A stretch of DNA of 64,000 nucleotides from Isoptericola luteus. GTDB lineage: Bacteria > Actinomycetota > Actinomycetes > Actinomycetales > Cellulomonadaceae. A program made the translations under genes and the position numbers. Positions 1 to 64,000 of the stretch are shown here, piece by piece. The notes below the pieces were generated by a model that saw nothing but the letters and a program-made list of their open reading frames with translations, was not told the origin of the DNA and made no database searches. Within the stretch, counting starts at the first letter, position 1. Each line of letters opens with the position of its first letter. The stretch covers positions 62,001 to 126,000 of the forward strand of contig NZ_JAIXCQ010000005.1 of NCBI RefSeq assembly GCF_020297055.1. The letters are read 5' to 3'.

Positions 1-402
1 ACGCTTGCAGCCCCCGCAGGGGTCCGCATCACGTGGCTGCCGCGGGAGGACCGCGAGCACGGCGATGTCCTGGTGCCCGCCGTGCAAGAGGCGGCAGACC
101 GCATGCTCGCCATGGGCGTGCGCCCGTCGGCCGCCGCCGAGGTGCCCGAGGCGCTCGCCGTCGCAGGGCTCGACCCCGAGGGCGAGCTGCCCGACGTCGA
201 CATCGACGCGGAGATCCTCTGGGAGGTCCCCGTCGACGCAGCCGGGCACCCGCTCGCCCAGGACACCGTGCTGTACGCCTGGCTGGCGGGCGAGGCAGGG
301 TCGATCAAGACGCTGCGCCGCTACCTCGTCTCCACCAAGGGCGTCGACCGCAAGTCCGTGGCCTTCATGGGCTACTGGCGCCGCGGCCGCGCCGAGTGCT
401 GA
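1..402 (+). CDS. Siderophore-interacting protein, C-terminal part (gene cut by window edge)
   Basis: The reading frame is open from base 1 to the TGA at 400-402 and gives the last 133 residues of a protein. The ending, with an [15 protein letters not shown] stretch followed by FMGYWRRG, is the conserved C-terminus of ViuB/SIP-type NADPH-dependent ferric-siderophore reductases, where the GYWRRG segment lies in the NAD(P)H-binding half. Such flavoproteins reduce imported ferric siderophores in the cytoplasm to release iron. The FAD-binding N-terminal half lies outside the window, so the start, operon and regulation cannot be judged. Confidence 0.8.
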
Positions 403-705
403 GCGCCGTCGCGCACGTCCGCGCATGACCGGCTTGCCCGACGACGCGATCTGAGCGGCGGAGGCCGGCCGCCGCCGGGCTGACGCCTGGCCTTACGGCC
501 GGGCGAGGTGTCTTGCGCCTGGAGAGCCGTGATGAGGCCTTCAGTGTGCGCCGATAAAGTCGCAGGTCACCAAGGGTTTCGGTGCGGACGGGTGAATATT
601 GGTCGCTGCCTCGACGAACGGTCGGGTCTTGGATATCTTCGGCGCACCAGACGCGGAGCGGTAGGGCCGGTGGCACTGGGGTCAGCGTCATGAGGTGGCT
701 GGCTG
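403..705. other. Intergenic region before the Rhs remnant
   Basis: About 300 bases without a convincing gene. A stem-loop just after the SIP gene (485-504) is the only structure seen. Short open frames here lack a ribosome binding site and family features. The promoter of the old rhs gene presumably lies in the second half, but no clear -35/-10 pair was identified. Confidence 0.4.
485..504 (+). terminator. Stem-loop after the SIP gene
   Basis: Eight-base arms GCCTGGCC and GGCCGGGC (one G-T pair) around a TTAC loop, about 80 bases after the SIP stop codon. There is no U-tract, which is common for actinobacterial intrinsic terminators. Weak evidence. Confidence 0.35.
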
Positions 706-2036
706 GTGGTGCCGGGTTGGCCCCCGGTGCTCGGTACGAGGGAGTGCCCGGTGGCTGCTCTGGTGGCGTTTGCTGGTGTGCCTGAGGCGTGGTTCCGTCG
801 CGTGACGGTGACTGCGGCTGTGACTGCGGCGGCGGTAGGGGTGACGGGGACCAGTGTTCCGGTCCCGCGTGCGGTCGCTGAGGTGCCAGCGACGGCCGCG
901 ACATCGAAGGCGGTGCCGGGGGTACCGATAGCGCGGGGGCCGCAGGGTGATCTGGTTGCGTCGGATGCGGTGGCGGCGCAGGTGAATGCCCGGCTGGCGG
1001 GCGAGCGGGTGGAGGACTTGAGCCAGCGCACGGTGGACTCGTCGACGTTTGCGCTGCCGGACGGCGGCTGGGAGCTGGCGCAGGCTCCTGGGCAGGCGGG
1101 ACCACCACCACCCTCACGCTCGACCCCGCGGGAAGGCGTGCTCGGGAGATCACCAGCGACGGATATAGCGCTAGTACTGTCGAGCGGCACTACACAGACA
1201 CCAGCGACAACCCTGGGTGGGCCGCCAGTACACGCGGAACTACCACGACAACCAGCTGGTACGGAGCATCCGTAGGTGGTGACCTCGGCGTCGAAGCGAT
1301 TCGGACTCAGGACACCTCGAACAACACGGACAGCACGAACGCGAGCCTCACCCTTGCAGACCCGCTGGGCTCGATCGCGACAACGCTCGACATCCCCATT
1401 GCCGGCACTCCTTCGCAAATCACTTCAGTCGGGATCTACGACGAGTACGGCAATACGTTCACCGTGAATGCCCCGACGAGCGGAGCGGTGAACTACGCTT
1501 GGCTTGGCGCCAAAGAGCGAGCCACGAACGCTAATACAAAGCTCATACTCATGGGCGCCCGACTCTATAGCAGCGCAACGGGCCAGTTCTCCAGCACCGA
1601 CCCAGTTCGAGATGGCAACACTACTGCCTACACTTATCCTCAAGACAGCATCAACTATCATGACCTCACTGGGACGCAGTGGCAGTGCATGTGCGGTCGT
1701 TCCAGCACCTATTGGATCCCGACACGGGTCAATCGAGGCGCCACGAAATCGAAGAACTACAAGGCAAACCCAGGGCCCCGGAAAAGTAATTCGAGTGGCG
1801 CTCGTCTTACAAGCAATTCCACGTTCTCGCGGACCTATGGCAAGAACGTCGCGGATATCAAGGGACAGGCCCGGCGTTACGTCCGTCAGATGAGATCGAA
1901 GGGATATCGGGCATCCGTCCCCAACGTTCGATATGGTGAGTATGGCCACTGGGCCGATTTCACCGTGCGGGTCTATGACAAGCGAGGCAAGGTCGTCCAC
2001 ACGCGGCATTTCGTAACGTTGCGTTCTTATCGGTGA
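706..2036 (+). pseudogene. Rhs/YD-repeat protein remnant with large internal deletion and frame change; toxin-like C-terminus intact
   Basis: Two parts of one Rhs protein sit in different frames. The first (from GTG 706, start uncertain) has an Ala/Val/Thr-rich signal-like segment and then VNARLAGERVEDLSQRT and FALPDGGWE, typical of the N-terminal domain. Near 1080-1100 the coding sense moves to another frame, starting GTTTTLTLDPAGRRA, which is a late YD-repeat segment. That frame runs to 2036 and includes the Rhs core end (LILMGARLYSSATGQFSSTDP, then YHDLTGTQW), followed by about 120 unrecognised, Lys/Arg-rich residues where Rhs proteins carry a toxin domain. Intact Rhs proteins usually exceed 1,000 residues, so most of the middle is gone. 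The 3' half is clearly lower in G+C than its surroundings, which suggests acquired DNA. Confidence 0.75.
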
Positions 2037-2044
2037 GGTATCTC

Positions 2045-2350
2045 ATGCACGTCTACTATTTCTGGGAACTGACAGCGAGTTCCGATGGCCACCGGGTCGG
2101 AAACCTGCGTCCGAGTACCGCGCTCGTTCGAGCACATAACCTGAGCGACGCTAAAGCCATACTTCGGAGCGCTGGGTTGCACCCAAAGTCAAAGCGGTTT
2201 CGTAAGGCGACCACGGGGGAAGCAAAGCGGTTGCCGGAGGCTGGCGGGGCGGTAGCATTCATGTGGAGTACGCAAGATGATGATGACTGGGTCCACAACG
2301 AATCGGTCGCGACTTTCCTAGAGCGGCGCCATAGGTGCGGCGTGAGATAG
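2045..2350 (+). CDS. Small protein of unknown function, candidate immunity protein for the Rhs tip
   Basis: A 101-residue ORF directly after the Rhs frame. The frame also has a GTG at 2033 that overlaps the Rhs stop as GTGA, but ATG 2045 is preferred because GGTGAGG sits six bases upstream. The product starts MHVYYFWELTASSDGHRV and has a DDDDW cluster near the C-terminus. No family is recognised and no membrane segment or signal peptide is visible. Tight placement after a polymorphic toxin tip is where immunity genes are normally found, so the role is inferred from position only. Its G+C is low like the Rhs tip, so the two probably travelled together. Confidence 0.5.
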   Translation: MHVYYFWELTASSDGHRVGNLRPSTALVRAHNLSDAKAILRSAGLHPKSKRFRKATTGEAKRLPEAGGAVAFMWSTQDDDDWVHNESVATFLERRHRCGVR

Positions 2351-2419
2351 GCGCAATCGGCTTGGCCGACGTGTCAACGAGCGCGGTATCATTTGGGCAT
2401 GAAAGAAGACGGGTTGGCC

Positions 2420-2499
2420 GGCGGTGTCATACGGTGCAAGCAACACTCCTGGTCAGCGGGGGTCTGACTGGAGGGTTGCTTGCACCGTATGAGACCGCC
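2420..2499. repeat. Long inverted repeat, 25-base arms
   Basis: Arms at 2420-2444 and 2475-2499 are reverse complements in 24 of 25 positions (core TCATACGGTGCAAGCAAC). A shorter inner stem GTCAG/CTGAC continues towards the loop. It lies between the candidate immunity gene and the convergent YbaK-family gene. It could be a bidirectional terminator or a miniature element left by the event that brought in the Rhs tip. No U-tract and no flanking target duplication was recognised. Confidence 0.7.
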
Positions 2500-2554
2500 C
2501 CACTTGAATCCGCCCTCGGCGCTGTTGGCAGGAGCGGGGTTCGCCGCTCGATCA

Positions 2555-3118
2555 TCACCGCGCGACGCCGAGGCCGTCGACCACCTCGACGCCGGGCAGT
2601 ACGCACAGCACGGTGCCGGGCATGAGCAGCTTGGAGCGCCGTAGCCCCGAGCCCATGAGCGCGAGCGCGCCGGGCTCGACGAAGCGGGCGTCGACGAGGA
2701 CGCGCCAGCCCTTCGGCAGACCAACGGGTGTGATGCCGCCGTACTCCATGCCCGACTCGGTGGTCGCCCGGTCGGTCGCCATGAACGACGCCTTGCGGGC
2801 GTCGAGCAGCTTGCGCACGCGTGTGTTGACGTCGGCGAAGGTCGTGGCCGGCACCACGCACGCGGCGACACGTTCGACGTCACCGCGTCGGCCGGCGACG
2901 ACGACGCAGTTGGCCGAAGCCTCCGGCGGTAGGCCGTGCACGTCGTTCAGGGTCGCCGTGTCGGCGTGGTCCGGGTCGATCTCGGTGACCGCGACCTGGG
3001 CGACGGCCTCCGGGTCGGCCCAGGACCGCAGCGCCTGCAGCACGGCGTCCGCGAGCAGCTCGGGACGGTCGAGCGCCGGTTCCCAGGCGAGGTCCCCCAG
3101 GGTGGGCAGCACGCTCAT
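2555..3118 (-). CDS. YbaK/ProX-type aminoacyl-tRNA deacylase domain protein
   Basis: A 187-residue protein made only of the YbaK/prolyl-tRNA-synthetase-associated domain. This family hydrolyses misacylated tRNAs (for example Cys- or Ala-tRNAPro) in trans. Characteristic segments are KASFMATDRATTESGMEYGG in the middle and a GLRRSKLLMP stretch near the end, with the conserved Lys of the first segment expected to bind the tRNA 3' end. The ATG at 3118 overlaps the stop of the upstream PEBP-family gene as ATGA, so the two are translationally coupled. Substrate specificity cannot be read from the sequence. Confidence 0.8.
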   Translation of the reverse strand: MSVLPTLGDLAWEPALDRPELLADAVLQALRSWADPEAVAQVAVTEIDPDHADTATLNDVHGLPPEASANCVVVAGRRGDVERVAACVVPATTFADVNTRVRKLLDARKASFMATDRATTESGMEYGGITPVGLPKGWRVLVDARFVEPGALALMGSGLRRSKLLMPGTVLCVLPGVEVVDGLGVAR

Positions 3119-3654
3119 CGGCGGTAGGTGGCGGTGAGCGTGGCGCGCGCGAGCGTGTGGAACCAGGCGTTGAACGCCACGTGCACGTTCGTGTTGTCGG
3201 TCGTCAGGCCTAGGGAGGGCACGTCGAGCGCGTGCACGGCGAACACGTACCGGTGCGCGTGGTCGCCCTCGGGTGGTCCGGCGCCCTCGAACCCCTGCCG
3301 GCCGCCGTCGCTGGTCACGTGGAAGGCGCCGGCCGGCAGGCCGGAGCCGTCGGGTGCGCCGGCGCCGCGCGGCAGCGACGTCACCGTGGACGGTACGTCG
3401 ACGAGGTTCCAGTGCCAGTAGCCGGACGGCGTCGGGGCGTCCGGGTCGAAGCAGCTCACGACGAAGGACCTGGTGGCCTCGGGGAAGCCGGACCACGACA
3501 GCTGGGGCGAGTCGCCCGCGCCGTCGACGGTGAAGTCGACCGCGAGGGGCTCGCCTTCGGTGACGTCCGTGCTCGTGAGCGTGAAGCCCGGTGCGGGGAG
3601 CAGCGAGTAGGGGTCGGGGGGCAGCGGCCGCTCGAAGTTCGTCGCGTCGTCCAT
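3115..3654 (-). CDS. YbhB/YbcL family Raf-kinase-inhibitor-like protein (PEBP fold)
   Basis: A 179-residue cytoplasmic protein of the phosphatidylethanolamine-binding superfamily. Visible signatures are LSWSGFPEATRSFVVSCFDPDAP and GYWHWNLVDVP, containing the conserved Asp-Pro-Asp and the His of the ligand pocket, and a late GPPEGDHAHRYVFAVHALD segment. Bacterial members have no settled biochemical role. ATG 3654 is the first start in frame with family homology and gives a normal length. It heads a two-gene operon with the YbaK-type gene and is divergent from the SDR operon; the intervening 129 bases hold the palindromic operator at 3719-3738. Confidence 0.8.
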   Translation of the reverse strand: MDDATNFERPLPPDPYSLLPAPGFTLTSTDVTEGEPLAVDFTVDGAGDSPQLSWSGFPEATRSFVVSCFDPDAPTPSGYWHWNLVDVPSTVTSLPRGAGAPDGSGLPAGAFHVTSDGGRQGFEGAGPPEGDHAHRYVFAVHALDVPSLGLTTDNTNVHVAFNAWFHTLARATLTATYRR

Positions 3655-3718
3655 GGCGCCATCGTGCCCGACGGTCCCGCCCGTGGCCAGGGCACCGCGC
3701 CGTGGTACGGTGCTCGCA

Positions 3719-3738
3719 CAAACCGACTGGCCGGTACG
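3719..3738. promoter_or_regulatory. TetR-type operator, copy 1
   Basis: The core ACCGACTGGCCGGT (3722-3735) is the exact reverse complement of the core before the ABC-transporter operon at 7152-7165. Across 20 bases it fits CATACCG-N6-CGGTATG with two mismatches. It ends 45 bases before the SDR start at 3784, in the promoter of the operon that encodes the TetR regulator at 4539, so autoregulation is the simple reading. Confidence 0.65.
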
Positions 3739-3783
3739 GCTGCGCGGTGCAGCCGGTCGACGACGACGCGGGACGAGGAGCCG

Positions 3784-4527
3784 ATGGTGCACAGGTTCGA
3801 GGGCAGGGTCGCCCTGATCACGGGCGGCAGCCGCGGCATCGGGCTGGCGGTGGCGCGGCGGTTCGTCGCCGAGGGCGGCTCGGTCGTGCTCACCGGCCGC
3901 AAGCCCGAGGCCCTGGACGCCGCCGTCGCCGAGCTCGGAGCCGAGCACGCGTCCGCCGTCGCGGGCAAGGTCGACGACCCCGCACACCGCGCGGAGGTCT
4001 TCGAGCACATCGCCCGCGCGCACGGCAGCCTCGACCACCTGGTCAACAACGCAGGGACCAACCCCGCGTGGGGCCCGGCGCTCGAGATCGACCCCGACGT
4101 CGTGCGCAAGATCCTCGAGGTGAACGTCGTCGCCGCGCTCGACTGGACGCGGGACGCCGTCGCCGCGGGCCTGAGTCGGTCGATCGTCAACGTCGCGTCG
4201 ATCTCGGGGGTGTCCTCGAGCCCGAACATCGCGTTCTACGGGGTCTCCAAGGCCGCGCTCATCAACCTCACCCAGCAGCTCGCCCAGGAGCTCGCGCCCG
4301 CGCTGCGGGTCAACGCCGTGGCACCGGCCGTCGTCAAGACGCGCTTCTCGCGGGCGCTCTACGACGGCCACGAGGAGCAGGTCGCCGAGCGCTACCCGCT
4401 GGCGCGGCTCGGCGTGCCCGACGACGTCGCCGGGCCGGTCGCGTTCCTGCTGTCCGACGACGCCGCCTGGGTCACCGGCCAGAACCTCCTGATCGACGGC
4501 GGCGCGAGCATCGTGCCCGTCGGGTGA
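3784..4527 (+). CDS. Short-chain dehydrogenase/reductase
   Basis: A 247-residue classical SDR using NAD(P)(H). The Rossmann motif TGGSRGIG lies at residues 13-20, then NNAG, and the catalytic Ser (NVASISG) and Tyr-x-x-x-Lys (YGVSK) are present. The C-terminal GQNLLIDGG is also typical. ATG 3784 follows GACGAGGAG at good spacing. It is the first gene behind operator copy 1, with the TetR gene 11 bases downstream, so it probably oxidises or reduces an intermediate of the acyl-CoA pathway encoded further along. The substrate (3-hydroxyacyl-CoA or another secondary alcohol) is not determined. Confidence 0.85.
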   Translation: MVHRFEGRVALITGGSRGIGLAVARRFVAEGGSVVLTGRKPEALDAAVAELGAEHASAVAGKVDDPAHRAEVFEHIARAHGSLDHLVNNAGTNPAWGPALEIDPDVVRKILEVNVVAALDWTRDAVAAGLSRSIVNVASISGVSSSPNIAFYGVSKAALINLTQQLAQELAPALRVNAVAPAVVKTRFSRALYDGHEEQVAERYPLARLGVPDDVAGPVAFLLSDDAAWVTGQNLLIDGGASIVPVG

Positions 4528-4538
4528 AGGATGAGGGC

Positions 4539-5114
4539 ATGAAGACCACCCACGTCGCCGACCAGGTCCTCCAGGCTGCCCTCGAGCTGTTCGCCTCCCA
4601 GGGGTACGCCACCACGAGCGTGCAGCAGATCGTCGAGGCCGCCGGGGTCACCAAGGGCGCCATGTACCACTACTTCCAGTCCAAGGACGACCTGCTGTTC
4701 GCCATCTACGAGCGGATGCTGACGCTGCAGAAGTCGCACCTCGACGAGATCGTCGCCGTCGGTGGCCCCGTCGAGGACGTGCTGCGGGCGGTGTGCGTCG
4801 ACGTCGTGGAGACGTCGATCGACTTCCTGCCCGAGGGCACCGTGTTCTTCCGCAGCCTGCACATGCTCACCGAGCCGCGGCGCAAGGAGGTCACGCGTCG
4901 TCGGCGCGAGTACCACGACGAGTTCTCCGGGCTCCTCGAGCGGGGCCAGGACGAGGGCAGGTTCCGGACCGACGTCCCGCGGTCCGTGCTGGTCGCGCAC
5001 TTCTTCAGCGACGTGCACTACCTGTCGCACTGGTACTCGCCACAGGGGCCGGAGACCAAGACCGAAGTGGCCGAGCAGCTCACCGGGCTGTTCCTGCGCA
5101 GCATCGCGGCCTAG
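4539..5114 (+). CDS. TetR/AcrR family transcriptional regulator
   Basis: A 191-residue repressor. The N-terminal helix-turn-helix (residues about 10-55) has ALELFASQGYATTSVQQI, GVTKGAMYHYF and SKDDLL. The C-terminal ligand-binding region (FFRSLHMLTEP, then HYLSHWY near the end) resembles regulators of acyl-CoA catabolic genes in actinobacteria, such as KstR2-type proteins, but I cannot assign a ligand. ATG 4539 is chosen after a GAAGGATGAGGG leader; a GTG at 4524 overlapping the SDR stop is possible. As the regulator inside an operon controlled by the CATACCG-N6-CGGTATG palindrome, it is the best candidate to bind all four copies at 3719, 7149, 16248 and 21742. Confidence 0.85.
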   Translation: MKTTHVADQVLQAALELFASQGYATTSVQQIVEAAGVTKGAMYHYFQSKDDLLFAIYERMLTLQKSHLDEIVAVGGPVEDVLRAVCVDVVETSIDFLPEGTVFFRSLHMLTEPRRKEVTRRRREYHDEFSGLLERGQDEGRFRTDVPRSVLVAHFFSDVHYLSHWYSPQGPETKTEVAEQLTGLFLRSIAA

Positions 5115-5185
5115 GGGCCGGTGCGCCCCAGGACCGCGACGACCTTCACGACCTTCACGGCCTTGACGACGAGGATGAGGAGCCG

Positions 5186-6247
5186 ATGACCGAGCAGCAG
5201 ACGACCGGACGGACCACCGACGCGACCGAGCGCGGGGCGGCGACCCTGCCGCAGACGATGCGCGCGTGGCAGGTGGTCCGGCACGGCGAGCCGGCGCAGG
5301 TGCTGGAGCGCGCGGACCTGCCGGTGCCGCAGCCCGCCGCCGACGAGGTGCTGGTGCGCGTGCGTGCCGTCGCCGTGAACTTCCCCGACGCGCTGCTCGC
5401 CCGCGGGCAGTACCAGGTGCAGCCCGACCTGCCGTTCGTGCCGGGCATCGAGCTGTGCGGGGACGTCGTGGCGCTCGGCGCCGACGCGCACGGGTCCGGG
5501 CTCCAGGTCGGCGACCGGGTCGTGGGGTCCAAGATCGGCGTGCTGGCGCAGTACGCCGCCGTGCCGGTCGCGGCCGTGCGCGAGGCGCCGGAGTCCCTCG
5601 ACGACGCGCAGGCGTCGGCGCTCACCATCGCCTACCAGACCGCGTGGTTCGGCCTGCACCGGCGGGCGGCGCTCCAGGCGGGGGAGTGGCTGCTCGTGCA
5701 CGCCGCCGCGGGCGGGGTCGGGACGGCCGCCTGCCAGCTCGGTGCGGCCGCGGGCGCTCGCGTGATCGGCGTCGTGGGCAGCGAGGCGAAGGCCGACGTG
5801 GCCCGGGCGGCCGGGGCGGAGCACGTGATCGTGCGCGACGCCGACGGCGGCATCGCCGCACGCGTCAAGGAGCTCACCGCCGGGTCCGGTGCCGACGTGG
5901 TCTTCGACCCGGTGGGCGGGGCGTCGTTCGAGCAGTCCACGCGCTGCATCGCCCTGGAGGGGCGGATCGTCGTGGTGGGCTTCGCCAGCGGCGAGATCCC
6001 CCCGGTGCGCGCCAACCACGCGCTCGTGAAGAACTACTCCGTCCTCGGGCTGCACTGGGCGCTCTACCAGCAGCGCCGCCCCGAGCTCGTCGACGCCGCC
6101 CACGCCGAGCTGGCCCGGCTCGCGGAGGCGGGCCCCGTGCGGCCCGTGATCCAGGACGTCGTGGGGTTCGACGACGCGCCGGGCGCGGTGCAGCGCCTGG
6201 CCGACGGCCGGACCACCGGCCGGCTCGTGATCCGCGTCGCCGACTGA
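5186..6247 (+). CDS. NADPH:quinone oxidoreductase family protein (zinc-free MDR)
   Basis: A 353-residue medium-chain dehydrogenase of the quinone-oxidoreductase/enoyl-reductase type. It has a GroES-like N-terminal domain (FPDALLARGQYQ, then PGIELCGDV) and an NADPH-binding Rossmann fold with AAAGGVGTAACQLG around residue 175. The zinc-ligand cysteines of alcohol dehydrogenases are absent, so it is a reductase of quinones or activated enoyl compounds. ATG 5186 follows GAGGATGAGGAG, a strong ribosome binding site. It lies 71 bases after the TetR gene and 51 before the second SDR, so it probably reduces an unsaturated intermediate of the pathway. Confidence 0.85.
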   Translation: MTEQQTTGRTTDATERGAATLPQTMRAWQVVRHGEPAQVLERADLPVPQPAADEVLVRVRAVAVNFPDALLARGQYQVQPDLPFVPGIELCGDVVALGADAHGSGLQVGDRVVGSKIGVLAQYAAVPVAAVREAPESLDDAQASALTIAYQTAWFGLHRRAALQAGEWLLVHAAAGGVGTAACQLGAAAGARVIGVVGSEAKADVARAAGAEHVIVRDADGGIAARVKELTAGSGADVVFDPVGGASFEQSTRCIALEGRIVVVGFASGEIPPVRANHALVKNYSVLGLHWALYQQRRPELVDAAHAELARLAEAGPVRPVIQDVVGFDDAPGAVQRLADGRTTGRLVIRVAD

Positions 6248-6298
6248 CCCCCGCACCACCGCCCGTCGACCGCCCGCCCCCGTCCCCGAGGAGTGCCC

Positions 6299-7036
6299 GT
6301 GTCCCACCGCCTGCCCGACCGCGTCGTGATCGTGACGGGCGGCGCCCGCGGCATCGGGGCGGCGTACGTCCGCGCCCTGCACGCCGAGGGCGCGCGCGTC
6401 GTCGTCGCCGACCTGCTCGTCGACGAGGGGTCCGCGCTCGCGGCCGAGCTCGGCGAGCGCGCGCGCTTCGAGCCGCTGGACGTGACGGACGCCGACGCGT
6501 GGGAACGTGTCGTGGCAGCGACGGTCCGGGCGTGGGGCACGGTCGACGTGCTCGTCAACAACGCGGGCATCGCGAACGCCGGGCCGCTCGAGCACTACAC
6601 GCGCGCCAAGTGGGACGCGGTGATCGCGGTGAACCTCACCGGCACGTTCCTGGGGTGCCAGGCGGTGGTGCCGACCATGCGCGCCGCAGGGCGGGGGTCG
6701 ATCGTCAACATCTCCTCGGTCGAGGGCCTGTTCGGCAGCGAGGGCCTGCACGGCTACGTCGCGGCCAAGTTCGGGGTGCGCGGGCTCACCAAGTCGATCG
6801 CCGTCGAGCTGGGGCGCGCCGGGATCCGCGCGAACTCCGTGCACCCGGGCTGGATCGACACCGCGATGACGGCGAAGATCGACCCCTCGCGCCTGCCCAT
6901 CCCGCTGGGGCGTGGCGGCACCCCCGACGACCTCGCCGGTACCGTCGTCTTCCTCGCGAGCGACGACTCGGCCTACCTCACGGGCGCCGAGCTCGTGGTG
7001 GACGGCGGCATGACCGCCGGCGTCGGCCACCGCTGA
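6299..7036 (+). CDS. Short-chain dehydrogenase/reductase, second copy
   Basis: A 245-residue SDR with TGGARGIG near residue 14, NNAG, a catalytic Ser in IVNISSVEG and Tyr-x-x-x-Lys as YVAAK; the C-terminus ends VDGGMT. It resembles 3-hydroxyacyl or steroid-type SDRs. GTG 6299 is preferred to GTG 6293 because GAGGAG would overlap 6293 but lies five bases before 6299. It is the last gene of the operon behind operator copy 1; a strong hairpin follows at 7062-7087. Confidence 0.85.
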   Translation: MSHRLPDRVVIVTGGARGIGAAYVRALHAEGARVVVADLLVDEGSALAAELGERARFEPLDVTDADAWERVVAATVRAWGTVDVLVNNAGIANAGPLEHYTRAKWDAVIAVNLTGTFLGCQAVVPTMRAAGRGSIVNISSVEGLFGSEGLHGYVAAKFGVRGLTKSIAVELGRAGIRANSVHPGWIDTAMTAKIDPSRLPIPLGRGGTPDDLAGTVVFLASDDSAYLTGAELVVDGGMTAGVGHR

Positions 7037-7061
7037 CGAACGACCGCTGCTGACGTCCGCT

Positions 7062-7087
7062 ACGGGCGGCCCCTCGGGGCCGCCCGT
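7062..7087 (+). terminator. Intrinsic-type hairpin after the first SDR operon
   Basis: Perfect 12-base arms ACGGGCGGCCCC and GGGGCCGCCCGT around a two-base TC loop, 25 bases after the SDR stop codon and before operator copy 2. It separates the enzyme operon from the ABC-transporter operon. Confidence 0.7.
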
Positions 7088-7148
7088 TCGCCGTCGTGCC
7101 CGTCGCGCTGAGCCCTGGATCACGGCCGTGCAACATTCTCCAGAATGA

Positions 7149-7168
7149 CATACCGGCCAGTCGGTTTT
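7149..7168. promoter_or_regulatory. TetR-type operator, copy 2
   Basis: CATACCGGCCAGTCGGTTTT: the left half matches the consensus fully and the right half in four of seven positions. Its 14-base core is identical to copy 1 in opposite orientation. It ends 39 bases before the ATP-binding protein start at 7208, where a repressor would block the promoter of the whole import operon. Confidence 0.65.
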
Positions 7169-7207
7169 TCGGCTATCGTGGGCGTACCCCGACACAAAGA
7201 GGTGCCG

Positions 7208-7996
7208 ATGTCCCGCTCGACGACCCCCCTGACCGCCGCCGGCCCGAGGCCGGGCGCCGCTGCGCCCTCAGGTGCGACCCCGCGCCTGGAGGTGGAGGGC
7301 CTCACCGTCACGTTCGGTGGGCTCACCGCTCTCGACGACGTGGGGTTCGCCGTGGGCGACGGCGAGGTCGTCGCGCTCATCGGGCCCAACGGCGCAGGCA
7401 AGACGACCGTCTTCAACGTCGTCTGCGGCCTGGTGCGGCCGCGCGCGGGCAGCGTGCGGATCGACGGCCGGCCCGCCCCGGCGGCGACGTCGCGGCTCCA
7501 GGGGCATGGCGTCGCGCGCACCCTGCAGGGCCTGGGCCTGTTCAGCGGGATGACCGTGGCCGAGAACGTCCTCGTCCCGCTCTCCGGTCGTGAGCGCCGC
7601 AGCGAGGACGGTCGCGCCCTGGCCGCGGCGGCGCTGGAACGGCTCGACCTGCTCCACACGGCGGACGCCGTCGTCGACGCGCTGCCGTACCCGGAGCGCA
7701 AGCGGGTCGCCCTGGCCCGCGCCCTGGTGACGAACCCCCGGCTGCTGCTGCTCGACGAGCCGGCCGGCGGCCTCGGGGCCGAGGACATCGCGGGCCTCGC
7801 CCACGTCGTGCGCGGCGTCGTGGCGAGCGGCAGCTCCGTGCTCCTGGTGGAGCACCACGTCGACTTCGTCATGGAGGTCGCCGACCGCGTGGTCGTCCTG
7901 GACTTCGGGCGCGTGGTCGCGTGCGGCACGCCCGACGAGGTCCGGTCCGACCCTGCGGTCGAGGCCGCCTACCTCGGGCTGGAGGCCGCCCGATGA
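7208..7996 (+). CDS. livG: Liv-type ABC transporter ATP-binding protein (LivG class)
   Basis: A 262-residue ATPase of the branched-chain amino acid (HAAT) importer class. Walker A is GPNGAGKT near residue 63, Walker B is LLLLDEP followed by AGGL, and the switch His is in VEHHVDFV. The signature region reads LPYPERKRVALARAL, so the usual LSGGQ or YGxQR core is degenerate. ATG 7208 is preferred over ATG 7145 because AAAGAGGTG precedes it and because 7145 would place the operator inside the gene. It overlaps the next ATPase gene by ATGA. The substrate is unlikely to be an amino acid in this context; hydrophobic carboxylates or lactones are more plausible. Confidence 0.85.
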   Translation: MSRSTTPLTAAGPRPGAAAPSGATPRLEVEGLTVTFGGLTALDDVGFAVGDGEVVALIGPNGAGKTTVFNVVCGLVRPRAGSVRIDGRPAPAATSRLQGHGVARTLQGLGLFSGMTVAENVLVPLSGRERRSEDGRALAAAALERLDLLHTADAVVDALPYPERKRVALARALVTNPRLLLLDEPAGGLGAEDIAGLAHVVRGVVASGSSVLLVEHHVDFVMEVADRVVVLDFGRVVACGTPDEVRSDPAVEAAYLGLEAAR

Positions 7997-8712
7997 GCCC
8001 GGCGCTCGCCGTCGACGGCCTCGTCGTCGGGTACGCCGGCGCGCCGGTGGTGGAGGGTCTGACCCTCGACGTCGCACCGGGCGCCGTCGTCGCGCTCCTC
8101 GGTGCGAACGGTGCGGGCAAGACGACGGTGCTGCGCACCCTGTCCGGCCTGCTCACCCCGCGCGCGGGGCGCGTGCTGCTCGACGGCGCCGACCTCGCCG
8201 CCGTGCGCGTCGAGGACCGGGTGCGCCGCGGGCTCGCCCAGGTGCCCGAGGGGCGCAGCGTGGTCACCGAGCTCACCGTCGAGGAGAACCTCCAGCTCGG
8301 GGCGCTGTGGCGCTGTGCCGGGCGGGCCGAGCGACGGGCCGCCGTCGACGAGATGTACGCCCTGTTCGAGCCGCTGGCGCGGCGCCGCACCAGCGCGGGG
8401 CACCAGCTCTCCGGCGGCGAGCGCCAGATGCTCGCCCTGGCGCGCGCCCTGATCTCCCGACCGCGGGTGCTGCTGCTCGACGAGCCGTCGCTCGGCCTGG
8501 CCCCGCGCGTCGTGGCTCAGCTGTTCGGCACCCTGCGCGACGCGGCCGACGCCACCGGGCTCACCGTGCTGCTCGCGGAGCAGAACGTCACCAGCGCGCT
8601 GTCCATCGCGGACCGCGGTGTCGTCCTCTCCCTCGGGCAGGTCGTCGCCGACGCCCCGGCGGCGGACATCGCCGCCGACCCCGCCCTGCGTCACGCCTAC
8701 CTGGGCTTCTGA
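7993..8712 (+). CDS. livF: Liv-type ABC transporter ATP-binding protein (LivF class)
   Basis: A 239-residue ATPase with canonical motifs: Walker A GANGAGKT, signature LSGGERQ, Walker B VLLLDEP followed by SLGL, and the switch His replaced by Gln in LLAEQN, as is usual for LivF. It pairs with the LivG-class subunit to power import. The start overlaps the previous stop by four bases, and the permease gene follows after nine bases, with GAGAGGAA as its binding site. Confidence 0.88.
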   Translation: MSPALAVDGLVVGYAGAPVVEGLTLDVAPGAVVALLGANGAGKTTVLRTLSGLLTPRAGRVLLDGADLAAVRVEDRVRRGLAQVPEGRSVVTELTVEENLQLGALWRCAGRAERRAAVDEMYALFEPLARRRTSAGHQLSGGERQMLALARALISRPRVLLLDEPSLGLAPRVVAQLFGTLRDAADATGLTVLLAEQNVTSALSIADRGVVLSLGQVVADAPAADIAADPALRHAYLGF

Positions 8713-8721
8713 GAGGAACTC

Positions 8722-9600
8722 ATGGACCGCCTCGTCCTTCTCGTCTCGACCGGCGTCGCACGCGGCCTCGTGATCGCGCTCTTCGCCCTGTCGCTCGTCA
8801 TCATCTGGCGCGCCGCACGGATCGTGAACTTCGCCCAGGCGGCGATGGCGGTCGCGGCCGTCTACGTCGCCTTCGCCGTGCAGCAGGCCACCGGGTCCTA
8901 CGTCCTCGCGCTCCTGTCCGCGCTCGTCGTCGGGGCGCTGCTCGGCGTCGCCGTGGAACGGGGCCTCATGCGCCACGTCGCGGGGCGCACGCCCATGCCC
9001 GGCATGATCGTCGCGATCGGCCTGGTCATGGTGCTCCAGGCGCTGCTGGGCATCTTCTTCGGCCCGAAGCACCGGCCCATGACGCCGGTGCTCTCGGAGG
9101 CGCCGCTGTACGTGGGCGACGTCCCGGTGCTGTCCCGGTACGACCTGTTCGTGCTGCTCGTGGCCCTCGTGGTCGTCGTCGGGCTGGGGGTGCTGTTCAA
9201 CCGCTCCACCCTCGGGCTGCAGCTGCGGGCGTCGGCCGTCGCCCCGGAGGTGTCGCGCCTCCTCGGGGTGCGGGTGCCGCGCATGGTCACCATCGGCTGG
9301 ATGCTGTCGTCCGCGGTGGCGGCGCTCGCGGTGCTGCTCCTGGTGCCCACGGAGCTCGGCCTCAACGCCCACTCCGGGGACGTGCTGTTCGTGCACGCCT
9401 TCACGGTCGCCGTGCTCGGCGGCCTCGACTCGCCCGCGGGGGCGCTCGTGGGCGGCCTCGTCGTCGGCGTCCTCATCAGCCTCGTCACCGGGTACGCGTC
9501 GGCGGGCCTGGCGCCCCTGGCCGTGCTCGCCCTGCTCACCTGCGTGCTGCTCGTCCGCCCGGGCGGCATCTTCGCCACGAAGGAGGCCCGGACCGCATGA
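8722..9600 (+). CDS. livH: Liv-type ABC transporter permease (LivH class)
   Basis: A 292-residue integral membrane protein with about eight hydrophobic segments. It has the LivH-type start (GVARGLVIALFALSLVIIWR, then VNFAQAAMA) and the late cytoplasmic coupling region SAVAPEVSRLLGVRVPRMV. It forms half of the transmembrane channel. Its stop overlaps the LivM-class start at ATGA. Confidence 0.85.
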   Translation: MDRLVLLVSTGVARGLVIALFALSLVIIWRAARIVNFAQAAMAVAAVYVAFAVQQATGSYVLALLSALVVGALLGVAVERGLMRHVAGRTPMPGMIVAIGLVMVLQALLGIFFGPKHRPMTPVLSEAPLYVGDVPVLSRYDLFVLLVALVVVVGLGVLFNRSTLGLQLRASAVAPEVSRLLGVRVPRMVTIGWMLSSAVAALAVLLLVPTELGLNAHSGDVLFVHAFTVAVLGGLDSPAGALVGGLVVGVLISLVTGYASAGLAPLAVLALLTCVLLVRPGGIFATKEARTA

Positions 9601-10784
9601 CCCGGAGCCCTGCCCGTCCCGGGACCCGAGCCCCTCGGACCACCCGCGCCATCGTCGTCCGAGCCGTGCTGCTCACGCTGCTCGCGCTCGCCCTCACGTT
9701 CGCCCTGGACCCGTTCCGCAACTACCAGCTCGCCGTGATCGCCGCGACGTTCTGCGCGACGGCGGGCCTGACGCTCCTCGTCGGGCTCACCGGCCAGCTC
9801 TCCCTGGGTCACGCCGTGCTCATGGCCGCCGGCGGCTACGGGTACGCCCTCGTGGCGGGCCCGGCCGCCGAGGCCGGCCTGGGCGGCACCGCCCGGTTCG
9901 CCCTCGGCATCCTCGGTGCTCTGGTGCTGTCCGCGGCGGTCGGAGGGCTGCTGGGGCTCGCCGGGGCACGCCTGCGTGGCCCGTACCTCGCCGGCCTGAC
10001 CCTCGCCCTCGTGATCGCGCTGCCCGCGCTGACGACCCAGGTGCCCGGGCTCGGCAAGGACCAGGGGCTCGGCGTGCCGTTCGAGGCGGTGCCCGCGCCG
10101 CTGGCCGGCCTCATGGTCGTGGAGCAGTGGCACGCGTGGATCGCGGTGGTCGTGGCCGCGCTCGCCGTCACGCCCCTCGTCGTGCTGCGCTCCGGCCGCG
10201 CCGGACTGCGCATGCGCGCCACCCACGGCGACGAGGTCGCCGCCCGGCTGGCCGGCATCTCGCCGGCGCGCGTCAAGGTCGGCGCGTTCGTCGTGAGCGC
10301 CGTGGCCGCCGGCCTGGGTGGCGCCGTGCTCGCCGTCGTGACGCAGAGCGTCAGCCCCGGCCGGTACTCGCTGGCGTTCTCCCTGCTGCTCCTGGTCGCC
10401 GTCGTGGTGGGCGGGCTCGGGAGCATCGGGGGAGCGGCGGCGGGCGCCGCGCTCGTCGTGCTGCTGCCCTGGCTCGTGGAAGCCCTGACGTCCGCGGGCG
10501 GGCTGTCCGCCGACCTCGAGCAGCGGCTGTCCGGGAATCTCGCCCTCGCCGTGTTCGGCGCGCTCCTCGTCGCCGTGACCGTGGTGTGGCCGGGCGGGCT
10601 CGCCGCGGCCAGCGCCGGCCCGCGCGGCCGGCTGGCCCGCGCCCTGCGCCGAAGCCGTGCCGACGACGGGCCCGGCCCGACGTCCGACGCGGCACCTGCC
10701 CCGGCCTCCGACCCGACGTCCGACCAAGCCTCCTACCAAGCCCCCGACCAGACGCCCGACCCGCTACCGATCACAGAGAGGTGA
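9597..10784 (+). CDS. livM: Liv-type ABC transporter permease (LivM class) with long polar tail
   Basis: A 395-residue membrane protein. The family core, with LVGLTGQLSLGHAVLMAAGGY and the coupling segment RATHGDEVAARLAGIS, spans residues about 20-340. The last 45 residues form a polar Asp/Ser/Thr/Pro tail with near-repeats (ASDPTSDQASYQ, APDQTPDP) that is not part of the family and is probably disordered and cytoplasmic. Otherwise it is an ordinary LivM partner of the preceding LivH-class permease. Confidence 0.85.
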   Translation: MTRSPARPGTRAPRTTRAIVVRAVLLTLLALALTFALDPFRNYQLAVIAATFCATAGLTLLVGLTGQLSLGHAVLMAAGGYGYALVAGPAAEAGLGGTARFALGILGALVLSAAVGGLLGLAGARLRGPYLAGLTLALVIALPALTTQVPGLGKDQGLGVPFEAVPAPLAGLMVVEQWHAWIAVVVAALAVTPLVVLRSGRAGLRMRATHGDEVAARLAGISPARVKVGAFVVSAVAAGLGGAVLAVVTQSVSPGRYSLAFSLLLLVAVVVGGLGSIGGAAAGAALVVLLPWLVEALTSAGGLSADLEQRLSGNLALAVFGALLVAVTVVWPGGLAAASAGPRGRLARALRRSRADDGPGPTSDAAPAPASDPTSDQASYQAPDQTPDPLPITER

Positions 10785-10789
10785 CTCCG

Positions 10790-12094
10790 ATGCGGAATCA
10801 CACGCCCGTCCCCACCCCCCAGCCCGGACGGTCCACGGCGCCGCCCGCGGTCCGGGCCACCGCCGCGGCCTCCGCCGCCGTCGTCGCGCTGACCCTGGCC
10901 GCGTGCAGCACGCCCGCCGCCGCGACGCCCGGCATCGACGACGACAGCGTCAAGGTCGGGTCGCACCAGCCCCTGACCGGGCCGGCGGCGGCCGGCTTCT
11001 CCTCGATCTCGGCCGCCACGAAGGCGTACTTCGCCTACGTCAACGACAACGGGGGGATCAACGGCCGCACGATCGACTACGTCGTCAAGGACGACGGCTA
11101 CAACCCCGCCACGACGCAGAGCGTCGTGCGCGAGCTCGTGCAGGAGGACAAGGTCTTCGCGATCCTCAACGGGCTGGGCACGCCCACCCACAGCTCGGTC
11201 CTGGACTACCTGGACCAGAACGGCGTGCCGGACCTGTTCGTGGCCTCCGGCAGCACCACCTGGAACCAGCCCGACGAGTACCCGGGCACCTTCGGGTTCA
11301 ACGCCGACTACGTCGTCGAGGGCGCCGCCCTGGCGCAGTACGCCCGCGACGAGGACCCCGACGCCGTCGTGTGCGTGCTGGGGCAGGACGACGACTTCGG
11401 CGAGACGTTCCTCGAGGGCGTCGAGCTCGCGCTCGGCGCGGACGGGGTGGCGAGCTACCAGACGTACACGACGTCGTCCGAGGACGTCACCGCTCAGCTC
11501 GGTGCGATGAAGGAGGCCGGCTGCGAGGTCAACCTGCTGGCCACCATCAACGGGTTCACGGCGATGGCGCTCGGCACCGCCGCGCAGATGGGCTGGTCCC
11601 CGCAGTGGTACGCCTCGTCGTCGGGCGGCGACTACCCGACGCTCGTCGGCTTCCTGGGCGAGGAGGTCGGCCCGGCGCTCCTCGAGGGCTTCGTGAGCGC
11701 GAACTACCTCCAGAACAGCCCGGGCAGCGACTGGTACGAGCTGTTCCAGCAGATCAACGACGAGTACAACGACGGCGCGCCCTTCGACGGGAACACCGTG
11801 TACGGGATGAGCGTCGGCTACCTGTTCGCCGAGGCGCTCGCCAAGGCGGGCGACGACCCGACCCGCGAGTCGCTCACCGAGGCGGTGGAGTCCGGCGCGC
11901 TCGTCGGCAACGGCATCCTGCCGCTGACCTTCGGCGCGGACGACCACGCCGCGTACGACGGGGTGGGCATCGCCGTCGTCACGGGCGGGGTGCAGGACTT
12001 CGTCGGCGCCACCTACCGGGTGGACGGCGACGCCGTCGCGGCGGCCGAGCCCGCCCCCGTGCCGCTGGAGAACGAGGGCATCCCGACCCCCTGA
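10790..12094 (+). CDS. livK: ABC transporter substrate-binding lipoprotein (Liv type)
   Basis: A 434-residue type I periplasmic-binding-fold receptor. An unusually long charged N-terminus (about 22 residues) precedes the hydrophobic signal and the lipobox LAAC, giving lipid-modified Cys39 and membrane anchoring. The mature part starts with DSVKVGSHQPLTGPAA and has the conserved INGRTIDYVVKDDGYNP segment of this family. GAGAGGTGA lies before ATG 10790. It delivers substrate to the four preceding subunits. Receptors of this type in actinobacterial lipid and aromatic catabolic clusters often bind carboxylates rather than amino acids; the ligand is not readable here. Confidence 0.88.
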   Translation: MRNHTPVPTPQPGRSTAPPAVRATAAASAAVVALTLAACSTPAAATPGIDDDSVKVGSHQPLTGPAAAGFSSISAATKAYFAYVNDNGGINGRTIDYVVKDDGYNPATTQSVVRELVQEDKVFAILNGLGTPTHSSVLDYLDQNGVPDLFVASGSTTWNQPDEYPGTFGFNADYVVEGAALAQYARDEDPDAVVCVLGQDDDFGETFLEGVELALGADGVASYQTYTTSSEDVTAQLGAMKEAGCEVNLLATINGFTAMALGTAAQMGWSPQWYASSSGGDYPTLVGFLGEEVGPALLEGFVSANYLQNSPGSDWYELFQQINDEYNDGAPFDGNTVYGMSVGYLFAEALAKAGDDPTRESLTEAVESGALVGNGILPLTFGADDHAAYDGVGIAVVTGGVQDFVGATYRVDGDAVAAAEPAPVPLENEGIPTP

Positions 12095-12097
12095 GGC

Positions 12098-12246
12098 GCG
12101 GCGAGACAGAGAGGCGAGCCCACGAGATAGAGAGGGCACGGACCGCACCGGTGCGGTCCGTGCCCTCCGCCCGCCCCCCCCCCCCCCCCCCGGGGGCGCC
12201 CCCCCCCCCCCCCCCCCCCCGCCCCCCCGCCTCTCTATCTCGCCGC
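12098..12246. repeat. Nested inverted repeats enclosing two long poly-C tracts
   Basis: Outer arms 12098-12116 and 12228-12246 match in 18 of 19 positions (GCGGCGAGATAGAGAGGCG type) and include the TAG stop of the fadD gene. Inside lie the perfect palindrome at 12133-12166 and C-runs of 18 (12174-12191) and 22 (12199-12220) bases separated by a short G/C spacer. This lies between convergent genes. The homopolymers could reflect assembly or basecalling trouble across a strong hairpin, so the exact length should not be trusted. Confidence 0.75.
12133..12166. terminator. Perfect palindromic terminator between convergent operons
   Basis: A 34-base perfect palindrome with 16-base arms starting AGGGCACGGACCGCAC, 38 bases after the binding-protein stop. 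It would form an equally strong hairpin in either direction and probably ends both the importer operon and the fadD operon. Confidence 0.7.
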
Positions 12247-13830
12247 AGAGGGGGCGAACTGGTCCTGCAGGGAGCGCTTGAGGATCTTGCCGCTCGGGCC
12301 GACCGGCAGCTGGTCCACCACGTGGACGACGCGCGGGTACTTGAACGCCGCGACGCGTTCGCGCACGTACTCGCGCAGCGCCTCGCCGTCGACGGAGCGG
12401 CCGTCCCTGGCCACGACGGCCGCGTGGATCTCCTGGCCGTGGATCGCGTCGTCGAGCCCGAACACGGCCGCCATCGCGACGTCGGGGTGGTCGACCAGCA
12501 CCGACTCGACCTCCGTCGGGTACACGTTGTAGCCGTTGCGGATGATCATGTCCTTCTTGCGGTCGACGATCGTGATGATGCCCTCGGCGTCGACGGTGCC
12601 CAGGTCGCCCGTGCGGAACCAGCCGTCGTGCACGACGGCTGCCGACGCGTCCGGCCGGCCCAGATAGCCCTTCATGAGGTTGTGGCCCCGCACCACGATC
12701 TCGCCGAGCGTGCCCGGCTCGTCGAGCAGGTCGACGCGCCGCTCCTCGAGCGGGTCGGCGACGGCCACGTCCACCCCCCACATGCGGCGGCCCACGGTGC
12801 CGGGCCGGATCGGCTCGCCCAGCACGTTGAACGACACCGACGGCGAGGTCTCGGTGAGCCCGTACCCCTCGTGCACCTCGGCGCCGTAAGCCTCCGAGAA
12901 GGCCTCGAGCACCGCCGTCGGCAGGGCCGCGCCACCGGAGACGGCGTACCGCAACGGTGGGCGCTCGGCCGTGCGGCCGGCCGCCTCGATCATCCCCACG
13001 AACATGGTGGGCACCGCGGTGAACACCGTCGCCCGGTGGGCCACGAGCAGCTTCAGGGCCAGGTCCGGGTCGAACTGGGGCAGCAGGACGACGGAGGCGC
13101 CCACCCGGAAGGCCATGTTCATCACGGCCATCTGGCCGAACGCGTGGAACAGCGGCAGCCCGCCGAACACGACGTCGTGCGGCTTGAGGTCAAACGAGTC
13201 GATGAGGGAGCAGTGCACCTGCTCGACGGCCGCCAGGTGCGACCCGACCGCGCCCTTCGGGGTGCCTGTGGTGCCGCTCGTGTAAAGGATGGTCGCCGCG
13301 TCGGTGGGGTGCACCGGGACGTGCCGCACCAGGGGCTCGGCGGCGGCCGCCTCGTCCTCCAGGCGCGGCAGGTCGGGACCGCCGGCGCTCACGGGCGGCG
13401 CGAGCACCGTGACGAGCGGGACGCCCGCGGCACGGGCCGCGGGCAGCGCCTCGCCGAGCAGCGGTGCCGCGACGACGACGAGGTCGGCGCCGCTGTCGCG
13501 CAGCACGAACTCGATCTCGCGCGCCTTGAACAGCAGGTGCACCGGGACGACGACGGCGCCGAGCGCCTGGGCGGCGTAGAAGGCGCGCGGGAAGTCCGGC
13601 ACGTTGGGCACGACGACCGCGACCCGGTCGCCCCGGCCGATGCCGCGGGCCGCCAGGGCGCCGGCGTAGGCGCGGGTCTGCTCCCACAGCTCGCCGTACC
13701 GGGTGGTGGCGCCCATGAAGTGCAGGGCGGGGCGCTCGGGGGAGCGCGTCGCCGTCTCGGCCAGGATGCTGGCCAGGGACAGCGTCCCGAAGCCGGGGCC
13801 GTCGACGGCCTCGTCGGGGCGGTGCGTCAT
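12235..13830 (-). CDS. Acyl-CoA synthetase / fatty-acid-CoA ligase (FadD type)
   Basis: A 531-residue ANL-superfamily ligase that activates a carboxylate to acyl-AMP and then acyl-CoA. Motifs in order: P-loop LYTSGTTGTPKGA near residue 185, GYGLTETSP, DGWFRTGDLG, the hinge DRKKDMIIRNGYNVYP and the C-terminal catalytic Lys in LPVGPSGKILKR. It is the last gene of the leftward operon behind operator copy 3, after the ACAD11-type dehydrogenase and the kinase, 58 bases from the dehydrogenase gene. In this setting it should perform the entry step of the pathway, possibly on a hydroxyacid. Chain-length preference cannot be told. Confidence 0.88.
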   Translation of the reverse strand: MTHRPDEAVDGPGFGTLSLASILAETATRSPERPALHFMGATTRYGELWEQTRAYAGALAARGIGRGDRVAVVVPNVPDFPRAFYAAQALGAVVVPVHLLFKAREIEFVLRDSGADLVVVAAPLLGEALPAARAAGVPLVTVLAPPVSAGGPDLPRLEDEAAAAEPLVRHVPVHPTDAATILYTSGTTGTPKGAVGSHLAAVEQVHCSLIDSFDLKPHDVVFGGLPLFHAFGQMAVMNMAFRVGASVVLLPQFDPDLALKLLVAHRATVFTAVPTMFVGMIEAAGRTAERPPLRYAVSGGAALPTAVLEAFSEAYGAEVHEGYGLTETSPSVSFNVLGEPIRPGTVGRRMWGVDVAVADPLEERRVDLLDEPGTLGEIVVRGHNLMKGYLGRPDASAAVVHDGWFRTGDLGTVDAEGIITIVDRKKDMIIRNGYNVYPTEVESVLVDHPDVAMAAVFGLDDAIHGQEIHAAVVARDGRSVDGEALREYVRERVAAFKYPRVVHVVDQLPVGPSGKILKRSLQDQFAPSAAR

Positions 13831-13888
13831 GTCGGGTCCTCTCGTCGTCGTTGATCGTGGACGGATGCCTGCTGGGGTGGCGCGGTCG

Positions 13889-15112
13889 TTACCGCGGTGC
13901 GCGGAGCTGGGCCTTGCCGAGGGAGCTCAGGTGGACCTCGTCGGGGCCGTCCGCGAGGCGCAGCGACCGCGCCCCGGCGAACATCTCCGCCAGCGGCTGG
14001 TCGCCCGAGACGCCGGCGGCGCCGAAGATCTGGATGACGCGGTCGAGGATCGTCTGGACGGCGCGGGGCACGGCGATCTTGATGGCCTGGATCTCGGTCA
14101 TCGCCGCCCGGTTGCCCACGGTGTCCATGAGCCAGGCGGTCTTGAGCACGAGGAGCCGCAGCGACTCGAGCTCGACGCGCGCGTTCGCGACCCACTCGCG
14201 CACCACGCCCTGGTCCGCGAGGGGCCGGCCGAACGCGACCCGGGAGCGGGCGCGCTCGCCCGCGAGCGCCAGGGCGCGCTCCGCCGTGCCGATCGCCCGC
14301 ATGCAGTGGTGGATCCGGCCTGGCCCGAGCCGTGCCTGCGCGAGGGCGAACCCCTCGCCGGCGCCGCCCAGCATCGACGACGCCGGGACGCGGACGTCGT
14401 CGAACACGATCTCGGCGTGCCCGCCGTGGTCGCGGTCGTCGTAGCCGAACACCGTCAGCGGGCGCACGATCGTCACGCCCGGGGTGTCGCGCGGCACCAG
14501 CACCATGGACTGCTGCCGGTGCCGGGGCGCATCCGGGTCGGTCTTGCCCATGACGATGAGCAGCTGCGCGTCGGGGCTCATGGCGCCCGTGGACCACCAC
14601 TTGCGGCCGGAGATCACGAGGTCGTCGCCGTCGCGCCGGATCCGGGTACCGATCTGGGTGGCGTCCGACGACGCGACGTCGGGCTCGGTCATGGAGAACG
14701 CCGAGCGGATGCGGGCGTCCAGCAGGGGGGCCAGCCACCGCTCGCGCTGCTCGGGGGTGCCGAAGTGGGCGAGGAGCTCCATGTTCCCGGTGTCGGGGGC
14801 CGCGCAGTTGAAGGCGACCGGGGCCAGCCGGGTGCTCCAGCCCGTGAGCTCGGCCAGGGGGGCGTACTGGAGGTTCGTCAGGCCGGCGCCGTACGGCGCG
14901 GTCGGACCGCCGGCGGGCAGGAAGAGGTTCCACAGGCCCTGCGCGCGGGCGGCGGAGCGGAGCTCGTCGACGACGGGGCGGAACGTCCAGGCCTCCGGTG
15001 CGGCCGCGAGCTGGGCGTCGAGGACGGGTTCGGCGGGCAGGACCCGCTCGTGCAGGAACGTGCGCACCTGCTCCGTGAGCTCGGTGGTGCGGGCGTCGGG
15101 GGCGAAGTCCAT
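13889..15112 (-). CDS. ACAD10/11-type acyl-CoA dehydrogenase family enzyme
   Basis: A 407-residue flavoprotein with close similarity to the dehydrogenase half of mammalian ACAD11: GLWNLFLP, CAAPDTGNMELL, FSMTEPDVASSDAT, GRKWWSTGAM, RLGPGRIHHCMR and RLADGPDEVHLS are all conserved. In ACAD10/11 and in Pseudomonas LvaC this enzyme class acts with a partner kinase: the kinase makes a 4-phosphoacyl-CoA and the ACAD-like enzyme eliminates phosphate to give an enoyl-CoA. Here the partner kinase gene is immediately upstream (one base between its stop codon and this start), so the same two-step chemistry is the best prediction. Simple alpha,beta-dehydrogenation is the alternative. Confidence 0.85.
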   Translation of the reverse strand: MDFAPDARTTELTEQVRTFLHERVLPAEPVLDAQLAAAPEAWTFRPVVDELRSAARAQGLWNLFLPAGGPTAPYGAGLTNLQYAPLAELTGWSTRLAPVAFNCAAPDTGNMELLAHFGTPEQRERWLAPLLDARIRSAFSMTEPDVASSDATQIGTRIRRDGDDLVISGRKWWSTGAMSPDAQLLIVMGKTDPDAPRHRQQSMVLVPRDTPGVTIVRPLTVFGYDDRDHGGHAEIVFDDVRVPASSMLGGAGEGFALAQARLGPGRIHHCMRAIGTAERALALAGERARSRVAFGRPLADQGVVREWVANARVELESLRLLVLKTAWLMDTVGNRAAMTEIQAIKIAVPRAVQTILDRVIQIFGAAGVSGDQPLAEMFAGARSLRLADGPDEVHLSSLGKAQLRAPR

Positions 15113-15113
15113 G

Positions 15114-16205
15114 TCAGACCACCGTTCCGGTCGGGTGCGAAGGAGGGGTCACGGTGCCGGCCGCGCGGGCACGTGCGAGGCCGTCCGCGGCGAGCGGTGC
15201 GACGAGCTCGCCGATGCGGTCGAACCCGTCCCCGACCGTCTCGCCCGCGCGGTAGCGGAAGTGGATGCCCTCGAGGATCACGGCGAGCTTGTACGCGGCG
15301 AAGGCGCGGTACCAGCCGAGGTCGGGCAGCGCGGTCCCGGACCGCGCGGCGTACGTGTCCGCGAGCTCGTCGAACTCGGGGTAGCCGGCGCCGGGCACGA
15401 CCGCGCTCGTGGTGGCGTGGCCCTCGGTGATGGCGTTGATGTCCCAGTACAGGCCCAGCATCCCGAGGTCGACCAGGGGGTCGCCGAGGGTGGCCATCTC
15501 CCAGTCGAGGACGGCGGCGACGTACGGGGCGTGGGCCGGGCCGGCGACGATCGCGTTGTCGAGGCGGAAGTCGCCGTGCACGATGCCGGTGCGGCCGCCG
15601 TCGCGCCCGGCGGGCAGCCGCGCGGCCAGGGCCTCCTGCAGCTCGTCGAGGACGGGCAGGTCCCGGGACCGGGAGGCGTCGTACTGCCGCCGCCACGTGG
15701 ACAGCTGGCGGTCCAGGTAGCCGGCGGGCCGGCCGAAGTCGGCGAGGCCGACGGCGGCCGGGTCGACGGCGTGCAGGTCGGCGAGCGTCTCGGCGAGGGA
15801 GAGGCCGAGGGCGTGCAGTCCGTCGGCGGTGTACGCGGCGTTCTGCCGTGGTCGGGCGAGGACGGTGCCGTCGACGTGCTCCATGACGAAGAACACGGTG
15901 CCGGTCACGTCGCCGGCCGTGGAGTCGTCGACGACGTCGATGGTGCGCGGGACGGGGACCGGGCTGCCGGCGAGCGCCGAGATGACCCGGTGCTCGCGGG
16001 TCATGTCGTGGGCGCTGGACAGCACGTGGCCGAGCGGCGGCCGGCGCAGCACGAGGGGCGCCCGGGCGCCGTCGACGCGGTAGGTGAGGTTGCTCCGTCC
16101 CCCGGCGATCACCTGGGCGGACAGGTCGCCGTCCGCGAGGTCCGGGTGGGCGCCGGCCAGCCAGCGGGTCAGGCCGGCGAGGTCCAGGCCGGGCACTGCG
16201 GTCAT
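15114..16205 (-). CDS. APH-family phosphotransferase, predicted hydroxyacyl-CoA kinase (ACAD10/11 kinase-like)
   Basis: A 363-residue aminoglycoside-phosphotransferase-fold kinase. The ATP-site segment GGRSNLTYRV and LVLRRPPLG with the conserved Arg-Arg-Pro-Pro, the catalytic loop IVHGDFRLDNAIV and the metal-binding segment VLDWEMATLGDPLVDLG are all present and match the kinase half of ACAD11 and LvaA. Antibiotic modification is therefore unlikely; phosphorylation of a hydroxyacyl-CoA is the family expectation. ATG 16205 is chosen from homology, giving a protein with no extra N-terminus. It is the first gene after operator copy 3 (16248-16267), 42 bases away, and is followed without a gap by its ACAD partner. 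Confidence 0.82.
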   Translation of the reverse strand: MTAVPGLDLAGLTRWLAGAHPDLADGDLSAQVIAGGRSNLTYRVDGARAPLVLRRPPLGHVLSSAHDMTREHRVISALAGSPVPVPRTIDVVDDSTAGDVTGTVFFVMEHVDGTVLARPRQNAAYTADGLHALGLSLAETLADLHAVDPAAVGLADFGRPAGYLDRQLSTWRRQYDASRSRDLPVLDELQEALAARLPAGRDGGRTGIVHGDFRLDNAIVAGPAHAPYVAAVLDWEMATLGDPLVDLGMLGLYWDINAITEGHATTSAVVPGAGYPEFDELADTYAARSGTALPDLGWYRAFAAYKLAVILEGIHFRYRAGETVGDGFDRIGELVAPLAADGLARARAAGTVTPPSHPTGTVV

Positions 16206-16247
16206 CGTCGACCTGCTTTCGTCGTCACGTCGTCGGGATGTGGCGAG

Positions 16248-16267
16248 CATACCGCGCGGTCGGTATG
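16248..16267. promoter_or_regulatory. TetR-type operator, copy 3
   Basis: CATACCGCGCGGTCGGTATG has perfect seven-base arms CATACCG/CGGTATG. It lies between the thioesterase stop (16334) and the kinase start (16205), so the kinase-ACAD-ligase genes have their own repressible promoter within the leftward gene series. Confidence 0.75.
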
Positions 16268-16333
16268 TTAGCGACCGTGCTCGCCCCCGCGTTCCCGCCC
16301 GTGACTCCGCCCGCGACCCCGCCGAGGGGTCGC

Positions 16334-16741
16334 TCAGTCGGTGAGCTGCGTCGTGACGGCGGCCCTCAGCCGGTCCGGGACCGGCACCGGGCGCCGGGTC
16401 GCGTCGTCCACGAAGACGTGCGTGAACCGGCCGAGCGCGATCGGCTCCGCCGGGTGGTCGGCGCGCAGGATGTGCAGGTCCCACGTGAGGCTGGTGCGCC
16501 CAAGCTTTGTGACGCCGATCGCGACCTCCAGCTGCTCCGGGTAGGACGCCGGCGCACGGAAGTCGCACGACGAGGCCACGCACAGCCCGATGACGTCGCC
16601 GGCCGGGTCCAGGCCGCCGTGGCGGATCATCCAGGCGTTGACGGCCGTGTCCATCGCCTCGTAGTAGACGGTGTTGTTGACGTGGCCGTACTGGTCGTTG
16701 TCGTTCCAGCGCAGCGGGAACGGGTGACGGGCGCGGGGCAT
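16334..16741 (-). CDS. Acyl-CoA thioesterase, 4HBT hotdog family
   Basis: A 135-residue single hotdog domain. The catalytic signature RWNDNDQYGHVNNTVYYEAM, with the Asp and His-Val-Asn-Asn core, is near residue 11. Such enzymes hydrolyse acyl-CoA or 4-hydroxybenzoyl-CoA-type thioesters in the cytosol and often serve to recover CoA. The gene lies 48 bases after the QsdR-like TetR gene, in the same direction, and probably shares its promoter; operator copy 3 separates it from the kinase operon. Confidence 0.8.
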   Translation of the reverse strand: MPRARHPFPLRWNDNDQYGHVNNTVYYEAMDTAVNAWMIRHGGLDPAGDVIGLCVASSCDFRAPASYPEQLEVAIGVTKLGRTSLTWDLHILRADHPAEPIALGRFTHVFVDDATRRPVPVPDRLRAAVTTQLTD

Positions 16742-16789
16742 CGGGTCTCCTTCGACTCGGTGAGGTGGGCGGGCGAGGGCTCAGGCGGC

Positions 16790-17491
16790 TCAGGCCACGC
16801 GCAGCAGGTGGCGGAACGCCGTGCGGGCGGCCTCACCGCTGGGGTCCTCGCCGGCGATGAGGTCGGCGTAGGTGAAGGACTCCGAGACCCGGACGAGCAG
16901 GTAGGCAAGCGTCGGCGGGTCGATGGCGCCGTCGAACGGGGCGTCGCCGAGGTGTGTGCGCACCAGCCACTCGGCGGTCGCCGTGTAGCGGCGCTGGATC
17001 GGGCTGGCCTTCGTGGTCAGCAGCCGCAGGGCCCGGGCCGGCTCGCGGCGCAGGAAGTCACGGAAGTAGTCGGCGGCGATGAGGTCGGTGGCGAAGTGCG
17101 TGAGCAGCGCGGCGACGCGCTCCGCGCCGCCCAGGTGGGCGGTCGCGCGATCGGCCTGCCCCAGCGTGGGCACGGCGAGGGACCACAGCACCTCGGCCAG
17201 GAGGTCGTCGCGGTTGCCGACCCACCGGAACACCGACGTGCGGTCCACGCCCAGCGACGACGCGAGCCCGCCCATGTCGATACGGCCGCCGGCGACGAAC
17301 GTCTCCCGCGCCAGGTCGTAGGCGCGGCGGGCGTCGGGGTGCGCCCCGTCGGCCAGCCGGGCGGACAGCCGCGTCGGCGCCGCGCGCAGCCCGACGGCGC
17401 CGATGTCGGTGCCGTGCGTAGTGCTGTCCAAGGCGCCGGCGGACGAAGAGCTGGGCGAGGTGGCGCTGAACGGCGATCCCGGCGGTGGCAT
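16790..17491 (-). CDS. QsdR-like TetR family regulator
   Basis: A 233-residue TetR-fold protein with an approximately 50-residue N-terminal extension. The DNA-binding part starts at DARRAYDLARETF and continues GRIDMGGLASSLGVDRTSVFRWVGNRDDLL and LWSLAVPT, the pattern of QsdR-type regulators; Rhodococcus QsdR controls gamma-lactone catabolism. A TAGGCT box ends seven bases before ATG 17491, so the mRNA is probably leaderless. A 26-base palindrome at 17523-17548 sits in the divergent promoter shared with the acyl-CoA dehydrogenase gene at 17616, the natural place for its operator. Confidence 0.75.
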   Translation of the reverse strand: MPPPGSPFSATSPSSSSAGALDSTTHGTDIGAVGLRAAPTRLSARLADGAHPDARRAYDLARETFVAGGRIDMGGLASSLGVDRTSVFRWVGNRDDLLAEVLWSLAVPTLGQADRATAHLGGAERVAALLTHFATDLIAADYFRDFLRREPARALRLLTTKASPIQRRYTATAEWLVRTHLGDAPFDGAIDPPTLAYLLVRVSESFTYADLIAGEDPSGEAARTAFRHLLRVA

Positions 17492-17522
17492 GTCCGCAGC
17501 CTAGCGCCGAAGCACCCGAGGG

Positions 17523-17548
17523 GTGCAACATAATCAAAGATGATGCAC
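17523..17548. promoter_or_regulatory. Palindromic operator in divergent promoter, probably for the QsdR-like regulator
   Basis: Imperfect palindrome with arms GTGCAACAT and ATGATGCAC (eight of nine arm positions complementary) in the 124-base gap between the regulator and the second acyl-CoA dehydrogenase. It differs from the CATACCG-type sites, so two regulators appear to share control of the cluster. Confidence 0.55.
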
Positions 17549-17615
17549 ACTGGCCCGCAGCCAGCGCACCGCCGCGCACCAGCGCTGCGGGATCGACGAC
17601 GATCGGAGCACAGCG

Positions 17616-18938
17616 ATGACCACGACACCCGTCACGACGACGGTGGCACAGGGCACCCGGCCGGCCGCCGGGACCACTACCGGGACCAGTACCGGGACCA
17701 GTACCGGGACCAGTACCGGGACCAGTACCGGGACCAGTACCGGGACCAGTACCGAGACCGGGACGGACCCCGTCCTGGACGCCGACTTCTATGGCTTCCA
17801 GAACCTGCTGACGGCCCAGGAGCAGGACAGGATCCTCGCCGTCCGCGAGTTCATGGAGCGCGAGGTGCGGCCCGTCGCGGACGACTACTGGGAGCGCTCG
17901 GACTGCCCGGTGCACCTGTTCAAGCCGTTCGCCGAGCTCGGCACGGTGGGCGCGGCCTGGTCGGAGACCGCCGGCTTCGATACCTCCGCGGTGTTCCGGG
18001 GCTGGGTCGGCATGGAGCTGGCCCGGGTCGACTCCTCGTTCTGCACGTTCATCGGCGTCTCCAGCGGCCTGGCGATGAGCTCGATCGGCCTGGGCGGCTC
18101 GGCCGAGCAGCGCGAGCAGTGGCTGCCCCCGATGGCGCGCGGCGACCTCATCGGGGCGTTCGGCCTCACGGAGCCGCTCTCCGGCTCCGACACCGCCAAG
18201 GGCCTGCGGACCACCGCGACCCGGCACGGCGACACCTGGGTGCTCGACGGCGCCAAGCGCTGGATCGGCAACGCCACCTTCGCCGACGTCGTCGTCATCT
18301 GGGCGAAAGACACCGCGGACCAGCAGATGAAGGGCTTCCTCGTCCGCAAGGGCACGCCTGGGTTCACCGCCACCAAGATCGAGCGCAAGCAGTCGCTGCG
18401 CATCGTGCAGAACGCGGACATCGTGCTCGACGGCGTCGAGGTCGCCGAGGCGGACCGGCTGCAGGGGATCGACAGCTTCCGCGACGTCGCGAAGGTGCTG
18501 CGGGTGACGCGCGACGGCGTGGCGTGGCAGTCGCTGGGCACCATGATCGGCGCCTACGAGGCGGCCGTGCGGTACACCAAGCAGCGCGAGCAGTTCGGGC
18601 GCCCGATCGCCAGCTACCAGCTCGTCCAGGACAGGCTCGCCACCTGCCTGGCCAACATCACGGCGAGCCTCGCGGTGTGCGTGCGCGTGTCACAGCTGCA
18701 GGACGAGGGCACGCAGACCGACGCGCAGGCGGCGCTGGCGAAGTCGTTCGTCACGACCCGGATGCGCGAGACCGTCGCGCTGTGCCGCGAGTCCCTCGGC
18801 GGCAACGGCATCCAGCTCGACCACGGTGTGGCCCGCTACTTCGCGGACGCCGAGGCCGTCTACACGTTCGAGGGCACGCGCGACATGAACAACCTCATCG
18901 TCGGCCGGGAGATCACCGGTCACGCGGCGTTCGTCTGA
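17616..18938 (+). CDS. Acyl-CoA dehydrogenase (glutaryl-CoA dehydrogenase-like) with Gly-Thr-Ser repeat N-terminus
   Basis: A 440-residue flavoprotein dehydrogenase. The catalytic core starts near residue 50 (DPVLDADFYGFQNLL) and shows FGLTEPLSGSD, GAKRWIGNA and the late YTFEGTRDMNNLIVGREITG; the Glu of FEGT occupies the active-site base position of GCDH and related enzymes. The N-terminus carries GTST repeats from a 12-base tandem repeat. No in-frame ATG lies between the repeat and the core, so the repeat is probably translated. The gene is divergent from the QsdR-like regulator and 89 bases before the thiolase gene, suggesting alpha,beta-oxidation just before thiolysis. Confidence 0.85.
   Translation: MTTTPVTTTVAQGTRPAAGTTTGTSTGTSTGTSTGTSTGTSTGTSTETGTDPVLDADFYGFQNLLTAQEQDRILAVREFMEREVRPVADDYWERSDCPVHLFKPFAELGTVGAAWSETAGFDTSAVFRGWVGMELARVDSSFCTFIGVSSGLAMSSIGLGGSAEQREQWLPPMARGDLIGAFGLTEPLSGSDTAKGLRTTATRHGDTWVLDGAKRWIGNATFADVVVIWAKDTADQQMKGFLVRKGTPGFTATKIERKQSLRIVQNADIVLDGVEVAEADRLQGIDSFRDVAKVLRVTRDGVAWQSLGTMIGAYEAAVRYTKQREQFGRPIASYQLVQDRLATCLANITASLAVCVRVSQLQDEGTQTDAQAALAKSFVTTRMRETVALCRESLGGNGIQLDHGVARYFADAEAVYTFEGTRDMNNLIVGREITGHAAFV
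17682..17753 (+). repeat. Six perfect 12-base tandem repeats inside a coding sequence
   Basis: The unit GGGACCAGTACC occurs six times without error, with a degenerate copy before it (17670-17681). It encodes GTST repeats and preserves the frame whatever the copy number. Slippage here would change only the length of a flexible N-terminal tail. Confidence 0.9.
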
Positions 18939-19027
18939 GCGGCACGCCGGCCCCGCCCACGGGGACGGTGACAGCACCGCGAGACAGCACCGCGACCACC
19001 CACGCTGCACGAACCGAAGGAGACATC

Positions 19028-20251
19028 ATGACCGAGGCGTACATCGTCGCCACCGCGCGATCGCCGATCGGCCGCGCGTACAAGGGGTCGCTGGCCGGCG
19101 CGCGCGCCGACGACCTCGCCGCCCAGATGGTGCAGGCCGCCGTGGATGCGGTACCCGGGCTCGACCCGGCCCGCATCGACGACCTGATGCTGGGGTGCGG
19201 GCTGCCCGGAGGGCGCCAGGGCATGAACATGGCCCGCGTCGTGGCTGTGCTGGCGGGCTGGGACTCCGTGCCCGGTACCACCGTGACGCGCTACTGCTCG
19301 TCCAGCCTGCAGACCACGCGGATGGCGTTCCACGCCATCAAGGCGGGCGAGGGCGACGTGTTCGTCTCGGCCGGCGCGGAGTCGGTCAGCGGCATGGCGG
19401 TCGGCTCCAGCGACGACATCCCCGGGGCCGTCCTCACCAACCCGCGGTTCGCCGGCGCCACGGAGCGCACCGTGGAGCGGGCGGAGGGCGGGGCCCCGGT
19501 CTGGCACGACCCGCGGGCCGACGGCCTGCTGCCCGACCCGTACATCGCGATGGGCCAGACGGCGGAGAACGTCGCCGCCCTGCACGGCGTCACGCGGGCC
19601 GAGCAGGACGAGTTCGCCGCCCGCAGCCAGCAGCGTGCGGCCAAGGCGATCGCCGACGGGTTCTGGGCGCGCGACATCACACCCGTGCGGCTCGACGACG
19701 GCACGGTCGTGACGGCCGACGACGGCCCGCGCCCTGACACGACGGTCGAGAGGCTCGCGTCGCTCGAGCCAGTGTTCCGGCCCGACGGCACGGTGACGGC
19801 GGGCAATGCGTGCCCGCTCAACGACGGCGCGGCCGCCGTCGTCGTGGTCTCCGAGCGGGTCGTGGACGAGCTGGGCCTGACCCCGCTCGCGCGCATCGTG
19901 TCCACCGGGGTGACGGGCCTGTCGCCGGAGATCATGGGCCTCGGCCCCGTCGAGGCCAGCCGGCAGGCCCTCGCCCGCGCCGGGCTGACCATCGAGGACA
20001 TGGGACTGGTGGAGATCAACGAGGCCTTCGCGGCCCAGGTGATCCCGTCGGCCCGCGAGCTGGGCGTCGACCCGGAGCGGCTCAACGTGCACGGCGGCGC
20101 CATCGCCGTCGGGCACCCGTTCGGCATGACCGGCGCGCGCATCACCTCGACGCTGATCAACGGGCTCGAGGTCACCGACCGGCGCTACGGGCTGGAGACC
20201 ATGTGCGTCGGGGGAGGCCAGGGCATGGCCCTCGTCCTCGAGCGCCCCTGA
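19028..20251 (+). CDS. Thiolase (acetyl-CoA C-acyltransferase)
   Basis: A 407-residue thiolase that cleaves 3-ketoacyl-CoA with CoA. The nucleophile Cys90 is in TRYCSSSLQT; the His of GGAIAVGHPFGMTG and the second Cys of ETMCVGGGQGMA complete the active site; NEAFAAQ is also present. ATG 19028 follows GAAGGAGACATC. It lies downstream of the GCDH-like gene in the same direction and ends at a 38-base inverted repeat. It should carry out the last step of the chain-shortening pathway. Confidence 0.9.
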   Translation: MTEAYIVATARSPIGRAYKGSLAGARADDLAAQMVQAAVDAVPGLDPARIDDLMLGCGLPGGRQGMNMARVVAVLAGWDSVPGTTVTRYCSSSLQTTRMAFHAIKAGEGDVFVSAGAESVSGMAVGSSDDIPGAVLTNPRFAGATERTVERAEGGAPVWHDPRADGLLPDPYIAMGQTAENVAALHGVTRAEQDEFAARSQQRAAKAIADGFWARDITPVRLDDGTVVTADDGPRPDTTVERLASLEPVFRPDGTVTAGNACPLNDGAAAVVVVSERVVDELGLTPLARIVSTGVTGLSPEIMGLGPVEASRQALARAGLTIEDMGLVEINEAFAAQVIPSARELGVDPERLNVHGGAIAVGHPFGMTGARITSTLINGLEVTDRRYGLETMCVGGGQGMALVLERP

Positions 20252-20356
20252 CGCCGAGATAGAGACCCCACCCCGCCGAGATAGAGAGCCGCCGGGGCCG
20301 AGATAGAGACCCCACCCCGCTCTCTATCTCGGCGGGGTGGGGTCTCTCTCTCGGCG
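20252..20356. repeat. 38-base inverted repeat with internal direct repeats, between convergent genes
   Basis: Arms 20252-20289 and 20319-20356 are reverse complements in 37 of 38 positions. Each contains CCGAGATAGAGA twice with CCCCACCCCGC between, and the 29-base loop holds a further direct copy. It lies between the thiolase and MaoC stops. It could end transcription from both sides. The CGAGATAGAGA word also occurs in the repeat at 12098-12246. Confidence 0.85.
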
Positions 20357-20372
20357 AGGAGGGGTGGGCGTC

Positions 20373-20888
20373 TCAGGCGGCCGGGACGTACAGCGCGAGG
20401 GTCTGCGCGACGAGCGCCGGCTTGTCGGCGCCCTCGATCTCGACGGTGACGGTCGAGGCGAGGCGTACGCCCTGGGCGACGTCCTGCGCGCCGGTGATCT
20501 CGGTCGTGGCGCGCACACGCGACCCGGCGGGCACGGTGGTCAGGAAGCGCACCTTGTCCAGGCCGTAGTTCATCGCCATCGCGACGCCGCCCACCTCGAC
20601 CAGCGACGACGCCAGGTGGGGGAGCAGGGACAGGGTGAGGAACCCGTGCGCGACGGTGGTCCCGAACGGGCCCGACGCCGCGCGCTCGGCGTCGACGTGG
20701 ATCCACTGGTGGTCCTCGGTGGCGTCGGCGAAGGCGTCGATGCGCGCCTGGTCGACGGTGAACCACTCGCCGGTGGCACGCTGCCCGACAGCGTCCGCGA
20801 GCGCGGCGGGGGAGGCGACGCGGACCGGCGTCCCGGTGGTCGCGGGTCCCGTGATGGAGGGCTCGGTGGTCGTGGGCTCGGTGCTCAT
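20373..20888 (-). CDS. MaoC-like (R)-specific enoyl-CoA hydratase
   Basis: A 171-residue hotdog-fold protein. The hydratase-2 motif is seen as FADATEDHQWIHVDAERA followed by GPFGTTVAHGFLTLSLLP, with the catalytic Asp and His. It would hydrate 2-enoyl-CoA to (R)-3-hydroxyacyl-CoA, the substrate of the FabG-type gene just upstream. ATG 20888 overlaps that gene's stop by four bases. The first 30 residues are a Thr/Pro-rich linker-like stretch that is not part of the domain. Confidence 0.87.
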   Translation of the reverse strand: MSTEPTTTEPSITGPATTGTPVRVASPAALADAVGQRATGEWFTVDQARIDAFADATEDHQWIHVDAERAASGPFGTTVAHGFLTLSLLPHLASSLVEVGGVAMAMNYGLDKVRFLTTVPAGSRVRATTEITGAQDVAQGVRLASTVTVEIEGADKPALVAQTLALYVPAA

Positions 20889-21649
20889 GCCTTCGGCCCG
20901 CCTGCCACGTACAGGACCTGCCCGGAGACGAACGAGGCCTCGTCGGAGGTGAAGAACGACACCGCGGCGGCGATGTCCTCGGGCTTGCCGGCCCGCCCGA
21001 CGGGTACCTCCTTGGCGGCAGCCGCGAGGAAGTCGTCGAGCGAGACGCCGACGCGCTCGGCGGTCGCGGCGATCATGTCCGTGGCGATGACGCCGGGCGC
21101 GACGGCGTTGGCCGTGATCCCGAACTTGCCGAGCTCGATCGCGAGCGTCTTGGTGAAGCCCTGCATACCGGCCTTCGCGGCGGAGTAGTTCGCCTGGCCG
21201 CGGTTGCCGAGCGCGGACGTGCTCGACAGGTTGACGACGCGCCCCCAGCCGGCGGAGACCATGTGGGACTGCACCGCCCGGGTGACGAGGAACGCTCCGC
21301 GCAGGTGCACGCCGAGCACGGCGTCCCAGTCGGCCTCGGTCATCTTGAACAGCAGGTTGTCGCGCAGGATGCCGGCGTTGTTGACGAGGATCGTGGGGGC
21401 GCCGAGCTCGTCGGCCACGCGGGCCACGGCGTCGGCGACGGCGTCGGCGTCGGTGACGTCCACCCCGAGGCCGAGCGCCCGGCCGCCGTCCGCGGTGATG
21501 CTCGCCGCGGTCTCGGCGGCCTGCTCGGCGAGGAGGTCGAGCACGGCGACGGCGTGCCCGTCGGCGGCCAGGCGGCGGGCGGTCGCGGCGCCGATGCCGC
21601 GAGCCCCTCCGGTGACGATCGCGGTACGGGGTGCGGTGGTGCGGGTCAT
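20885..21649 (-). CDS. FabG-type 3-oxoacyl reductase / 3-hydroxyacyl-CoA dehydrogenase (SDR)
   Basis: A 254-residue SDR. TGGARGIG lies near residue 14, NNAGILRDNLLFKM is the FabG-like segment after NNAG, and the catalytic Ser (NLSSTSA) and Tyr-x-x-x-Lys (YSAAK) are present. FabG-type SDRs paired with MaoC proteins interconvert (R)-3-hydroxyacyl- and 3-ketoacyl-CoA. It is the first gene of a two-gene operon behind operator copy 4 (21742-21761), 92 bases upstream, so it belongs to the same proposed regulon as the importer and the kinase operon. Confidence 0.88.
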   Translation of the reverse strand: MTRTTAPRTAIVTGGARGIGAATARRLAADGHAVAVLDLLAEQAAETAASITADGGRALGLGVDVTDADAVADAVARVADELGAPTILVNNAGILRDNLLFKMTEADWDAVLGVHLRGAFLVTRAVQSHMVSAGWGRVVNLSSTSALGNRGQANYSAAKAGMQGFTKTLAIELGKFGITANAVAPGVIATDMIAATAERVGVSLDDFLAAAAKEVPVGRAGKPEDIAAAVSFFTSDEASFVSGQVLYVAGGPKA

Positions 21650-21741
21650 GCGGTGTCCTCTCGTCGGAGACGATGCTGGCGCAGCTGCGCCTCGGCCGCG
21701 ACCCTTGCGGTGCGACCTCCTCGTCGACTGCGAACCGTCAG

Positions 21742-21761
21742 CATACCGACCACGCGGTATG
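21742..21761. promoter_or_regulatory. TetR-type operator, copy 4
   Basis: CATACCGACCACGCGGTATG has perfect seven-base arms, identical to those of copy 3. It controls the FabG-MaoC operon in the leftward direction. Confidence 0.75.
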
Positions 21762-21938
21762 TCAGCCAGCATCCAGTAGGACTGGACTGTGCCCGACGCC
21801 GCGCCGTGCGGCAAACCGCCCGCCTGGCTGGCCGGTGATGAAGGCCCGGCAGGCCGTGCACGGGCGGCCCGTGGGCTCGCCCGTGCGCCTGACCAGCGCG
21901 GTTGACAGCGGGGCGGAGCGGGCCAAGACTGGAGGCAT

Positions 21939-21954
21939 TCGAACAGTTGTTCGA
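21939..21954. promoter_or_regulatory. LexA (SOS) box
   Basis: TCGAACAGTTGTTCGA is a perfect match to the actinobacterial/Bacillus-type SOS box (CGAAC-N4-GTTCG). It lies about 100 bases before imuA', which is induced by DNA damage in mycobacteria through the same type of site. Confidence 0.88.
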
Positions 21955-22055
21955 TGATGTTCCAAGGCCCGCCGGTCGAGGCGCGGACGGCGCGAGCGAC
22001 GCTCGCACCGCCGTGACCGTGCGGGCCGGCACCACCGCCGGGGGGAGGGAACCGC

Positions 22056-22910
22056 ATGACCGCTGTGGTCCCTGACCTGGGAGAAGCTGGTCCGGCCGAT
22101 CGGCACGCGCGGGCGTGGGCCGCCCTGCGTGCGGCCGAGCAGCGCACCGGGGCGCAGCCCGCCGCCACCCTGTCCGGCCCGCCGGCTCCCCGGGCCGCGT
22201 CAGCACGCGAGGCCGCGGCGGCGCCCGGAAGCCCGGCACCCCGCGAGCGTCGGGCCCCCCGAGGTGGCCATGGGGTCGACGGCCCCGGCCGGCCCGTCCA
22301 CCCCGACCTCGCGGTGCTCCTGCCCGGCGGGATGCTGCGCGGCGGGTCGGTCCTCTCCGTGCAGGGCTCGGCCACGCTCCTCCTCGCGCTGCTGGCCGCG
22401 GCGTCGGCGGACGGCGCCTGGACCGCGTTCGTCGGGGCGCCGACGATCGGCATGCTCGCCGCGGCCGAGGCCGGGTTCGACCTGTCCCGGACCGCGCTCG
22501 TGCCGGCTCCGGGTCCGGACGCCCCGCTCGTCCTCGCCGCGCTGCTGGACGGCATGGACGTCGTGGTCGCCGGGCCGCGAGCCGCGCTGTCCGACGCCGA
22601 CCGGCGCCGTCTGACCGCCCGGGCCCGCGAGCGCGCCACCGTCCTGGTGTCCCAGTCCCGCTGGCCGGGGGCGCACGTCACCCTGGACGCGCGCGGCGGG
22701 GCATGGTCCGGCGTCGAGCAGGGGGCGGGCTGGCTGCGCCGCCGCACCCTGAGCGTCCTGCGCACCGGGCGCGGTGCGGTGGCCCGCCCGGTGGAGATCG
22801 AGGTCGAGGTACCGGTCCGGGCGGAGGTCGTGGTCCCCTCCCAGAACGTCGGGCAGAGCAACGGGCGGGACGCCGTGCGCGACGGCGCCCCCCGGCTGCG
22901 GGTGGCCTGA
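22056..22910 (+). CDS. ImuA'-like RecA-fold protein of the SOS mutasome
   Basis: A 284-residue protein with a weak RecA-like fold (HPDLAVLLPGGMLRGGSVLSVQGSATLLLALLAAAS, starting near residue 82). The first 80 residues are low-complexity Ala/Pro/Arg. No intact Walker A lysine is seen, as in many ImuA' proteins. In mycobacteria ImuA' and ImuB are accessory partners of DnaE2 in damage-induced mutagenesis. ATG 22056 is preceded by GGGGGGAGGGAA. Its stop overlaps the ImuB start (TGATG). Confidence 0.75.
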   Translation: MTAVVPDLGEAGPADRHARAWAALRAAEQRTGAQPAATLSGPPAPRAASAREAAAAPGSPAPRERRAPRGGHGVDGPGRPVHPDLAVLLPGGMLRGGSVLSVQGSATLLLALLAAASADGAWTAFVGAPTIGMLAAAEAGFDLSRTALVPAPGPDAPLVLAALLDGMDVVVAGPRAALSDADRRRLTARARERATVLVSQSRWPGAHVTLDARGGAWSGVEQGAGWLRRRTLSVLRTGRGAVARPVEIEVEVPVRAEVVVPSQNVGQSNGRDAVRDGAPRLRVA

Positions 22911-24553
22911 TGCGCACCGCGGTGCTCTGGGTCCCGGACTGGCCGGTGGTCGCGGCGCTCGCCGCCGCCGGCCTGGACGCCCACGTCCCGGCCGCGGTGC
23001 TGGGCGCCCGCTCGCGCGGGGGGACGGCGGCCGGGCACAGCGTCGTGGCAGTCTCTGCCGTCGCGCGCTCGGCGGGGGTGCGCCGGGGGATGCGGCGGCG
23101 CCAGGCGCAGGAACGCTGCCCCGAGCTCGTGCTCCTGGAGGTCGACGACGTCCGGGACGCCCGGGAGTTCGAACCGGTCGCCGCGGCCGCGGAGACGGTC
23201 GTGGCCGGGCTCGAGATCGCCCGTCCGGGCCTGGTCCTGCTGCCCGCCGACGGCGCGGCGCGCTACCACGGCTCGGAGCGCACGCTCGCCCGCGAGCTGG
23301 TGGCGGCCGTGGCCCGGGACACCGGGTACGAGTGCCAGGTGGGGGTGGCCGACGGTCTGCTCACGGCGGTCCTCGCGGCCCGGGAGGACGCCGTCGTGCG
23401 GGCCGGCGGGTCGCGGGACTACCTGGCGGGCCGACCGGTGGGGGACCTGGTGCACGCCGTCACGGACCCGGCGGGGACCGTCGCGGTGCGCGAGGCCGCG
23501 AGCCTGTGGTGGCGCCTCGGCCTGCAGACGCTGGGCGACCTGGCCGCGCTCCCCGCACCGGACGTGCGCGCGCGGTTCGGCGACCTCGGCCTCTGGGCGC
23601 ACCGGCTGGCCGCCGGCGAAGACGTGCGCCCGCCGGCCCGCCGCCGCATCGAGCCCGAGCTCACGGTCGCCGAGGAGCTGGACCCGCCCGCGCTGCGGGT
23701 CGACGTCGCCACGTTCGCCGCGCGCCGGCTCGCCGAGCAGCTGCATGCGCTGCTGGCCGCCCGCGGTCTGGCCTGCGGTCGGCTGCGCATCACGGCCCGT
23801 ACGGCCACCCAGGAGCTCGAGCGGGTGTGGCGCACCGACGCCGGGGCGGCCGGCGGGATGAACGCGGCCCGGATCACCGACCGTGTGCGGTGGCAGCTCG
23901 AGGGCTGGCTCACCGCCTCGGCGGCCGGGCGAGGCAGGCCCGGCCGTGGGCGGGACGGGGCGCTCGACCCGGTGCCCGACGTCGCGCCGATCCTGCACCT
24001 GGCGCTCGCTGCCGAGGAGGTGGCCCCCGCGGGGGTGCACCAGCCGCGGCTGTGGGGGCCGGACGCCGGGGAGGACGACCGGGCGCGGCGGGCGCTGGGC
24101 CGGGTGCAGGGGCTCCTCGGCGGGGACGCCGTGCTCACCGTCGCCCTGCAGGGCGGCCGGGTGGCGAGCGACCGGGTGCACCTGGTGCCGTTCGGGGAGG
24201 ACGCCGGCCGTGCACGCGAGGCCGGGCTGCCGTGGCCCGGCGCGCTGCCCAGCCCGGCGCCGGCGACCCTGCTGGCCGCGCCGGTGCCGGCCCGGGTCCT
24301 CGACGTCGCCGGCCGGGACGTCGTCGTCGACGTCCGGCTGGCGATGAGCGGCGAGCCCGCCATGATCGCCACGCGGGAGCTCGAGCACACGCCGATCCGG
24401 GGCTGGGGCGGGCCGTGGCCGCTCGCCGAGCGGTGGTGGTCCCCGGACGGGGGCGTCCGGCGCGTCTACCTGCAGGCCGTGCTCGACGACGGCCGCGGGC
24501 TGCTGCTCGCGGCCGTCGGCGGGGTGTGGCAGGTGGAGGCGGTCTATGACTGA
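22910..24553 (+). CDS. imuB: ImuB, inactive Y-family polymerase of the SOS mutasome
   Basis: A 547-residue Y-family DNA polymerase-like protein. It begins MRTAVLWVPDWPVVAAL, where catalytic family members have an acidic residue in place of the WVPDWP context, so catalysis is not expected. The RRGMRRRQAQERCPELVLL and GLEIARPGLVLLPADGAARY regions are typical. ImuB acts as an adaptor to the beta clamp and DnaE2. The C-terminal 120 residues include an OB-like region. It overlaps imuA' by one base and dnaE2 by eight, so the three genes are one translational unit. Confidence 0.82.
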   Translation: MRTAVLWVPDWPVVAALAAAGLDAHVPAAVLGARSRGGTAAGHSVVAVSAVARSAGVRRGMRRRQAQERCPELVLLEVDDVRDAREFEPVAAAAETVVAGLEIARPGLVLLPADGAARYHGSERTLARELVAAVARDTGYECQVGVADGLLTAVLAAREDAVVRAGGSRDYLAGRPVGDLVHAVTDPAGTVAVREAASLWWRLGLQTLGDLAALPAPDVRARFGDLGLWAHRLAAGEDVRPPARRRIEPELTVAEELDPPALRVDVATFAARRLAEQLHALLAARGLACGRLRITARTATQELERVWRTDAGAAGGMNAARITDRVRWQLEGWLTASAAGRGRPGRGRDGALDPVPDVAPILHLALAAEEVAPAGVHQPRLWGPDAGEDDRARRALGRVQGLLGGDAVLTVALQGGRVASDRVHLVPFGEDAGRAREAGLPWPGALPSPAPATLLAAPVPARVLDVAGRDVVVDVRLAMSGEPAMIATRELEHTPIRGWGGPWPLAERWWSPDGGVRRVYLQAVLDDGRGLLLAAVGGVWQVEAVYD

Positions 24554-27500
24554 CCCGGACCTCACGCCTGCCGCGGGCCGGTACGCCGAGCTGCACGCCC
24601 ACTCGGCGTTCAGCTTCCTCGACGGCGCCTCGCACCCCGAGGAGCTCGCCGCCGAGGCCGCACGCCTGGGGCTGACGGCGCTCGCCGTCACCGACCACGA
24701 CGGCTTGTACGGGGTGGTGCGCTTCGCCGAGGCCGCGCGGGTGGTGGGTCTGCCCACCGTGTTCGGGGCGGAGCTGCACCTGGCGGCGCCCGTGCCCGGC
24801 GGCGCACCCGTGCTCGACCCGCCCACCGGGGTGCCGGACCCGCGCTCGACCCATCTGCTCGTGCTGGCCAGGGGCGCACAGGGTTACCGCAACCTGTCCC
24901 GGGCGATCGCGACCGCGCACCTCGAGGCAGGGGTCAAGGGCAAGGCGCGCTACGACCTCGACGCCCTGGGCGCCGAGGCGGCCGGTGAGTGGCTCGTGCT
25001 CACCGGCTGCCGCAAGGGGGCCGTCCGCCGCGCCCTGGTCGCGCCTGGCGGCGGCCGCGGCGCGGCGCGGCGTGAGCTCGACCGGCTCACGGACGCCTTC
25101 GGCCGCGACAACGTCGCCGTCGAGGTCACGGCCACCGGCGACCCGCGCGACGCCGACCTGCACGCCGCGCTCGCGGAGCTGGCCGACGGCGCCAGGCTCC
25201 CGCTGGTGGCCACCACCAACGCCCACTACGCCCGCCCGCGCGACGCCGACCTGGGCGCCGCGCTCGCGGCCGTGCGCGCCCGCGCGTCGCTGGACGCCAT
25301 GGACGGCTGGCTCCCGGGCGGCCCGACGGCGCACCTGCGCTCGGCGGCAGAGATGCTCGCCCTGCACCGGGCGCACCCGCAGTCGGTGGGCACCGCCGCC
25401 GCGCTGGCGGCGGAGTGCGCGTTCGACCTGCACCTCGTGGCACCCGACCTGCCCCCGTACCCCGTGCCGGAGGGCTACGACGAGGCCTCCTGGCTGCGCG
25501 AGCTGGTGCGGCGCGGGGCGACGGAACGCTACGGCCCGCGCGAGGCCGAACGCGTCCCGGGGGCATGGGCGCAGATCGACCACGAGCTGCGGGTCATCAC
25601 CGACCTGCACTTCCCCGGCTACTTCCTCGTGGTCTACGACCTGGTCGAGTTCTGCCGCACGCAGGGCATCCTGTGCCAGGGGCGGGGGAGCGCCGCGAAC
25701 TCCGCCGTCTGCTACGCCCTGGGCATCACCGCCGTCGACGCCGTGCGCCACGGGCTGCTCTTCGAGCGGTTCCTCGCGCCGGAGCGGGACGGGCCGCCGG
25801 ACATCGACATCGACATCGAGTCGGTGCGCCGCGAGGAGGTCATCCAGCACGTCTACGCGACGTTCGGGCGCACGCACGCCGCCCAGGTCGCGAACGTCAT
25901 CTCCTACCGGCCGCGGTCGGCCGTCCGCGACGCCGCCCGCGCGCTCGGGTACGACACCGGGCAGCAGGACGCCTGGAGCAAGTCGATCGAGCGCTGGGGG
26001 TCGCTGCGCGGCCCGGACCCGTCCAGCCCGGCGGCCGACGCCGCGGTCCAGGACGCCCGCGCGACGGCGGGCGCGCCGCCGTCCCGGACCGCCGTGCGGG
26101 ACGCGGCGAAGGAACGGCTGTGGGGCGGGCGGTTCGCCGACCCGCTCGCGACGGACGAGGATCAGGTCGCGCGCGCCGACGACGCCCACGACGTCGTCCC
26201 CGGCCACCGGCCGCCGTCCGCCGAGGAGGAGGGGCGGATCCCCGCGCCCGTGCTCGACCTCGCCGACCGCATGCTGCGGCTGCCGCGGCACCTGGGGATC
26301 CACTCGGGCGGCATGGTCATGTGCGACCGGCCCGTCATCGAGGTGTGCCCGGTGGAGTGGGCCCGCATGGAGGGCCGCACGGTGCTGCAGTGGGACAAGG
26401 AGGACTGCGCCGACGCGGGGCTGGTGAAGTTCGACCTGCTCGGGCTCGGCATGCTCACCGCGATCCGGTACGCGTTCGAGTCGATCGCCGAGCACACGGG
26501 CGAGCACCTCACGCTGCACGGGCTGCCCGCCGAGGACCCCGCGGTCTACGACCTGCTGTGCGCGGCGGACACCGTCGGGGTGTTCCAGGTGGAGTCCCGG
26601 GCGCAGATGGCGACCCTGCCGCGCCTGCAGCCCCGCCGGTTCTACGACATCGTCATCGAGGTCGCGCTCATCCGGCCCGGCCCCATCCAGGGTGGGTCCG
26701 TCCACCCCTACATCGAACGGGCGCGCGGTCGGTCGGAGGTGACCTACCTGCACCCGCTGCTCGAGCCGTCCCTCAAGCGGACCCTCGGGGTGCCGCTGTT
26801 CCAGGAACAGCTCATGCAGATGGCGATCGACGTCGCCGGGTTCAGCCCGGCCGAGTCGGACCAGCTGCGCCGGGCCATGGGGTCGAAACGGTCGGTCGAG
26901 CGGATGGAGGCGCTGCGGGCCCGGCTCATGGCGGGGATGGCGGAGAACGACGTCCCGCCCGACGTCGCCGAGCAGGTCTACGACAAGCTCAAGGCGTTTG
27001 CCGACTTCGGGTTCCCCGAGTCGCACGCCTACTCGTTCGCGTTCCTCGTCTACGCGAGCTCGTGGCTCAAGGTGCACCACCCGGCGGCGTTCTACGCGGG
27101 CCTGCTGGCCGCGCAGCCCATGGGTTTCTACTCGCCGCAGTCGCTGGCCGCCGACGCCCGCCGCCACGGCGTGCGGGTGCTGGGGCCGGACGTCAACGCG
27201 TCACGGGCGCTCGCGAGCGTGGAGAGGGTCGAGGGGGCCGGGTCCGCCGTCCCCTCGCGCTCGAATGATTCGGTCGCTTCGCTCCCTCGGCTCTCGCGCG
27301 AGGGGGCGCCGGACCCGGACCCGGGGCTCGCGGTGCGGCTCGGGATCGGCGCGGTGCGGGGGATGGGTACGGAGCTCGCGGAGCAGCTCGTCGCCGAGCG
27401 GGAGGCGCACGGCCCGTTCCGCGACCTGCGGGACCTGGTGCGCCGAGTGGAGCTGTCCACGTCCCAGCTCGAGGCGCTCGCGACGGCCGGTGCCACCGGG

Positions 27501-28031
27501 TCCCTGGGGGCGGGACGCCGCGAGGCGCTGTGGGCCGCGGGGGCGCTGGGCCAGGAGGGCCCGGGCACGCTGCCGGGCGTGAGCGTCGGGGTGAGCGCTC
27601 CGTCGCTGCCCGGCATGACGCCGCTCGAGATCGACGTGGCGGACGCCTGGGCCACCGGGGTGACGCCGTCCTCCACCTCCCCGCTGGAGCACGTGCGCGA
27701 CGGGCTCGCGCGGGCCGGGGTGCTCACCGTCGCCGGTGTGGTGGCCACCGAGCCGGGACGCCGGGTGGCGGTCGGCGGCGTCGTCACCCACCGCCAGCGT
27801 CCGGGGACGGCGGGCGGCGTGACCTTCCTGTCCCTGGAGGACGAGACCGGGCTGCTCAACGTCATCTGCACACCGGGCCTGTGGCGCCGGTTCGCCGTCG
27901 TGGCCCGGGGCGCCCCGGCGATGGTGGTGCGGGGCAGGGTCGAGAGCGCCGACGGCGCGGTCAACCTGCTCGCGGAGCACCTCGCGCCGTTGCGCCTGCC
28001 CGTGGCGACCCGGTCGCGGGACTTCCGCTGA
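24546..28031 (+). CDS. dnaE2: Error-prone DNA polymerase DnaE2
   Basis: A 1,161-residue C-family polymerase. The PHP domain opens with YAELHAHSAFSFLDGAS; the polymerase active site is PDIDIDIES with the catalytic aspartates; GRGSAANS and SHAYSFA segments follow, and the OB-fold region is near the C-terminus. It performs translesion synthesis with ImuA' and ImuB after DNA damage. It is somewhat longer than typical DnaE2 because of an Ala/Arg-rich stretch near residue 500 and a palindrome-coded insertion near residues 902-920 (27251-27305). The LexA box at 21939 should control the operon. Confidence 0.9.
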   Translation: MTDPDLTPAAGRYAELHAHSAFSFLDGASHPEELAAEAARLGLTALAVTDHDGLYGVVRFAEAARVVGLPTVFGAELHLAAPVPGGAPVLDPPTGVPDPRSTHLLVLARGAQGYRNLSRAIATAHLEAGVKGKARYDLDALGAEAAGEWLVLTGCRKGAVRRALVAPGGGRGAARRELDRLTDAFGRDNVAVEVTATGDPRDADLHAALAELADGARLPLVATTNAHYARPRDADLGAALAAVRARASLDAMDGWLPGGPTAHLRSAAEMLALHRAHPQSVGTAAALAAECAFDLHLVAPDLPPYPVPEGYDEASWLRELVRRGATERYGPREAERVPGAWAQIDHELRVITDLHFPGYFLVVYDLVEFCRTQGILCQGRGSAANSAVCYALGITAVDAVRHGLLFERFLAPERDGPPDIDIDIESVRREEVIQHVYATFGRTHAAQVANVISYRPRSAVRDAARALGYDTGQQDAWSKSIERWGSLRGPDPSSPAADAAVQDARATAGAPPSRTAVRDAAKERLWGGRFADPLATDEDQVARADDAHDVVPGHRPPSAEEEGRIPAPVLDLADRMLRLPRHLGIHSGGMVMCDRPVIEVCPVEWARMEGRTVLQWDKEDCADAGLVKFDLLGLGMLTAIRYAFESIAEHTGEHLTLHGLPAEDPAVYDLLCAADTVGVFQVESRAQMATLPRLQPRRFYDIVIEVALIRPGPIQGGSVHPYIERARGRSEVTYLHPLLEPSLKRTLGVPLFQEQLMQMAIDVAGFSPAESDQLRRAMGSKRSVERMEALRARLMAGMAENDVPPDVAEQVYDKLKAFADFGFPESHAYSFAFLVYASSWLKVHHPAAFYAGLLAAQPMGFYSPQSLAADARRHGVRVLGPDVNASRALASVERVEGAGSAVPSRSNDSVASLPRLSREGAPDPDPGLAVRLGIGAVRGMGTELAEQLVAEREAHGPFRDLRDLVRRVELSTSQLEALATAGATGSLGAGRREALWAAGALGQEGPGTLPGVSVGVSAPSLPGMTPLEIDVADAWATGVTPSSTSPLEHVRDGLARAGVLTVAGVVATEPGRRVAVGGVVTHRQRPGTAGGVTFLSLEDETGLLNVICTPGLWRRFAVVARGAPAMVVRGRVESADGAVNLLAEHLAPLRLPVATRSRDFR
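27251..27305 (+). repeat. Palindromic element inserted in frame within dnaE2
   Basis: Perfect ten-base arms CCCCTCGCGC and GCGCGAGGGG enclose 35 bases containing TTCGGTCGCTTCGCTCCCTC. The encoded Ser/Arg-rich stretch falls between DnaE2 segments that normally join directly (before LAVRLGIGAVRGMG). It looks like a mobile palindromic repeat tolerated in a surface loop. Confidence 0.6.
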
Positions 28032-28057
28032 GGGGGCCGGCGTGGTTCCGCGGGTGA

Positions 28058-28675
28058 TCAGCTCTCCTCGAGCTCGAGCCGCATCACCCAGCGCGGCAAC
28101 CGGCCGCTGGTCGCCGACGTCGGACCGACCCGCGTGAAGCCGGCCCCCTCGAACAGCCCGACGGTGCCCACGAACGCGGAGCCGACGGGCACGCGGCCGA
28201 ACCCCGGGTCGACGGGGTACCCCTCGATCGTCCGCGCGCCATGCGAGCGGGCGTACTCGACGCCGCCGTGCAGCAGGGCACGGGCCACGCCCCGGCGGCG
28301 GTGGCCAGGCCGGACGGTGAAGCACATCACCACCCACGTCGTGGGCCACGACTCCGGGTCGCCGGCGGGCAGGACGCGCGAGCGCTGCAGCGTGCGGCTC
28401 TGCGACCGCGGGGACAGCCCGAGCCAGCCGACCACCTCGCCAGCAGGCCGGTCGACGGCCCTGCCGCCGGGGGCCGTCTCGTCCTCCGGGCCGAGGTAGG
28501 CCAGGAGCCCGGGCGCGGGCTCGCCGGCCGCCAGGCCGCGCAGGTGATCCTGCCGTTCCACCCCCGGGGGCGGTAGCCGCCAGTGCAGGCACCAGCAGGC
28601 CTCCTCGCGACCCCGCGGGTTGAGCAGGGTCACGACGTCGTCGAACCGGTCGGCGGTGGCGGGCAGGATCCGCAT
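28058..28675 (-). CDS. GNAT family acetyltransferase
   Basis: A 205-residue protein with a GNAT core. The acetyl-CoA loop is VVMCFTVRPGHRRRGVARALLHGGVEYAR, around residues 118-145. The N-terminal part has a Cys/Trp-rich CWCLHW segment. A TAGCGT box ends eight bases before ATG 28675, suggesting a leaderless or very short leader. The substrate is unknown. It ends convergently to dnaE2. Confidence 0.8.
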   Translation of the reverse strand: MRILPATADRFDDVVTLLNPRGREEACWCLHWRLPPPGVERQDHLRGLAAGEPAPGLLAYLGPEDETAPGGRAVDRPAGEVVGWLGLSPRSQSRTLQRSRVLPAGDPESWPTTWVVMCFTVRPGHRRRGVARALLHGGVEYARSHGARTIEGYPVDPGFGRVPVGSAFVGTVGLFEGAGFTRVGPTSATSGRLPRWVMRLELEES

Positions 28676-28731
28676 GTCTGCGACGCTACGGCGCGGGACC
28701 GACACGCCGGCCTCGCCCGCCGTCGGCCGGC

Positions 28732-29136
28732 TCAGTCCGGTAGGGGGACCAGGACGCACACCTCGAAGGTGTCCCGGCCGCGGCGCAGCAGGTAGCGGTA
28801 GCGCTCCGCCGTGGTCTCGGCCGCGTACTCGTCGCGGTACGACCAGCGCACGTCCACCCACAGCAGGCCCCAGCCGACCTCCTCGATCGAGACCACCTCG
28901 GGGACGGTCGCGACGGCGTCCCGCGCGCGATCCGCACCGGGCCGATCGCGGGAGAGGGCCAGGACCTCCTCGGGTGACGACACGAGGGTCGAGGAGTCCT
29001 GCCCCACGACCAGCGCCGGCAGGTTGAACCGCGAGGTGAGCTCCTCGTGGTCGCCCGCGCCCACCGCGAAGCCGTACTCGGCGAGGAACCGCTGGAGCGC
29101 GTCCAGGTCGTACCCGCCGGAGGGCTGCGTCGTCAT
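28732..29136 (-). CDS. Conserved-looking small protein, function not recognised
   Basis: A 134-residue soluble, acidic protein. Features include LDALQRFLAEYGFAVGAGD at the start and a C-terminal half rich in Trp and Arg (VGWGLLWVDVRWSYRDEY). No domain is recognised with confidence; the compact alpha+beta character would fit an NTF2-like fold, but this is a guess. TACCGT ends seven bases before ATG 29136, and GGAGGG also precedes the start. It lies between the acetyltransferase and RIO kinase genes in the same direction. Confidence 0.65.
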   Translation of the reverse strand: MTTQPSGGYDLDALQRFLAEYGFAVGAGDHEELTSRFNLPALVVGQDSSTLVSSPEEVLALSRDRPGADRARDAVATVPEVVSIEEVGWGLLWVDVRWSYRDEYAAETTAERYRYLLRRGRDTFEVCVLVPLPD

Positions 29137-29198
29137 CCCTCCACGGTAGGTCCGTTCGCGGAGGGTCGCCCGGCCCGCCGTCGCCGGCGAAGCGTGGT

Positions 29199-30089
29199 TC
29201 ACCACGCCTGGGCGAACACGTCGGCGAACAGCTCGTCGGCGTCGGCCTCCAGCCCGCGTGCCACGAACCACGTGCAGACGTTCACGCAGTCGCGGTGCAG
29301 CAGCTCGGTGCCGAACGGGTTCGCGACGAGGTCGACGACCTGCGGAAGGTCGATGATCACCAGCCGCCCGCCGTCGTCGGCGCCGTCCACGAGGATGTTG
29401 TACGGCGACAGGTCGCCGTGCGCCCACCCCAGCCGGGCCAGCACGCCCATGGCGCGGGAGAGCTGGTCGAACCAGTCGGCGAGCAGGGCCGCGTCGGGGC
29501 GGGTGCGCGCGAGGCGCGGCGCGGCCTCGTACGCGCCGTCGTCGGTGACGTGGCCGACGAACTCCATGAGGAGCTCGGTGCCGTCGATCTGCACCGGGTA
29601 GGGCACGGGGGCGCCGGCGTCCCAGAGCGTCGTCAGGGCGGCGAACTCGGCGTCGGCCCACTGCGTGGCGGCGACCGTACGCCCCCACGAGGACTTGCGG
29701 TCCTCGATGGCCCGCTGGTCACGGGTCCGCCGCACGCGCCGGCCGTCGGTGTACTCGCCGTCGCGGTGGAACTGCCGGTGGTCGCGGCCGCGGTACCGCT
29801 TGGCGGCGAGCAGGCTGTGGCGGCCGGGGTCGCCGGGCACGGCACGCTCGACGAGGAAGACGTCCGCCTCCTTGCCGGTCTTGAGGATGCCGAGCTCGGT
29901 GTCCAGGGCGGCGTCGGCGACCACGACCCAGTCGGGACGTGGTTCGGGCCCGCGCTGGCCCTTGGTCACGGAGGTCCAGGTGGACCACCGCTGGTCCGGC
30001 CCGGGCTCGACCAGGGGCGACGCGCCCTGGAGGCCGGTGGCGACGAAGAGCTCAGGGGTGGGGAACGAGTCAGGGGTGTGCAGCTGCAC
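29199..30089 (-). CDS. RIO-type serine/threonine kinase
   Basis: A 296-residue kinase of the RIO1/RIO-like family. The ATP site has GILKTGKEADVFLVE, the catalytic loop is WAHGDLSPYNILVDG and the metal-binding loop is LVIIDLPQVVD. Bacterial RIO proteins are poorly characterised; eukaryotic and archaeal ones act in ribosome maturation. GTG 30089 follows GAGGAG at seven bases. Ahead of it lies a 22-codon ORF with a strong ribosome binding site (30134-30202), so expression may depend on translation of a leader. Confidence 0.87.
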   Translation of the reverse strand: MQLHTPDSFPTPELFVATGLQGASPLVEPGPDQRWSTWTSVTKGQRGPEPRPDWVVVADAALDTELGILKTGKEADVFLVERAVPGDPGRHSLLAAKRYRGRDHRQFHRDGEYTDGRRVRRTRDQRAIEDRKSSWGRTVAATQWADAEFAALTTLWDAGAPVPYPVQIDGTELLMEFVGHVTDDGAYEAAPRLARTRPDAALLADWFDQLSRAMGVLARLGWAHGDLSPYNILVDGADDGGRLVIIDLPQVVDLVANPFGTELLHRDCVNVCTWFVARGLEADADELFADVFAQAW

Positions 30090-30133
30090 GGGGGATCTCC
30101 TCAGGGAGGCGAGGAACCGCCAGCCGGGGCTCC

Positions 30134-30202
30134 TCAGACGAGGGTGGGTTCCGCCCGCCGGGAGGTCTGCTCCGGGAGGGCGCACGAGACGACGACGTCC
30201 AT
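30134..30202 (-). CDS. Candidate 22-residue leader peptide before the RIO kinase gene
   Basis: ATG 30202 is preceded by AAGGAGGGCAGAGCA, a near-perfect Shine-Dalgarno sequence at good spacing. The peptide reads MDVVVSCALPEQTSRRAEP followed by TLV and a TGA stop, 44 bases before the kinase start. It has no homology that I recognise. The distance and the strong start signal suggest a regulatory upstream ORF, for example a translation-coupled attenuator. A chance ORF is the alternative. Confidence 0.45.
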   Translation of the reverse strand: MDVVVSCALPEQTSRRAEPTLV

Positions 30203-30309
30203 TGCTCTGCCCTCCTTCGCCCTGTCGGCACGCCCTGCGCGCGCCGTGCATCGGGATCGTGTCAGGGTGGCGCCGCCGACGTCCACGGTTTATTTCGTAC
30301 GGTGCACAG

Positions 30310-31134
30310 ATGGAGTTCGTGACGGTCGCCGCGGGCGTGCTGGTGCGCACGAGCCGGCGGGAGCACACGACCACGACGCTCGTCCTGGGACGGCGGGTGG
30401 GGCCGCGCCGCGCCGCGCTGCTGGTGGACCCCGCCTGGGAGGCGGACGAGCTCGAGTCTCTCGCCGCGGAGGTGGACGTCCGCGGCTCGCGCGTCGTCGC
30501 GGGCTTCTCGACGCACGCCCACGTCGACCACCTGTTGTGGCACCCGGCGCTGGGCGACGTCCCGCGCTGGGCGACGCCCACGGCGGCGGCGGTCGCTGCG
30601 GCCGATCACGACAGGTTGCGGGCCGAGCTGCGGGAGGACGCGCTCCGGCACGACGGCGTCGTCCCGCCGGCGATGGAGGCCGTGTTCGGGCGGGTGGCAC
30701 CGATCGCCGGCCCGGACGCCGGGGTCCCCGACCCGGAGGGTCTGCTGCCGCCGACCGAGGTCGTGTCGCACGACGCGCACGCGCCGGGGCACGGAGCGCT
30801 CTGGCTCCCCGAGGTCCGGGTGCTGGTGGTGGGCGACATGCTCAGCGACAGGGAGCTGCCGCTGGTGTTCGACGAGATCACGGGGAGCACCGACGTCGTC
30901 GGGTACCTCGCCGGGCTGGAGCGGCTGACGCCGGTCGTGGCCCGGGCGGACGCGCTCGTACCCGGGCACGGCACGCCGTCGCGCAGCCCGCTGGAGCGGC
31001 TGGACGCGGACCGGCGCTACCTCGACGCGGTCCTGGCGGGGTCCCCGGTCGACGACCCTCGGCTGAGCGGGCCCGGCATGGCCGCCGAGCACGAGCGGCT
31101 GTGCCGCGTCGTGGCCGGCGAGGAGCCGGCCTGA
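30310..31134 (+). CDS. Metallo-beta-lactamase fold hydrolase
   Basis: A 274-residue MBL-fold protein. The metal-binding motif is THAHVDHLLW (HxHxDH), a second His is in HAPGHGALWLPE, an Asp in VVGDMLSD and a last His in VPGHGTP, so both metal sites look complete. The substrate is unknown; lactonase, glyoxalase II-like or phosphodiesterase activities all occur in this fold. TACGGT ends seven bases before ATG 30310, with no ribosome binding site, so it is probably leaderless. It is divergent from the RIO kinase. Confidence 0.8.
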   Translation: MEFVTVAAGVLVRTSRREHTTTTLVLGRRVGPRRAALLVDPAWEADELESLAAEVDVRGSRVVAGFSTHAHVDHLLWHPALGDVPRWATPTAAAVAAADHDRLRAELREDALRHDGVVPPAMEAVFGRVAPIAGPDAGVPDPEGLLPPTEVVSHDAHAPGHGALWLPEVRVLVVGDMLSDRELPLVFDEITGSTDVVGYLAGLERLTPVVARADALVPGHGTPSRSPLERLDADRRYLDAVLAGSPVDDPRLSGPGMAAEHERLCRVVAGEEPA

Positions 31135-31152
31135 TCGCCTGGCGCGACGGGC

Positions 31153-31980
31153 TCAGCCCGCGGCCCAGGCACCGATCGTCGCCACGGCGGAGTTCCACAC
31201 GGACAAGGTGTCGTAGCCCATCTGGTCCAGCATGGCCCACCCCACGCCGAGGATCGCGTACGCGCTGACGGGCGTCATGAAGACCCACTCCCGCCAGGAG
31301 CCGGCGTCGCCGAGGATCGGGACGGAGAGGTTGCCGCCGTCGCGCCACACGTCGTCGAAGGGCATCCAGCGGTAGCGGCGCACCCATGTGGGGGAGCGGA
31401 ACTTCAGCGGCCACAGCAGCGGCACCCCGCGCGTGGTGAGCATGTCGCCGACGATGTGCGCGGCGCAGCCGAGCCCCACGCAGAACGGCATCCAGTACCA
31501 CTCCTCGGGTGCGAAGACGGCGACGGCGGCGCCGAGCGTGACGGAGATCGTCCACGTCCACCAGCGGCGTCCGCCGGTCAGCTTGAGGGCGCGCAGGGCG
31601 AACGCGATGAGCAGCACCGCCATGATCCCGGGACCGACGAGCACGTCCCCGAACGCCTCGGTGCGGATCGACACCATGCCCATGACCCAGGCGATCGCAG
31701 TGAAGACGGCGATCCCCAGCAGGGAGTGGGTCCCGTTGCGGTGCCCGCCGGACAGGGACGAGACCAGCTTGGTGACGCCCTCCGAGACCGGTGGGAGGGA
31801 GTGGGCGATGGTGCCGTTGTGGTGGTCGGCGTCGGGCAGCAGCGCGGCCCCCGCGCACACCAGGGCGCCGGTCATGACCCCGATCTCCGAGACCGGGTAC
31901 CACCCGAACGCGATCGGTGTCGTCGACGTCACCGCCACCCAGACGGCCGCTCCTGACGCGGCATGGTGCCCACCCATCAT
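31153..31980 (-). CDS. YdjM/DUF457-type membrane-bound metal-dependent hydrolase
   Basis: A 275-residue integral membrane protein with about six hydrophobic segments. The family motifs are MGGHHAASGAAV at the start, LPDADHHNGT, HRNGTHSLLG and AAHIVGDMLTTRGVPLLWP, carrying His and Asp residues that probably bind metal near the membrane. E. coli YdjM belongs to the LexA regulon, but no SOS box is visible here. It ends 18 bases from the convergent MBL-fold gene. Confidence 0.8.
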   Translation of the reverse strand: MMGGHHAASGAAVWVAVTSTTPIAFGWYPVSEIGVMTGALVCAGAALLPDADHHNGTIAHSLPPVSEGVTKLVSSLSGGHRNGTHSLLGIAVFTAIAWVMGMVSIRTEAFGDVLVGPGIMAVLLIAFALRALKLTGGRRWWTWTISVTLGAAVAVFAPEEWYWMPFCVGLGCAAHIVGDMLTTRGVPLLWPLKFRSPTWVRRYRWMPFDDVWRDGGNLSVPILGDAGSWREWVFMTPVSAYAILGVGWAMLDQMGYDTLSVWNSAVATIGAWAAG

Positions 31981-32060
31981 GGCGTGCGGTGCTCCTTCGT
32001 CCTGATCCTCACCCTTGACCGATTGGTCCGGGCGGGGAGGACGCTACACGGTCAGGGGTG

Positions 32061-33116
32061 TCACGCGTCGGAGAGCTCGACGACGACCTTCACGTCGTCA
32101 GGGGTCGTCTCGAACGCCTCGGTGGCCCGCTCGAGGGGCACCGTGCGCGTGATCAGGCGTTCGAGCCAGTCGTGGTCGGCCCGCGCAAGGGCCTCGGCAC
32201 CCGTCCGGTAGTGGGACAGGTTGGCGTTGACGGACCCCACGACGACGTCGTTCTCCAGGACGATCTCGCGGTTGACCGCCCCGATGTCGAGGTCCAGCCG
32301 GTAGCCGGCCGACGTGACCCCGGTCAGGACGGTGATGCCGTAGGCCGTCGTGGCGGACAGGACGTCGAGGACGACGGAGCCGGCCCCCGTCGCCTCGATG
32401 ACGAGGTCCGGGCCGACCGCGTCGGCGACGGAGGCGACGTCGTCCGCGTGGTACGTGGCACCGATGTCGGCGACGAGTCCCGGCTTGGGCCCCTCGGTGA
32501 CGCGGTCGAGGACGTGCACGTCGAGTCCCCGCTGGACGCCGAGGAGCGCCGCGAGCAGGCCGATCGGCCCGGCGCCGGTGACCAGCACCGTGCTCGGCTC
32601 GAACCACGCGCGCCCGCCGACCTTGTCGATCTGGTCCCAGGCCTTGGCGACGACCGTCGTCGGCTCCAGGAGCACGCCCGCCCGCCGCAGCGCGGGGTCG
32701 AGCCGCACGGCGCGCTCGGGCTCGATGACCCACTGCCGGCTCGCGAAGCCGTCGACCTCCTTGATCCCGTGCTCGGTGTACCGGCCGTTGCGGCACATGT
32801 CGAACTCCCCGTGCGCGCAGGCGCCGCACGGCACCGGGTCGGGACGGCGCACCACGCCCACCACGAGGTCGCCGACGGCGAAGCCCGAGCCCTCGGGTGC
32901 CGTGCGCACGCGGCCGAGCGACTCGTGCCCCAGCACGAGACGGTCGGAGCCGGGGGGCGGCGCGCCGTGCTCCCCGGCCACGATCTCGTGGTCGGTGCCG
33001 CAGATCCCCACCGCGAGCCCGTCGACGAGCAGCTCGGTGGGCCCGGCGACGGCGTCCGGCACGTCCGTGACGGCGAGGCTCCCCTCGCGCGCGGGATCGA
33101 TCGTCAGCGCCCTCAT
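32061..33116 (-). CDS. Zinc-dependent glucose 1-dehydrogenase
   Basis: A 351-residue medium-chain dehydrogenase. Catalytic-zinc ligands are seen in GICGTDHEI and LGHESLG, and the structural-zinc-like lobe in CGACAHGEFDMCRNGRYTEHG; the last segment is diagnostic of archaeal/bacterial glucose dehydrogenases. The cofactor fold follows (VTGAGPIGLLAALLG). It oxidises glucose to gluconolactone. ATG 33116 overlaps the stop of the GH15 gene by four bases, so it would act on glucose released by that enzyme. Confidence 0.82.
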   Translation of the reverse strand: MRALTIDPAREGSLAVTDVPDAVAGPTELLVDGLAVGICGTDHEIVAGEHGAPPPGSDRLVLGHESLGRVRTAPEGSGFAVGDLVVGVVRRPDPVPCGACAHGEFDMCRNGRYTEHGIKEVDGFASRQWVIEPERAVRLDPALRRAGVLLEPTTVVAKAWDQIDKVGGRAWFEPSTVLVTGAGPIGLLAALLGVQRGLDVHVLDRVTEGPKPGLVADIGATYHADDVASVADAVGPDLVIEATGAGSVVLDVLSATTAYGITVLTGVTSAGYRLDLDIGAVNREIVLENDVVVGSVNANLSHYRTGAEALARADHDWLERLITRTVPLERATEAFETTPDDVKVVVELSDA

Positions 33117-34939
33117 GGTCCTCCCTCCGGGCTCGCCGTCCGAGCGGCGAAGGCGTCCGCGGCGGACCCGCCGCCGAGCGCGCGCGCCGTGTTGACGAGG
33201 CCCACGTGGCTGAACGCCTGCGGTGTGTTCCCGAGCTGGCGCCCCAGCGGGACGTCGTACTCCTCGCTCAGCAGCCCCAGGTCGTTGCGCAGCGCCAGCA
33301 GCCGTTCGAAGAGGTCGACCGCCTCGTCGTGGCGGCCGATGCCGTGCAGGGCGTGCGCGAGCCAGAAGCTGCACACCAGGAACGTGCCCTCGCGGCCGGG
33401 GAGCCCGTCGACCCGGTCGTCGGCGTGCGTGTGATAGCGCAGCAGGAGACCGTCCACGGAGAGCTCGCGCTGCACCGCGTCGACGGTGCCCACGACGCGA
33501 GGGTCGGACCACGGCAGGAATCCGACGCGGGGCAGGAGCAGGAGCGAGGCGTCGAGGCCCTCGGAACCGTAGAACTGGGTGAAGGTGTTCCGTTCGGCGT
33601 CGTACCCGTGGCGCAGCACGTCGGCGTGGATCTCGTCGCGCAGCGCGCGCCAGGTGTCGACGGGCCCGTCGAGGCCGAGGCGCTCGATCGCGCGGACCCC
33701 GCGGTCGACCCCGGCCCATGCCATCACGCGCGAGTGCACGAACGCCCGGCGGGGGCCGCGCACCTCCCAGAGGCCGTTGTCCAGGTCCTGCCAGTGCCCC
33801 TCGAGGAAGTCGAGCAGCGCGACCTGGAGCCGCCAGGCGTCGTCCTCGACCTGGATGCCCGACTCGCGGGCCAGGTCGAGGCAGACGAGCACCTCGCCCC
33901 ACACGTCGAGCTGGAGCTGACCCGCGGCACCGTTGCCGACGCGCACCGGCCCCGAGCGTTCGTAGCCCGGCAGCCAGTCCAGCGTGTTCTCCGGGATGCG
34001 CCGCCGCCCGTCCAGGCCGTACATGATCTGGAGGTCGGACGGGTCGCCGGCCACGGCCCGGAGCAACCACTCGCGCCACGCCTTGGCCTCGGCGGTGTGG
34101 CCGGTGCCCATCAGGGCGAGGAGGGTGAAGGCCGCGTCCCGCAGCCAGCAGAACCGGTAGTCCCAGTTCCGGCTCCCGCCGATCTCCTCGGGCAACGACG
34201 TCGTCGCCGCCGCCGTGATCCCACCCGTCGGGGCGAAGGTCAGGGCTTTGAGGGTGACGAGCGACCGACGGACAGCGTCGGTCCAGCGGCCCTCGTACCG
34301 GGTGCCGGCGACCCAGTCCTCCCAGAAGCGCACGGTGGCCGTCAGGGCCGACTCGGGGTCCGCCGGCTGCGGTGCGGGGCGGTGCGACGGGTGGTGGGTG
34401 AGCACGAAGGGCACGCGGTCGCCCGCGGCGACCTCGAACCGCGCCCGCAGGGTGCTGTGGGGTCCTTCCTGCGTGGCCAGCTCGACCGGCGTCGTGATCG
34501 TGACCGCGTCGGGTCCCGCGACGGTGCTCGTCACCGCGCCCGTCGACGTGACCCAGGGCACCACGCTGCCGTAGTCGAACCGCAGCCGAAGGTCGCACAC
34601 CATCGGGACGCGGCCCCGGACCCCCTCGACGATGCGCACGAGGTCGGGTGCCTCGCCGCGGGGTGGCATGAAGTCGGTCACACGCACGACGCCGTCCGGC
34701 GTCTCCCACTCCGACTCCAGCACGAGGGTGTCGCCTCGGTATCGCCGCGTCGTGCACGGACCGCCCGTCGCCGGCGCGATCTGCCAGGAGCCGTGGTCCG
34801 CGTCGCCGAGGAGCGCGGCGAAACAGGCCGGGGAGTCGAAGTAGGGCAGGCAGAGCCAGTCGATGGAGCCGTCCCGGCCCACGAGGGCCGCCGTCTGGAG
34901 GTCTCCGACCAGCCCGTAGTCCTCGATGCGGTGTGCCAC
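33113..34939 (-). CDS. GH15 family glycoside hydrolase (trehalase or glucoamylase)
   Basis: A 608-residue cytosolic enzyme without a signal peptide. The N-terminus MAHRIEDYGLVGDLQTAALV and the SRNWDYRFCWLRDAAFT segment are typical of actinobacterial GH15 proteins, many of which are trehalases. The catalytic acids are expected in the NWDYRFCWLRD region and in LLSEEYDVPLGRQLGNTPQAFSH. GTG 34939 is preferred to the upstream ATG 34993: it matches family starts and TACCGT ends exactly seven bases before it. It is followed by the overlapping glucose dehydrogenase gene. Confidence 0.85.
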   Translation of the reverse strand: MAHRIEDYGLVGDLQTAALVGRDGSIDWLCLPYFDSPACFAALLGDADHGSWQIAPATGGPCTTRRYRGDTLVLESEWETPDGVVRVTDFMPPRGEAPDLVRIVEGVRGRVPMVCDLRLRFDYGSVVPWVTSTGAVTSTVAGPDAVTITTPVELATQEGPHSTLRARFEVAAGDRVPFVLTHHPSHRPAPQPADPESALTATVRFWEDWVAGTRYEGRWTDAVRRSLVTLKALTFAPTGGITAAATTSLPEEIGGSRNWDYRFCWLRDAAFTLLALMGTGHTAEAKAWREWLLRAVAGDPSDLQIMYGLDGRRRIPENTLDWLPGYERSGPVRVGNGAAGQLQLDVWGEVLVCLDLARESGIQVEDDAWRLQVALLDFLEGHWQDLDNGLWEVRGPRRAFVHSRVMAWAGVDRGVRAIERLGLDGPVDTWRALRDEIHADVLRHGYDAERNTFTQFYGSEGLDASLLLLPRVGFLPWSDPRVVGTVDAVQRELSVDGLLLRYHTHADDRVDGLPGREGTFLVCSFWLAHALHGIGRHDEAVDLFERLLALRNDLGLLSEEYDVPLGRQLGNTPQAFSHVGLVNTARALGGGSAADAFAARTASPEGGP

Positions 34940-35109
34940 CCGGCCACGGTAGGGCGGGCCGCCGATGCCCGCGATTCGCGTCTGATCGGGCACGTCCGGG
35001 ACCGCCGCGGGTACCGCCGTCGGGGCAGCGGCGGTTTGCAGGACGACGCCCCCACCGTGTTATGTTTTTCCCCGCACCGGAACGGCGGGAACGCCGTGAA
35101 GGTCCACTC

Positions 35110-35197
35110 GTCCGGGTGGCGGAATGGCAGACGCGCTAGCTTGAGGTGCTAGTGCCCTTTATCGGGCGTGGGGGTTCAAGTCCCCCTCCGGACACCA
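35110..35197 (+). tRNA. tRNA-Leu (anticodon GAG)
   Basis: A complete class II tRNA. The acceptor arm GTCCGGG pairs with TCCGGAC near the end; the anticodon stem CTAGC/GCTAG encloses TTGAGGT with GAG at 35143-35145; the variable arm is TGCCC-TTTATC-GGGCG; the T arm is GGGGGTTCAAGTCCCCC; CCA (35195-35197) is encoded. It reads CTC and CTT codons. A TATGTT box lies about 45 bases upstream. No integrase gene is near it in this window. Confidence 0.97.
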
Positions 35198-35223
35198 CTA
35201 TCCTCACGGTTCGCCGCGGGGAG

Positions 35224-35253
35224 GAGCGGGCTCACTGCACAGTGGGTCCGCTC
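35224..35253 (+). terminator. Terminator after tRNA-Leu
   Basis: Imperfect 14-base stem GAGCGGGCTCACTG/CAGTGGGTCCGCTC with a two-base loop, followed by TTGTGCTG. It begins 26 bases after the tRNA 3' end. Confidence 0.65.
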
Positions 35254-35413
35254 TTGTGCTGCCTGGACCGAGAACCGGAGGGGCGCGGCATCCTGGGTGC
35301 TCGACGTCCGCACCGGGCGCCTGCGCCGCGCCGACCTCGCCGCCGGCGGTTGCGGTCCAAAATTTACCTCGTAACCCTATAAAACGGACGCAACGGGCGA
35401 ATACGATCCGGCC

Positions 35414-35461
35414 GTGGGGATCTACCTCGGCCGCTTCGCACCTGCCGGCGGCGGCCCGTGA
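35414..35461 (+). CDS. Possible 15-codon upstream ORF
   Basis: GTG 35414 opens a frame reading VGIYLGRFAPAGGGP that stops at 35459-35461 and overlaps the GTG start of the membrane-protein gene (GTGA). A TATAAA-containing AT-rich stretch lies about 35 bases upstream. It could couple translation into the membrane protein, but there is no other support. Confidence 0.25.
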   Translation: MGIYLGRFAPAGGGP

Positions 35462-35730
35462 CGCCGCCGCTGGAGACGGGCCGCCATCTCGGCCGCCTGG
35501 TCGTGTACATGCTGATGGGCGTGGTCATCATCGTCGCCGCCCCGCTCGTCGTGGTGGCGGGCTACGTCCAGCTCGTCCGTCGCCGGTTCGTGTCGGGCGT
35601 GCTGCTGGTGCTCGTCGGCACGGCAGTCGTCTGGCTCGCGTGGCCCGCCTACCTGGAGGTCCTTGGCCTCGACGGCCCTCTCGACGACGTCGAACCCGCC
35701 GCGGACCGCACCGGGGGCCGGGCCGGCTGA
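35458..35730 (+). CDS. Small integral membrane protein, unknown function
   Basis: A 90-residue protein with two predicted membrane spans (LVVYMLMGVVIIVAAPLVVV and VSGVLLVLVGTAVVWLAWPA) separated by a basic turn. The C-terminus is polar. No family is recognised. The GTG start overlaps the stop of a possible 15-codon upstream ORF, and the A+T-rich bases before it look like a promoter. A strong hairpin follows at 35782. Confidence 0.55.
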   Translation: MTPPLETGRHLGRLVVYMLMGVVIIVAAPLVVVAGYVQLVRRRFVSGVLLVLVGTAVVWLAWPAYLEVLGLDGPLDDVEPAADRTGGRAG

Positions 35731-35781
35731 CGCTCCGCCGCCCACGCGGCGCTCCCGAAACGCAGCGGTCCCGAAACGACA

Positions 35782-35814
35782 AGACGCCCCGTCGTGTGGA
35801 GCGACGGGGCGTCT
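35782..35814 (+). terminator. Strong hairpin terminator
   Basis: Perfect 13-base arms AGACGCCCCGTCG and CGACGGGGCGTCT with a seven-base loop, 51 bases after the small membrane protein stop codon. Confidence 0.75.
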
Positions 35815-36005
35815 CGATCCGCTGTCTCATTCGGATCCCGCCGGCGTTCTCACGCCGGAAGTCTGCGCACCATCCTAGTCGATCCTGACGGTGGACCGGA
35901 CACCGTGAGCCGACCCGTGAGCCGACGCGACACGGCGAGGTCGGGATCCAGCCGAGCCGCCGCCGGTGCGGCACACTGGGGCGCACGGGACAAGGGGAGG
36001 CCAGC

Positions 36006-37157
36006 GTGGCGAAGAGCTCGAAGGAGAACGTCCCGGCCTGGCTACGCACGTCGGCAGGCTGGTCGTGGCGCCTCATCGCGCTCGTGGCCGGGGTGGCGCT
36101 CGTCTTCTGGGCGACGGCGCAGGTGCAGCTCGTGTTCGTCGCCGTGTTCCTGGGGCTCGTCTTCGCGTCCGTGCTGAGCCCGGTCGCGGACTTCTACAGC
36201 AAGGTCATGCCGCGCCCGCTCGCGACGGCGCTGGCCATCCTCAGCGCCTTCCTGGTGCTCGGCGGCCTCCTCACGTACGTCATCGCCTCGGTGGCGGGGC
36301 AGTGGGAGCAGCTCGCCGGGCAGTTCGACACCGGCATCCAGCAGATCGTCGACTACCTGGAGAGCGGCCCGTTCGGGCTGACGGTCACGCTCGACCAGAT
36401 CAACCAGGGCCTCGACCAGGGGCGCCAGTGGGTCAGCGACAACGCCGACGCGCTCCTGAGCCAGGCGGCGCAGGGCGCGGGGTCCGTCGCCGAGGGCTTC
36501 GCGATCTTCGCCCTGGCCCTGTTCTGCACGGTCTTCTTCGTCGCGTCGGGCGCGAAGATGTGGGCCTGGTTCGTCGGCCAGCTGCCGCTGCAGCACCGCG
36601 AGCGCTGGCACACGGCTGCCGGCGCGGGCTGGTACAGCTTCTCGGGGTACGCGCGTGGCACGGTGATCATCGCGTTCGTCGACGGCGTGCTCGCGTTCGT
36701 GCTGCTGACCATCCTCGGGGTGCCGCTCGCCGCGCCGCTCGCGGTGCTCGTGTTCATCGGAGCCTTCATCCCGCTCATCGGTGCCCCGCTCGCGATGATC
36801 ATCGCCGCGGTGGTGGCGCTCGCGACGCAGGGGATCGTCACGGCCCTCATCGTGACCATCGGCATCGCGCTCATCGGCCAGCTCGAGGGACACGTGCTGC
36901 AGCCCTGGATCATGGGCAAGCAGGTGTCGCTGCACCCCGTCGTCATCGGTGTCGGGGTGACGACGGGAACGGTCCTGGCGGGGATCCTCGGCGCGATCAT
37001 CGCGGTGCCGCTCATGGCGGTCGCCTGGACGGTCTTCTCCGTGCTGCGCACCGACGACCCCGCCCCCGTCTCCGCCGAGACCGACCCGGACGACGCGGAC
37101 GACGCGGAGGTGCCCGGGACGGACGACGCCGTCGTGACCGAGGGCGACGTGGGGTAG
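36006..37157 (+). CDS. AI-2E family transporter (TqsA/PerM-like permease)
   Basis: A 383-residue membrane protein with about eight spans, in the usual arrangement of N-terminal helices, a soluble amphipathic middle (QWEQLAGQFDTGIQQIVDYL to about residue 160) and a C-terminal bundle. VFIGAFIPLIGAPLAMI and GQLEGHVLQPWIMGKQVSLHPVVI are signature segments. The family includes exporters of AI-2 and other small solutes, but most members have unknown substrates. The C-terminal 35 residues are acidic. GTG 36006 follows AAGGGGAGG. Confidence 0.85.
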   Translation: MAKSSKENVPAWLRTSAGWSWRLIALVAGVALVFWATAQVQLVFVAVFLGLVFASVLSPVADFYSKVMPRPLATALAILSAFLVLGGLLTYVIASVAGQWEQLAGQFDTGIQQIVDYLESGPFGLTVTLDQINQGLDQGRQWVSDNADALLSQAAQGAGSVAEGFAIFALALFCTVFFVASGAKMWAWFVGQLPLQHRERWHTAAGAGWYSFSGYARGTVIIAFVDGVLAFVLLTILGVPLAAPLAVLVFIGAFIPLIGAPLAMIIAAVVALATQGIVTALIVTIGIALIGQLEGHVLQPWIMGKQVSLHPVVIGVGVTTGTVLAGILGAIIAVPLMAVAWTVFSVLRTDDPAPVSAETDPDDADDAEVPGTDDAVVTEGDVG

Positions 37158-37198
37158 GTCCACGGACCTGCGCGTCGTGGCTGTGGCAGCATCCGGCC

Positions 37199-37849
37199 AT
37201 GGAACCCTTCGTCCTGGCCACCGACCGCTTCCGTCTGTCCGTCCCGACGCCGGCCGACGTCGACCGGATCGCGCAGGTCTGCGCGGACCCGGAGGTCGCG
37301 CGCTGGGTCACGGTGCCGGTCCCGTACACGCGGACCGACGCGGAGGAGTTCGTGAACGGGTTCGTGCCGGACGGCTGGTCGGCCGGGACCGCGTTCACGT
37401 GGGCCGTGCGCGCGCCCGGCGCGGAGGACAGCGCGGAGGACAGCGCGGATGACAGCGCGGAGGGCGGCGTCGAGGACGGGCCGGTCCTGGGCATGGTCGG
37501 CATGACGAGACAGGGGGCGCCCGGCACGGAGCTGTCGGGCGAGCTCGGCTTCTGGTGCGCACCCGATGCGCGGGGCCGTGGCGTCATCACCGACGCGTCG
37601 CGGGTCGTCGTCGACTGGGCGCTCGACCCGGAGGGGCTGGGGCTGTCGGTCGTGCGGTGGCGCGCGAACGTGGGCAACTGGCCCTCGCGCCGCGTCGCGT
37701 GGAAGCTGGGGTTCCGCCACGAGGGCACGCTGCGGCGGTTCGGTGCGCAGCGTGGGGTGCTGCAGGACTCATGGGTCGCGTCCGCCGTGCCGGAGGACCC
37801 CCGGGAGCCCAACGAGCCGTGGCCGGCAGAGGCGCCCGGCCGGCCCTGA
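37199..37849 (+). CDS. GNAT family acetyltransferase (RimJ/RimL-like)
   Basis: A 216-residue acetyltransferase. The core shows RLSVPTPADVDRIAQVCADPEV at the start and, later, LGFWCAPDARGRGVITDASR and NWPSRRVAWKLGFRHEGTLRR, the RimJ/L-type C-terminus. A surface loop near residue 78 contains AEDSAEDSADDSAEGG from a 12-base tandem repeat (37421-37456). CAGCAT ends seven bases before ATG 37199. The substrate is not identifiable. It lies 41 bases after the AI-2E gene. Confidence 0.8.
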   Translation: MEPFVLATDRFRLSVPTPADVDRIAQVCADPEVARWVTVPVPYTRTDAEEFVNGFVPDGWSAGTAFTWAVRAPGAEDSAEDSADDSAEGGVEDGPVLGMVGMTRQGAPGTELSGELGFWCAPDARGRGVITDASRVVVDWALDPEGLGLSVVRWRANVGNWPSRRVAWKLGFRHEGTLRRFGAQRGVLQDSWVASAVPEDPREPNEPWPAEAPGRP

Positions 37850-37994
37850 CCGTCGGCCCTGACCGTCCGGATCGCCCTGACCAGGGCCTCGACCTGCCCT
37901 GCGTCGGCGGATTGCGAGGTCTGCGCGGCCCGGCCGTACACTCCACCGCGGTGACGGACGACACAGTGCCGTCCACGTGCAAGGAGGCATGGCG

Positions 37995-39356
37995 ATGGGG
38001 CCGCAAAGACGGGTCGCGGTAGTCGGGGCGGGTCCCTCGGGGCTGGCGGCCGCACGGGCGCTGGACCGGGCAGGTCTGGCGTTCGACGGGTACGAGGCCC
38101 ACGCCGACGTCGGTGGGCTGTGGGACATCGAGAACCCGCGGTCGACGGTGTACGAGTCCGCACACCTCATCTCGTCGCGCACCACGACCCAGTTCGACGA
38201 GCTGCCGATGGAGTCGACGGCCGACTACCCCAGCCACCGGGAGCTGCTGCGCTACTTCCGCGCGTACGCGGACGCCTTCGAGCTGCGGGACCACTTCCGG
38301 TTCGGCACCCGCGTGGTCGCGGTCGAGCCCGTCGACGGCGACGACAGCGGGCACAGCGGCTGGGTGGTCCGCTCGGAGCCGACGGACGGCGGCGCCGCCG
38401 AGGAGCGCACCTACTCCCACGTCGTCGTGGCCAACGGCACCCTGGCCGAGCCGAACGTGCCCACCTTCGCGGGCACGTTCGACGGCGAGATGGTGCACTC
38501 GAGCGCCTACAAGAGCGCCGACGTGTTCGCGGGCAAGCGCGTCCTCGTCGTCGGCGGGGGCAACTCCGGCTGTGACATCGCGGTCGACGCCGTGCACCGG
38601 GCCGCGTCGGTCGACCTGTCGGTGCGGCGTGGCTACTGGTTCGTGCCGCGCTACCTGCTGGGCCGTCCGACGGACACCCTCAACCAGGGGCGCCCCCTGC
38701 CGGCGCGGATCAAGCAGGCCGTCGACTCGCGCGTCCTGCGGATCCTGGGCGGCGACCCGCAGCGCTTCGGCTTCCCCGTGCCGGACCACAAGATCTACGA
38801 GTCCCACCCGGTGGTGAACTCGCTGGTGCTCCAGCACGCGGGGCAGGGCGACCTGCGCGTGCGCGCCGACGTGGCGCGGTTCGACGGGTCCACGGTGCAC
38901 TTCGCCGACGGCTCCGCCGCCGACTACGACCTCGTGCTGCTCGCGACCGGGTATCGGCTCGACTACCCGTTCCTCGACCCGCGTCACCTCGCCTGGCAGG
39001 GTCCGGGCTCGGGCACCGCGCCGCGACTGTTCTGCAACATCGTGCCGCCGTCGTGCAACGGGCTGTTCGTGGTGGGCATGCTCGAGGCGTCCGGCATCGG
39101 CTGGCAGGGACGCGCCGAGCAGGCCGAGCTGGTCGCGCGCTACCTCGCGGCGGAGGCGGCCGGTCGCGACGGTGACGCCGCGTCGGCGGACCGGGCGCAG
39201 CGCTTCCGTCGCCGCATGTCCGAGCCCTGGCCCGACCTGACAGGCGGCTACCGGTACCTCGGGCTGGAGCGGATGAGCTACTACGTCAACAAGGACGCGT
39301 ACCGGGGCACCGTGCGGCGCCTGGCCGCCGAGCTCGTCCCGGGTGGTGCGTCGTGA
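37995..39356 (+). CDS. Flavin-containing monooxygenase family protein
   Basis: A 453-residue FAD/NADPH enzyme. The FAD-binding VGAGPSGLAAARAL is at the N-terminus, FDGEMVHSSAYKSADVF fits the FMO/Baeyer-Villiger signature FxGxxxHxxxY, and the NADPH-binding VGGGNSGCDIA follows. It inserts one oxygen atom into a nucleophilic or ketonic substrate. ATG 37995 is chosen because AAGGAGG lies seven bases upstream; ATG 37989 is too close. It overlaps the BASS transporter gene by GTGA, so the three-gene operon is translated as a unit. Confidence 0.85.
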   Translation: MGPQRRVAVVGAGPSGLAAARALDRAGLAFDGYEAHADVGGLWDIENPRSTVYESAHLISSRTTTQFDELPMESTADYPSHRELLRYFRAYADAFELRDHFRFGTRVVAVEPVDGDDSGHSGWVVRSEPTDGGAAEERTYSHVVVANGTLAEPNVPTFAGTFDGEMVHSSAYKSADVFAGKRVLVVGGGNSGCDIAVDAVHRAASVDLSVRRGYWFVPRYLLGRPTDTLNQGRPLPARIKQAVDSRVLRILGGDPQRFGFPVPDHKIYESHPVVNSLVLQHAGQGDLRVRADVARFDGSTVHFADGSAADYDLVLLATGYRLDYPFLDPRHLAWQGPGSGTAPRLFCNIVPPSCNGLFVVGMLEASGIGWQGRAEQAELVARYLAAEAAGRDGDAASADRAQRFRRRMSEPWPDLTGGYRYLGLERMSYYVNKDAYRGTVRRLAAELVPGGAS

Positions 39357-40279
39357 ACATCGACGAGGTCGTCCTCAACTTCTCGCCCGGCTCGATGACC
39401 GCCCTCAACGTGGTGATCGGGCTCATCATGCTGGGCATCGCGCTCGACACCGCGCCGTCGGACTTCGCCGTGGTCCGCCGCGCGCCCCGGGCGATGCTGC
39501 TGGCGCTCGTCGCGCAGCTCGTGCTGCTGCCCGCCGTGACGTTCGGGCTCACCCTCGCGCTGGACCTGCAGGCGTCCCTCGCCCTCGGCCTCATCCTGGT
39601 GGCCTGCTGCCCGCCGGGGAACGTCTCGCAGGTGCTCACCTACCGGGCCGGCGGGAACGTGGCGCTGTCGGTGTCGTTCACGGCGGTGGCGAACGTCGTG
39701 TACATCGTGGCGATGCCGCTGAGCATCGCGTTCTGGGGCGGCCTGCACCCGACGGCGTCCGCGATCCTGACCGAGGTCAGCCTCGACCCGCTGGAGGTGC
39801 TGCGCGACGTGGCGCTCGTGATCGGGCTGCCGTTCGCCGTCGGCGTCGGGGTGCGCGCCCGCTGGCCGCGCCTCGCCGCCCGGGTGCAGAGGCCGGTGCG
39901 CTGGTTCTCGCTGCTGGCCCTCGTCGGGTTCATCGTCGCGGCGCTCGCCGGGAACTTCTCCGTCTTCGTCGCGTACATCGGCGTCGTGGCGCTCGCCGTG
40001 TTCTGCCACGAGGCGGTCGCGCTCGGCGTCGGGTACGGCGTCGGACGTCTGGGCGGGCTCGGCCCCCGCGAGGTCAAGGCCCTCACGTTCGAGACCGGCA
40101 TCCGCAACGCGGGGCTCGGCCTCGGCCTGGTGTTCGCGTTCTTCGGCGGGCTGGGCGGCATGGCCGTCGTCGCCGGCTGGTGGGGGATCTGGGACATCAT
40201 CGCCGGGCTCGCCCTGGCGACCGCGTGGGCGCGATGGTCCCGCTCCCGGGCGGGCGACCGTTCGGAGGCGGCGGCATGA
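39353..40279 (+). CDS. Bile acid:sodium symporter (BASS) family transporter
   Basis: A 308-residue membrane protein with nine or ten spans. VACCPPGNVSQVLTYRAGGNVALSV is the conserved crossover region with the Na+ site, and FETGIRNAGLGLGLVFAF the second. BASS proteins couple Na+ to uptake of organic anions such as bile acids, pantoate or pyruvate. GTG 39353 overlaps the monooxygenase stop; the epimerase gene overlaps its own stop. It probably imports the substrate or exports a product of the adjacent enzymes. Confidence 0.83.
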   Translation: MNIDEVVLNFSPGSMTALNVVIGLIMLGIALDTAPSDFAVVRRAPRAMLLALVAQLVLLPAVTFGLTLALDLQASLALGLILVACCPPGNVSQVLTYRAGGNVALSVSFTAVANVVYIVAMPLSIAFWGGLHPTASAILTEVSLDPLEVLRDVALVIGLPFAVGVGVRARWPRLAARVQRPVRWFSLLALVGFIVAALAGNFSVFVAYIGVVALAVFCHEAVALGVGYGVGRLGGLGPREVKALTFETGIRNAGLGLGLVFAFFGGLGGMAVVAGWWGIWDIIAGLALATAWARWSRSRAGDRSEAAA

Positions 40280-41214
40280 CGCGCGTCCTCGTGACCGGCG
40301 GGGCCGGCTTCCTCGGCTCCCACGCCGTGGCGGCGCTCGCGGCCCGGGACGACGTCGAGCACGTCGTCGCGGGCGACCTGCGGGAGGCGCAGGTGCCCGC
40401 CGGTGCCACGTGGGCCCGGCTGGACGTCACGGACCCGGCGACGGTGCGTGCCGTCCTCGCCGAGCACGCGGTCGACACCGTGGTGCACCTCGCCGCCATC
40501 GTGAACCCGGGCACCCTGGACGAGGCGGCCGAGCGTGCCGTCGACGTGGACGGCACCCGGAACGTGCTCGACGCCGCCCTGGCCGCCGGGGTGCGCCGCG
40601 TGGTGGTCTCCTCCTCCGGAGCCGCCTACGGGTACCACGCGGACAACCCCATGCCGCTGCGCGAGACCGACGCCGTGCGCGGCAACCCGGAGTTCACCTA
40701 CTCCCGGCACAAGCGCGAGGTCGAGGAGATGCTGGCCGACTACCGCGAGCGCCGTCCCGAGCTCGGTCAGGTGGTGCTGCGCATCGGGACGATCCTCGGC
40801 CCCGGGGTGGACAACCAGATCACGGCGCTGTGGCGGGCGCGGCGGCTGCTGCGCGTGCGCGGCTCGGCCGGCCCGTTCGTGTTCGCCTGGGTCGACGACG
40901 TCACGGGCGCCGTCGTCGCCGGCGCGACCGGCTCCGTCACCGGGACGTTCAACGTGTGCGGGGACGGCGTGATGACCGTTGCTGACATCGCGACGGCGCT
41001 CGGCCGGGGCACGATCGACGTGCCCGCCGGGGTGCTGGCCGCCGCGCTGCGCGTCGGCAGGGCACTGCGCCTGACGGTGCACGGCCCGGAGCGGGTCGGG
41101 TTCCTGCGCTACCGCCCGGTGCTGGACAACTCCCGCCTCAAGGCGGAGCTGTACGTGCCGCGCCTGACGTCCCGCCAGGCGTTCGACGCCTGGCAGCGTG
41201 ACCGGGCGGCGTGA
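40276..41214 (+). CDS. NAD-dependent epimerase/dehydratase (extended SDR)
   Basis: A 312-residue extended SDR. VTGGAGFLGSH lies at residue 6, the active-site Ser is in VVVSSSGAAYG and the Tyr-x-x-x-Lys motif is YSRHK. The sequence is nearer to 3-beta-hydroxysteroid-dehydrogenase/reductase-type members than to sugar-nucleotide epimerases in its C-terminal half (VLAAALRVGRALRLTVHG), but this is not decisive. It is the last gene of the monooxygenase-transporter operon. Confidence 0.8.
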   Translation: MTRVLVTGGAGFLGSHAVAALAARDDVEHVVAGDLREAQVPAGATWARLDVTDPATVRAVLAEHAVDTVVHLAAIVNPGTLDEAAERAVDVDGTRNVLDAALAAGVRRVVVSSSGAAYGYHADNPMPLRETDAVRGNPEFTYSRHKREVEEMLADYRERRPELGQVVLRIGTILGPGVDNQITALWRARRLLRVRGSAGPFVFAWVDDVTGAVVAGATGSVTGTFNVCGDGVMTVADIATALGRGTIDVPAGVLAAALRVGRALRLTVHGPERVGFLRYRPVLDNSRLKAELYVPRLTSRQAFDAWQRDRAA

Positions 41215-41529
41215 CGTCGTGACCGCTCGGGCAGGCCGGTGCACTCACGGGAGCGCGGTGCCAGGAGACGGCGCCCCCGCGTGCGGCCGCGGGGCGACGT
41301 GCGGGTACGGGATGACGGTTGCGTCCCGCCGGGCGATGTGTCAACCTCGACGGCGTCCCCGCGGGCTGGCCGCAGGTGAGAGGGGACGGACGGAAGGACG
41401 CACGGTGCTCGGTACGGCGCACGGTCCCACGACCTCGCGCTGACGCCTGCCCACCCGCACCCGGACCGGTGCATCCCACGGTGGTCGCGGGGTCGGCGCA
41501 CTCCGCAGCGTTCCCCACCGGGAGGCACC
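41215..41529 (+). other. Leader region of the ABC-F gene
   Basis: A 315-base region without a long gene. It includes a possible 12-codon ORF at 41405-41443 and several G+C-rich complementary stretches before GGGAGGCACC and the ABC-F start. Otherwise nothing was recognised. Confidence 0.4.
41405..41443 (+). CDS. Candidate 12-residue leader peptide before the ABC-F gene
   Basis: GTG 41405 is preceded by GGAAGGA at six bases and encodes VLGTAHGPTTSR before a TGA. Antibiotic-resistance ABC-F genes are often controlled by short translated leaders. The ORF is short enough to be chance. Confidence 0.35.
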   Translation: MLGTAHGPTTSR

Positions 41530-43149
41530 ATGCCCGCGTCCCCCTCCGTCGTCCTGCACGACCTCACCTTCTCCTGGCCCGACGGGGCCACCCCGATCGC
41601 CGGCGTCTGCGGCGCGTTCTCCCGAGGCCGCACCGGCCTGGTGGGACTCAACGGCACGGGGAAGTCCACCCTCCTGCGCCTGATGGCCGGCCGCCTGCGC
41701 CCGACGTCGGGCACGGTGAGCGTGTCCGGGACGGCGGACCACCTGCCCCAGCACCTCACCCTCGACGCGGACGCCACCGTCGCCGACCTGCTCGGGGTGC
41801 GCGACGTCGTCGACGCGGTCCGCGCCATCACCGACGGCCGTGCTCACGGCGACGAGCTGGGCAGGGCGTTCGACGTCGTCGGCGACGGCTGGGACGTCGA
41901 GGAGCGGGCGACCGCCGAGCTCGCCGCGGCGGGACTGCCGTCCGGCGACGGCGTCCTGGACCGGCCGGTGCGCAACCTCTCCGGTGGCGAGACGGTGCTC
42001 ACCGCCGTCACCGGGATCCGGCTGCGTGGCGCCGACGTCGCCCTGCTGGACGAGCCCACCAACAACCTGGACGGGGCCGCGCGAGAGCGGCTCCACGAGC
42101 TGGTGCGCACGTGGCGCGGCGCGCTCGTCGTCGTCTCGCACGACCGGGACCTGCTCGAGCTCGTCGACGAGGTGGCGGAGCTGCGCACCGGGGAGCTGAG
42201 CACGTTCGGCGGGACGTACTCGCAGTACGAGCAGTGGCTCGCGGTGCAGCAGGAGGCGGCGCAGTCGGCCCTGCGCGACGCCGAGCAGACGCTCCGGCGC
42301 GAGAAGCGGCAGCGGATCGAGCTGCAGGAGCGCGTCGCGCACTCCGAACGGCAGGGACGCAAGGACGCCGCGAACAGCCGGTACGTCAAGGCCGTGGTCA
42401 ACGACCGCCGCAACTCCGCCGAGAAGGCGCAGGGTGCCCGCCGCGGGCAGGCGGCGGGCCGGGAGGCCGCGGCGCGGGCGGCGGTCGAGGTCGCCGAGCG
42501 GGCGGTGCGCGACGACGACGGCATCGTCGTCGACCTCCCCGACCCCCACGTGCCGGCCAGCCGTCGGCTCGCCGTGCTGCGGGGCACCGACGGACGCGAG
42601 ATCGTGCTCGCCGGCCCGGAACGGGTCGCCCTGACCGGGCCGAACGGCGTCGGCAAGACGACCCTGCTCGCCCAGCTCGTCACGGGCGGCGCCGAGCCGG
42701 GGCACGGCTCAGGCGCCTCGGCGCGGGCGCTCACGGACCGCGTCGGCTACCTCACCCAGCGGCTCGACGGCCTCGACGACGACGCCAGCGTGCTCGACGC
42801 GGTACGGGCTGGCGCCCCGCACGTCGCCCCGGGCGAGCTGCGCCGCCGTCTCGCGCGGTTCCTCGTGCGCGGCGACCAGGTCGACCGGCCCGTGCGCACG
42901 ATGTCGGGCGGCGAACGCTTCCGCGTGAGCCTCGCCCGCCTGCTGCTGGCCGACCCGCCGGCCCAGCTCCTGGTGCTGGACGAGCCGACGAACAACCTTG
43001 ACCTCGCCAGCACCGACCGCCTGGTGCAGGCGCTCGCCGCCTACCGGGGCGGGTTGCTCGTGGTGAGCCACGACCGCGCGTTCCTCGGGCGGCTCGGGCT
43101 GGACGCGCGGATCGAGCTGAGCGCGAACGGGGTCCTCGCGTCCGCCTGA
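41530..43149 (+). CDS. ABC-F family ATPase, ribosome-associated (possible antibiotic resistance factor)
   Basis: A 539-residue protein with two ATP-binding domains and no membrane segments. The first has Walker A GLNGTGKST and signature LSGGET; the second has GPNGVGKTT and MSGGERF; both have LLDEPTNN or VLDEPTNN. The linker between (residues about 240-330) is a charged helical arm (QSALRDAEQTLRREKRQRIE), as in ribosome-protecting ABC-F proteins. The function is either translation-factor-like or protection against macrolides, lincosamides and similar drugs. The gene is monocistronic with a terminator at its 3' end. Confidence 0.85.
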   Translation: MPASPSVVLHDLTFSWPDGATPIAGVCGAFSRGRTGLVGLNGTGKSTLLRLMAGRLRPTSGTVSVSGTADHLPQHLTLDADATVADLLGVRDVVDAVRAITDGRAHGDELGRAFDVVGDGWDVEERATAELAAAGLPSGDGVLDRPVRNLSGGETVLTAVTGIRLRGADVALLDEPTNNLDGAARERLHELVRTWRGALVVVSHDRDLLELVDEVAELRTGELSTFGGTYSQYEQWLAVQQEAAQSALRDAEQTLRREKRQRIELQERVAHSERQGRKDAANSRYVKAVVNDRRNSAEKAQGARRGQAAGREAAARAAVEVAERAVRDDDGIVVDLPDPHVPASRRLAVLRGTDGREIVLAGPERVALTGPNGVGKTTLLAQLVTGGAEPGHGSGASARALTDRVGYLTQRLDGLDDDASVLDAVRAGAPHVAPGELRRRLARFLVRGDQVDRPVRTMSGGERFRVSLARLLLADPPAQLLVLDEPTNNLDLASTDRLVQALAAYRGGLLVVSHDRAFLGRLGLDARIELSANGVLASA

Positions 43150-43169
43150 AGCGTGCGCGAGGACCCCGT
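43127..43169. terminator. Hairpin spanning the ABC-F stop codon
   Basis: Perfect 14-base arms ACGGGGTCCTCGCG and CGCGAGGACCCCGT with a 15-base loop. The left arm is the last part of the ABC-F coding sequence. It can also end the convergent LPMO gene. Confidence 0.65.
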
Positions 43170-43181
43170 CGCGGGCGGCCG

Positions 43182-44549
43182 TCAGGCGTCGCAGGCGGCC
43201 CCGGCGAGCGTGAAGTCCTGCGGCGCGGGGTGCTGCCCGGCCGACGCGGTGGCGCCGTTGAACCCGAACGTCACGGACTGTCCCGCGGCGACGGTCGTGG
43301 ACCACGGGGGAGCGGCTGCGGTCACCGTCGTGCCGGACTGGGTGACGGTCGCGCTCCAGCCGGGCTCGTCGACCGTCTGCCCGCCCGGGTACTCGAACGC
43401 GACCGACCAGTTCGCGACCGGGGAGTCGGACGTGTTCGTCACCGTCACCGAGGCGGTGTAGCCCCGCTGGCCGTCGCCCCACGACTGGGCCGAGTACGTC
43501 ACCTCGCAGGCGCCGGCGTCCCCGCCACCGTCGTCCTCGGTCAGCGTGGTGAACGTGGTGGACGCCGTGGCCGTGGAGACCGCGCCGGTGTTGTCGTTGC
43601 GGGACCGGACGGCGACGTCGTAGGACGTGCCGGGATCGAGCCCTGTGAGGTCGACCATGGGCGACCCGTCCGTGCTGGCGAGCACGGCGCCGGTCGCGGG
43701 GTCGAGCACGTCGTAGCCCGTGACGCACCCGTCCTGCGCCACGCCCCACATCACGTGGGCGCCGGTGGCCGTGATGCTGGACGCCCTCGCGGCGCCGGGC
43801 ACGCCCGGAGTCTCGTCAGGGCACGCGGCGGGCGGTTCCTCCGTGCCCGGGTCCCCGTCGATGCCGGTGACCTCGCCGTCGCCGCCGTCGAACGCCACGT
43901 CCGAGCAGCTGTAGAAGTTCTCGTTGCTGTCCGAGCGCACCCAGTGGGTGAACACGATGTGGCGGCCGGTGCGGTCGGCGGGCAGCGTGACGTCCCAGTA
44001 GTAGTAGTTGTCGCCGCCCGGCCCGCCGGTGTCCGGAGGGTCGGTCACGGAGTCGACGAGCTCGAGGTCGGACCACCCGAGCGGCTGCGACGGGTCGAAG
44101 CCCTCACGCGTCACGTACACGTCGAACCGGCCTGGGTGCTCGGCCCAGTTGTTGTGCTGGAACTCGTACGTCGCGCCGGCGGTCAGGTGCGTCGTCGGCC
44201 AGTCGGTCCGGGCGGCGCTGAACGCGGAGAAGTCGTACGGCCCGCGGTCGCCGCCCGAGCAGATGGTGCCGTCGGGGATGTAGCCCTCCGTGCGGCCGGC
44301 ACCGTTCGAGTCGAGGTTGCCGAACCAGTTGTAGTACGCGTTGGGGCCGCCCTCGGCGAGGGCGTCGGCGCACGCGGCGTTGGAGGGGCTCAGCGCGCCG
44401 GACTCCGTGACCGCGTCCACCCAGCACAGGTACTGGCGGGAACCGGGGAACACCTCGGCGCCGTGGGCGGCGGCGGACTGCCCGACGGCGGCGACGATGC
44501 CCGCCGCTCCGAGCGTGACGGCCAGCAGGGATGCCGCGAGTCTTCGCAT
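43182..44549 (-). CDS. AA10 lytic polysaccharide monooxygenase with Fn3 and CBM2
   Basis: A 455-residue secreted copper enzyme. Signal peptide residues 1-28 end at AAA, making His29 the N-terminal copper ligand; the second ligand is His138 in NNWAEHPGRF, and the axial Phe is in ENFYSCSDVAF. The catalytic domain (29 to about 230) resembles cellulose-active Streptomyces LPMO10C in GSRQYLCWVDA and PYDFSAFSAARTDWP. A short linker, an Fn3 domain (about 250-340) and a C-terminal CBM2 (from CEVTYSAQSW) follow. It oxidatively cleaves crystalline cellulose outside the cell. The native order of signal, LPMO, Fn3 and CBM2 is complete. Confidence 0.93.
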   Translation of the reverse strand: MRRLAASLLAVTLGAAGIVAAVGQSAAAHGAEVFPGSRQYLCWVDAVTESGALSPSNAACADALAEGGPNAYYNWFGNLDSNGAGRTEGYIPDGTICSGGDRGPYDFSAFSAARTDWPTTHLTAGATYEFQHNNWAEHPGRFDVYVTREGFDPSQPLGWSDLELVDSVTDPPDTGGPGGDNYYYWDVTLPADRTGRHIVFTHWVRSDSNENFYSCSDVAFDGGDGEVTGIDGDPGTEEPPAACPDETPGVPGAARASSITATGAHVMWGVAQDGCVTGYDVLDPATGAVLASTDGSPMVDLTGLDPGTSYDVAVRSRNDNTGAVSTATASTTFTTLTEDDGGGDAGACEVTYSAQSWGDGQRGYTASVTVTNTSDSPVANWSVAFEYPGGQTVDEPGWSATVTQSGTTVTAAAPPWSTTVAAGQSVTFGFNGATASAGQHPAPQDFTLAGAACDA

Positions 44550-44652
44550 GATGGTCCTCTCTGGGTCGTGGCACCACGGCGCGTCGCCAGGGGGCGTGCG
44601 TCGTCGGCGCCCGTGAGGCGATGGTGGGCCATCGAGGGAGCGTCGTCACCCC

Positions 44653-44668
44653 GGCCAAACGTTTCGCC
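44653..44668. promoter_or_regulatory. Palindrome resembling a LacI-type operator
   Basis: GGCCAAACGTTTCGCC is palindromic in 14 of 16 positions with the central AAACGTTT. It lies in the divergent gap between the LPMO and M20 peptidase genes, 104 bases before the LPMO start. Carbohydrate-responsive LacI regulators bind similar sites, so LPMO control is possible; the site also overlaps the -35 area of the M20 gene. Confidence 0.35.
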
Positions 44669-44692
44669 CGGGCCCGCCGGTACGGTGTCCGG

Positions 44693-46066
44693 GTGACGTC
44701 ACAGCCCACCGCACCACGCCCGACGACCGCCCCGACGACTGCCCCGACACCGCCCGTGCCGACCACGGCCGAGCAGGAGGTCGCCCGGATCTGCCGCGAC
44801 CTGCTGCGTATCGACACGTCGAACTACGGCGGCGGCGAGGGACCGGGGGAGCGGGAGGCGGCAGAGCTCGTCGCCGGGCTGCTCACCGAGGTGGGCCTGG
44901 ACGTCGAGGTCTTCGAGCCCGCGCCGCGCCGCACCTCCGTCGTGACGCGCATCGAGGGCACCGACCCGTCGCTACCCGCGCTCGTGCTGCACGGGCACAC
45001 CGACGTCGTCCCCGCCGCCGCGGACGACTGGCAGGTGCCGCCGTTCGCGGGCGAGGAGATCGACGGCCTGCTGTGGGGCCGCGGTGCGGTCGACATGAAG
45101 GACATGGACGCGATGATCCTCGCGACCGTGCGGCAGATGGTCCGCGAGGGCCGGCGCCCGCGGCGCGACGTCGTCGTGGCGTTCTTCGCCGACGAGGAGG
45201 CCGGCGGTGTCCAGGGCGCGCAGTGGGCGGTGCGGCACCGGCCCGAGCTCTTTGAGGGGGCCACCGAGGCGATCAGCGAGGTGGGCGGGTTCTCGGTCGA
45301 GGTCGGCGGGCGCCGTGCCTATCTGCTCCAGACGGCCGAGAAGGGGCTCGCCTGGCTGCGCCTCGTCGCCGACGGCCGGGCCGGGCACGGCTCCCAGGTC
45401 AACGCGGACAACGCGGTGACGGAGCTCGCCGCCGCCGTGGCCCGCATCGGCCGGCACCGGTGGCCCCTGACGCTCACCCCCACCGTGGACCAGCTGCTTC
45501 GCGGGGTGGCCGATCTCGCCGGGCTGCCGTTCGACCCCGCCGACCCCGACGTCGTCGACGCCCTCGTGGCGGCGCTGGGGCCGGCGGCGAAGTTCGTCGG
45601 CGCCACGGTGCGTCACACCTCGAACCCGACCCAGCTCGACGCCGGCTACAAGGCGAACGTCATCCCCGGCCGGGCGGAGGCCTCCGTCGATGTCCGGCTG
45701 CTGCCCGGGCACGAGGAGGAGGGGATGGCGACGCTGCGCGAGCTCGCGGGGCCCGCGGTGCGGATCGAGCCGATCCACCAGGACACCGCGCTCGAGGCGC
45801 CGTTCGCGGGGGACCTGGTCGACACGATGGTGGCGTCGCTCGTCGCCGAGGACCCGGGCGCGACGGTCCTGCCGTACACGCTCTCGGGCGGCACCGACAA
45901 CAAGTCGCTCGCCCGCCTCGGCATCACCGGCTACGGCTTCGCGCCCCTGCGGCTGCCCGGCGACCTCGACTTCGCGGGGATGTTCCACGGCGTCGACGAG
46001 CGGGTGCCCACCGACGCCCTGCGCTTCGGCACGCGGGTGCTCGACCGGCTGCTCGGCTCCTGCTGA
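44693..46066 (+). CDS. M20/M28-type metallopeptidase (dipeptidase/deacylase-like)
   Basis: A 457-residue cytosolic zinc hydrolase. The metal and catalytic residues are seen in LHGHTDVVPA, WGRGAVDMKDMDA, FFADEEAGG and GVDERVP; the dimerisation-domain segment is GRAGHGSQVN. Close relatives act as dipeptidases or N-acyl-amino-acid deacylases, so the substrate is open. The first 28 residues are a Thr/Pro-rich extension. TACGGT ends seven bases before GTG 44693, which supports this start and a leaderless mRNA. Confidence 0.85.
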   Translation: MTSQPTAPRPTTAPTTAPTPPVPTTAEQEVARICRDLLRIDTSNYGGGEGPGEREAAELVAGLLTEVGLDVEVFEPAPRRTSVVTRIEGTDPSLPALVLHGHTDVVPAAADDWQVPPFAGEEIDGLLWGRGAVDMKDMDAMILATVRQMVREGRRPRRDVVVAFFADEEAGGVQGAQWAVRHRPELFEGATEAISEVGGFSVEVGGRRAYLLQTAEKGLAWLRLVADGRAGHGSQVNADNAVTELAAAVARIGRHRWPLTLTPTVDQLLRGVADLAGLPFDPADPDVVDALVAALGPAAKFVGATVRHTSNPTQLDAGYKANVIPGRAEASVDVRLLPGHEEEGMATLRELAGPAVRIEPIHQDTALEAPFAGDLVDTMVASLVAEDPGATVLPYTLSGGTDNKSLARLGITGYGFAPLRLPGDLDFAGMFHGVDERVPTDALRFGTRVLDRLLGSC

Positions 46067-46073
46067 GCCGCTC

Positions 46074-46901
46074 TCACGCCCCGGCCAGGGTCGCGAGGAG
46101 CGAGCGCGTCGCGCGCACGTACGAGCCGCCGAACAGCACGGCGTGCACCGCGAGCGGGTAGAGCTGGTGCAGCGCCACCCGGTCCTGCCAGCCCGGGGCG
46201 AGAGGGTGTTCTTCGGCGTACCCGCCCAGGATCTCCTCGAGGTGCGGGGCGCCGAACAGGGCGAGCATCGCGAGATCCGTCTCGCGGTGCCCGCCGTGCG
46301 CGGCCGGGTCGATCAGCACGGCCTCGGTCCCGCCGTCCGGCGTCCGCGCCCACAGGACGTTGCCCGACCACAGGTCGCCGTGCAGCCGGGCCGGGACGTC
46401 GTCGGCGGCGGGGCCGGCGAGGTCGTGCAGGCGGGCGCAGACGCGCGCGGCCGCCGCCTCGTCGTCCGCCGTGAGCACGCCGCGCTCCCGGCCGGTGGCG
46501 ACGACCGGCCCGACCCGCGCGTCCGCGTAGAACGACGGCCAGTCGTCCCAGGCGCCGCCCGCCATCGGCAGCGGGTCGTCCAGCGGGCCGAACCAGGCGT
46601 GGTCAGAGGCTCCCGCCCGGGGCGGCAGCGCGCCGAACGCGGGGGCGCCCGCGTCGTGCAGGGCGGCGAGGCGCCGCCCGAGCTCGTGTGCCGCACCCCG
46701 CGTCGGGCCGGACCGGTCCACGTGCTCGAGGTCGAGGAACGACTCCCCGGCGGCCACGACGCGCACCACGCGGGGCCCACCGGGCACCGCCAGCCAGCGC
46801 AGCCCCGCCGCCTCGGCGGCGAAGAAGCCGGGTGGCGCCCCCGTGCGCGCCTTGCGGAAGGCTCCCGCCGCCGGGCTGCCGGGCGTCTCGGTACCGGGCA
46901 C
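46074..46901 (-). CDS. Fructosamine kinase family protein
   Basis: A 275-residue APH-fold kinase. The catalytic loop is RLHGDLWSGNVLW and the metal segment AVLIDPAAHGGHRETDLAML, both diagnostic of fructosamine/ketosamine-3-kinases, which phosphorylate glycated amines and so allow deglycation. GTG 46901 is the only start that leaves the normal N-terminus (AFRKARTGAPPGFFAAEAAGL). It lies six bases downstream of the DUF5703 gene, in the same direction. Confidence 0.85.
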   Translation of the reverse strand: MPGTETPGSPAAGAFRKARTGAPPGFFAAEAAGLRWLAVPGGPRVVRVVAAGESFLDLEHVDRSGPTRGAAHELGRRLAALHDAGAPAFGALPPRAGASDHAWFGPLDDPLPMAGGAWDDWPSFYADARVGPVVATGRERGVLTADDEAAAARVCARLHDLAGPAADDVPARLHGDLWSGNVLWARTPDGGTEAVLIDPAAHGGHRETDLAMLALFGAPHLEEILGGYAEEHPLAPGWQDRVALHQLYPLAVHAVLFGGSYVRATRSLLATLAGA

Positions 46902-46907
46902 GGGACC

Positions 46908-47147
46908 TCAGAACGTCGGGGCGACCTTGATGATCTTGCGCCGCAGCCACACCTTGCGCTCCCCACCCACGTACAGCCGGGTACGCGCGAGCTCCCACCG
47001 GCCGTACTCGGCCTCGTCGGTGAGCAGCTTGCGGGCGTCGGGGACGCTGGTGGTGCGGTCGAAGGTCAGGATGCGGTACTCGTACTGGCCGTGCTGGTGC
47101 CACGCGGAGCGTGCACGCGCCGGCGTCGTCGACGTCCTCGTTGCCAT
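46908..47147 (-). CDS. DUF5703 family protein
   Basis: A 79-residue small basic protein common in actinobacteria. The conserved segment YEYRILTFDRTTSVPDARKL and the RLYVGGERKVWLRRKIIKV ending match DUF5703. The function is not known. GGAGGGGAT precedes ATG 47147. It is co-directional with the fructosamine kinase gene and divergent from the acidic protein gene at 47220. Confidence 0.75.
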   Translation of the reverse strand: MATRTSTTPARARSAWHQHGQYEYRILTFDRTTSVPDARKLLTDEAEYGRWELARTRLYVGGERKVWLRRKIIKVAPTF

Positions 47148-47219
47148 CCGATCCCCTCCAGGGTGCTCACGACCGTCTTCGTCCGCCCATTGTGCCCCCG
47201 AGGGCGCTACCGTCAGAGC

Positions 47220-47567
47220 ATGACCGCAGACCCGCGTGCCGCGTTGGACCGCTTCGTCGCCGCGTTGGAGGGGCACTACCACGCGGTGTCGACCCGCCGG
47301 GGGGAGGACGACCCGGCGGTGGACGACGCCTACGAGGTCCTCGCCGACGCCTTCGAGGTGTACGAGGACTCGCTCGCCAAGGTCTTCGCCGAGGTGACGC
47401 CGTTCTTCCTGGACAGCGACGACGACGAGGACGACGAGGACGACGAGGACGACGAGGACGAGGACGACGACCGGGACGACGGGGACGACCGCGACGACGA
47501 CCTGGAGGTCGTCCGGTTCGACGAGCAGTCCGGCTCCCGGTCCGAGCAGCTCGACGGGACGCGCTAG
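47220..47567 (+). CDS. Small acidic actinobacterial protein with Asp/Glu repeat tail
   Basis: A 115-residue protein. The first 65 residues form a helical domain (ALDRFVAALEGHYHAVSTRRG to VTPFFLDS) conserved in actinobacteria, where it is often labelled primosomal protein without clear evidence. The next 30 residues are almost all Asp and Glu, coded by a 9-base repeat (GACGACGAG type). ATG 47220 is supported by TACCGT ending seven bases before it, indicating a leaderless mRNA. A terminator follows. No enzymatic motif is visible. Confidence 0.7.
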   Translation: MTADPRAALDRFVAALEGHYHAVSTRRGEDDPAVDDAYEVLADAFEVYEDSLAKVFAEVTPFFLDSDDDEDDEDDEDDEDEDDDRDDGDDRDDDLEVVRFDEQSGSRSEQLDGTR

Positions 47568-47573
47568 GGCGAC

Positions 47574-47608
47574 GGTGAGCCCGCGGGCCAGGGGCCCGCG
47601 GGCTCACC
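47574..47608. terminator. Bidirectional terminator between convergent genes
   Basis: Perfect 16-base arms GGTGAGCCCGCGGGCC and its complement with a three-base loop. It starts seven bases after the acidic protein stop and its right arm includes the aldo/keto reductase stop codon, so both genes use it. Confidence 0.8.
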
Positions 47609-48578
47609 AGCGCTCGGGGTAGCCCACCTCGGGGGCGGAGACGTCGTCGAGGGCGGCGTGCACCTCGCCGGGCATCTCGAGGTCCAGGGCGGCGAGCGAC
47701 GTGCGCAGCTGGGCCGGGGTGCGTGCCCCGACGATGGCGCTGGCGACGGTGTCGCGGGCGAGCAGCCACGCCAGCGCGACCTCGAGCGGGGCCCGGCCGA
47801 GACCGTCCGCGGCCGTCGCCACCGCCTCCACGACCGCCGAGGACGCGTCGTCGAGGTACGGGTCCACGAACGTCGCCAGGTGCGGCGACGCGGCGCGCGA
47901 GTCGGCCGGGAGTGACCGGCGGTACTTCCCCGTGAGCACGCCGCGCCCGAGCGGCGACCAGGCGAGCATCCCGAGCCCGAGCGACGCCGCGGCCGGCACG
48001 ACGTCACGCTCGACGCCCCGCTGGAGCAGCGAGTACTCCAGCTCGAGGGCGGTCAGCCCGACGCCGTCGCGGGCGCAGCCCTCGAGGAGGGTCGCCGCGC
48101 GGGCGGCGACCCAGGCGGGGTGGTTGGCCAGGCCGACGTATCGCGTGCGGCCGGAGGAGACCGCGGTCCGCAGGGCGGAGACCGTCTCCTCGAGAGGCGT
48201 CGCGGGGTCGGGGCAGGCCACGAGGAACACGTCGACGTGGTCGGTGCCGAGCCGCTCGAGCGACGCGTCCAGGTCGGCCAGCAGGCCCCCGCGCGAGGCG
48301 TCGGCGCGGGCGCCGGACGGGCCGCCGCGCACTCCGCCCTTGGTGCACAGCACGACCTCGTCGCGGCGCACCTTGGTGCCGAGGAGGGACCCGATGAGGC
48401 GCTCGGCATCACCGTCGCCGTAGGTGGCCGCCGTGTCCACGAGCGAGCCGCCCGCGTCGACGAAGTCCCGCAGCTGCTCCGCGGCGTCGATCTCGTCCGT
48501 GTCGCGCCCCCATGTCATCGTCCCCAGGCCCAGCACGGACACCCGTAGGCCTGACCGGCCCACCGCACGACGCTCCAT
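47604..48578 (-). CDS. Aldo/keto reductase family protein lacking the usual active-site His
   Basis: A 324-residue (alpha/beta)8 protein. The catalytic Asp (GGSLVDTAATYG), Tyr of the same segment and Lys (LCTKGGV) are present, and the C-terminal NADPH site appears as SAIVGARTPAQL. The fourth tetrad residue is altered: the strand normally reading LHxPDP is LVACPDP, so His becomes Ala. The protein may have shifted substrate or a different proton path. TAGCCT lies eight bases before ATG 48578. It is divergent from uppP. Confidence 0.8.
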   Translation of the reverse strand: MERRAVGRSGLRVSVLGLGTMTWGRDTDEIDAAEQLRDFVDAGGSLVDTAATYGDGDAERLIGSLLGTKVRRDEVVLCTKGGVRGGPSGARADASRGGLLADLDASLERLGTDHVDVFLVACPDPATPLEETVSALRTAVSSGRTRYVGLANHPAWVAARAATLLEGCARDGVGLTALELEYSLLQRGVERDVVPAAASLGLGMLAWSPLGRGVLTGKYRRSLPADSRAASPHLATFVDPYLDDASSAVVEAVATAADGLGRAPLEVALAWLLARDTVASAIVGARTPAQLRTSLAALDLEMPGEVHAALDDVSAPEVGYPERW

Positions 48579-48650
48579 GGCGGGTCAGGCTACCGGCGCA
48601 CCCGCCGCTCGTGCGGGGGAACGCGCCGACGCCGGGTAGTGTGACGGCCC

Positions 48651-49523
48651 GTGAGCGCGTGGGAAGCCATCCTTCTTGGCCTGGTGCAGGGCCTGACCGA
48701 GTTCCTCCCGATCTCCTCGAGCGCGCACCTGCGCATCGTGGGTGAGCTGATCGGGTCGAGCGATCCGGGGGCGGCGTTCACCGCCATCACCCAGATCGGC
48801 ACCGAGGCAGCCGTGCTGCTCTACTACCGGCGGATGATCCGGGACATCTGCGTCGCCTGGTGGCGGTCGGTGACCGGTGCCCACGGGACCGGGTGGCGGG
48901 CCCGCCTGGGCGAGCACGACCCCCAGGCCCGCATGGCCTGGTTCATCGCCCTGGGCTCGGTCCCGATCGTCGTCCTCGGCCTGCTGTTCCAGGACGCGAT
49001 CGAGACGTCCCTGCGCAACCTCTGGATCACGGTGACCACCCTGGTCGTCTTCGGCCTGCTGCTCGGCTGGGCGGACAAGATCGGACGCCGCACCCGCAAG
49101 CTCGACCAGCTCACCCCGCGGCGGGCCGTCTACTTCGGGCTCGCGCAGTCGCTCGCCCTGGTGCCGGGCGTGTCCCGCTCGGGCGGCACGATCACCGCCG
49201 GCCTGCTCATGGGGTTCTCCCGCAAGGCGGCCGCCGACTACTCGTTCCTGCTCGCGGTGCCGGCCGTGCTCGGCTCGGGGTTCTACCAGCTCGCCAAGTC
49301 CGCCGGAGCTGACCCCGTGCCCGGCGCGCCGGGGGGTCTCGCGACGCTGATCGCCACGCTCGTCGCGTTCGTCGTCGGGTACATCGTCATCATCGGCTTC
49401 CTCAAGCTCATCACCACGCACTCGTTCATGCCGTTCGTCTGGTACCGGCTCGGCCTGGCCGCGGTCGTGGTGGTGCTGCTGCTCACGGGAGTCCTGGAGC
49501 CCATGAGCGGCGCCGTCGTCTGA
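48651..49523 (+). CDS. uppP: Undecaprenyl-diphosphatase UppP/BacA
   Basis: A 290-residue membrane phosphatase with about eight spans. [20 protein letters not shown] near the N-terminus and [13 protein letters not shown] near residue 175 are the two active-site motifs. It recycles the undecaprenyl carrier for peptidoglycan synthesis and gives bacitracin tolerance. GTG 48651 has no ribosome binding site but TAGTGT lies eight bases before it, suggesting a leaderless or near-leaderless mRNA. Confidence 0.92.
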
Positions 49524-49553
49524 CGATGTCCGCCGGGCCGGTAGCCTGAGGCC

Positions 49554-50831
49554 GTGCGTTCCTGGCCAGCCCCCCATGTCCCCGAGCTCCCTCGACCTGC
49601 CGGCGTGACGCCGGTCCGGGTGCACGACTCCACCACGGGCTCGCTCGTGGAGGCGGCCCCCGGGCCGACGGCGCGGTTCTACGTCTGCGGCATCACCCCG
49701 TACGACGCGACGCACCTGGGGCACGCGAACACCTACGTGGCGTTCGACCTGCTGCACCGGGCGTGGCGCGACGCCGGCAAGGAGGTGACGTACGTCTCGA
49801 ACGTCACCGACGTCGACGACCCGCTGCTGGAGCGCGCGGAGGCGACCGGCGTCGACTGGCGTGACCTCGCCGCCGAGCAGACCGCGCTCTACCGCGAGGA
49901 CATGGCGACGCTCGGCGTGATCCCGCCCGCGACCTGGACCGGTGCCGTCGAGTCCGTCCCGGCCGTGGTAAAGGCCGTGGAGCGGCTGCTCGAGGAGGGC
50001 GCGGCGTACCGCGTGCCGGTCGAGCCCGGGGCGGGCGGGGACGACCCGGGCGTGGGCGACGTCTACGCGGACCTGTCCGCCGACCCGGACTTCGGCGCCG
50101 TCTCCCGCTACGACACCGCGACGATGGCCAGGCTGTTCGCCGAGCGCGGCGGCGACCCGCAGCGCGACGGCAAGAAGAACCCGCTCGACCCGCTGCTGTG
50201 GCGCCGTGAGCGGCCGGGGGAGCCCGCCTGGGACGGTGGCACGCTCGGCACCGGACGGCCTGGCTGGCACATCGAGTGCGCGGTCATCGCGCGCGACGGG
50301 CTCGGCCTGCCGTTCGACGTGCAGGGCGGCGGGGCGGACCTGCTGTTCCCGCACCACGAGATGTCGACGTCGCACGACCGGCTGCTCGGCGCGGGCGGCG
50401 CCCGCGTGCACGTGCACGCCGGGCTGGTGGGCTACCAGGGCGAGAAGATGAGCAAGTCGCGGGGCAACCTCGTGTTCGTGTCGGCGCTGCGTCGCGCGGG
50501 CGTGGAGCCGATGGCGATCCGCCTGGCCCTGCTGGCCCACCACTACCGCTCCGAGTGGGAGTGGACCGACGCCGATCTCGAGGCGGGCGTCGCCCGGCTC
50601 GCGCGGTGGCGGGCGGCCGTGTCCGGCAACGGCGGGCCCGCCGTCGACGGCACGCTCGCGGCCGTGCGTGCCGCACTCGCCGACGACCTGGACGCACCGA
50701 CGGCGCTCGCCGCCGTGGACGCGTGGGCGCAGGCGTCGCTCGACGGCTCGCGGGACACCTCCGCCGACGCCGAGGGCGCGCCGGGCGTGCTGGCGCGCAC
50801 GATCGACGCGCTGCTGGGCGTCCGCCTGTGA
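49554..50831 (+). CDS. mshC: MshC, cysteine:1D-myo-inosityl 2-amino-2-deoxy-glucopyranoside ligase
   Basis: A 425-residue class I aminoacyl-tRNA-synthetase-like enzyme that ligates cysteine to GlcN-inositol in mycothiol synthesis. The HIGH-type motif is in [20 protein letters not shown], the zinc Cys is in the same segment, and KMSKS is seen as [14 protein letters not shown]. It differs from CysS in this N-terminal signature and in its length. TAGCCT ends seven bases before GTG 49554. Mycothiol is the main low-molecular-weight thiol of actinobacteria. Confidence 0.92.
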
Positions 50832-50899
50832 CGCGCGGGCGGTGACGGGCGGCCGGTGACGGCTGCACGTTGCTGGCGGCCCGTGGCGGGCGGTCGCCC

Positions 50900-51772
50900 T
50901 CAGCCCTTGTCGCCGCCCTTGTCGCCGCCCTTGTCGCGGCGCCGCAGGTAGCGCTCGAACTCGCGCGCGATCGCCTCTCCGGAGGCCTCCGGCAGGTCCG
51001 CCGTGTCCTTGGCCTCCTCGAGCTGCTGGACGTACTCGGAGATCTCCGCGTCCTCGTTCGCGAGCTCGTCCACGCCGTGCTGCCACGCCTCGGCGTCCTC
51101 CGGGAGCTCGCCCAGGGGGACGGGCTCGGCGAGCAGCTCCTCGACCCGGGTGAGGATGGCGAGCGTCGCCTTGGGCGACGGCGGGTTGGCGACGTAGTGC
51201 GGGACGGCGGCCCACAGGGAGACCGCCTGGAACCCCCGGGCGGCGGCCTCGTGCTGCAGCACGCCCACGATGCCCGTGGGCCCCTCGTACGTGCTTGGCT
51301 CGACGTCCAGCACGGCCTGCAGGCCGACGCTCTCCGTGGTCGCCGTCATGGGGATAGGGCGCGTGTGCGGCACGTCGGCGAGCAGCGCGCCGAGCGTGAC
51401 CACGGTGCGCACCTCCATCTCGCCGGCCAGGTCCAGGAGCTCGGCGCAGTAGGACTTCCACCGGAACGACGGCTCGATGCCGTGGACGAGGACCACGGTG
51501 CGCTCCTCGAGCTCCGCGACCCAGATCGTGGTGGTCGGCCAGGTGATCGTTCGCTCGCCGTCGGGTCCCGTCTCCATGACCGGGCGGTTGACCTGGAAGT
51601 CGTGGTAGAGCTCCGGGTCAAGCTCCCGCACCTGCCGGGCGCCCCAGACGTCGGTGAGGTGCATGAGGGCGGAGGTCGCGGCGCTCCCCGCGTCGTTCCA
51701 CCCCTCGAACGCCGCCACCAGCACGGTCTGTCGTGCGGCGTGGCGCCCGGTGGCGTCGGGGTCGATCGTCAT
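50900..51772 (-). CDS. PAC2 family protein
   Basis: A 290-residue protein with the PAC2 (proteasome-assembly-chaperone-like) fold: FEGWNDAGSAATSALMHL near the start, the mid segment VVTLGALLADVPHTRPIPMT and AVPHYVANPPSPKATLAIL. Actinobacterial PAC2 proteins are conserved but not functionally settled. The C-terminus ends with three GGDK-type units coded by 12-base repeats. TAGGCT ends seven bases before ATG 51772, so the mRNA is probably leaderless. It lies between mshC and the HAD gene, about 4 kb before the proteasome locus. Confidence 0.85.
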   Translation of the reverse strand: MTIDPDATGRHAARQTVLVAAFEGWNDAGSAATSALMHLTDVWGARQVRELDPELYHDFQVNRPVMETGPDGERTITWPTTTIWVAELEERTVVLVHGIEPSFRWKSYCAELLDLAGEMEVRTVVTLGALLADVPHTRPIPMTATTESVGLQAVLDVEPSTYEGPTGIVGVLQHEAAARGFQAVSLWAAVPHYVANPPSPKATLAILTRVEELLAEPVPLGELPEDAEAWQHGVDELANEDAEISEYVQQLEEAKDTADLPEASGEAIAREFERYLRRRDKGGDKGGDKG

Positions 51773-51907
51773 CCGGCCAGCCTATACACGGGACGTTGTG
51801 CGGCCGGGCGGCACGCGCCACCGCCGCGACCGGCCACCAGGGCAGGCCGACCGTCCGCGCGACGGGCGGAAGGCGAGGAGCCGCGCACCGGTCCGTACGA
51901 TGGTCGG

Positions 51908-52621
51908 GTGCTCGAACCCCTCACCGCCTCCGCCCGCACCACCCTGCCCGCCGCCGTCCTGTGGGACATGGACGGAACTCTCGTGGACACCGAGCCGTAC
52001 TGGATCGCCGCCGAGCACGAGCTCGTCGCCGAGCACGGTGGCACGTGGTCGCACGAGCAGGCGCTACAGCTGGTGGGCAACGCCCTGACGGTGTCCGCCG
52101 AGATCCTGCGCACCAGCGGCGGCGTCGACCTGGAGGTGGACGAGATCGTGAGCCGGCTCCTGGGCCGGGTGGTCGAGCAAGTGCGCGAGTCGGTGCCGTG
52201 GCAGCCGGGCGCCCTGGCCCTGCTCGCCGACCTCGCCGCCGCAGGGGTGCCCTGCGCCCTGGTGACCATGAGCTACCGCGAGCTCGCGGACGAGGTGGTC
52301 GCGCGGGCGCCCGAGGGCGCGTTCGCCACGGTCGTCACGGGGGACGAGGTGACCCGGGGCAAGCCGGACCCGGAGCCCTACCTCCTGGCCGCCGCCCGCC
52401 TCGGCGTCGACCCGGCCGCGTGCGTCGCGATCGAGGACTCGCCCACGGGGATCGCCTCGGCTCGTGCCGCCGGCGTGCCCACGCTGGGCGTGGAGGCCGT
52501 CCTTCCGGTGCCCCGCATGGACGGGCTGAGCCGGGCGTCGTCGCTCACCCGCGTGCGGCCCGCGACGCTGGCGCGCATCGGCGCGGGCGAGGTCCTCGAC
52601 CTCGTGGCGCCGTCGGCCTGA
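51908..52621 (+). CDS. HAD superfamily phosphatase (beta-phosphoglucomutase-like)
   Basis: A 237-residue haloacid dehalogenase hydrolase. Motif I is LWDMDGTLVDTEPYW, motif II lies in LVTMSYRE, motif III is GKPDPEPYLLAA and motif IV is AIEDSPTGIASARAAG. The substrate is unknown; the fold covers sugar phosphatases and phosphoglucomutases. TACGAT ends seven bases before GTG 51908. The stop codon is formed inside a 15-base tandem repeat that fills the gap to the convergent nuclease gene. Confidence 0.85.
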   Translation: MLEPLTASARTTLPAAVLWDMDGTLVDTEPYWIAAEHELVAEHGGTWSHEQALQLVGNALTVSAEILRTSGGVDLEVDEIVSRLLGRVVEQVRESVPWQPGALALLADLAAAGVPCALVTMSYRELADEVVARAPEGAFATVVTGDEVTRGKPDPEPYLLAAARLGVDPAACVAIEDSPTGIASARAAGVPTLGVEAVLPVPRMDGLSRASSLTRVRPATLARIGAGEVLDLVAPSA

Positions 52622-52710
52622 CCACCGTCGGCCTGACCACCGTCGGCCTGACCACCGTCGGCCTGACCACCGTCGGCCTGACCACCGTCGGCCTGACCGC
52701 CGTCGGCCGG
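52621..52710 (+). repeat. 15-base tandem repeat at the HAD gene 3' end
   Basis: ACCACCGTCGGCCTG is repeated five times perfectly from 52621 to 52695, followed by a degenerate copy. Its partial first copy contributes the TGA stop of the HAD gene. It separates two convergent genes. Confidence 0.9.
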
Positions 52711-52711
52711 G

Positions 52712-53671
52712 TCAGGCGGTCGGGCCGTCCACGCCGAGCCGCTCTCTCAGCGCACCCGGCGGGATGACCGGGGGCGTGCCCCCGAACTCCGGGCACACCG
52801 CCTGGTGGGCGCACCAGCCGCACAGGCGGCTGCGCCGGGGCTGCCAGTCCCCGGTGCGGGCGGCGGTCTGGACGGCGTCCCACACGGCGACGACCTTCGA
52901 CTGGGTGGCCTCGAGCTGCTGCCGAGTGGGCTGCGCCCGCAGGACCTGCCCGTCACCGAGGTAGACGAGCTGGAGCATCGCGGGCAGCACCCCGCGCTCG
53001 CGCCAGATGACGAGCCCGTAGAACCGCATCTGGAACAGGGCGGCCGACTCGTACGCCGGGCCCGGCGCCCGGCCGCTCTTGTAGTCCACGACGCGGATCG
53101 CGCCGTTCGGCGCGACATCGAGCCGGTCGACGATCCCGCGCAGCAGCGGGCCCCCGTCGAGCTGTGTGGACACCTTGAGCTCGCGGGCCTGCGGCTCCAG
53201 CCGGTTCGGGTCCTCCAGCCTGAAGTAGGTGCCCAGCAGACGCCCGGCGCCGTCGAGCCAGGACGGCACGTCGGTGCCGGCGGCGTCCCCGCCCGGCTCG
53301 AACAGGGTCGCGTACCGGGGCTCGACCTCGACCAGCCGCTCCCACTCGGCGGGCAGCAGGTCGAGCGCGGCGGCCTTGGTACGTTCGCCGGCCGGTGCGT
53401 CGTAGAGCCGCTCGAGCACCGCGTGCACCAGGGTGCCGCGGGCGGCGGCGGAGGAGGGCGGCTCCGGCAGCCGGTCCACGACCCGGAAGCGGAACAGCAA
53501 CGGGCACCGCAGGAAGTCCGCGGCGCGCGACGGTGACAGCCCCGGCGCGCGCGGCGCGACGTCGCGGCCCGCCACGGTGCCGGTGCCGGTGTCGGCATCG
53601 GTCGGGGTGGTCGGCTCCGTGGCGGGCGTCGTCCCGGGCTCGGTGGTGTCGAGCCCCGCCGTCGTCGTCAT
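52712..53671 (-). CDS. RecB-family exonuclease (PD-(D/E)XK, Fe-S type)
   Basis: A 319-residue nuclease domain protein. FLRCPLLFRFRVVDRLPE near residue 55 carries the first Fe-S Cys and LCGWCAHQAVCPEF near the end the other three; the active site is IVDRLDVAPNGAIRVVDYKSG with Asp and Lys. This is the AddB/Cas4-like arrangement. Stand-alone versions of this gene are found beside the proteasome locus in actinobacteria, with no known link. ATG 53671 is preceded by TAGGGT seven bases upstream. The first 45 residues are a Thr/Pro-rich tail. Confidence 0.85.
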   Translation of the reverse strand: MTTTAGLDTTEPGTTPATEPTTPTDADTGTGTVAGRDVAPRAPGLSPSRAADFLRCPLLFRFRVVDRLPEPPSSAAARGTLVHAVLERLYDAPAGERTKAAALDLLPAEWERLVEVEPRYATLFEPGGDAAGTDVPSWLDGAGRLLGTYFRLEDPNRLEPQARELKVSTQLDGGPLLRGIVDRLDVAPNGAIRVVDYKSGRAPGPAYESAALFQMRFYGLVIWRERGVLPAMLQLVYLGDGQVLRAQPTRQQLEATQSKVVAVWDAVQTAARTGDWQPRRSRLCGWCAHQAVCPEFGGTPPVIPPGALRERLGVDGPTA

Positions 53672-53784
53672 GCCAGCCACCCTACGGGCGGGGCCCGACA
53701 GCGCGGCCTCGCCCTCCACAGGCGCCGCCGCACCGGCCCGGCACCGTGCGCGTGCCGTGCCGCCCCGGCGGTTAGCCTGAGCCG

Positions 53785-54903
53785 GTGACCTCACGTTCCA
53801 AGGGCTGGGTCGTCGGCCGGGTCGCCGGCGCGCCCGTCCTGGTGACGCCGTCGTGGTTCCTCGGCGCCGCCGTCCTCACCGTCGTCTTCGCACCCACCGC
53901 CAGCAGGTTCGCCCCGGGGCTGGCGACCGGGGGCGTGCTCGTCGTGGCCTTCTCGTTCGTGCTCCTGCTGTTCGTCTCGGTGTTCCTGCACGAGGTGGCC
54001 CACGCGCTCGTGGCCAGGGCCCGCGGACAGCGCGTCACCGAGCTCGCCGTCACCCTCTGGGGCGGGCACACCGCGTACTCGGGGGCGGCCGGTCGCCCGC
54101 TCGACGGTGCCCTGATCGCCGTCGTGGGCCCGCTGACCAACCTCGTCCTGGCAGCGGGGATGTGGGGTCTCTTCCTGCTGCAGCCGGTGATGTCCCTGCC
54201 CACCATGCTGCTCATGGCCGGCGCGTTCGCCAACGCGTTCGTGGGCCTGTTCAACCTGCTGCCCGGGCTGCCGCTCGACGGTGGGCAGATCCTCGAGTCC
54301 CTCGTCTGGGGCGCGACGGGGTCGCGTACCCGCGGCACGGTCGCGGCCGGGTGGATCGGCCGTGTCGTCGCGGTCGGGGTGGTCGGCTGGGCGCTGCTGT
54401 GGCCGCTGTGGCACGGGCTGGCGCCGTCGTGGGTCGACGTGGCCGTGGCGGCACTCATCGGCGCGTTCCTGTGGTCCGGGGCGGGGGAGGCGATCAAGGG
54501 GGCTCGGCGTCGCGAGGAGCTGGGCAGCCTGCGGGTGCGCACGCTCGCCGTGCCCGCGGTGACGGTGAGCACCGCGACGACGGTCGCGGCGCTGCCCGAA
54601 ACGGTCGCGGCGCGGCCGGGGGCGGTGGTGGTCGTGGTCGGGACGGCGGGGGAGCCGGTCGGCTGGGTGGACCCCTCCGCGGCGAGCGCCGTCCCCGCCG
54701 ACCAGGCGGGCACGACACCGGTGGAGGCCGTCGTCGTGCCGTTCCCCCCAGGGTCCGCCCTGGACGCCGGCCTGACGGGGACGGACCTGCTCCAGCGGGT
54801 CGCCCGCACCTCGGCGGGCGCGCGGGTCCTGCCGGTCGTCGAGGGCGGCACGGTCACGGGCGTGCTCGACGTCGCGCGCGTCGCCGCCGCCCTGCGCCGG
54901 TGA
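53785..54903 (+). CDS. Site-2 protease family (M50) membrane metalloprotease
   Basis: A 372-residue membrane protein. The zinc motif is FLHEVAHALV (HExxH) near residue 70, and the third ligand is in NLLPGLPLDGGQIL. About six spans occupy residues 15-230; the C-terminal region has two poorly conserved CBS-like halves (PAVTVSTATTVAALPETV and ARVLPVVEGGTVTGVLDV). It probably cleaves membrane-bound regulators, as Rip1 does in mycobacteria. TAGCCT ends seven bases before GTG 53785. Confidence 0.85.
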   Translation: MTSRSKGWVVGRVAGAPVLVTPSWFLGAAVLTVVFAPTASRFAPGLATGGVLVVAFSFVLLLFVSVFLHEVAHALVARARGQRVTELAVTLWGGHTAYSGAAGRPLDGALIAVVGPLTNLVLAAGMWGLFLLQPVMSLPTMLLMAGAFANAFVGLFNLLPGLPLDGGQILESLVWGATGSRTRGTVAAGWIGRVVAVGVVGWALLWPLWHGLAPSWVDVAVAALIGAFLWSGAGEAIKGARRREELGSLRVRTLAVPAVTVSTATTVAALPETVAARPGAVVVVVGTAGEPVGWVDPSAASAVPADQAGTTPVEAVVVPFPPGSALDAGLTGTDLLQRVARTSAGARVLPVVEGGTVTGVLDVARVAAALRR

Positions 54904-54976
54904 CGGGATCGGCCGCCGGGAGCGAGACGGTGCGCGCCGAGGAGGCACCGGCGGAGCGTCGGTAGACTCGTCGGTC

Positions 54977-56023
54977 GTGACTCCCGCCGAGAACGAGCCC
55001 GCCGCCGAGCCGACACAGCCCGCCGCCGCCCCCGCACCCACGGACCGGGCGCAGCCCACCGGCACCGGTGCTCACCTGCGCCGCGGGCCGCTGCGCGTCG
55101 GTGACAAGGTGCAGCTCACCGACCCGAAGGGCCGGCTGCACACCATCACCCTCCAGCCCGGCGGCACGTTCCACACGCACAAGGGCTACTTCCGCCACGA
55201 GGACCTCGTCGGCCGGCCCGAGGGCTGGGTGGTCACGAACACGGCGGGCATCGAGTACCTCGCGCTGCGCCCGCTGCTCAGCGACTACGTGCTGTCGATG
55301 CCGCGCGGTGCCGCCGTCGTCTACCCCAAGGACGCCGGGCAGATCGTGCAGATGGCGGACATCTTCCCCGGTGCCCGCGTCGTGGAGGCCGGCGTCGGCT
55401 CGGGCGCGCTGACGATGTCCCTGCTGCGCGCCGTCGGCGACGGCGGCGAGCTGCACTCGATCGAGCGGCGGGAGGACTTCGCGGCGATCGCGCGCGGCAA
55501 CGTGGAGACGTTCTTCGGCGGCGACCACCCGGCCTGGCGCCTGTCGGTCGGGGACCTGGCCGACGTGCTGCCGACCGTCGCCGAGCCCGGCAGCGTGGAC
55601 CGCGTGGTCCTCGACATGCTGGCCCCCTGGGAGAACATCGACGCGGTGGCGGGCGCGCTGGCTCCCGGCGGCGTCCTCATCTGCTACGTCGCCACCGCGA
55701 CCCAGCTCTCGCGGACGGCAGAGGACCTGCGCGCGGACGGCCGGTTCGCCGAGCCCAGCGCCTGGGAGTCGATGGTGCGCGGTTGGCACCTGGAGGGCCT
55801 GTCCGTGCGCCCGGAGCACCGGATGATCGGGCACACGGGCTTCCTCGTCACGGCGCGTCGGCTCGCCGACGGCATCGCCCCGCCCGAGCGCACCCGCCGG
55901 CCCGCGAAGGGCGCCTACCCGGCGACCGACGCCGAGTGGAGCGAGGAGGAGCTGGGCGAGCGGCCCGTGTCGGACAAGAAGATCCGTCGCGTGCGGCGCG
56001 AGGTCGGGCAGCCGGAGGACTGA
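54977..56023 (+). CDS. trmI: tRNA (adenine-58-N1)-methyltransferase TrmI
   Basis: A 348-residue SAM-dependent methyltransferase. The N-terminal domain begins LRRGPLRVGDKVQLTDPKGR, and the Rossmann motif is VVEAGVGSGALTMSLLRAVGDGGELHSIE. It makes m1A58 in tRNAs. GTG 54977 lies eight bases after TAGACT; the first 30 residues are a Pro/Ala-rich tail. trmI just ahead of the proteasomal ATPase is the usual actinobacterial order. Confidence 0.9.
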   Translation: MTPAENEPAAEPTQPAAAPAPTDRAQPTGTGAHLRRGPLRVGDKVQLTDPKGRLHTITLQPGGTFHTHKGYFRHEDLVGRPEGWVVTNTAGIEYLALRPLLSDYVLSMPRGAAVVYPKDAGQIVQMADIFPGARVVEAGVGSGALTMSLLRAVGDGGELHSIERREDFAAIARGNVETFFGGDHPAWRLSVGDLADVLPTVAEPGSVDRVVLDMLAPWENIDAVAGALAPGGVLICYVATATQLSRTAEDLRADGRFAEPSAWESMVRGWHLEGLSVRPEHRMIGHTGFLVTARRLADGIAPPERTRRPAKGAYPATDAEWSEEELGERPVSDKKIRRVRREVGQPED

Positions 56024-56117
56024 CGGGGTCCTTCCGCGGCCGGTCGGGGTTGACGACACCGGGCGGTCCGGGCCGACGGCACCGGGCGGCGTCGCGGGGT
56101 ACGCCCGGGTCACCGCC

Positions 56118-56137
56118 CGGTCACGGTCGCGTGACCG
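56118..56137. promoter_or_regulatory. Palindrome upstream of the proteasomal ATPase gene
   Basis: CGGTCACG-GTCG-CGTGACCG has perfect eight-base arms. It lies 128 bases before the start at 56266, above a TAGGGT -10-like box at 56195. A regulator binding site is possible; none is known to me. Confidence 0.35.
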
Positions 56138-56265
56138 TGGCGTGAAGGTCGGGCCGCTCCGTGAAATGAACGTCCCCCCGTCCGCGTTCCGCTCTAGGGT
56201 GCTGTACCGGGGCCGCTCTCCCGCCCGGGGGACCCGGCCACCCGCGCCGCACGAGAGGGGATGCG

Positions 56266-57927
56266 ATGACCGAGCCCGTTCGTCCCGAGCTCCACCCGGA
56301 GCCGTCCACGCCCGCCGCACCGAGCAGGGACGCCCAGCTCGCGCTCCTCGCCGCGAAGAACGAGCGTCTCGCGGAGGCGCTGCGCGCCGCGCGCGACCAG
56401 ATCGTCGAGCTCAAGGGCCAGATCGACGACCTCGCCAAGCCCCCGGGCACCTACGCCACCTTCCTCGCCGCGCACGAGGACGGCAGCGTCGACATCTCGT
56501 CGGCCGGGCGCAAGATGCACGTGCAGTCCAGCCCGGGTCTCGACACCTCGGAGCTGCGGCCCGGCCAGGAGGTCAAGCTCAACGAGGCCATGACGGTCGT
56601 GTCCGCCGGCGGCTACGAGCGCACCGGCGAGCTGGTGACCATCAAGGAGGTCCTCGACGACGAGCGGGTGCTCGTGGTGGGGCGCACGGACGAGGAGCGC
56701 GTCGTGCGGCTCGCCGGGTCGGTCGCCGCTGCCGCGCTGCGGGTCGGCGACGCGCTGACGGTCGACGTGCGCAGCGGGTTCGTGTTCGAGGTCGTGCCCA
56801 AGTCGGAGGTCGAGGAGCTGGTCCTCGAGGAGGTCCCCGACATCGCGTACGAGGACATCGGCGGCCTGGGGCCCCAGATCGAGCAGATCCGCGACGCCGT
56901 CGAGCTGCCGTTCTCTCACCCCGACCTGTTCCGTGAGCACGGGCTGCGCCCGCCCAAGGGGGTGCTGCTCTACGGGCCGCCCGGGTGCGGCAAGACGCTC
57001 ATCGCCAAGGCTGTCGCCGCCTCGCTCGCCGCCACCGTCGCCGGCACGCGCGGGGGCGATCCGGGCGCCAAGAGCTACTTCCTCAACGTCAAGGGCCCCG
57101 AGCTGCTCAACAAGTACGTCGGCGAGACCGAGCGGCACATCCGGCTGATCTTCGCGCGGGCACGCGAGAAGGCGTCGCAGGGCATGCCCGTCGTCGTCTT
57201 CTTCGACGAGATGGAGTCGCTCTTCCGCACCCGCGGCACGGGGCTCTCGTCCGACGTCGAGACCACGATCGTGCCGCAGCTGCTCGCCGAGATCGACGGC
57301 GTCGAGCGGCTGGACAACGTCATCGTCATCGGGGCCTCGAACCGCGAGGACATGATCGACCCCGCGATCCTGCGCCCGGGCAGGCTCGACGTGAAGATCA
57401 AGATCGAGCGGCCGGACGCCGAGGGCGCCACGGAGATCTTCGGCAAGTACCTCACCCCGGACCTGCCGCTGCACCCGGACGACCTCGCCGAGCACGGCGG
57501 CAGCCCGGCGGAGGCGGTCGAGGCGATGATCCGCAGCGTCGTCGAGCGGATGTACGCCGAGGACGAGGAGAACCAGTTCCTCGAGGTGACGTACGCGTCG
57601 GGGGACAAGGAGACCCTGTACTTCAAGGACTTCAACTCCGGCGCGATGATCCAGAACGTCGTGGACCGGGCCAAGAAGTCCGCCATCAAGGACTTCCTGT
57701 CCACCGGCCAGCGAGGCATCCGCGTCGAGCACCTGCTGTCCGCGTGCGTCGACGAGTTCAAGGAGAACGAGGACCTGCCGAACACGACGAACCCCGACGA
57801 CTGGGCGCGCATCAGCGGCAAGAAGGGCGAGCGCATCGTCTTCATCCGCACGATCGTCCAGAAGAAGGGTGGCGACGGCGCCCCACGCACCATCGACACG
57901 GTGACCAGCACGGGGCAGTACCTGTAG
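56266..57927 (+). CDS. arc: Proteasome-associated AAA+ ATPase ARC/Mpa
   Basis: A 553-residue ring ATPase that unfolds pupylated proteins and feeds them to the 20S proteasome. The N-terminal coiled coil (residues 20-60, [22 protein letters not shown]) captures Pup; two OB domains follow; Walker A is GPPGCGKT, Walker [10 protein letters not shown], with arginine-finger region [20 protein letters not shown]. The C-terminus is GQYL, the motif that docks into the core alpha ring. It is the first gene of the ARC-Dop-Pup-PrcB-PrcA-PafA series. Confidence 0.95.
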
Positions 57928-57946
57928 CCGGCCGGCACCTCCCGCC

Positions 57947-58011
57947 AGATCGAGGTACCCGTCTCGAGATCGACCTCCTGAAGGTCGATCTCGAGACGGG
58001 TACCTCGATCT
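57947..58011. repeat. Perfect 30-base inverted repeat between arc and dop
   Basis: Arms 57947-57976 and 57982-58011 are exact complements, beginning AGATCGAGGTACCC, with a five-base loop CCTGA. It starts 19 bases after the arc stop and ends just before the TAGGGT box of dop. It is far longer than an ordinary terminator. Confidence 0.9.
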
Positions 58012-58037
58012 CGCGGTGGGGAACCTAGGGTGGTGAC

Positions 58038-59735
58038 GTGAGCGTTCGTCGCGTGATGGGTATCGAGACCGAGTACGGCGTGCTGTCCCCGGGCAAGCCG
58101 CTGGCCAACCCCATGCTCATGAGCTCCCAGGTGGTGATGACGTACCGCTCGCTGGCCCCCGGGCCGGGGGCACGGCCGCCGGCGCGCTGGGACTACGACG
58201 ACGAGGACCCGCTGCAGGACGCGCGCGGGTTCCACCTGCAACGTGCCTCGGCGCACCCGTCGCTGCTCACGGACGACCCGGCGCAGCCCGCACCGTCGGG
58301 GCCGGTGGCCGGTGAGGCGCCGGCGGCCGCGACGGGCAGCCCCGCGCGGGCGGCACGCCGCGACCCGCGCCGGTCCGAGCCCGAGGAGGTCGAGCGGGCC
58401 TCGGTCGAGGAGTACGACGACCCGAGCGCCGCGAACTGCATCCTCACGAACGGCGCGCGCCTGTACGTGGACCACGCCCACCCCGAGTACTCGTCGCCGG
58501 AGGTCACGGGCCCGCTCGACGGCGTGCTGTGGGACGTCGCGGGCGAGCGGGTGATGCTCGAGGCGGTCCGCGCGCTGGCGCAGGTGCCGGGCGGCGAGAT
58601 CGTCCTGTACAAGAACAACGTCGACGGCAAGGGCGCGAGCTACGGCACCCACGAGAACTTCCTGGTCGACCGAGCCCTCCCGTTCGGCACGCTGGTGGAC
58701 GTCCTCACCCCGTTCCTCGTGACCCGCCAGGTCTTCGCCGGCTCCGGGCGGGTCGGGCTCGGCCCGACGGGTGCGGAGCCCGGCTTCCAGCTCTCGCAGC
58801 GCGCGGACTACATCGAGGCGGAGGTGGGCCTCGAGACGACGCTGCGCCGCCCGATCGTCAACACGCGCGACGAGCCGCACGCCGACAGGTCCCGGTGGCG
58901 GCGGCTCCACCTGATCATCGGCGACGCCAACCTGTTCGAGGTGGCGACCTACCTCAAGCTCGGCACGGCCTCGCTGGTGCTGTGGGTGGCCGAGCACCTC
59001 GACGAGCTCGCCGCGGCGGGCGTCGAGGCGGGTGCCGAGCTGACGGCCCTGCGGCTGGCCGACCCCGTCGCCGACGTGCAGCGGGTCTCGCGCGACCTCA
59101 CCCTCGCGGCGCCGCTGGAGCTCGCGGACGGGCGCCGCCTCACGGCCCTGGAGGTCCAGGTGGCGTACGCGGACCTCGTGGCGCGCGCGCTCGACGTGCT
59201 CGGTGGCGACCAGGTGGGCGACGACGGCTCGCGCACCGTCGTCGAGCGGTGGCGGTCCGTGCTCGAGCGGCTGGGCAGCGACCCGGCGTCGTGCGCCCGC
59301 GAGGTGGAGTGGGTGGCCAAGCGCCGCCTGCTCGAGGGCCTGCGGGCGCGCGACGGGCTCGCGTGGGACCACCCGCGGCTGCGCACCCTCGACCTGCAGT
59401 GGACGGACGTGCGCCCCGAGCGGGGCATCTACCACCGGCTGGTGGCCTCGGGGGCCGTGGAGCGGCTCGTCGACGAGCAGCGGGTGGCGGACGCCGTGCA
59501 CCATCCGCCGGCCGACACCCGCGCGTGGTTCCGGGGTGAGGTGATGGCGCGCTACCCGGACGAGGTCTCCGCCGCGAGCTGGGACTCGGTCATCTTCGAC
59601 GTGGCCGGCGCGCCCGCTCTCCAGCGGGTGCCGATGCTCGACCCGACGCGCGGGACGCGGCGGCACATCGGCGCGCTCCTCGACGCCAGCCCCGACGCGG
59701 CGGCGTTGCTCAAGGGGCTGCGCGGCGACGGCTGA
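58038..59735 (+). CDS. dop: Depupylase / Pup deamidase Dop
   Basis: A 565-residue glutamine-synthetase-fold enzyme. It deamidates Pup's C-terminal Gln to Glu and removes Pup from substrates. MGIETEYGV opens the ATP site; ILTNGARLYVDHAHPEYSSPE contains the catalytic Asp; YKNNVDGKGASYGTHENFL and FQLSQRADYIEAEVGLETTL follow. It is about 60 residues longer than M. tuberculosis Dop, nearly all in an Ala/Pro/Arg-rich stretch of the Dop-loop (residues about 65-135). TAGGGT ends seven bases before GTG 58038, so it is probably leaderless. Confidence 0.95.
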   Translation: MSVRRVMGIETEYGVLSPGKPLANPMLMSSQVVMTYRSLAPGPGARPPARWDYDDEDPLQDARGFHLQRASAHPSLLTDDPAQPAPSGPVAGEAPAAATGSPARAARRDPRRSEPEEVERASVEEYDDPSAANCILTNGARLYVDHAHPEYSSPEVTGPLDGVLWDVAGERVMLEAVRALAQVPGGEIVLYKNNVDGKGASYGTHENFLVDRALPFGTLVDVLTPFLVTRQVFAGSGRVGLGPTGAEPGFQLSQRADYIEAEVGLETTLRRPIVNTRDEPHADRSRWRRLHLIIGDANLFEVATYLKLGTASLVLWVAEHLDELAAAGVEAGAELTALRLADPVADVQRVSRDLTLAAPLELADGRRLTALEVQVAYADLVARALDVLGGDQVGDDGSRTVVERWRSVLERLGSDPASCAREVEWVAKRRLLEGLRARDGLAWDHPRLRTLDLQWTDVRPERGIYHRLVASGAVERLVDEQRVADAVHHPPADTRAWFRGEVMARYPDEVSAASWDSVIFDVAGAPALQRVPMLDPTRGTRRHIGALLDASPDAAALLKGLRGDG

Positions 59736-59767
59736 GGCCGCCGCGCGGACGCTGGTCGCGACGCGGA

Positions 59768-59784
59768 TTGCGCCCTGGGCGCAA
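59768..59784. promoter_or_regulatory. Palindrome in the dop-pup gap
   Basis: TTGCGCCCTGGGCGCAA has perfect eight-base arms around a single T. It lies 39 bases before a TAGGCT -10-like box (59824-59829) and 110 bases before pup. It could be an operator for a separate pup promoter. Confidence 0.4.
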
Positions 59785-59894
59785 CAGGGGTGGACGTCGC
59801 CGCGCATTGTTACCACCAGCGCATAGGCTGGCGACGCGAGACTCTCCCGGAGCCTCCCTCTCCGGGAGCTCCGCAGCAGCGAAGGAGGCGGACC

Positions 59895-60092
59895 ATGGCC
59901 GGTCAGGAACGGATCAACCCGCAGCACGAGGACCGCACGCCCGACGACGACGCGGGCGCTCCCGCCCCGGCCGCCCCGCAGGCGACGGAGCGCGACGCCG
60001 AGGTCGACGCCCTGCTGGAGGAGATCGACGAGGTGCTGGAGTCGAACGCCGAGTCGTTCGTCCGGGGCTTCGTGCAGAAGGGCGGTCAGTGA
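59895..60092 (+). CDS. pup: Prokaryotic ubiquitin-like protein Pup
   Basis: A 65-residue disordered protein. The helix that binds ARC is VDALLEEIDEVLESNAESF, followed by VRGFVQKGGQ. The C-terminal GGQ must be deamidated to Glu by Dop before PafA can attach it to lysines. ATG 59895 is preceded by GAAGGAGG. A frame open further upstream is ignored because those residues are not Pup. Confidence 0.96.
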   Translation: MAGQERINPQHEDRTPDDDAGAPAPAAPQATERDAEVDALLEEIDEVLESNAESFVRGFVQKGGQ

Positions 60093-60098
60093 GGCTCC

Positions 60099-61025
60099 AT
60101 GACAGGTTCCGCTGACACCTCCGGACGGCTCCCGGACGCGTTCCTGCGTCCGGGGTCGTCGTCGTTCGTCGACTTCCTGGCCGCGCACTCGCCGGACCTG
60201 CTCCCGGGACGCCGTCCGGCGTCGGGCTCCCCGGCCGGTGCCGGCGACCCGCTCGCACCGCACGCGACCACGATCGTGGCACTGACGTTCGGCACCGACG
60301 GGGCGGACGGCGAGGCCGGCCGCGGCGTCGTGATGGCGGGGGACCGCCGCGCCACGATGGGCAACCTCATCGCCAGCCGCGAGATGGAGAAGGTCTTCGC
60401 GGCCGACGCCTACTCCGCGGTCGGCATCGCCGGGTCGGCGGGGATCGCCGTCGAGCTGGTCCGCCTCTTCCAGCTCGAGCTGGAGCACTACGAGAAGATC
60501 GAGGGCTCGCTGCTGTCGCTGGACGGCAAGGCGAACCGGTTGTCCACGATGATCCGGCAGAACCTGCCGCTGGCGATGCAGGGTCTCGCGGTGGTGCCGC
60601 TGTTCGGCGGCTACGACCTGGACCGCCGGGCCGGGCGCATCTTCAGCTATGACGTGACGGGCGGGCGCTACGAGGAGCACGACTACCACTCCGTCGGGTC
60701 CGGCTCGGTGTTCGCCCGCGGGGCGCTGAAGAAGCTCTGGCGTCCCGGCCTGGACGCCGACGGGGCGATCGCCACGGCGGTCGAGGCGCTCTACGACGCC
60801 GCCGACGACGACAGCGCCACGGGCGGGCCGGACACGGTCCGCCAGGTCTGGCCGGTCGTCGTGACCGTGACCGCGGGCGGCGTGCAGCACGCCCCCGACG
60901 ACCAGCTCGCCGAGATGGTCGAGGCGATCGTGGCCGAGCGCCGTACCGCGCACGTCGCGGCGCACGGCGACCGCCCGGCGGCCCGTCGCCGCACGGGCCG
61001 CGAGCAGGGGGGTGCCCACGCATGA
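60099..61025 (+). CDS. prcB: 20S proteasome beta subunit PrcB
   Basis: A 308-residue threonine protease. A 56-residue propeptide precedes TTIVALTFG, so processing between Ala56 and Thr57 frees the catalytic N-terminal Thr. [12 protein letters not shown] and [14 protein letters not shown] are conserved. The extra C-terminal tail is Arg/Ala-rich. It follows pup by six bases and overlaps prcA by ATGA. Confidence 0.94.
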
Positions 61026-61744
61026 CGATGCCGTTCTACGTCTCGCCCGAGCAGCTGATGAAGGACCGGGCCGACTTCGCGCGCAAGGGCATCGCCCGCG
61101 GGCGGTCGGTCGTGGTGCTGGTGTACGACGACGGCATCCTGTTCGCGACGGAGAACCCGTCCCGGGCGCTGCACAAGATCTCGGAGATCTACGACCGCAT
61201 CGCGTTCGCCGCCGTGGGCAAGTACAACGAGTTCGAGAACCTGCGGGTGGCGGGCGTGCGCTACGCCGACCTGCGCGGCTACTCCTACGACCGCACGGAC
61301 GTCACGGCGCGGGGGCTGGCGAACGCCTACGCCCAGACGCTGGGCACGGTCTTCACCACGGAGTCCAAGCCGCTGGAGGTGGAGCTGGTGGTGGCGGAGG
61401 TGGGCGCGACGCCCGCCGACGACCAGATCTACCGGCTGTCCTACGACGGCTCTGTGGCGGACGAGCACGGCTTCGTCGTCATGGGCGGCCGGGCGGAGCA
61501 GCTGCACGAGCGGCTGGCGGGCGCCTGGAGCGAGGGCATGACGCTGCCGCAGGTGTTGGGCGTCGCGGTGCGCACCCTGGGCAGCGTCGGCGCGGACGGC
61601 GCGCTGGCGACGGAGGGCGCGGAGCGAGAGATCGCCCCGACGGGGCTCGAGGTCGCCGTGCTGGATCGGCACCGTGACCGGCGGGCGTTCCGCCGGCTGC
61701 ACGGCCCGGCGCTGGCCGGGTTGCTCGACCAGCACGACGAGTAG
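61022..61744 (+). CDS. prcA: 20S proteasome alpha subunit PrcA
   Basis: A 240-residue alpha subunit. The N-terminal gate region is [20 protein letters not shown], then [21 protein letters not shown]. It forms the outer rings that bind the ARC C-terminus. The start overlaps the prcB stop by four bases, so the two are made in equal amounts. Confidence 0.94.
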
Positions 61745-61784
61745 CGGGTCGACGACGAGGCACGGCTGAGGGAGAGGGGACGGC

Positions 61785-63146
61785 GTGGACCGCAGGATCT
61801 TCGGTCTGGAGACCGAGTACGGCGTCACGTGCGCGGCCGACGACGGGCGCGGCCTGTCCGCGGACGAGGTCGCGCGCTACCTGTTCCGCAAGGTCGTGGC
61901 GTGGGGGCGCTCGTCGAACGTGTTCCTGCGCAACGGGTCGCGGCTCTACCTCGACGTCGGATCCCACCCGGAGTACGCGACCGCCGAGTGCGACGACGTG
62001 CGCCAGCTCGTGGCGTACGACCGCGGGGGCGAGCGCATCCTCGAGGGGCTCGTGGCCGACGCCCAGCAGCGTCTGGAGCACGAGGGGCTCGCGGGCAAGG
62101 TGCACCTGTTCAAGAACAACACCGACTCCGCGGGCAACTCCTACGGCTGCCACGAGAACTACCTCGTGCGGCGCCAGGGCGACTTCTCGCGGCTGTCCGA
62201 GGTGCTGGTGCCGTTCTTCATCACCCGGCAGGTGCTGACCGGGGCCGGCAAGGTGCTCGCCACGCCGCGGGGGGCGGTGTACTGCCTGTCCCAGCGCGCG
62301 GACCACATCTGGGAGGCGGTCTCCAGCGCCACGACGCGCTCGCGCCCGATCATCAACACCCGCGACGAGCCGCACGCGGACGCCGAGAGCTACCGCCGCC
62401 TGCACGTCATCGTGGGCGACTCCTCGATGGCGGAGCCGACCACCATGCTCAAGGTCGGCGCCACCGACCTGGTGCTGCGCCTCATCGAGGCGGGCGTGCC
62501 CATGCGCGACCTCAGCCTGGAGAACCCGATCCGCGCGATCCGGGAGATCAGCCACGACTCCACGGGCCTGCACCCCGTCCAGCTCGCGAACGGGCGCACG
62601 GCCACGGCGGTCGACATCCAGTTCGAGTACTTCCAGCGGGTGCGCGAGCACGTCGACGCGCACCTCGACCCCACGCCCGTCGTCAAGCAGGTCCTCGACC
62701 TGTGGGAGCGGGGCCTGCGGGCCCTCGAGTCCGGCGACCTGACGATGGTCGAGCGGGAGCTCGACTGGGTGATCAAGCTGCGGATCATCGACCGCTACCG
62801 CGCCAAGCACGGCCTGGAGCTCGACGACCCGCGCATCGCGCGCCTCGACCTGGCCTACCACGACATCTCCCGCACCGAGGGCCTGTACAACCTGCTGGCC
62901 GCCCGCGGGATGGTGGAGCGCGTGGTGACGGACCTGGAGGTCTTCGAGTCGACGGCCGTGCCGCCGCCCACGACGCGGGCCAAGCTGCGCGGCGACTTCG
63001 TGCGAGCCGCGCAGGACGCCCGCCGCGACTACACGGTGGACTGGGTGCACCTCAAGCTCAACGACCAGGCGCAGCGCACCGTGCTGTGCAAGGACCCGTT
63101 CCGCAGCGTCGACGAGCGGGTGGAACGGCTCATCGAGTCCATGTAG
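61785..63146 (+). CDS. pafA: Pup ligase PafA
   Basis: A 453-residue glutamine-synthetase-fold ligase that links Pup to target lysines. It begins [19 protein letters not shown], then [20 protein letters not shown] with the catalytic Asp, and [20 protein letters not shown]. Unlike Dop it has no loop insertion. GTG 61785 follows GAGGGAGAGGGGA. It is of usual length. Confidence 0.95.
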
Positions 63147-63220
63147 TGGAAGAACCGCCCGGGATGTACGCCCGGCGGCCGTCGCCCGGGCAAGGGTGGT
63201 TGCCGTGGCAGAATGTCGCG

Positions 63221-64000
63221 GTGCCTCGCCGTGCGACCCCCCTGCTGGCCCTCCTTCTCGGCAGCACCCTTGCCCTGACCGGGTGCTCGTCGTCGGTGCT
63301 GCGCGAGCTCACGCCCACCCAGACGCCGTCGCAGGCTCCGGTGCAGGTCTCCGGGGCGGTGGGCGAGCCGCCGTCGCTGGACTACGGCGAGCCGTACACG
63401 GTGGTGCAGCCGGGGTCGCGCACGATCTGGCCCGGCACAGGCCATCCCGTGGCCGACGGCGAACCGGTGCTGCTCAACATGCACGCCGAGGACGGCACCG
63501 ACGGCGCCGTGATCTCGAGCACGTTCATGGACGCGCCCGCCTGGTACACGATGTCGCCGGAGTCGCTGGGGTCCAACCTCTACGACACGCTGCGGGGCCA
63601 GCGGGTCGGCGCGCGCCTCCTGCTTGTGGAGGAAGACGGTGGCGTCCCGGTGATCCTCGTGATCGACGTGCTGCCCACCCGGGCCGCCGGCAACGAGGTG
63701 CCCACGGTGGAGGGCCTTCCCGAGGTCGAGCGCGCCGACGACGGCACGCCGTACGTCAAGATCCCCGAGGACGCGAAGGCTCCCGGGGACCTCGTCGTCC
63801 AGCCGCTGGTGCGCGGGAGCGGCCCCCAGGTGCAGGTGGGGCAGGTCGTGACGATGCGGTTCACCGCGGTGCGCTGGAGCGACGGCCGCGCGTTCGACTC
63901 GACGTGGGAGGCCGGGGCCCGGCCGCAGTCGGCCACGATCGGCATCGGGCAGCTCATCGAGGGGCTCGACGAGGGCCTGCTCGAGCAGACGGTGGGGTCG
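63221..64000 (+). CDS. FKBP-type peptidyl-prolyl isomerase lipoprotein, N-terminal part (cut by window edge)
   Basis: The frame is open from GTG 63221 to the window end (260 residues). A lipobox LTGC gives Cys22. Two FKBP-like halves are visible: a divergent one (residues about 70-160, EPVLLNMHAEDGTDG) and a second with QVVTMRFTAVRWSDGRAFDSTWEAG and GIGQLIEGLDEGLLEQTVGS, the usual FKBP core. It would act outside the membrane in protein folding. FKBP genes directly after pafA are standard in actinobacteria. CAGAAT ends seven bases before the GTG. Confidence 0.85.
   Translation, partial: MPRRATPLLALLLGSTLALTGCSSSVLRELTPTQTPSQAPVQVSGAVGEPPSLDYGEPYTVVQPGSRTIWPGTGHPVADGEPVLLNMHAEDGTDGAVISSTFMDAPAWYTMSPESLGSNLYDTLRGQRVGARLLLVEEDGGVPVILVIDVLPTRAAGNEVPTVEGLPEVERADDGTPYVKIPEDAKAPGDLVVQPLVRGSGPQVQVGQVVTMRFTAVRWSDGRAFDSTWEAGARPQSATIGIGQLIEGLDEGLLEQTVGS

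Follow-up and report, generated by a model that had tools for sequence, protein, structure and literature searches.

A putative catabolic island for 4-oxygenated acyl substrates with an ACAD11-type kinase and dehydrogenase in Isoptericola luteus

The 64,000-nucleotide stretch of Isoptericola luteus DNA analysed here (the window) carries a gene cluster that we read, with a probability of roughly two in three, as an island for the catabolism of acyl substrates oxygenated at position 4. In this reading it is built on an ACAD11-type kinase and dehydrogenase, is regulated by two TetR proteins (TetR1 and TetR2), and owes its distribution among actinobacteria to transfer or repeated loss. The best reading of its chemistry is that of ACAD10/11 (LvaA/LvaC), in which 4-hydroxyacyl-CoA would be converted through 4-phosphoacyl-CoA to enoyl-CoA. 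We infer the substrate, a 4-hydroxy or 4-oxo acid, and its chain length; a levulinate-like 4-oxo acid fits equally well. What is new here is a palindrome before four operons, which ties the importer and the kinase into one predicted regulon.

The features are listed in Table 1. The first-pass annotation had placed the cluster at 12235-21649; the genes within these limits are real, but the left limit is too narrow, as the feature reaches about 3720, and TetR1 lies outside the interval. The ligase, thioesterase, QsdR-like TetR, second ACAD, thiolase, MaoC and FabG-type SDR named earlier were each recovered at family level, and the complete route to beta-oxidation claimed for them is sound on paper, the gene set being enough to reach thiolysis. 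The best NCBIfam match of SDR2 was a 4-hydroxycyclohexanecarboxylate dehydrogenase, below the cut-off. A promoter and terminator scan was uninformative.

Table 1. Genes and predicted operators of the cluster (window coordinates)
Feature	Position	Strand	Remark
TetR1-type operator (predicted), 2 mismatches	3720..3737	.	before SDR1-TetR1-QOR-SDR2
SDR1, short-chain dehydrogenase	3784..4527	+	nearest solved: DHRS4
TetR1, TetR_C_24 family; probable repressor of regulon (by sequence)	4539..5114	+	PDB relatives 3dcf, 3vpr, KstR2 4w97
QOR, zinc-binding-dehydrogenase/PIG3-like oxidoreductase	5258..6247	+	
SDR2	6293..7036	+	nearest solved: Rv2002, 3-alpha,20-beta-hydroxysteroid dehydrogenase
Degenerate TetR2-type site, 3 mismatches	7129..7152	.	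overlaps TetR1-type operator 7150..7167
TetR1-type operator (predicted), 1 mismatch	7150..7167	.	before Liv importer
LivG-type ABC ATPase	7208..7996	+	
LivF-type ABC ATPase	7993..8712	+	
LivH-type permease	8722..9600	+	
LivM-type permease	9597..10784	+	start tentative
Liv-type substrate-binding protein (SBP)	10790..12094	+	
Acyl-CoA ligase (AMP-binding)	12235..13830	-	Pfam
ACAD11/LvaC-type phosphoacyl-CoA dehydrogenase (assigned by sequence/model)	13889..15112	-	407 aa; PDB search, residues, fold
ACAD11/LvaA-type 4-hydroxyacyl-CoA kinase (assigned by sequence)	15114..16205	-	363 aa; PDB sequence search, residues, fold search
TetR1-type operator (predicted), 0 mismatches	16249..16266	.	before kinase-ACAD-ligase
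4HBT thioesterase	16334..16741	-	Pfam
TetR2, QsdR-like, TetR_C_36	16790..17491	-	PDB match 4za6
TetR2-type operator (predicted), TGCANCAT-N8-ATGNTGCA	17524..17547	.	between TetR2 and ACAD2
ACAD2, ordinary FadE-type acyl-CoA dehydrogenase	17616..18938	+	Glu at catalytic position
Thiolase	19052..20251	+	true start slightly farther upstream
MaoC-type enoyl-CoA hydratase	20373..20888	-	
SDR3, FabG-type 3-hydroxyacyl-CoA dehydrogenase	20885..21649	-	
TetR1-type operator (predicted), 0 mismatches	21743..21760	.	before SDR3-MaoC

The kinase and its dehydrogenase partner

An APH-fold kinase directly before an ACAD had been noticed earlier, and the Pfam and PDB matches bear this out at family level and not as chance resemblance. 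The kinase matched Pfam APH with E=1.6e-49, and in the PDB sequence search the ACAD11 kinase domain (8v3v, 4e-47) was its third solved relative, after two unassigned bacterial kinases (9o56, 5e-50; 3dxp, 3e-47). Its residues D212, N217 and R166 correspond to the catalytic Asp/Asn D220 and N225 and the CoA-site Arg R176 of mouse ACAD11, and all are present; D212, N217, E71 and R70 were kept in 101/101 aligned rows and R166 in 100/101. The fold search placed the kinase model nearest to 3dxp, Rv3168 and 25-hydroxysteroid kinase (25-HSK), with ACAD11 sixth over the 249 columns of a partial alignment.

For the ACAD, human ACAD11 (2wbi, 1e-126), a Mycobacterium abscessus protein (4hr3, 7e-126) and mouse ACAD11 (8v3u, 2e-125) were matched in the PDB search, in which the first ordinary ACAD followed at 2.5e-37, and the four ACAD11 motifs quoted earlier all occur in its translation. 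R261, H269 and R272 correspond to the phosphate-binding R626, H634 and R637 of the mouse enzyme, all present, and D388 to the catalytic Asp (mouse D753) where ordinary ACADs carry Glu; the roles of these residues and of those of the kinase are taken from PMC12440821. In an alignment of 96 rows, the first three were found in 95/95 and D388 in 94/94 of the rows with a residue, and the control, ordinary ACAD2, carries V, V, Q and E at the four positions. P66 corresponds to human P463 (a conserved Pro, wider active site); four relatives differ there, and ACAD2 aligns a Pro too. The same three ACAD11-type entries headed the fold list of the ACAD model (rmsd 2.2-2.4 Å, 50-51% identity), the first outsider, 7w0j, lay at 3.6 Å and 25% identity, and the ACAD11 entry 8v3v gave a poorer 3.7 Å. 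Structure comparison with ACAD11 favoured the earlier proposal for the ACAD; for the kinase, ACAD11 was sixth. The ACAD10/11 or LvaA-LvaC assignment of the pair is supported by PDB matches, diagnostic residues and the fold of the ACAD.

The kinase stop and the ACAD start are one base apart in the window. Relatives were sampled as 80 loci with 10-kb flanks, and 30 neighbour families were defined, each lying no more than 8 kb from the kinase in at least 5/80 loci; the gene caller used on these loci recovered the kinase in just 74/80, so some genes were missed. The ACAD immediately follows the kinase in 74/80 of the loci. Loci with this gene set range from Isoptericola to Glycomyces, and across the class the kinase is widespread (161/296 genomes at E<=1e-60). 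An Actinomadura locus (L116) of 21 kb has importer and kinase but lacks a recognised ACAD11-type gene, and one neighbour family of six loci (L091:18839-20050) had no Pfam match.

Predicted operators of the two TetR proteins

The palindrome ATACCG-N6-CGGTAT stands before four operons of the window (4 sites versus 0.48 expected). In a genome scan, TetR1-type sites with at most one mismatch occurred at four places, three of them inside the cluster; the site outside it has no mismatch (G000:C22:253987) and lies beside a PucR-type regulator gene. Among the relatives' loci, such sites (<=1 mismatch) were found before the kinase in 44/80 (0.05 in shuffles) and before LivG in 25/31 (0.00 in shuffles), and this recurrence ties both into one predicted regulon. 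They were found in 0/35 loci before QOR and 0/30 before the thiolase. The count upstream of SDR3 was also low (3/42), and an explanation was found after the count: an alcohol dehydrogenase gene intervenes between site and SDR3 in 8/14 loci inspected by hand.

The earlier link of the Liv-type importer at 7208-12094 (+) to the pathway is strengthened by the shared operator and by the SBP gene lying directly upstream of the kinase, on the same strand, in 15/80 relatives' loci; in Glycomyces, the importer and kinase genes seem to share a single operon. The best solved relative of the SBP (4n03, E=8e-19) gave no ligand clue, and the literature text search was likewise empty.

The repressor acting on the palindrome is probably TetR1 rather than the QsdR-like TetR2, to judge by the sequences. 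Among distant loci, the site precedes the kinase in 31/33 with TetR1 and in 1/16 without it. Over all 80 loci, a site with at most one mismatch was absent from 5/50 with TetR1, and TetR1 was absent from 14/59 with such a site; its absence there may reflect the end of the 10-kb flank. Allowing for relatedness left the link between TetR1 and the site without significance: supported branches provided 2 independent pairs and all branches together 7, and the sign test gave p=1.

A QsdR-type control of the kinase operon by TetR2 was considered and, on the operator evidence, rejected as unlikely. Its full-strength operator, at 17524-17547, is the genome's only TetR2-type match with fewer than two mismatches; the genome and window scans found no TetR2-type site at the kinase-ACAD-ligase promoter, which carries a TetR1-type operator instead. 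TetR2 was found in 17/80 loci, and its site (<=1 mismatch) in 16/17 loci with TetR2 and 0/63 without it, as raw counts that ignore relatedness. In relatives without TetR2, the promoter at the TetR2/ACAD2 position mostly bears a TetR1 operator, which suggests an exchange of TetR1 and TetR2 at the ACAD2 promoter.

Alternative readings

A levulinate-like 4-oxoacid, activated by the ligase, reduced by an SDR to 4-hydroxyacyl-CoA and passed to kinase and ACAD as in the Lva route, is a tentative possibility that specifies the substrate of the island reading and does not oppose it. In the Lva route, levulinyl-CoA is reduced by LvaD, which belongs to the SDR-type oxidoreductases (PMC6692424); here an operator precedes SDR1, with SDR2 downstream. 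However, two SDRs and QOR exceed the needs of the Lva route, and both regulator (TetR-type here, sigma54-type LvaR in the lva operon) and importer (Liv ABC here, an acetate-symporter homologue there) differ from those in that account; profiling of the cluster genes showed the two TetR genes and no other regulator, in particular no LvaR-like sigma54-type gene.

Catabolism of gamma-lactones or acyl-homoserine-lactones under QsdR-like control, which the first-pass annotation favoured in part, is unlikely. Gamma-lactones hydrolyse to 4-hydroxyacids. QsdR (4za6, E=1.8e-13) is the sole PDB relative of TetR2 at E<=0.001, and in Rhodococcus both a lactonase and an acyl-CoA ligase are under QsdR control (PMC6262395). 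In NCBIfam, TetR1 scored best against ScbR, a butyrolactone-receptor family, with 72.9 bits where the cut-off is 150, but in the PDB search TetR1 was nearer to KstR2 (4e-16) than to the A-factor receptor homologue CprB (1e-8). Pfam recognised no lactonase in the cluster genes or the 30 neighbour families, one of them unmatched and some genes having been missed, and TetR2 has its full operator once, away from the kinase, and occurs in a minority of loci. The lactone part of the earlier proposal is weak and its QsdR argument fails, even though TetR1 is distantly similar to butyrolactone receptors. A metallo-beta-lactamase-fold gene lies at 30310-31134, outside the cluster.

That the kinase, like 25-HSK, has a bulky alcohol as its substrate, for example a steroid side chain, is improbable. 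The fold search did put 25-HSK structures at ranks 3-5, ahead of ACAD11, but in the sequence search 25-HSK (2e-14) trails ACAD11 (4e-47) by a wide margin, and the neighbouring ACAD has the phosphate-binding residues. The nearest solved relatives of SDR2 would suit a steroid, and the authors of the 25-HSK work point to similar putative actinobacterial phosphotransferases (PMC8449060); an identity with 25-HSK was rejected on the sequence ranking and retained as a minor rival. Least probable of all is that the cluster degrades branched-chain amino acids or fatty acids in the ordinary way, with the kinase as a bystander, a reading that the Liv transporter and generic beta-oxidation enzymes would suit; the single base between kinase and ACAD, their adjacency across the loci and the diagnostic residues of both argue against it.

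Proposed pathway and related systems

For the island reading, the Liv-type importer would take up an acid and the ligase would form its CoA ester, SDR1 and SDR2 probably interconverting the 4-oxo and 4-hydroxy forms. As known for the homologues and suggested here by the residues, the kinase would phosphorylate the 4-hydroxyl, and the ACAD11-type enzyme, using FAD without net oxidation, would expel the phosphate to give 2-enoyl-CoA. MaoC would then hydrate, SDR3 oxidise and the thiolase cleave, ACAD2 serving later rounds. From the operators, TetR1 would repress the importer, kinase, SDR1 and SDR3-MaoC operons, an acyl-CoA from the pathway probably being the ligand that releases it, and TetR2 would separately control TetR2-TE and ACAD2-thiolase.

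The Pseudomonas putida lva operon (LvaA, LvaC, LvaD, LvaE) likewise has a kinase adjoining an ACAD, an SDR and a CoA ligase, with the same presumed chemistry; unlike that operon as described in PMC6692424, the cluster here has MaoC, SDR and thiolase inside it. Mammalian ACAD10/ACAD11, whose chemistry was assigned by two papers in 2024 and 2025, have homologous kinase and ACAD domains with the phosphate-site and catalytic residues kept here (PMC12440821) in a single fused chain, whereas two separate operon-encoded proteins are found here; ACAD10 domains were replaceable in vitro by bacterial orthologues (PMC11342911). The Rhodococcus qsd operon (QsdR, QsdA, QsdC) is resembled in the QsdR-like TetR2 divergent from a catabolic gene and in the ligase, but, compared with the account in PMC6262395, no lactonase was recognised in the cluster here and the full TetR2 operator is not at the ligase/kinase promoter. 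The operator core of PaaR, a TetR of Burkholderia cenocepacia, is ACCGACCGGTCGGT, which is also the core of TetR1-type sites in some relatives (e.g. L061); PaaR controls phenylacetate genes, and here no phenylacetate oxygenase gene was recognised and the MaoC gene scored well short of the cut-off of the PaaZ model. Literature text searches, which are no proof of absence, found no published description of such an actinobacterial cluster.

There is about an even chance that a PaaR/KstR2-like TetR, sensing a CoA intermediate, co-controls the importer and the kinase-ACAD pair of a portable actinobacterial island whose beta-oxidation branch was taken over by a QsdR-like repressor in some lineages through operator replacement. 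The regulon prediction applies to kinase-bearing genomes that also have TetR1 and its site. The cluster offers a single promoter at which an exchange of regulators can be tested, and adds an importer and a predicted repressor with its operator, a possible biosensor, to ACAD11-type metabolism. If true, the PaaR/KstR2-like reading would give ACAD11-type metabolism an operator-defined regulon and a candidate sensor.

The kinase–ACAD pair and its active-site residues

Gene positions proposed in the first-pass annotation held for the named genes, with the starts of LivM and thiolase being tentative. The nearest solved relatives of the kinase by sequence were 9o56, 3dxp and ACAD11, and its closest named relative was the kinase of Isoptericola sp. 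4D.3 (83% identity). One base separated the kinase stop from the ACAD start, and the ligase gene came next. For the ACAD, matches to M. abscessus 4hr3 and to ACAD11 of human and mouse had E-values from 1e-126 to 1e-124, with the best ordinary ACAD far behind (E = 2.5e-37).

Coordinates of features in the window
Feature	Position	Strand	Remark
TetR1	4539-5114		probable regulon repressor
ACAD	13889-15112	-	ACAD11-type
Kinase	15114-16205	-	APH-fold
TetR2	16790-17491		QsdR-like
MaoC	20373-20888	-	downstream of FabG-type SDR
Y-family polymerase-like gene (IMS domain), then DNA polymerase III alpha gene	22115-28031		resembles an ImuB-DnaE2 mutagenesis pair
RIO-domain kinase gene	29199-29924
Metallo-beta-lactamase-fold gene	30310-31134		outside the cluster

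PMC12440821 lists D220, N225 and R176 for the kinase of mouse ACAD11, and R626, H634, R637 and the catalytic D753 for its ACAD domain. These residues were transferred by hand via sequence alignments to ACAD11 (chain positions are the paper's numbers minus one); R86 of that paper was not exactly placeable, so the Arg next to the helix-C Glu was taken instead. Every mapped residue was found in the window proteins. Among relatives, with some genomes represented more than once and a few of the best hits weak, the kinase residues were conserved in 101/101 (R166 in 100/101), the ACAD phosphate residues in all 95 rows with a residue there, and the Asp in 94/94 (96 ACAD rows in total). The FadE-type ACAD2 of the same cluster, used as a negative control, had V in place of both R261 and H269, Q in place of R272 and E in place of D388. 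The active-site-widening proline described in PMC11342911 (P66) did not discriminate, as it differed in four relatives and a Pro also aligned in ACAD2. The predicted structure of the ACAD (pLDDT 83.5) bore out its assignment, and the kinase model (pLDDT 88.6) agreed only broadly, with 3dxp, Rv3168 and 25-hydroxysteroid kinase all ranking ahead of ACAD11 by predicted fold.

Two operator types and their candidate regulators

The gap upstream of the kinase contained ATACCGCGCGGTCGGTAT, a TetR1-type site (ATACCG-N6-CGGTAT). With ≤2 mismatches, four sites occurred in the 64-kb window (mean 0.48, largest 2, in 100 shuffles), each 40-93 bases upstream of the first gene of an operon: SDR1-TetR1-QOR-SDR2, LivGFHM-SBP, kinase-ACAD-ligase and SDR3-MaoC. 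In the 3.97-Mb genome, four places matched with ≤1 mismatch, three of them inside the cluster; 29 matched with ≤2, while the reversed pattern gave 11. A site with 2 mismatches, such as that of SDR1, therefore says little by itself. A 0-mismatch TetR1-type palindrome lay elsewhere in the genome (L122:7988-8005), next to where a gene for a PucR-type regulator starts.

Relatives' frequencies describe the best-scoring 80 of 518 loci, all from named relatives, not bacteria at large. Sites with ≤1 mismatch between -300 and +60 of the tblastn start preceded the kinase in 44/80, LivG in 25/31, SDR1 in 10/38, TetR1 in 10/48, ACAD2 in 4/31, thioesterase (TE) in 4/30 and SDR3 in 3/42 loci (0.00-0.10 expected from 20 block shuffles); none preceded QOR (0/35), thiolase (0/30), SBP (0/29) or ligase (0/48). 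A zinc alcohol dehydrogenase gene, typed from Pfam and with its family found in 14/80 loci, lay between operator and SDR3-MaoC in 8 of 14 loci inspected (e.g., L044:3245-4360); the 93 bases before SDR3 in the window are too short for it.

TetR1 is encoded in one of the four site-bearing operons, and in Streptacidiphilus and some others a single site lay between divergent TetR1 and kinase genes. Among 49 distant loci, a kinase-upstream site (≤2 mismatches) was found in 31/33 with TetR1 versus 1/16 without; the two TetR1-bearing exceptions (L089, L098) had the site before a neighbouring gene instead. The same test on seven other cluster genes gave no link for six and a negative link for SDR1, with SDR2 occurring in two loci and ligase in one. 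Across the 80 loci, TetR1 and a ≤1-mismatch site occurred together in 45, TetR1 alone in 5, the site alone in 14 and neither in 16; corrected for relatedness, the link had two supported independent pairs and was not significant. An alignment of 15 TetR1 proteins, spanning Isoptericola to Streptomyces, showed an almost invariant DNA-binding region. KstR2 was among the relatives of TetR1, a relationship that hints at an acyl-CoA ligand; counting against it, the best NCBIfam match of TetR1 was ScbR, a family of butyrolactone receptors, with a score half the cut-off. PaaR, a TetR protein that represses phenylacetate genes, has the same operator core (PMC2770484).

A different palindrome, TGCANCAT-N8-ATGNTGCA, lay in the TetR2/ACAD2 gap, the only genomic match with <2 mismatches. 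A 3-mismatch copy overlapped the TetR1 site upstream of LivG, and copies with ≤3 mismatches occurred in 4/40 LivG promoters, duplicates counted (0.15 expected). With ≤1 mismatch, the site was found in 16/17 loci with TetR2 (exact in 9) and 0/63 without. In 29 listed loci (≤2 mismatches), ACAD2 promoters carried the TetR2 site in 15/16 and the TetR1 site in 0/16 when TetR2 was present, versus 0/13 and 10/13 when it was absent. With 10 of the 13 TetR2-less loci from Glycomyces and 2 from Myceligenerans, only a few events underlie the pattern, yet it points to regulator exchange at this promoter.

Recurrence of the cluster and proposed function

Most members of the 18-gene set recurred, in changed order, in genomes of Isoptericola, Krasilnikoviella, Promicromonospora, Agromyces, Nesterenkonia, Cellulomonas, Glycomyces and Phytomonospora. 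ACAD directly followed the kinase in 74/80 loci, and SBP lay directly upstream of it on the same strand in 15/80 (a gap of 31-140 bases, measured between tblastn ends). In Saccharopolyspora (L089:9333-12332), HAD hydrolase, kinase and ACAD11-type genes stood in that order behind a TetR1-type site, matching the HAD-kinase-ACAD domain order of ACAD10. Allonocardiopsis (L081) and Actinomadura (L116), both distant in the kinase tree, had Liv-type importer genes beside TetR1 and kinase, with ≤2-mismatch sites before LivG and kinase; this neighbourhood and these sites support the importer-kinase link. No ACAD11-type gene was recognised in the Actinomadura locus.

Within the window's family, the kinase (E≤1e-20) was found in 21/101 genomes, 18 of them at ≥59% identity (the window's own included), and was absent at this threshold from two genomes of the window's genus. 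In the kinase tree, one supported branch united 21 rows from Micrococcales with ten from Glycomycetales and one from Micromonosporales, which is compatible with transfer without proving it.

The lactone proposal of the first-pass annotation rests on a distant likeness of TetR2 to QsdR and the weak one of TetR1 to ScbR. LvaA/LvaC-type bacterial proteins perform the kinase and ACAD steps, according to PMC11342911. Gene content, residues, operators and conservation are observed, whereas substrate, ligand, DNA binding and flux are inferred. In the favoured reading, the substrate would be taken up and activated to a CoA ester, 4-phosphorylation and phosphate release would give an enoyl-CoA, and hydration, oxidation and thiolysis would close the route. 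With SDR1 and SDR2 present, the external substrate is equally likely to be a 4-oxo acid or a 4-hydroxy acid.
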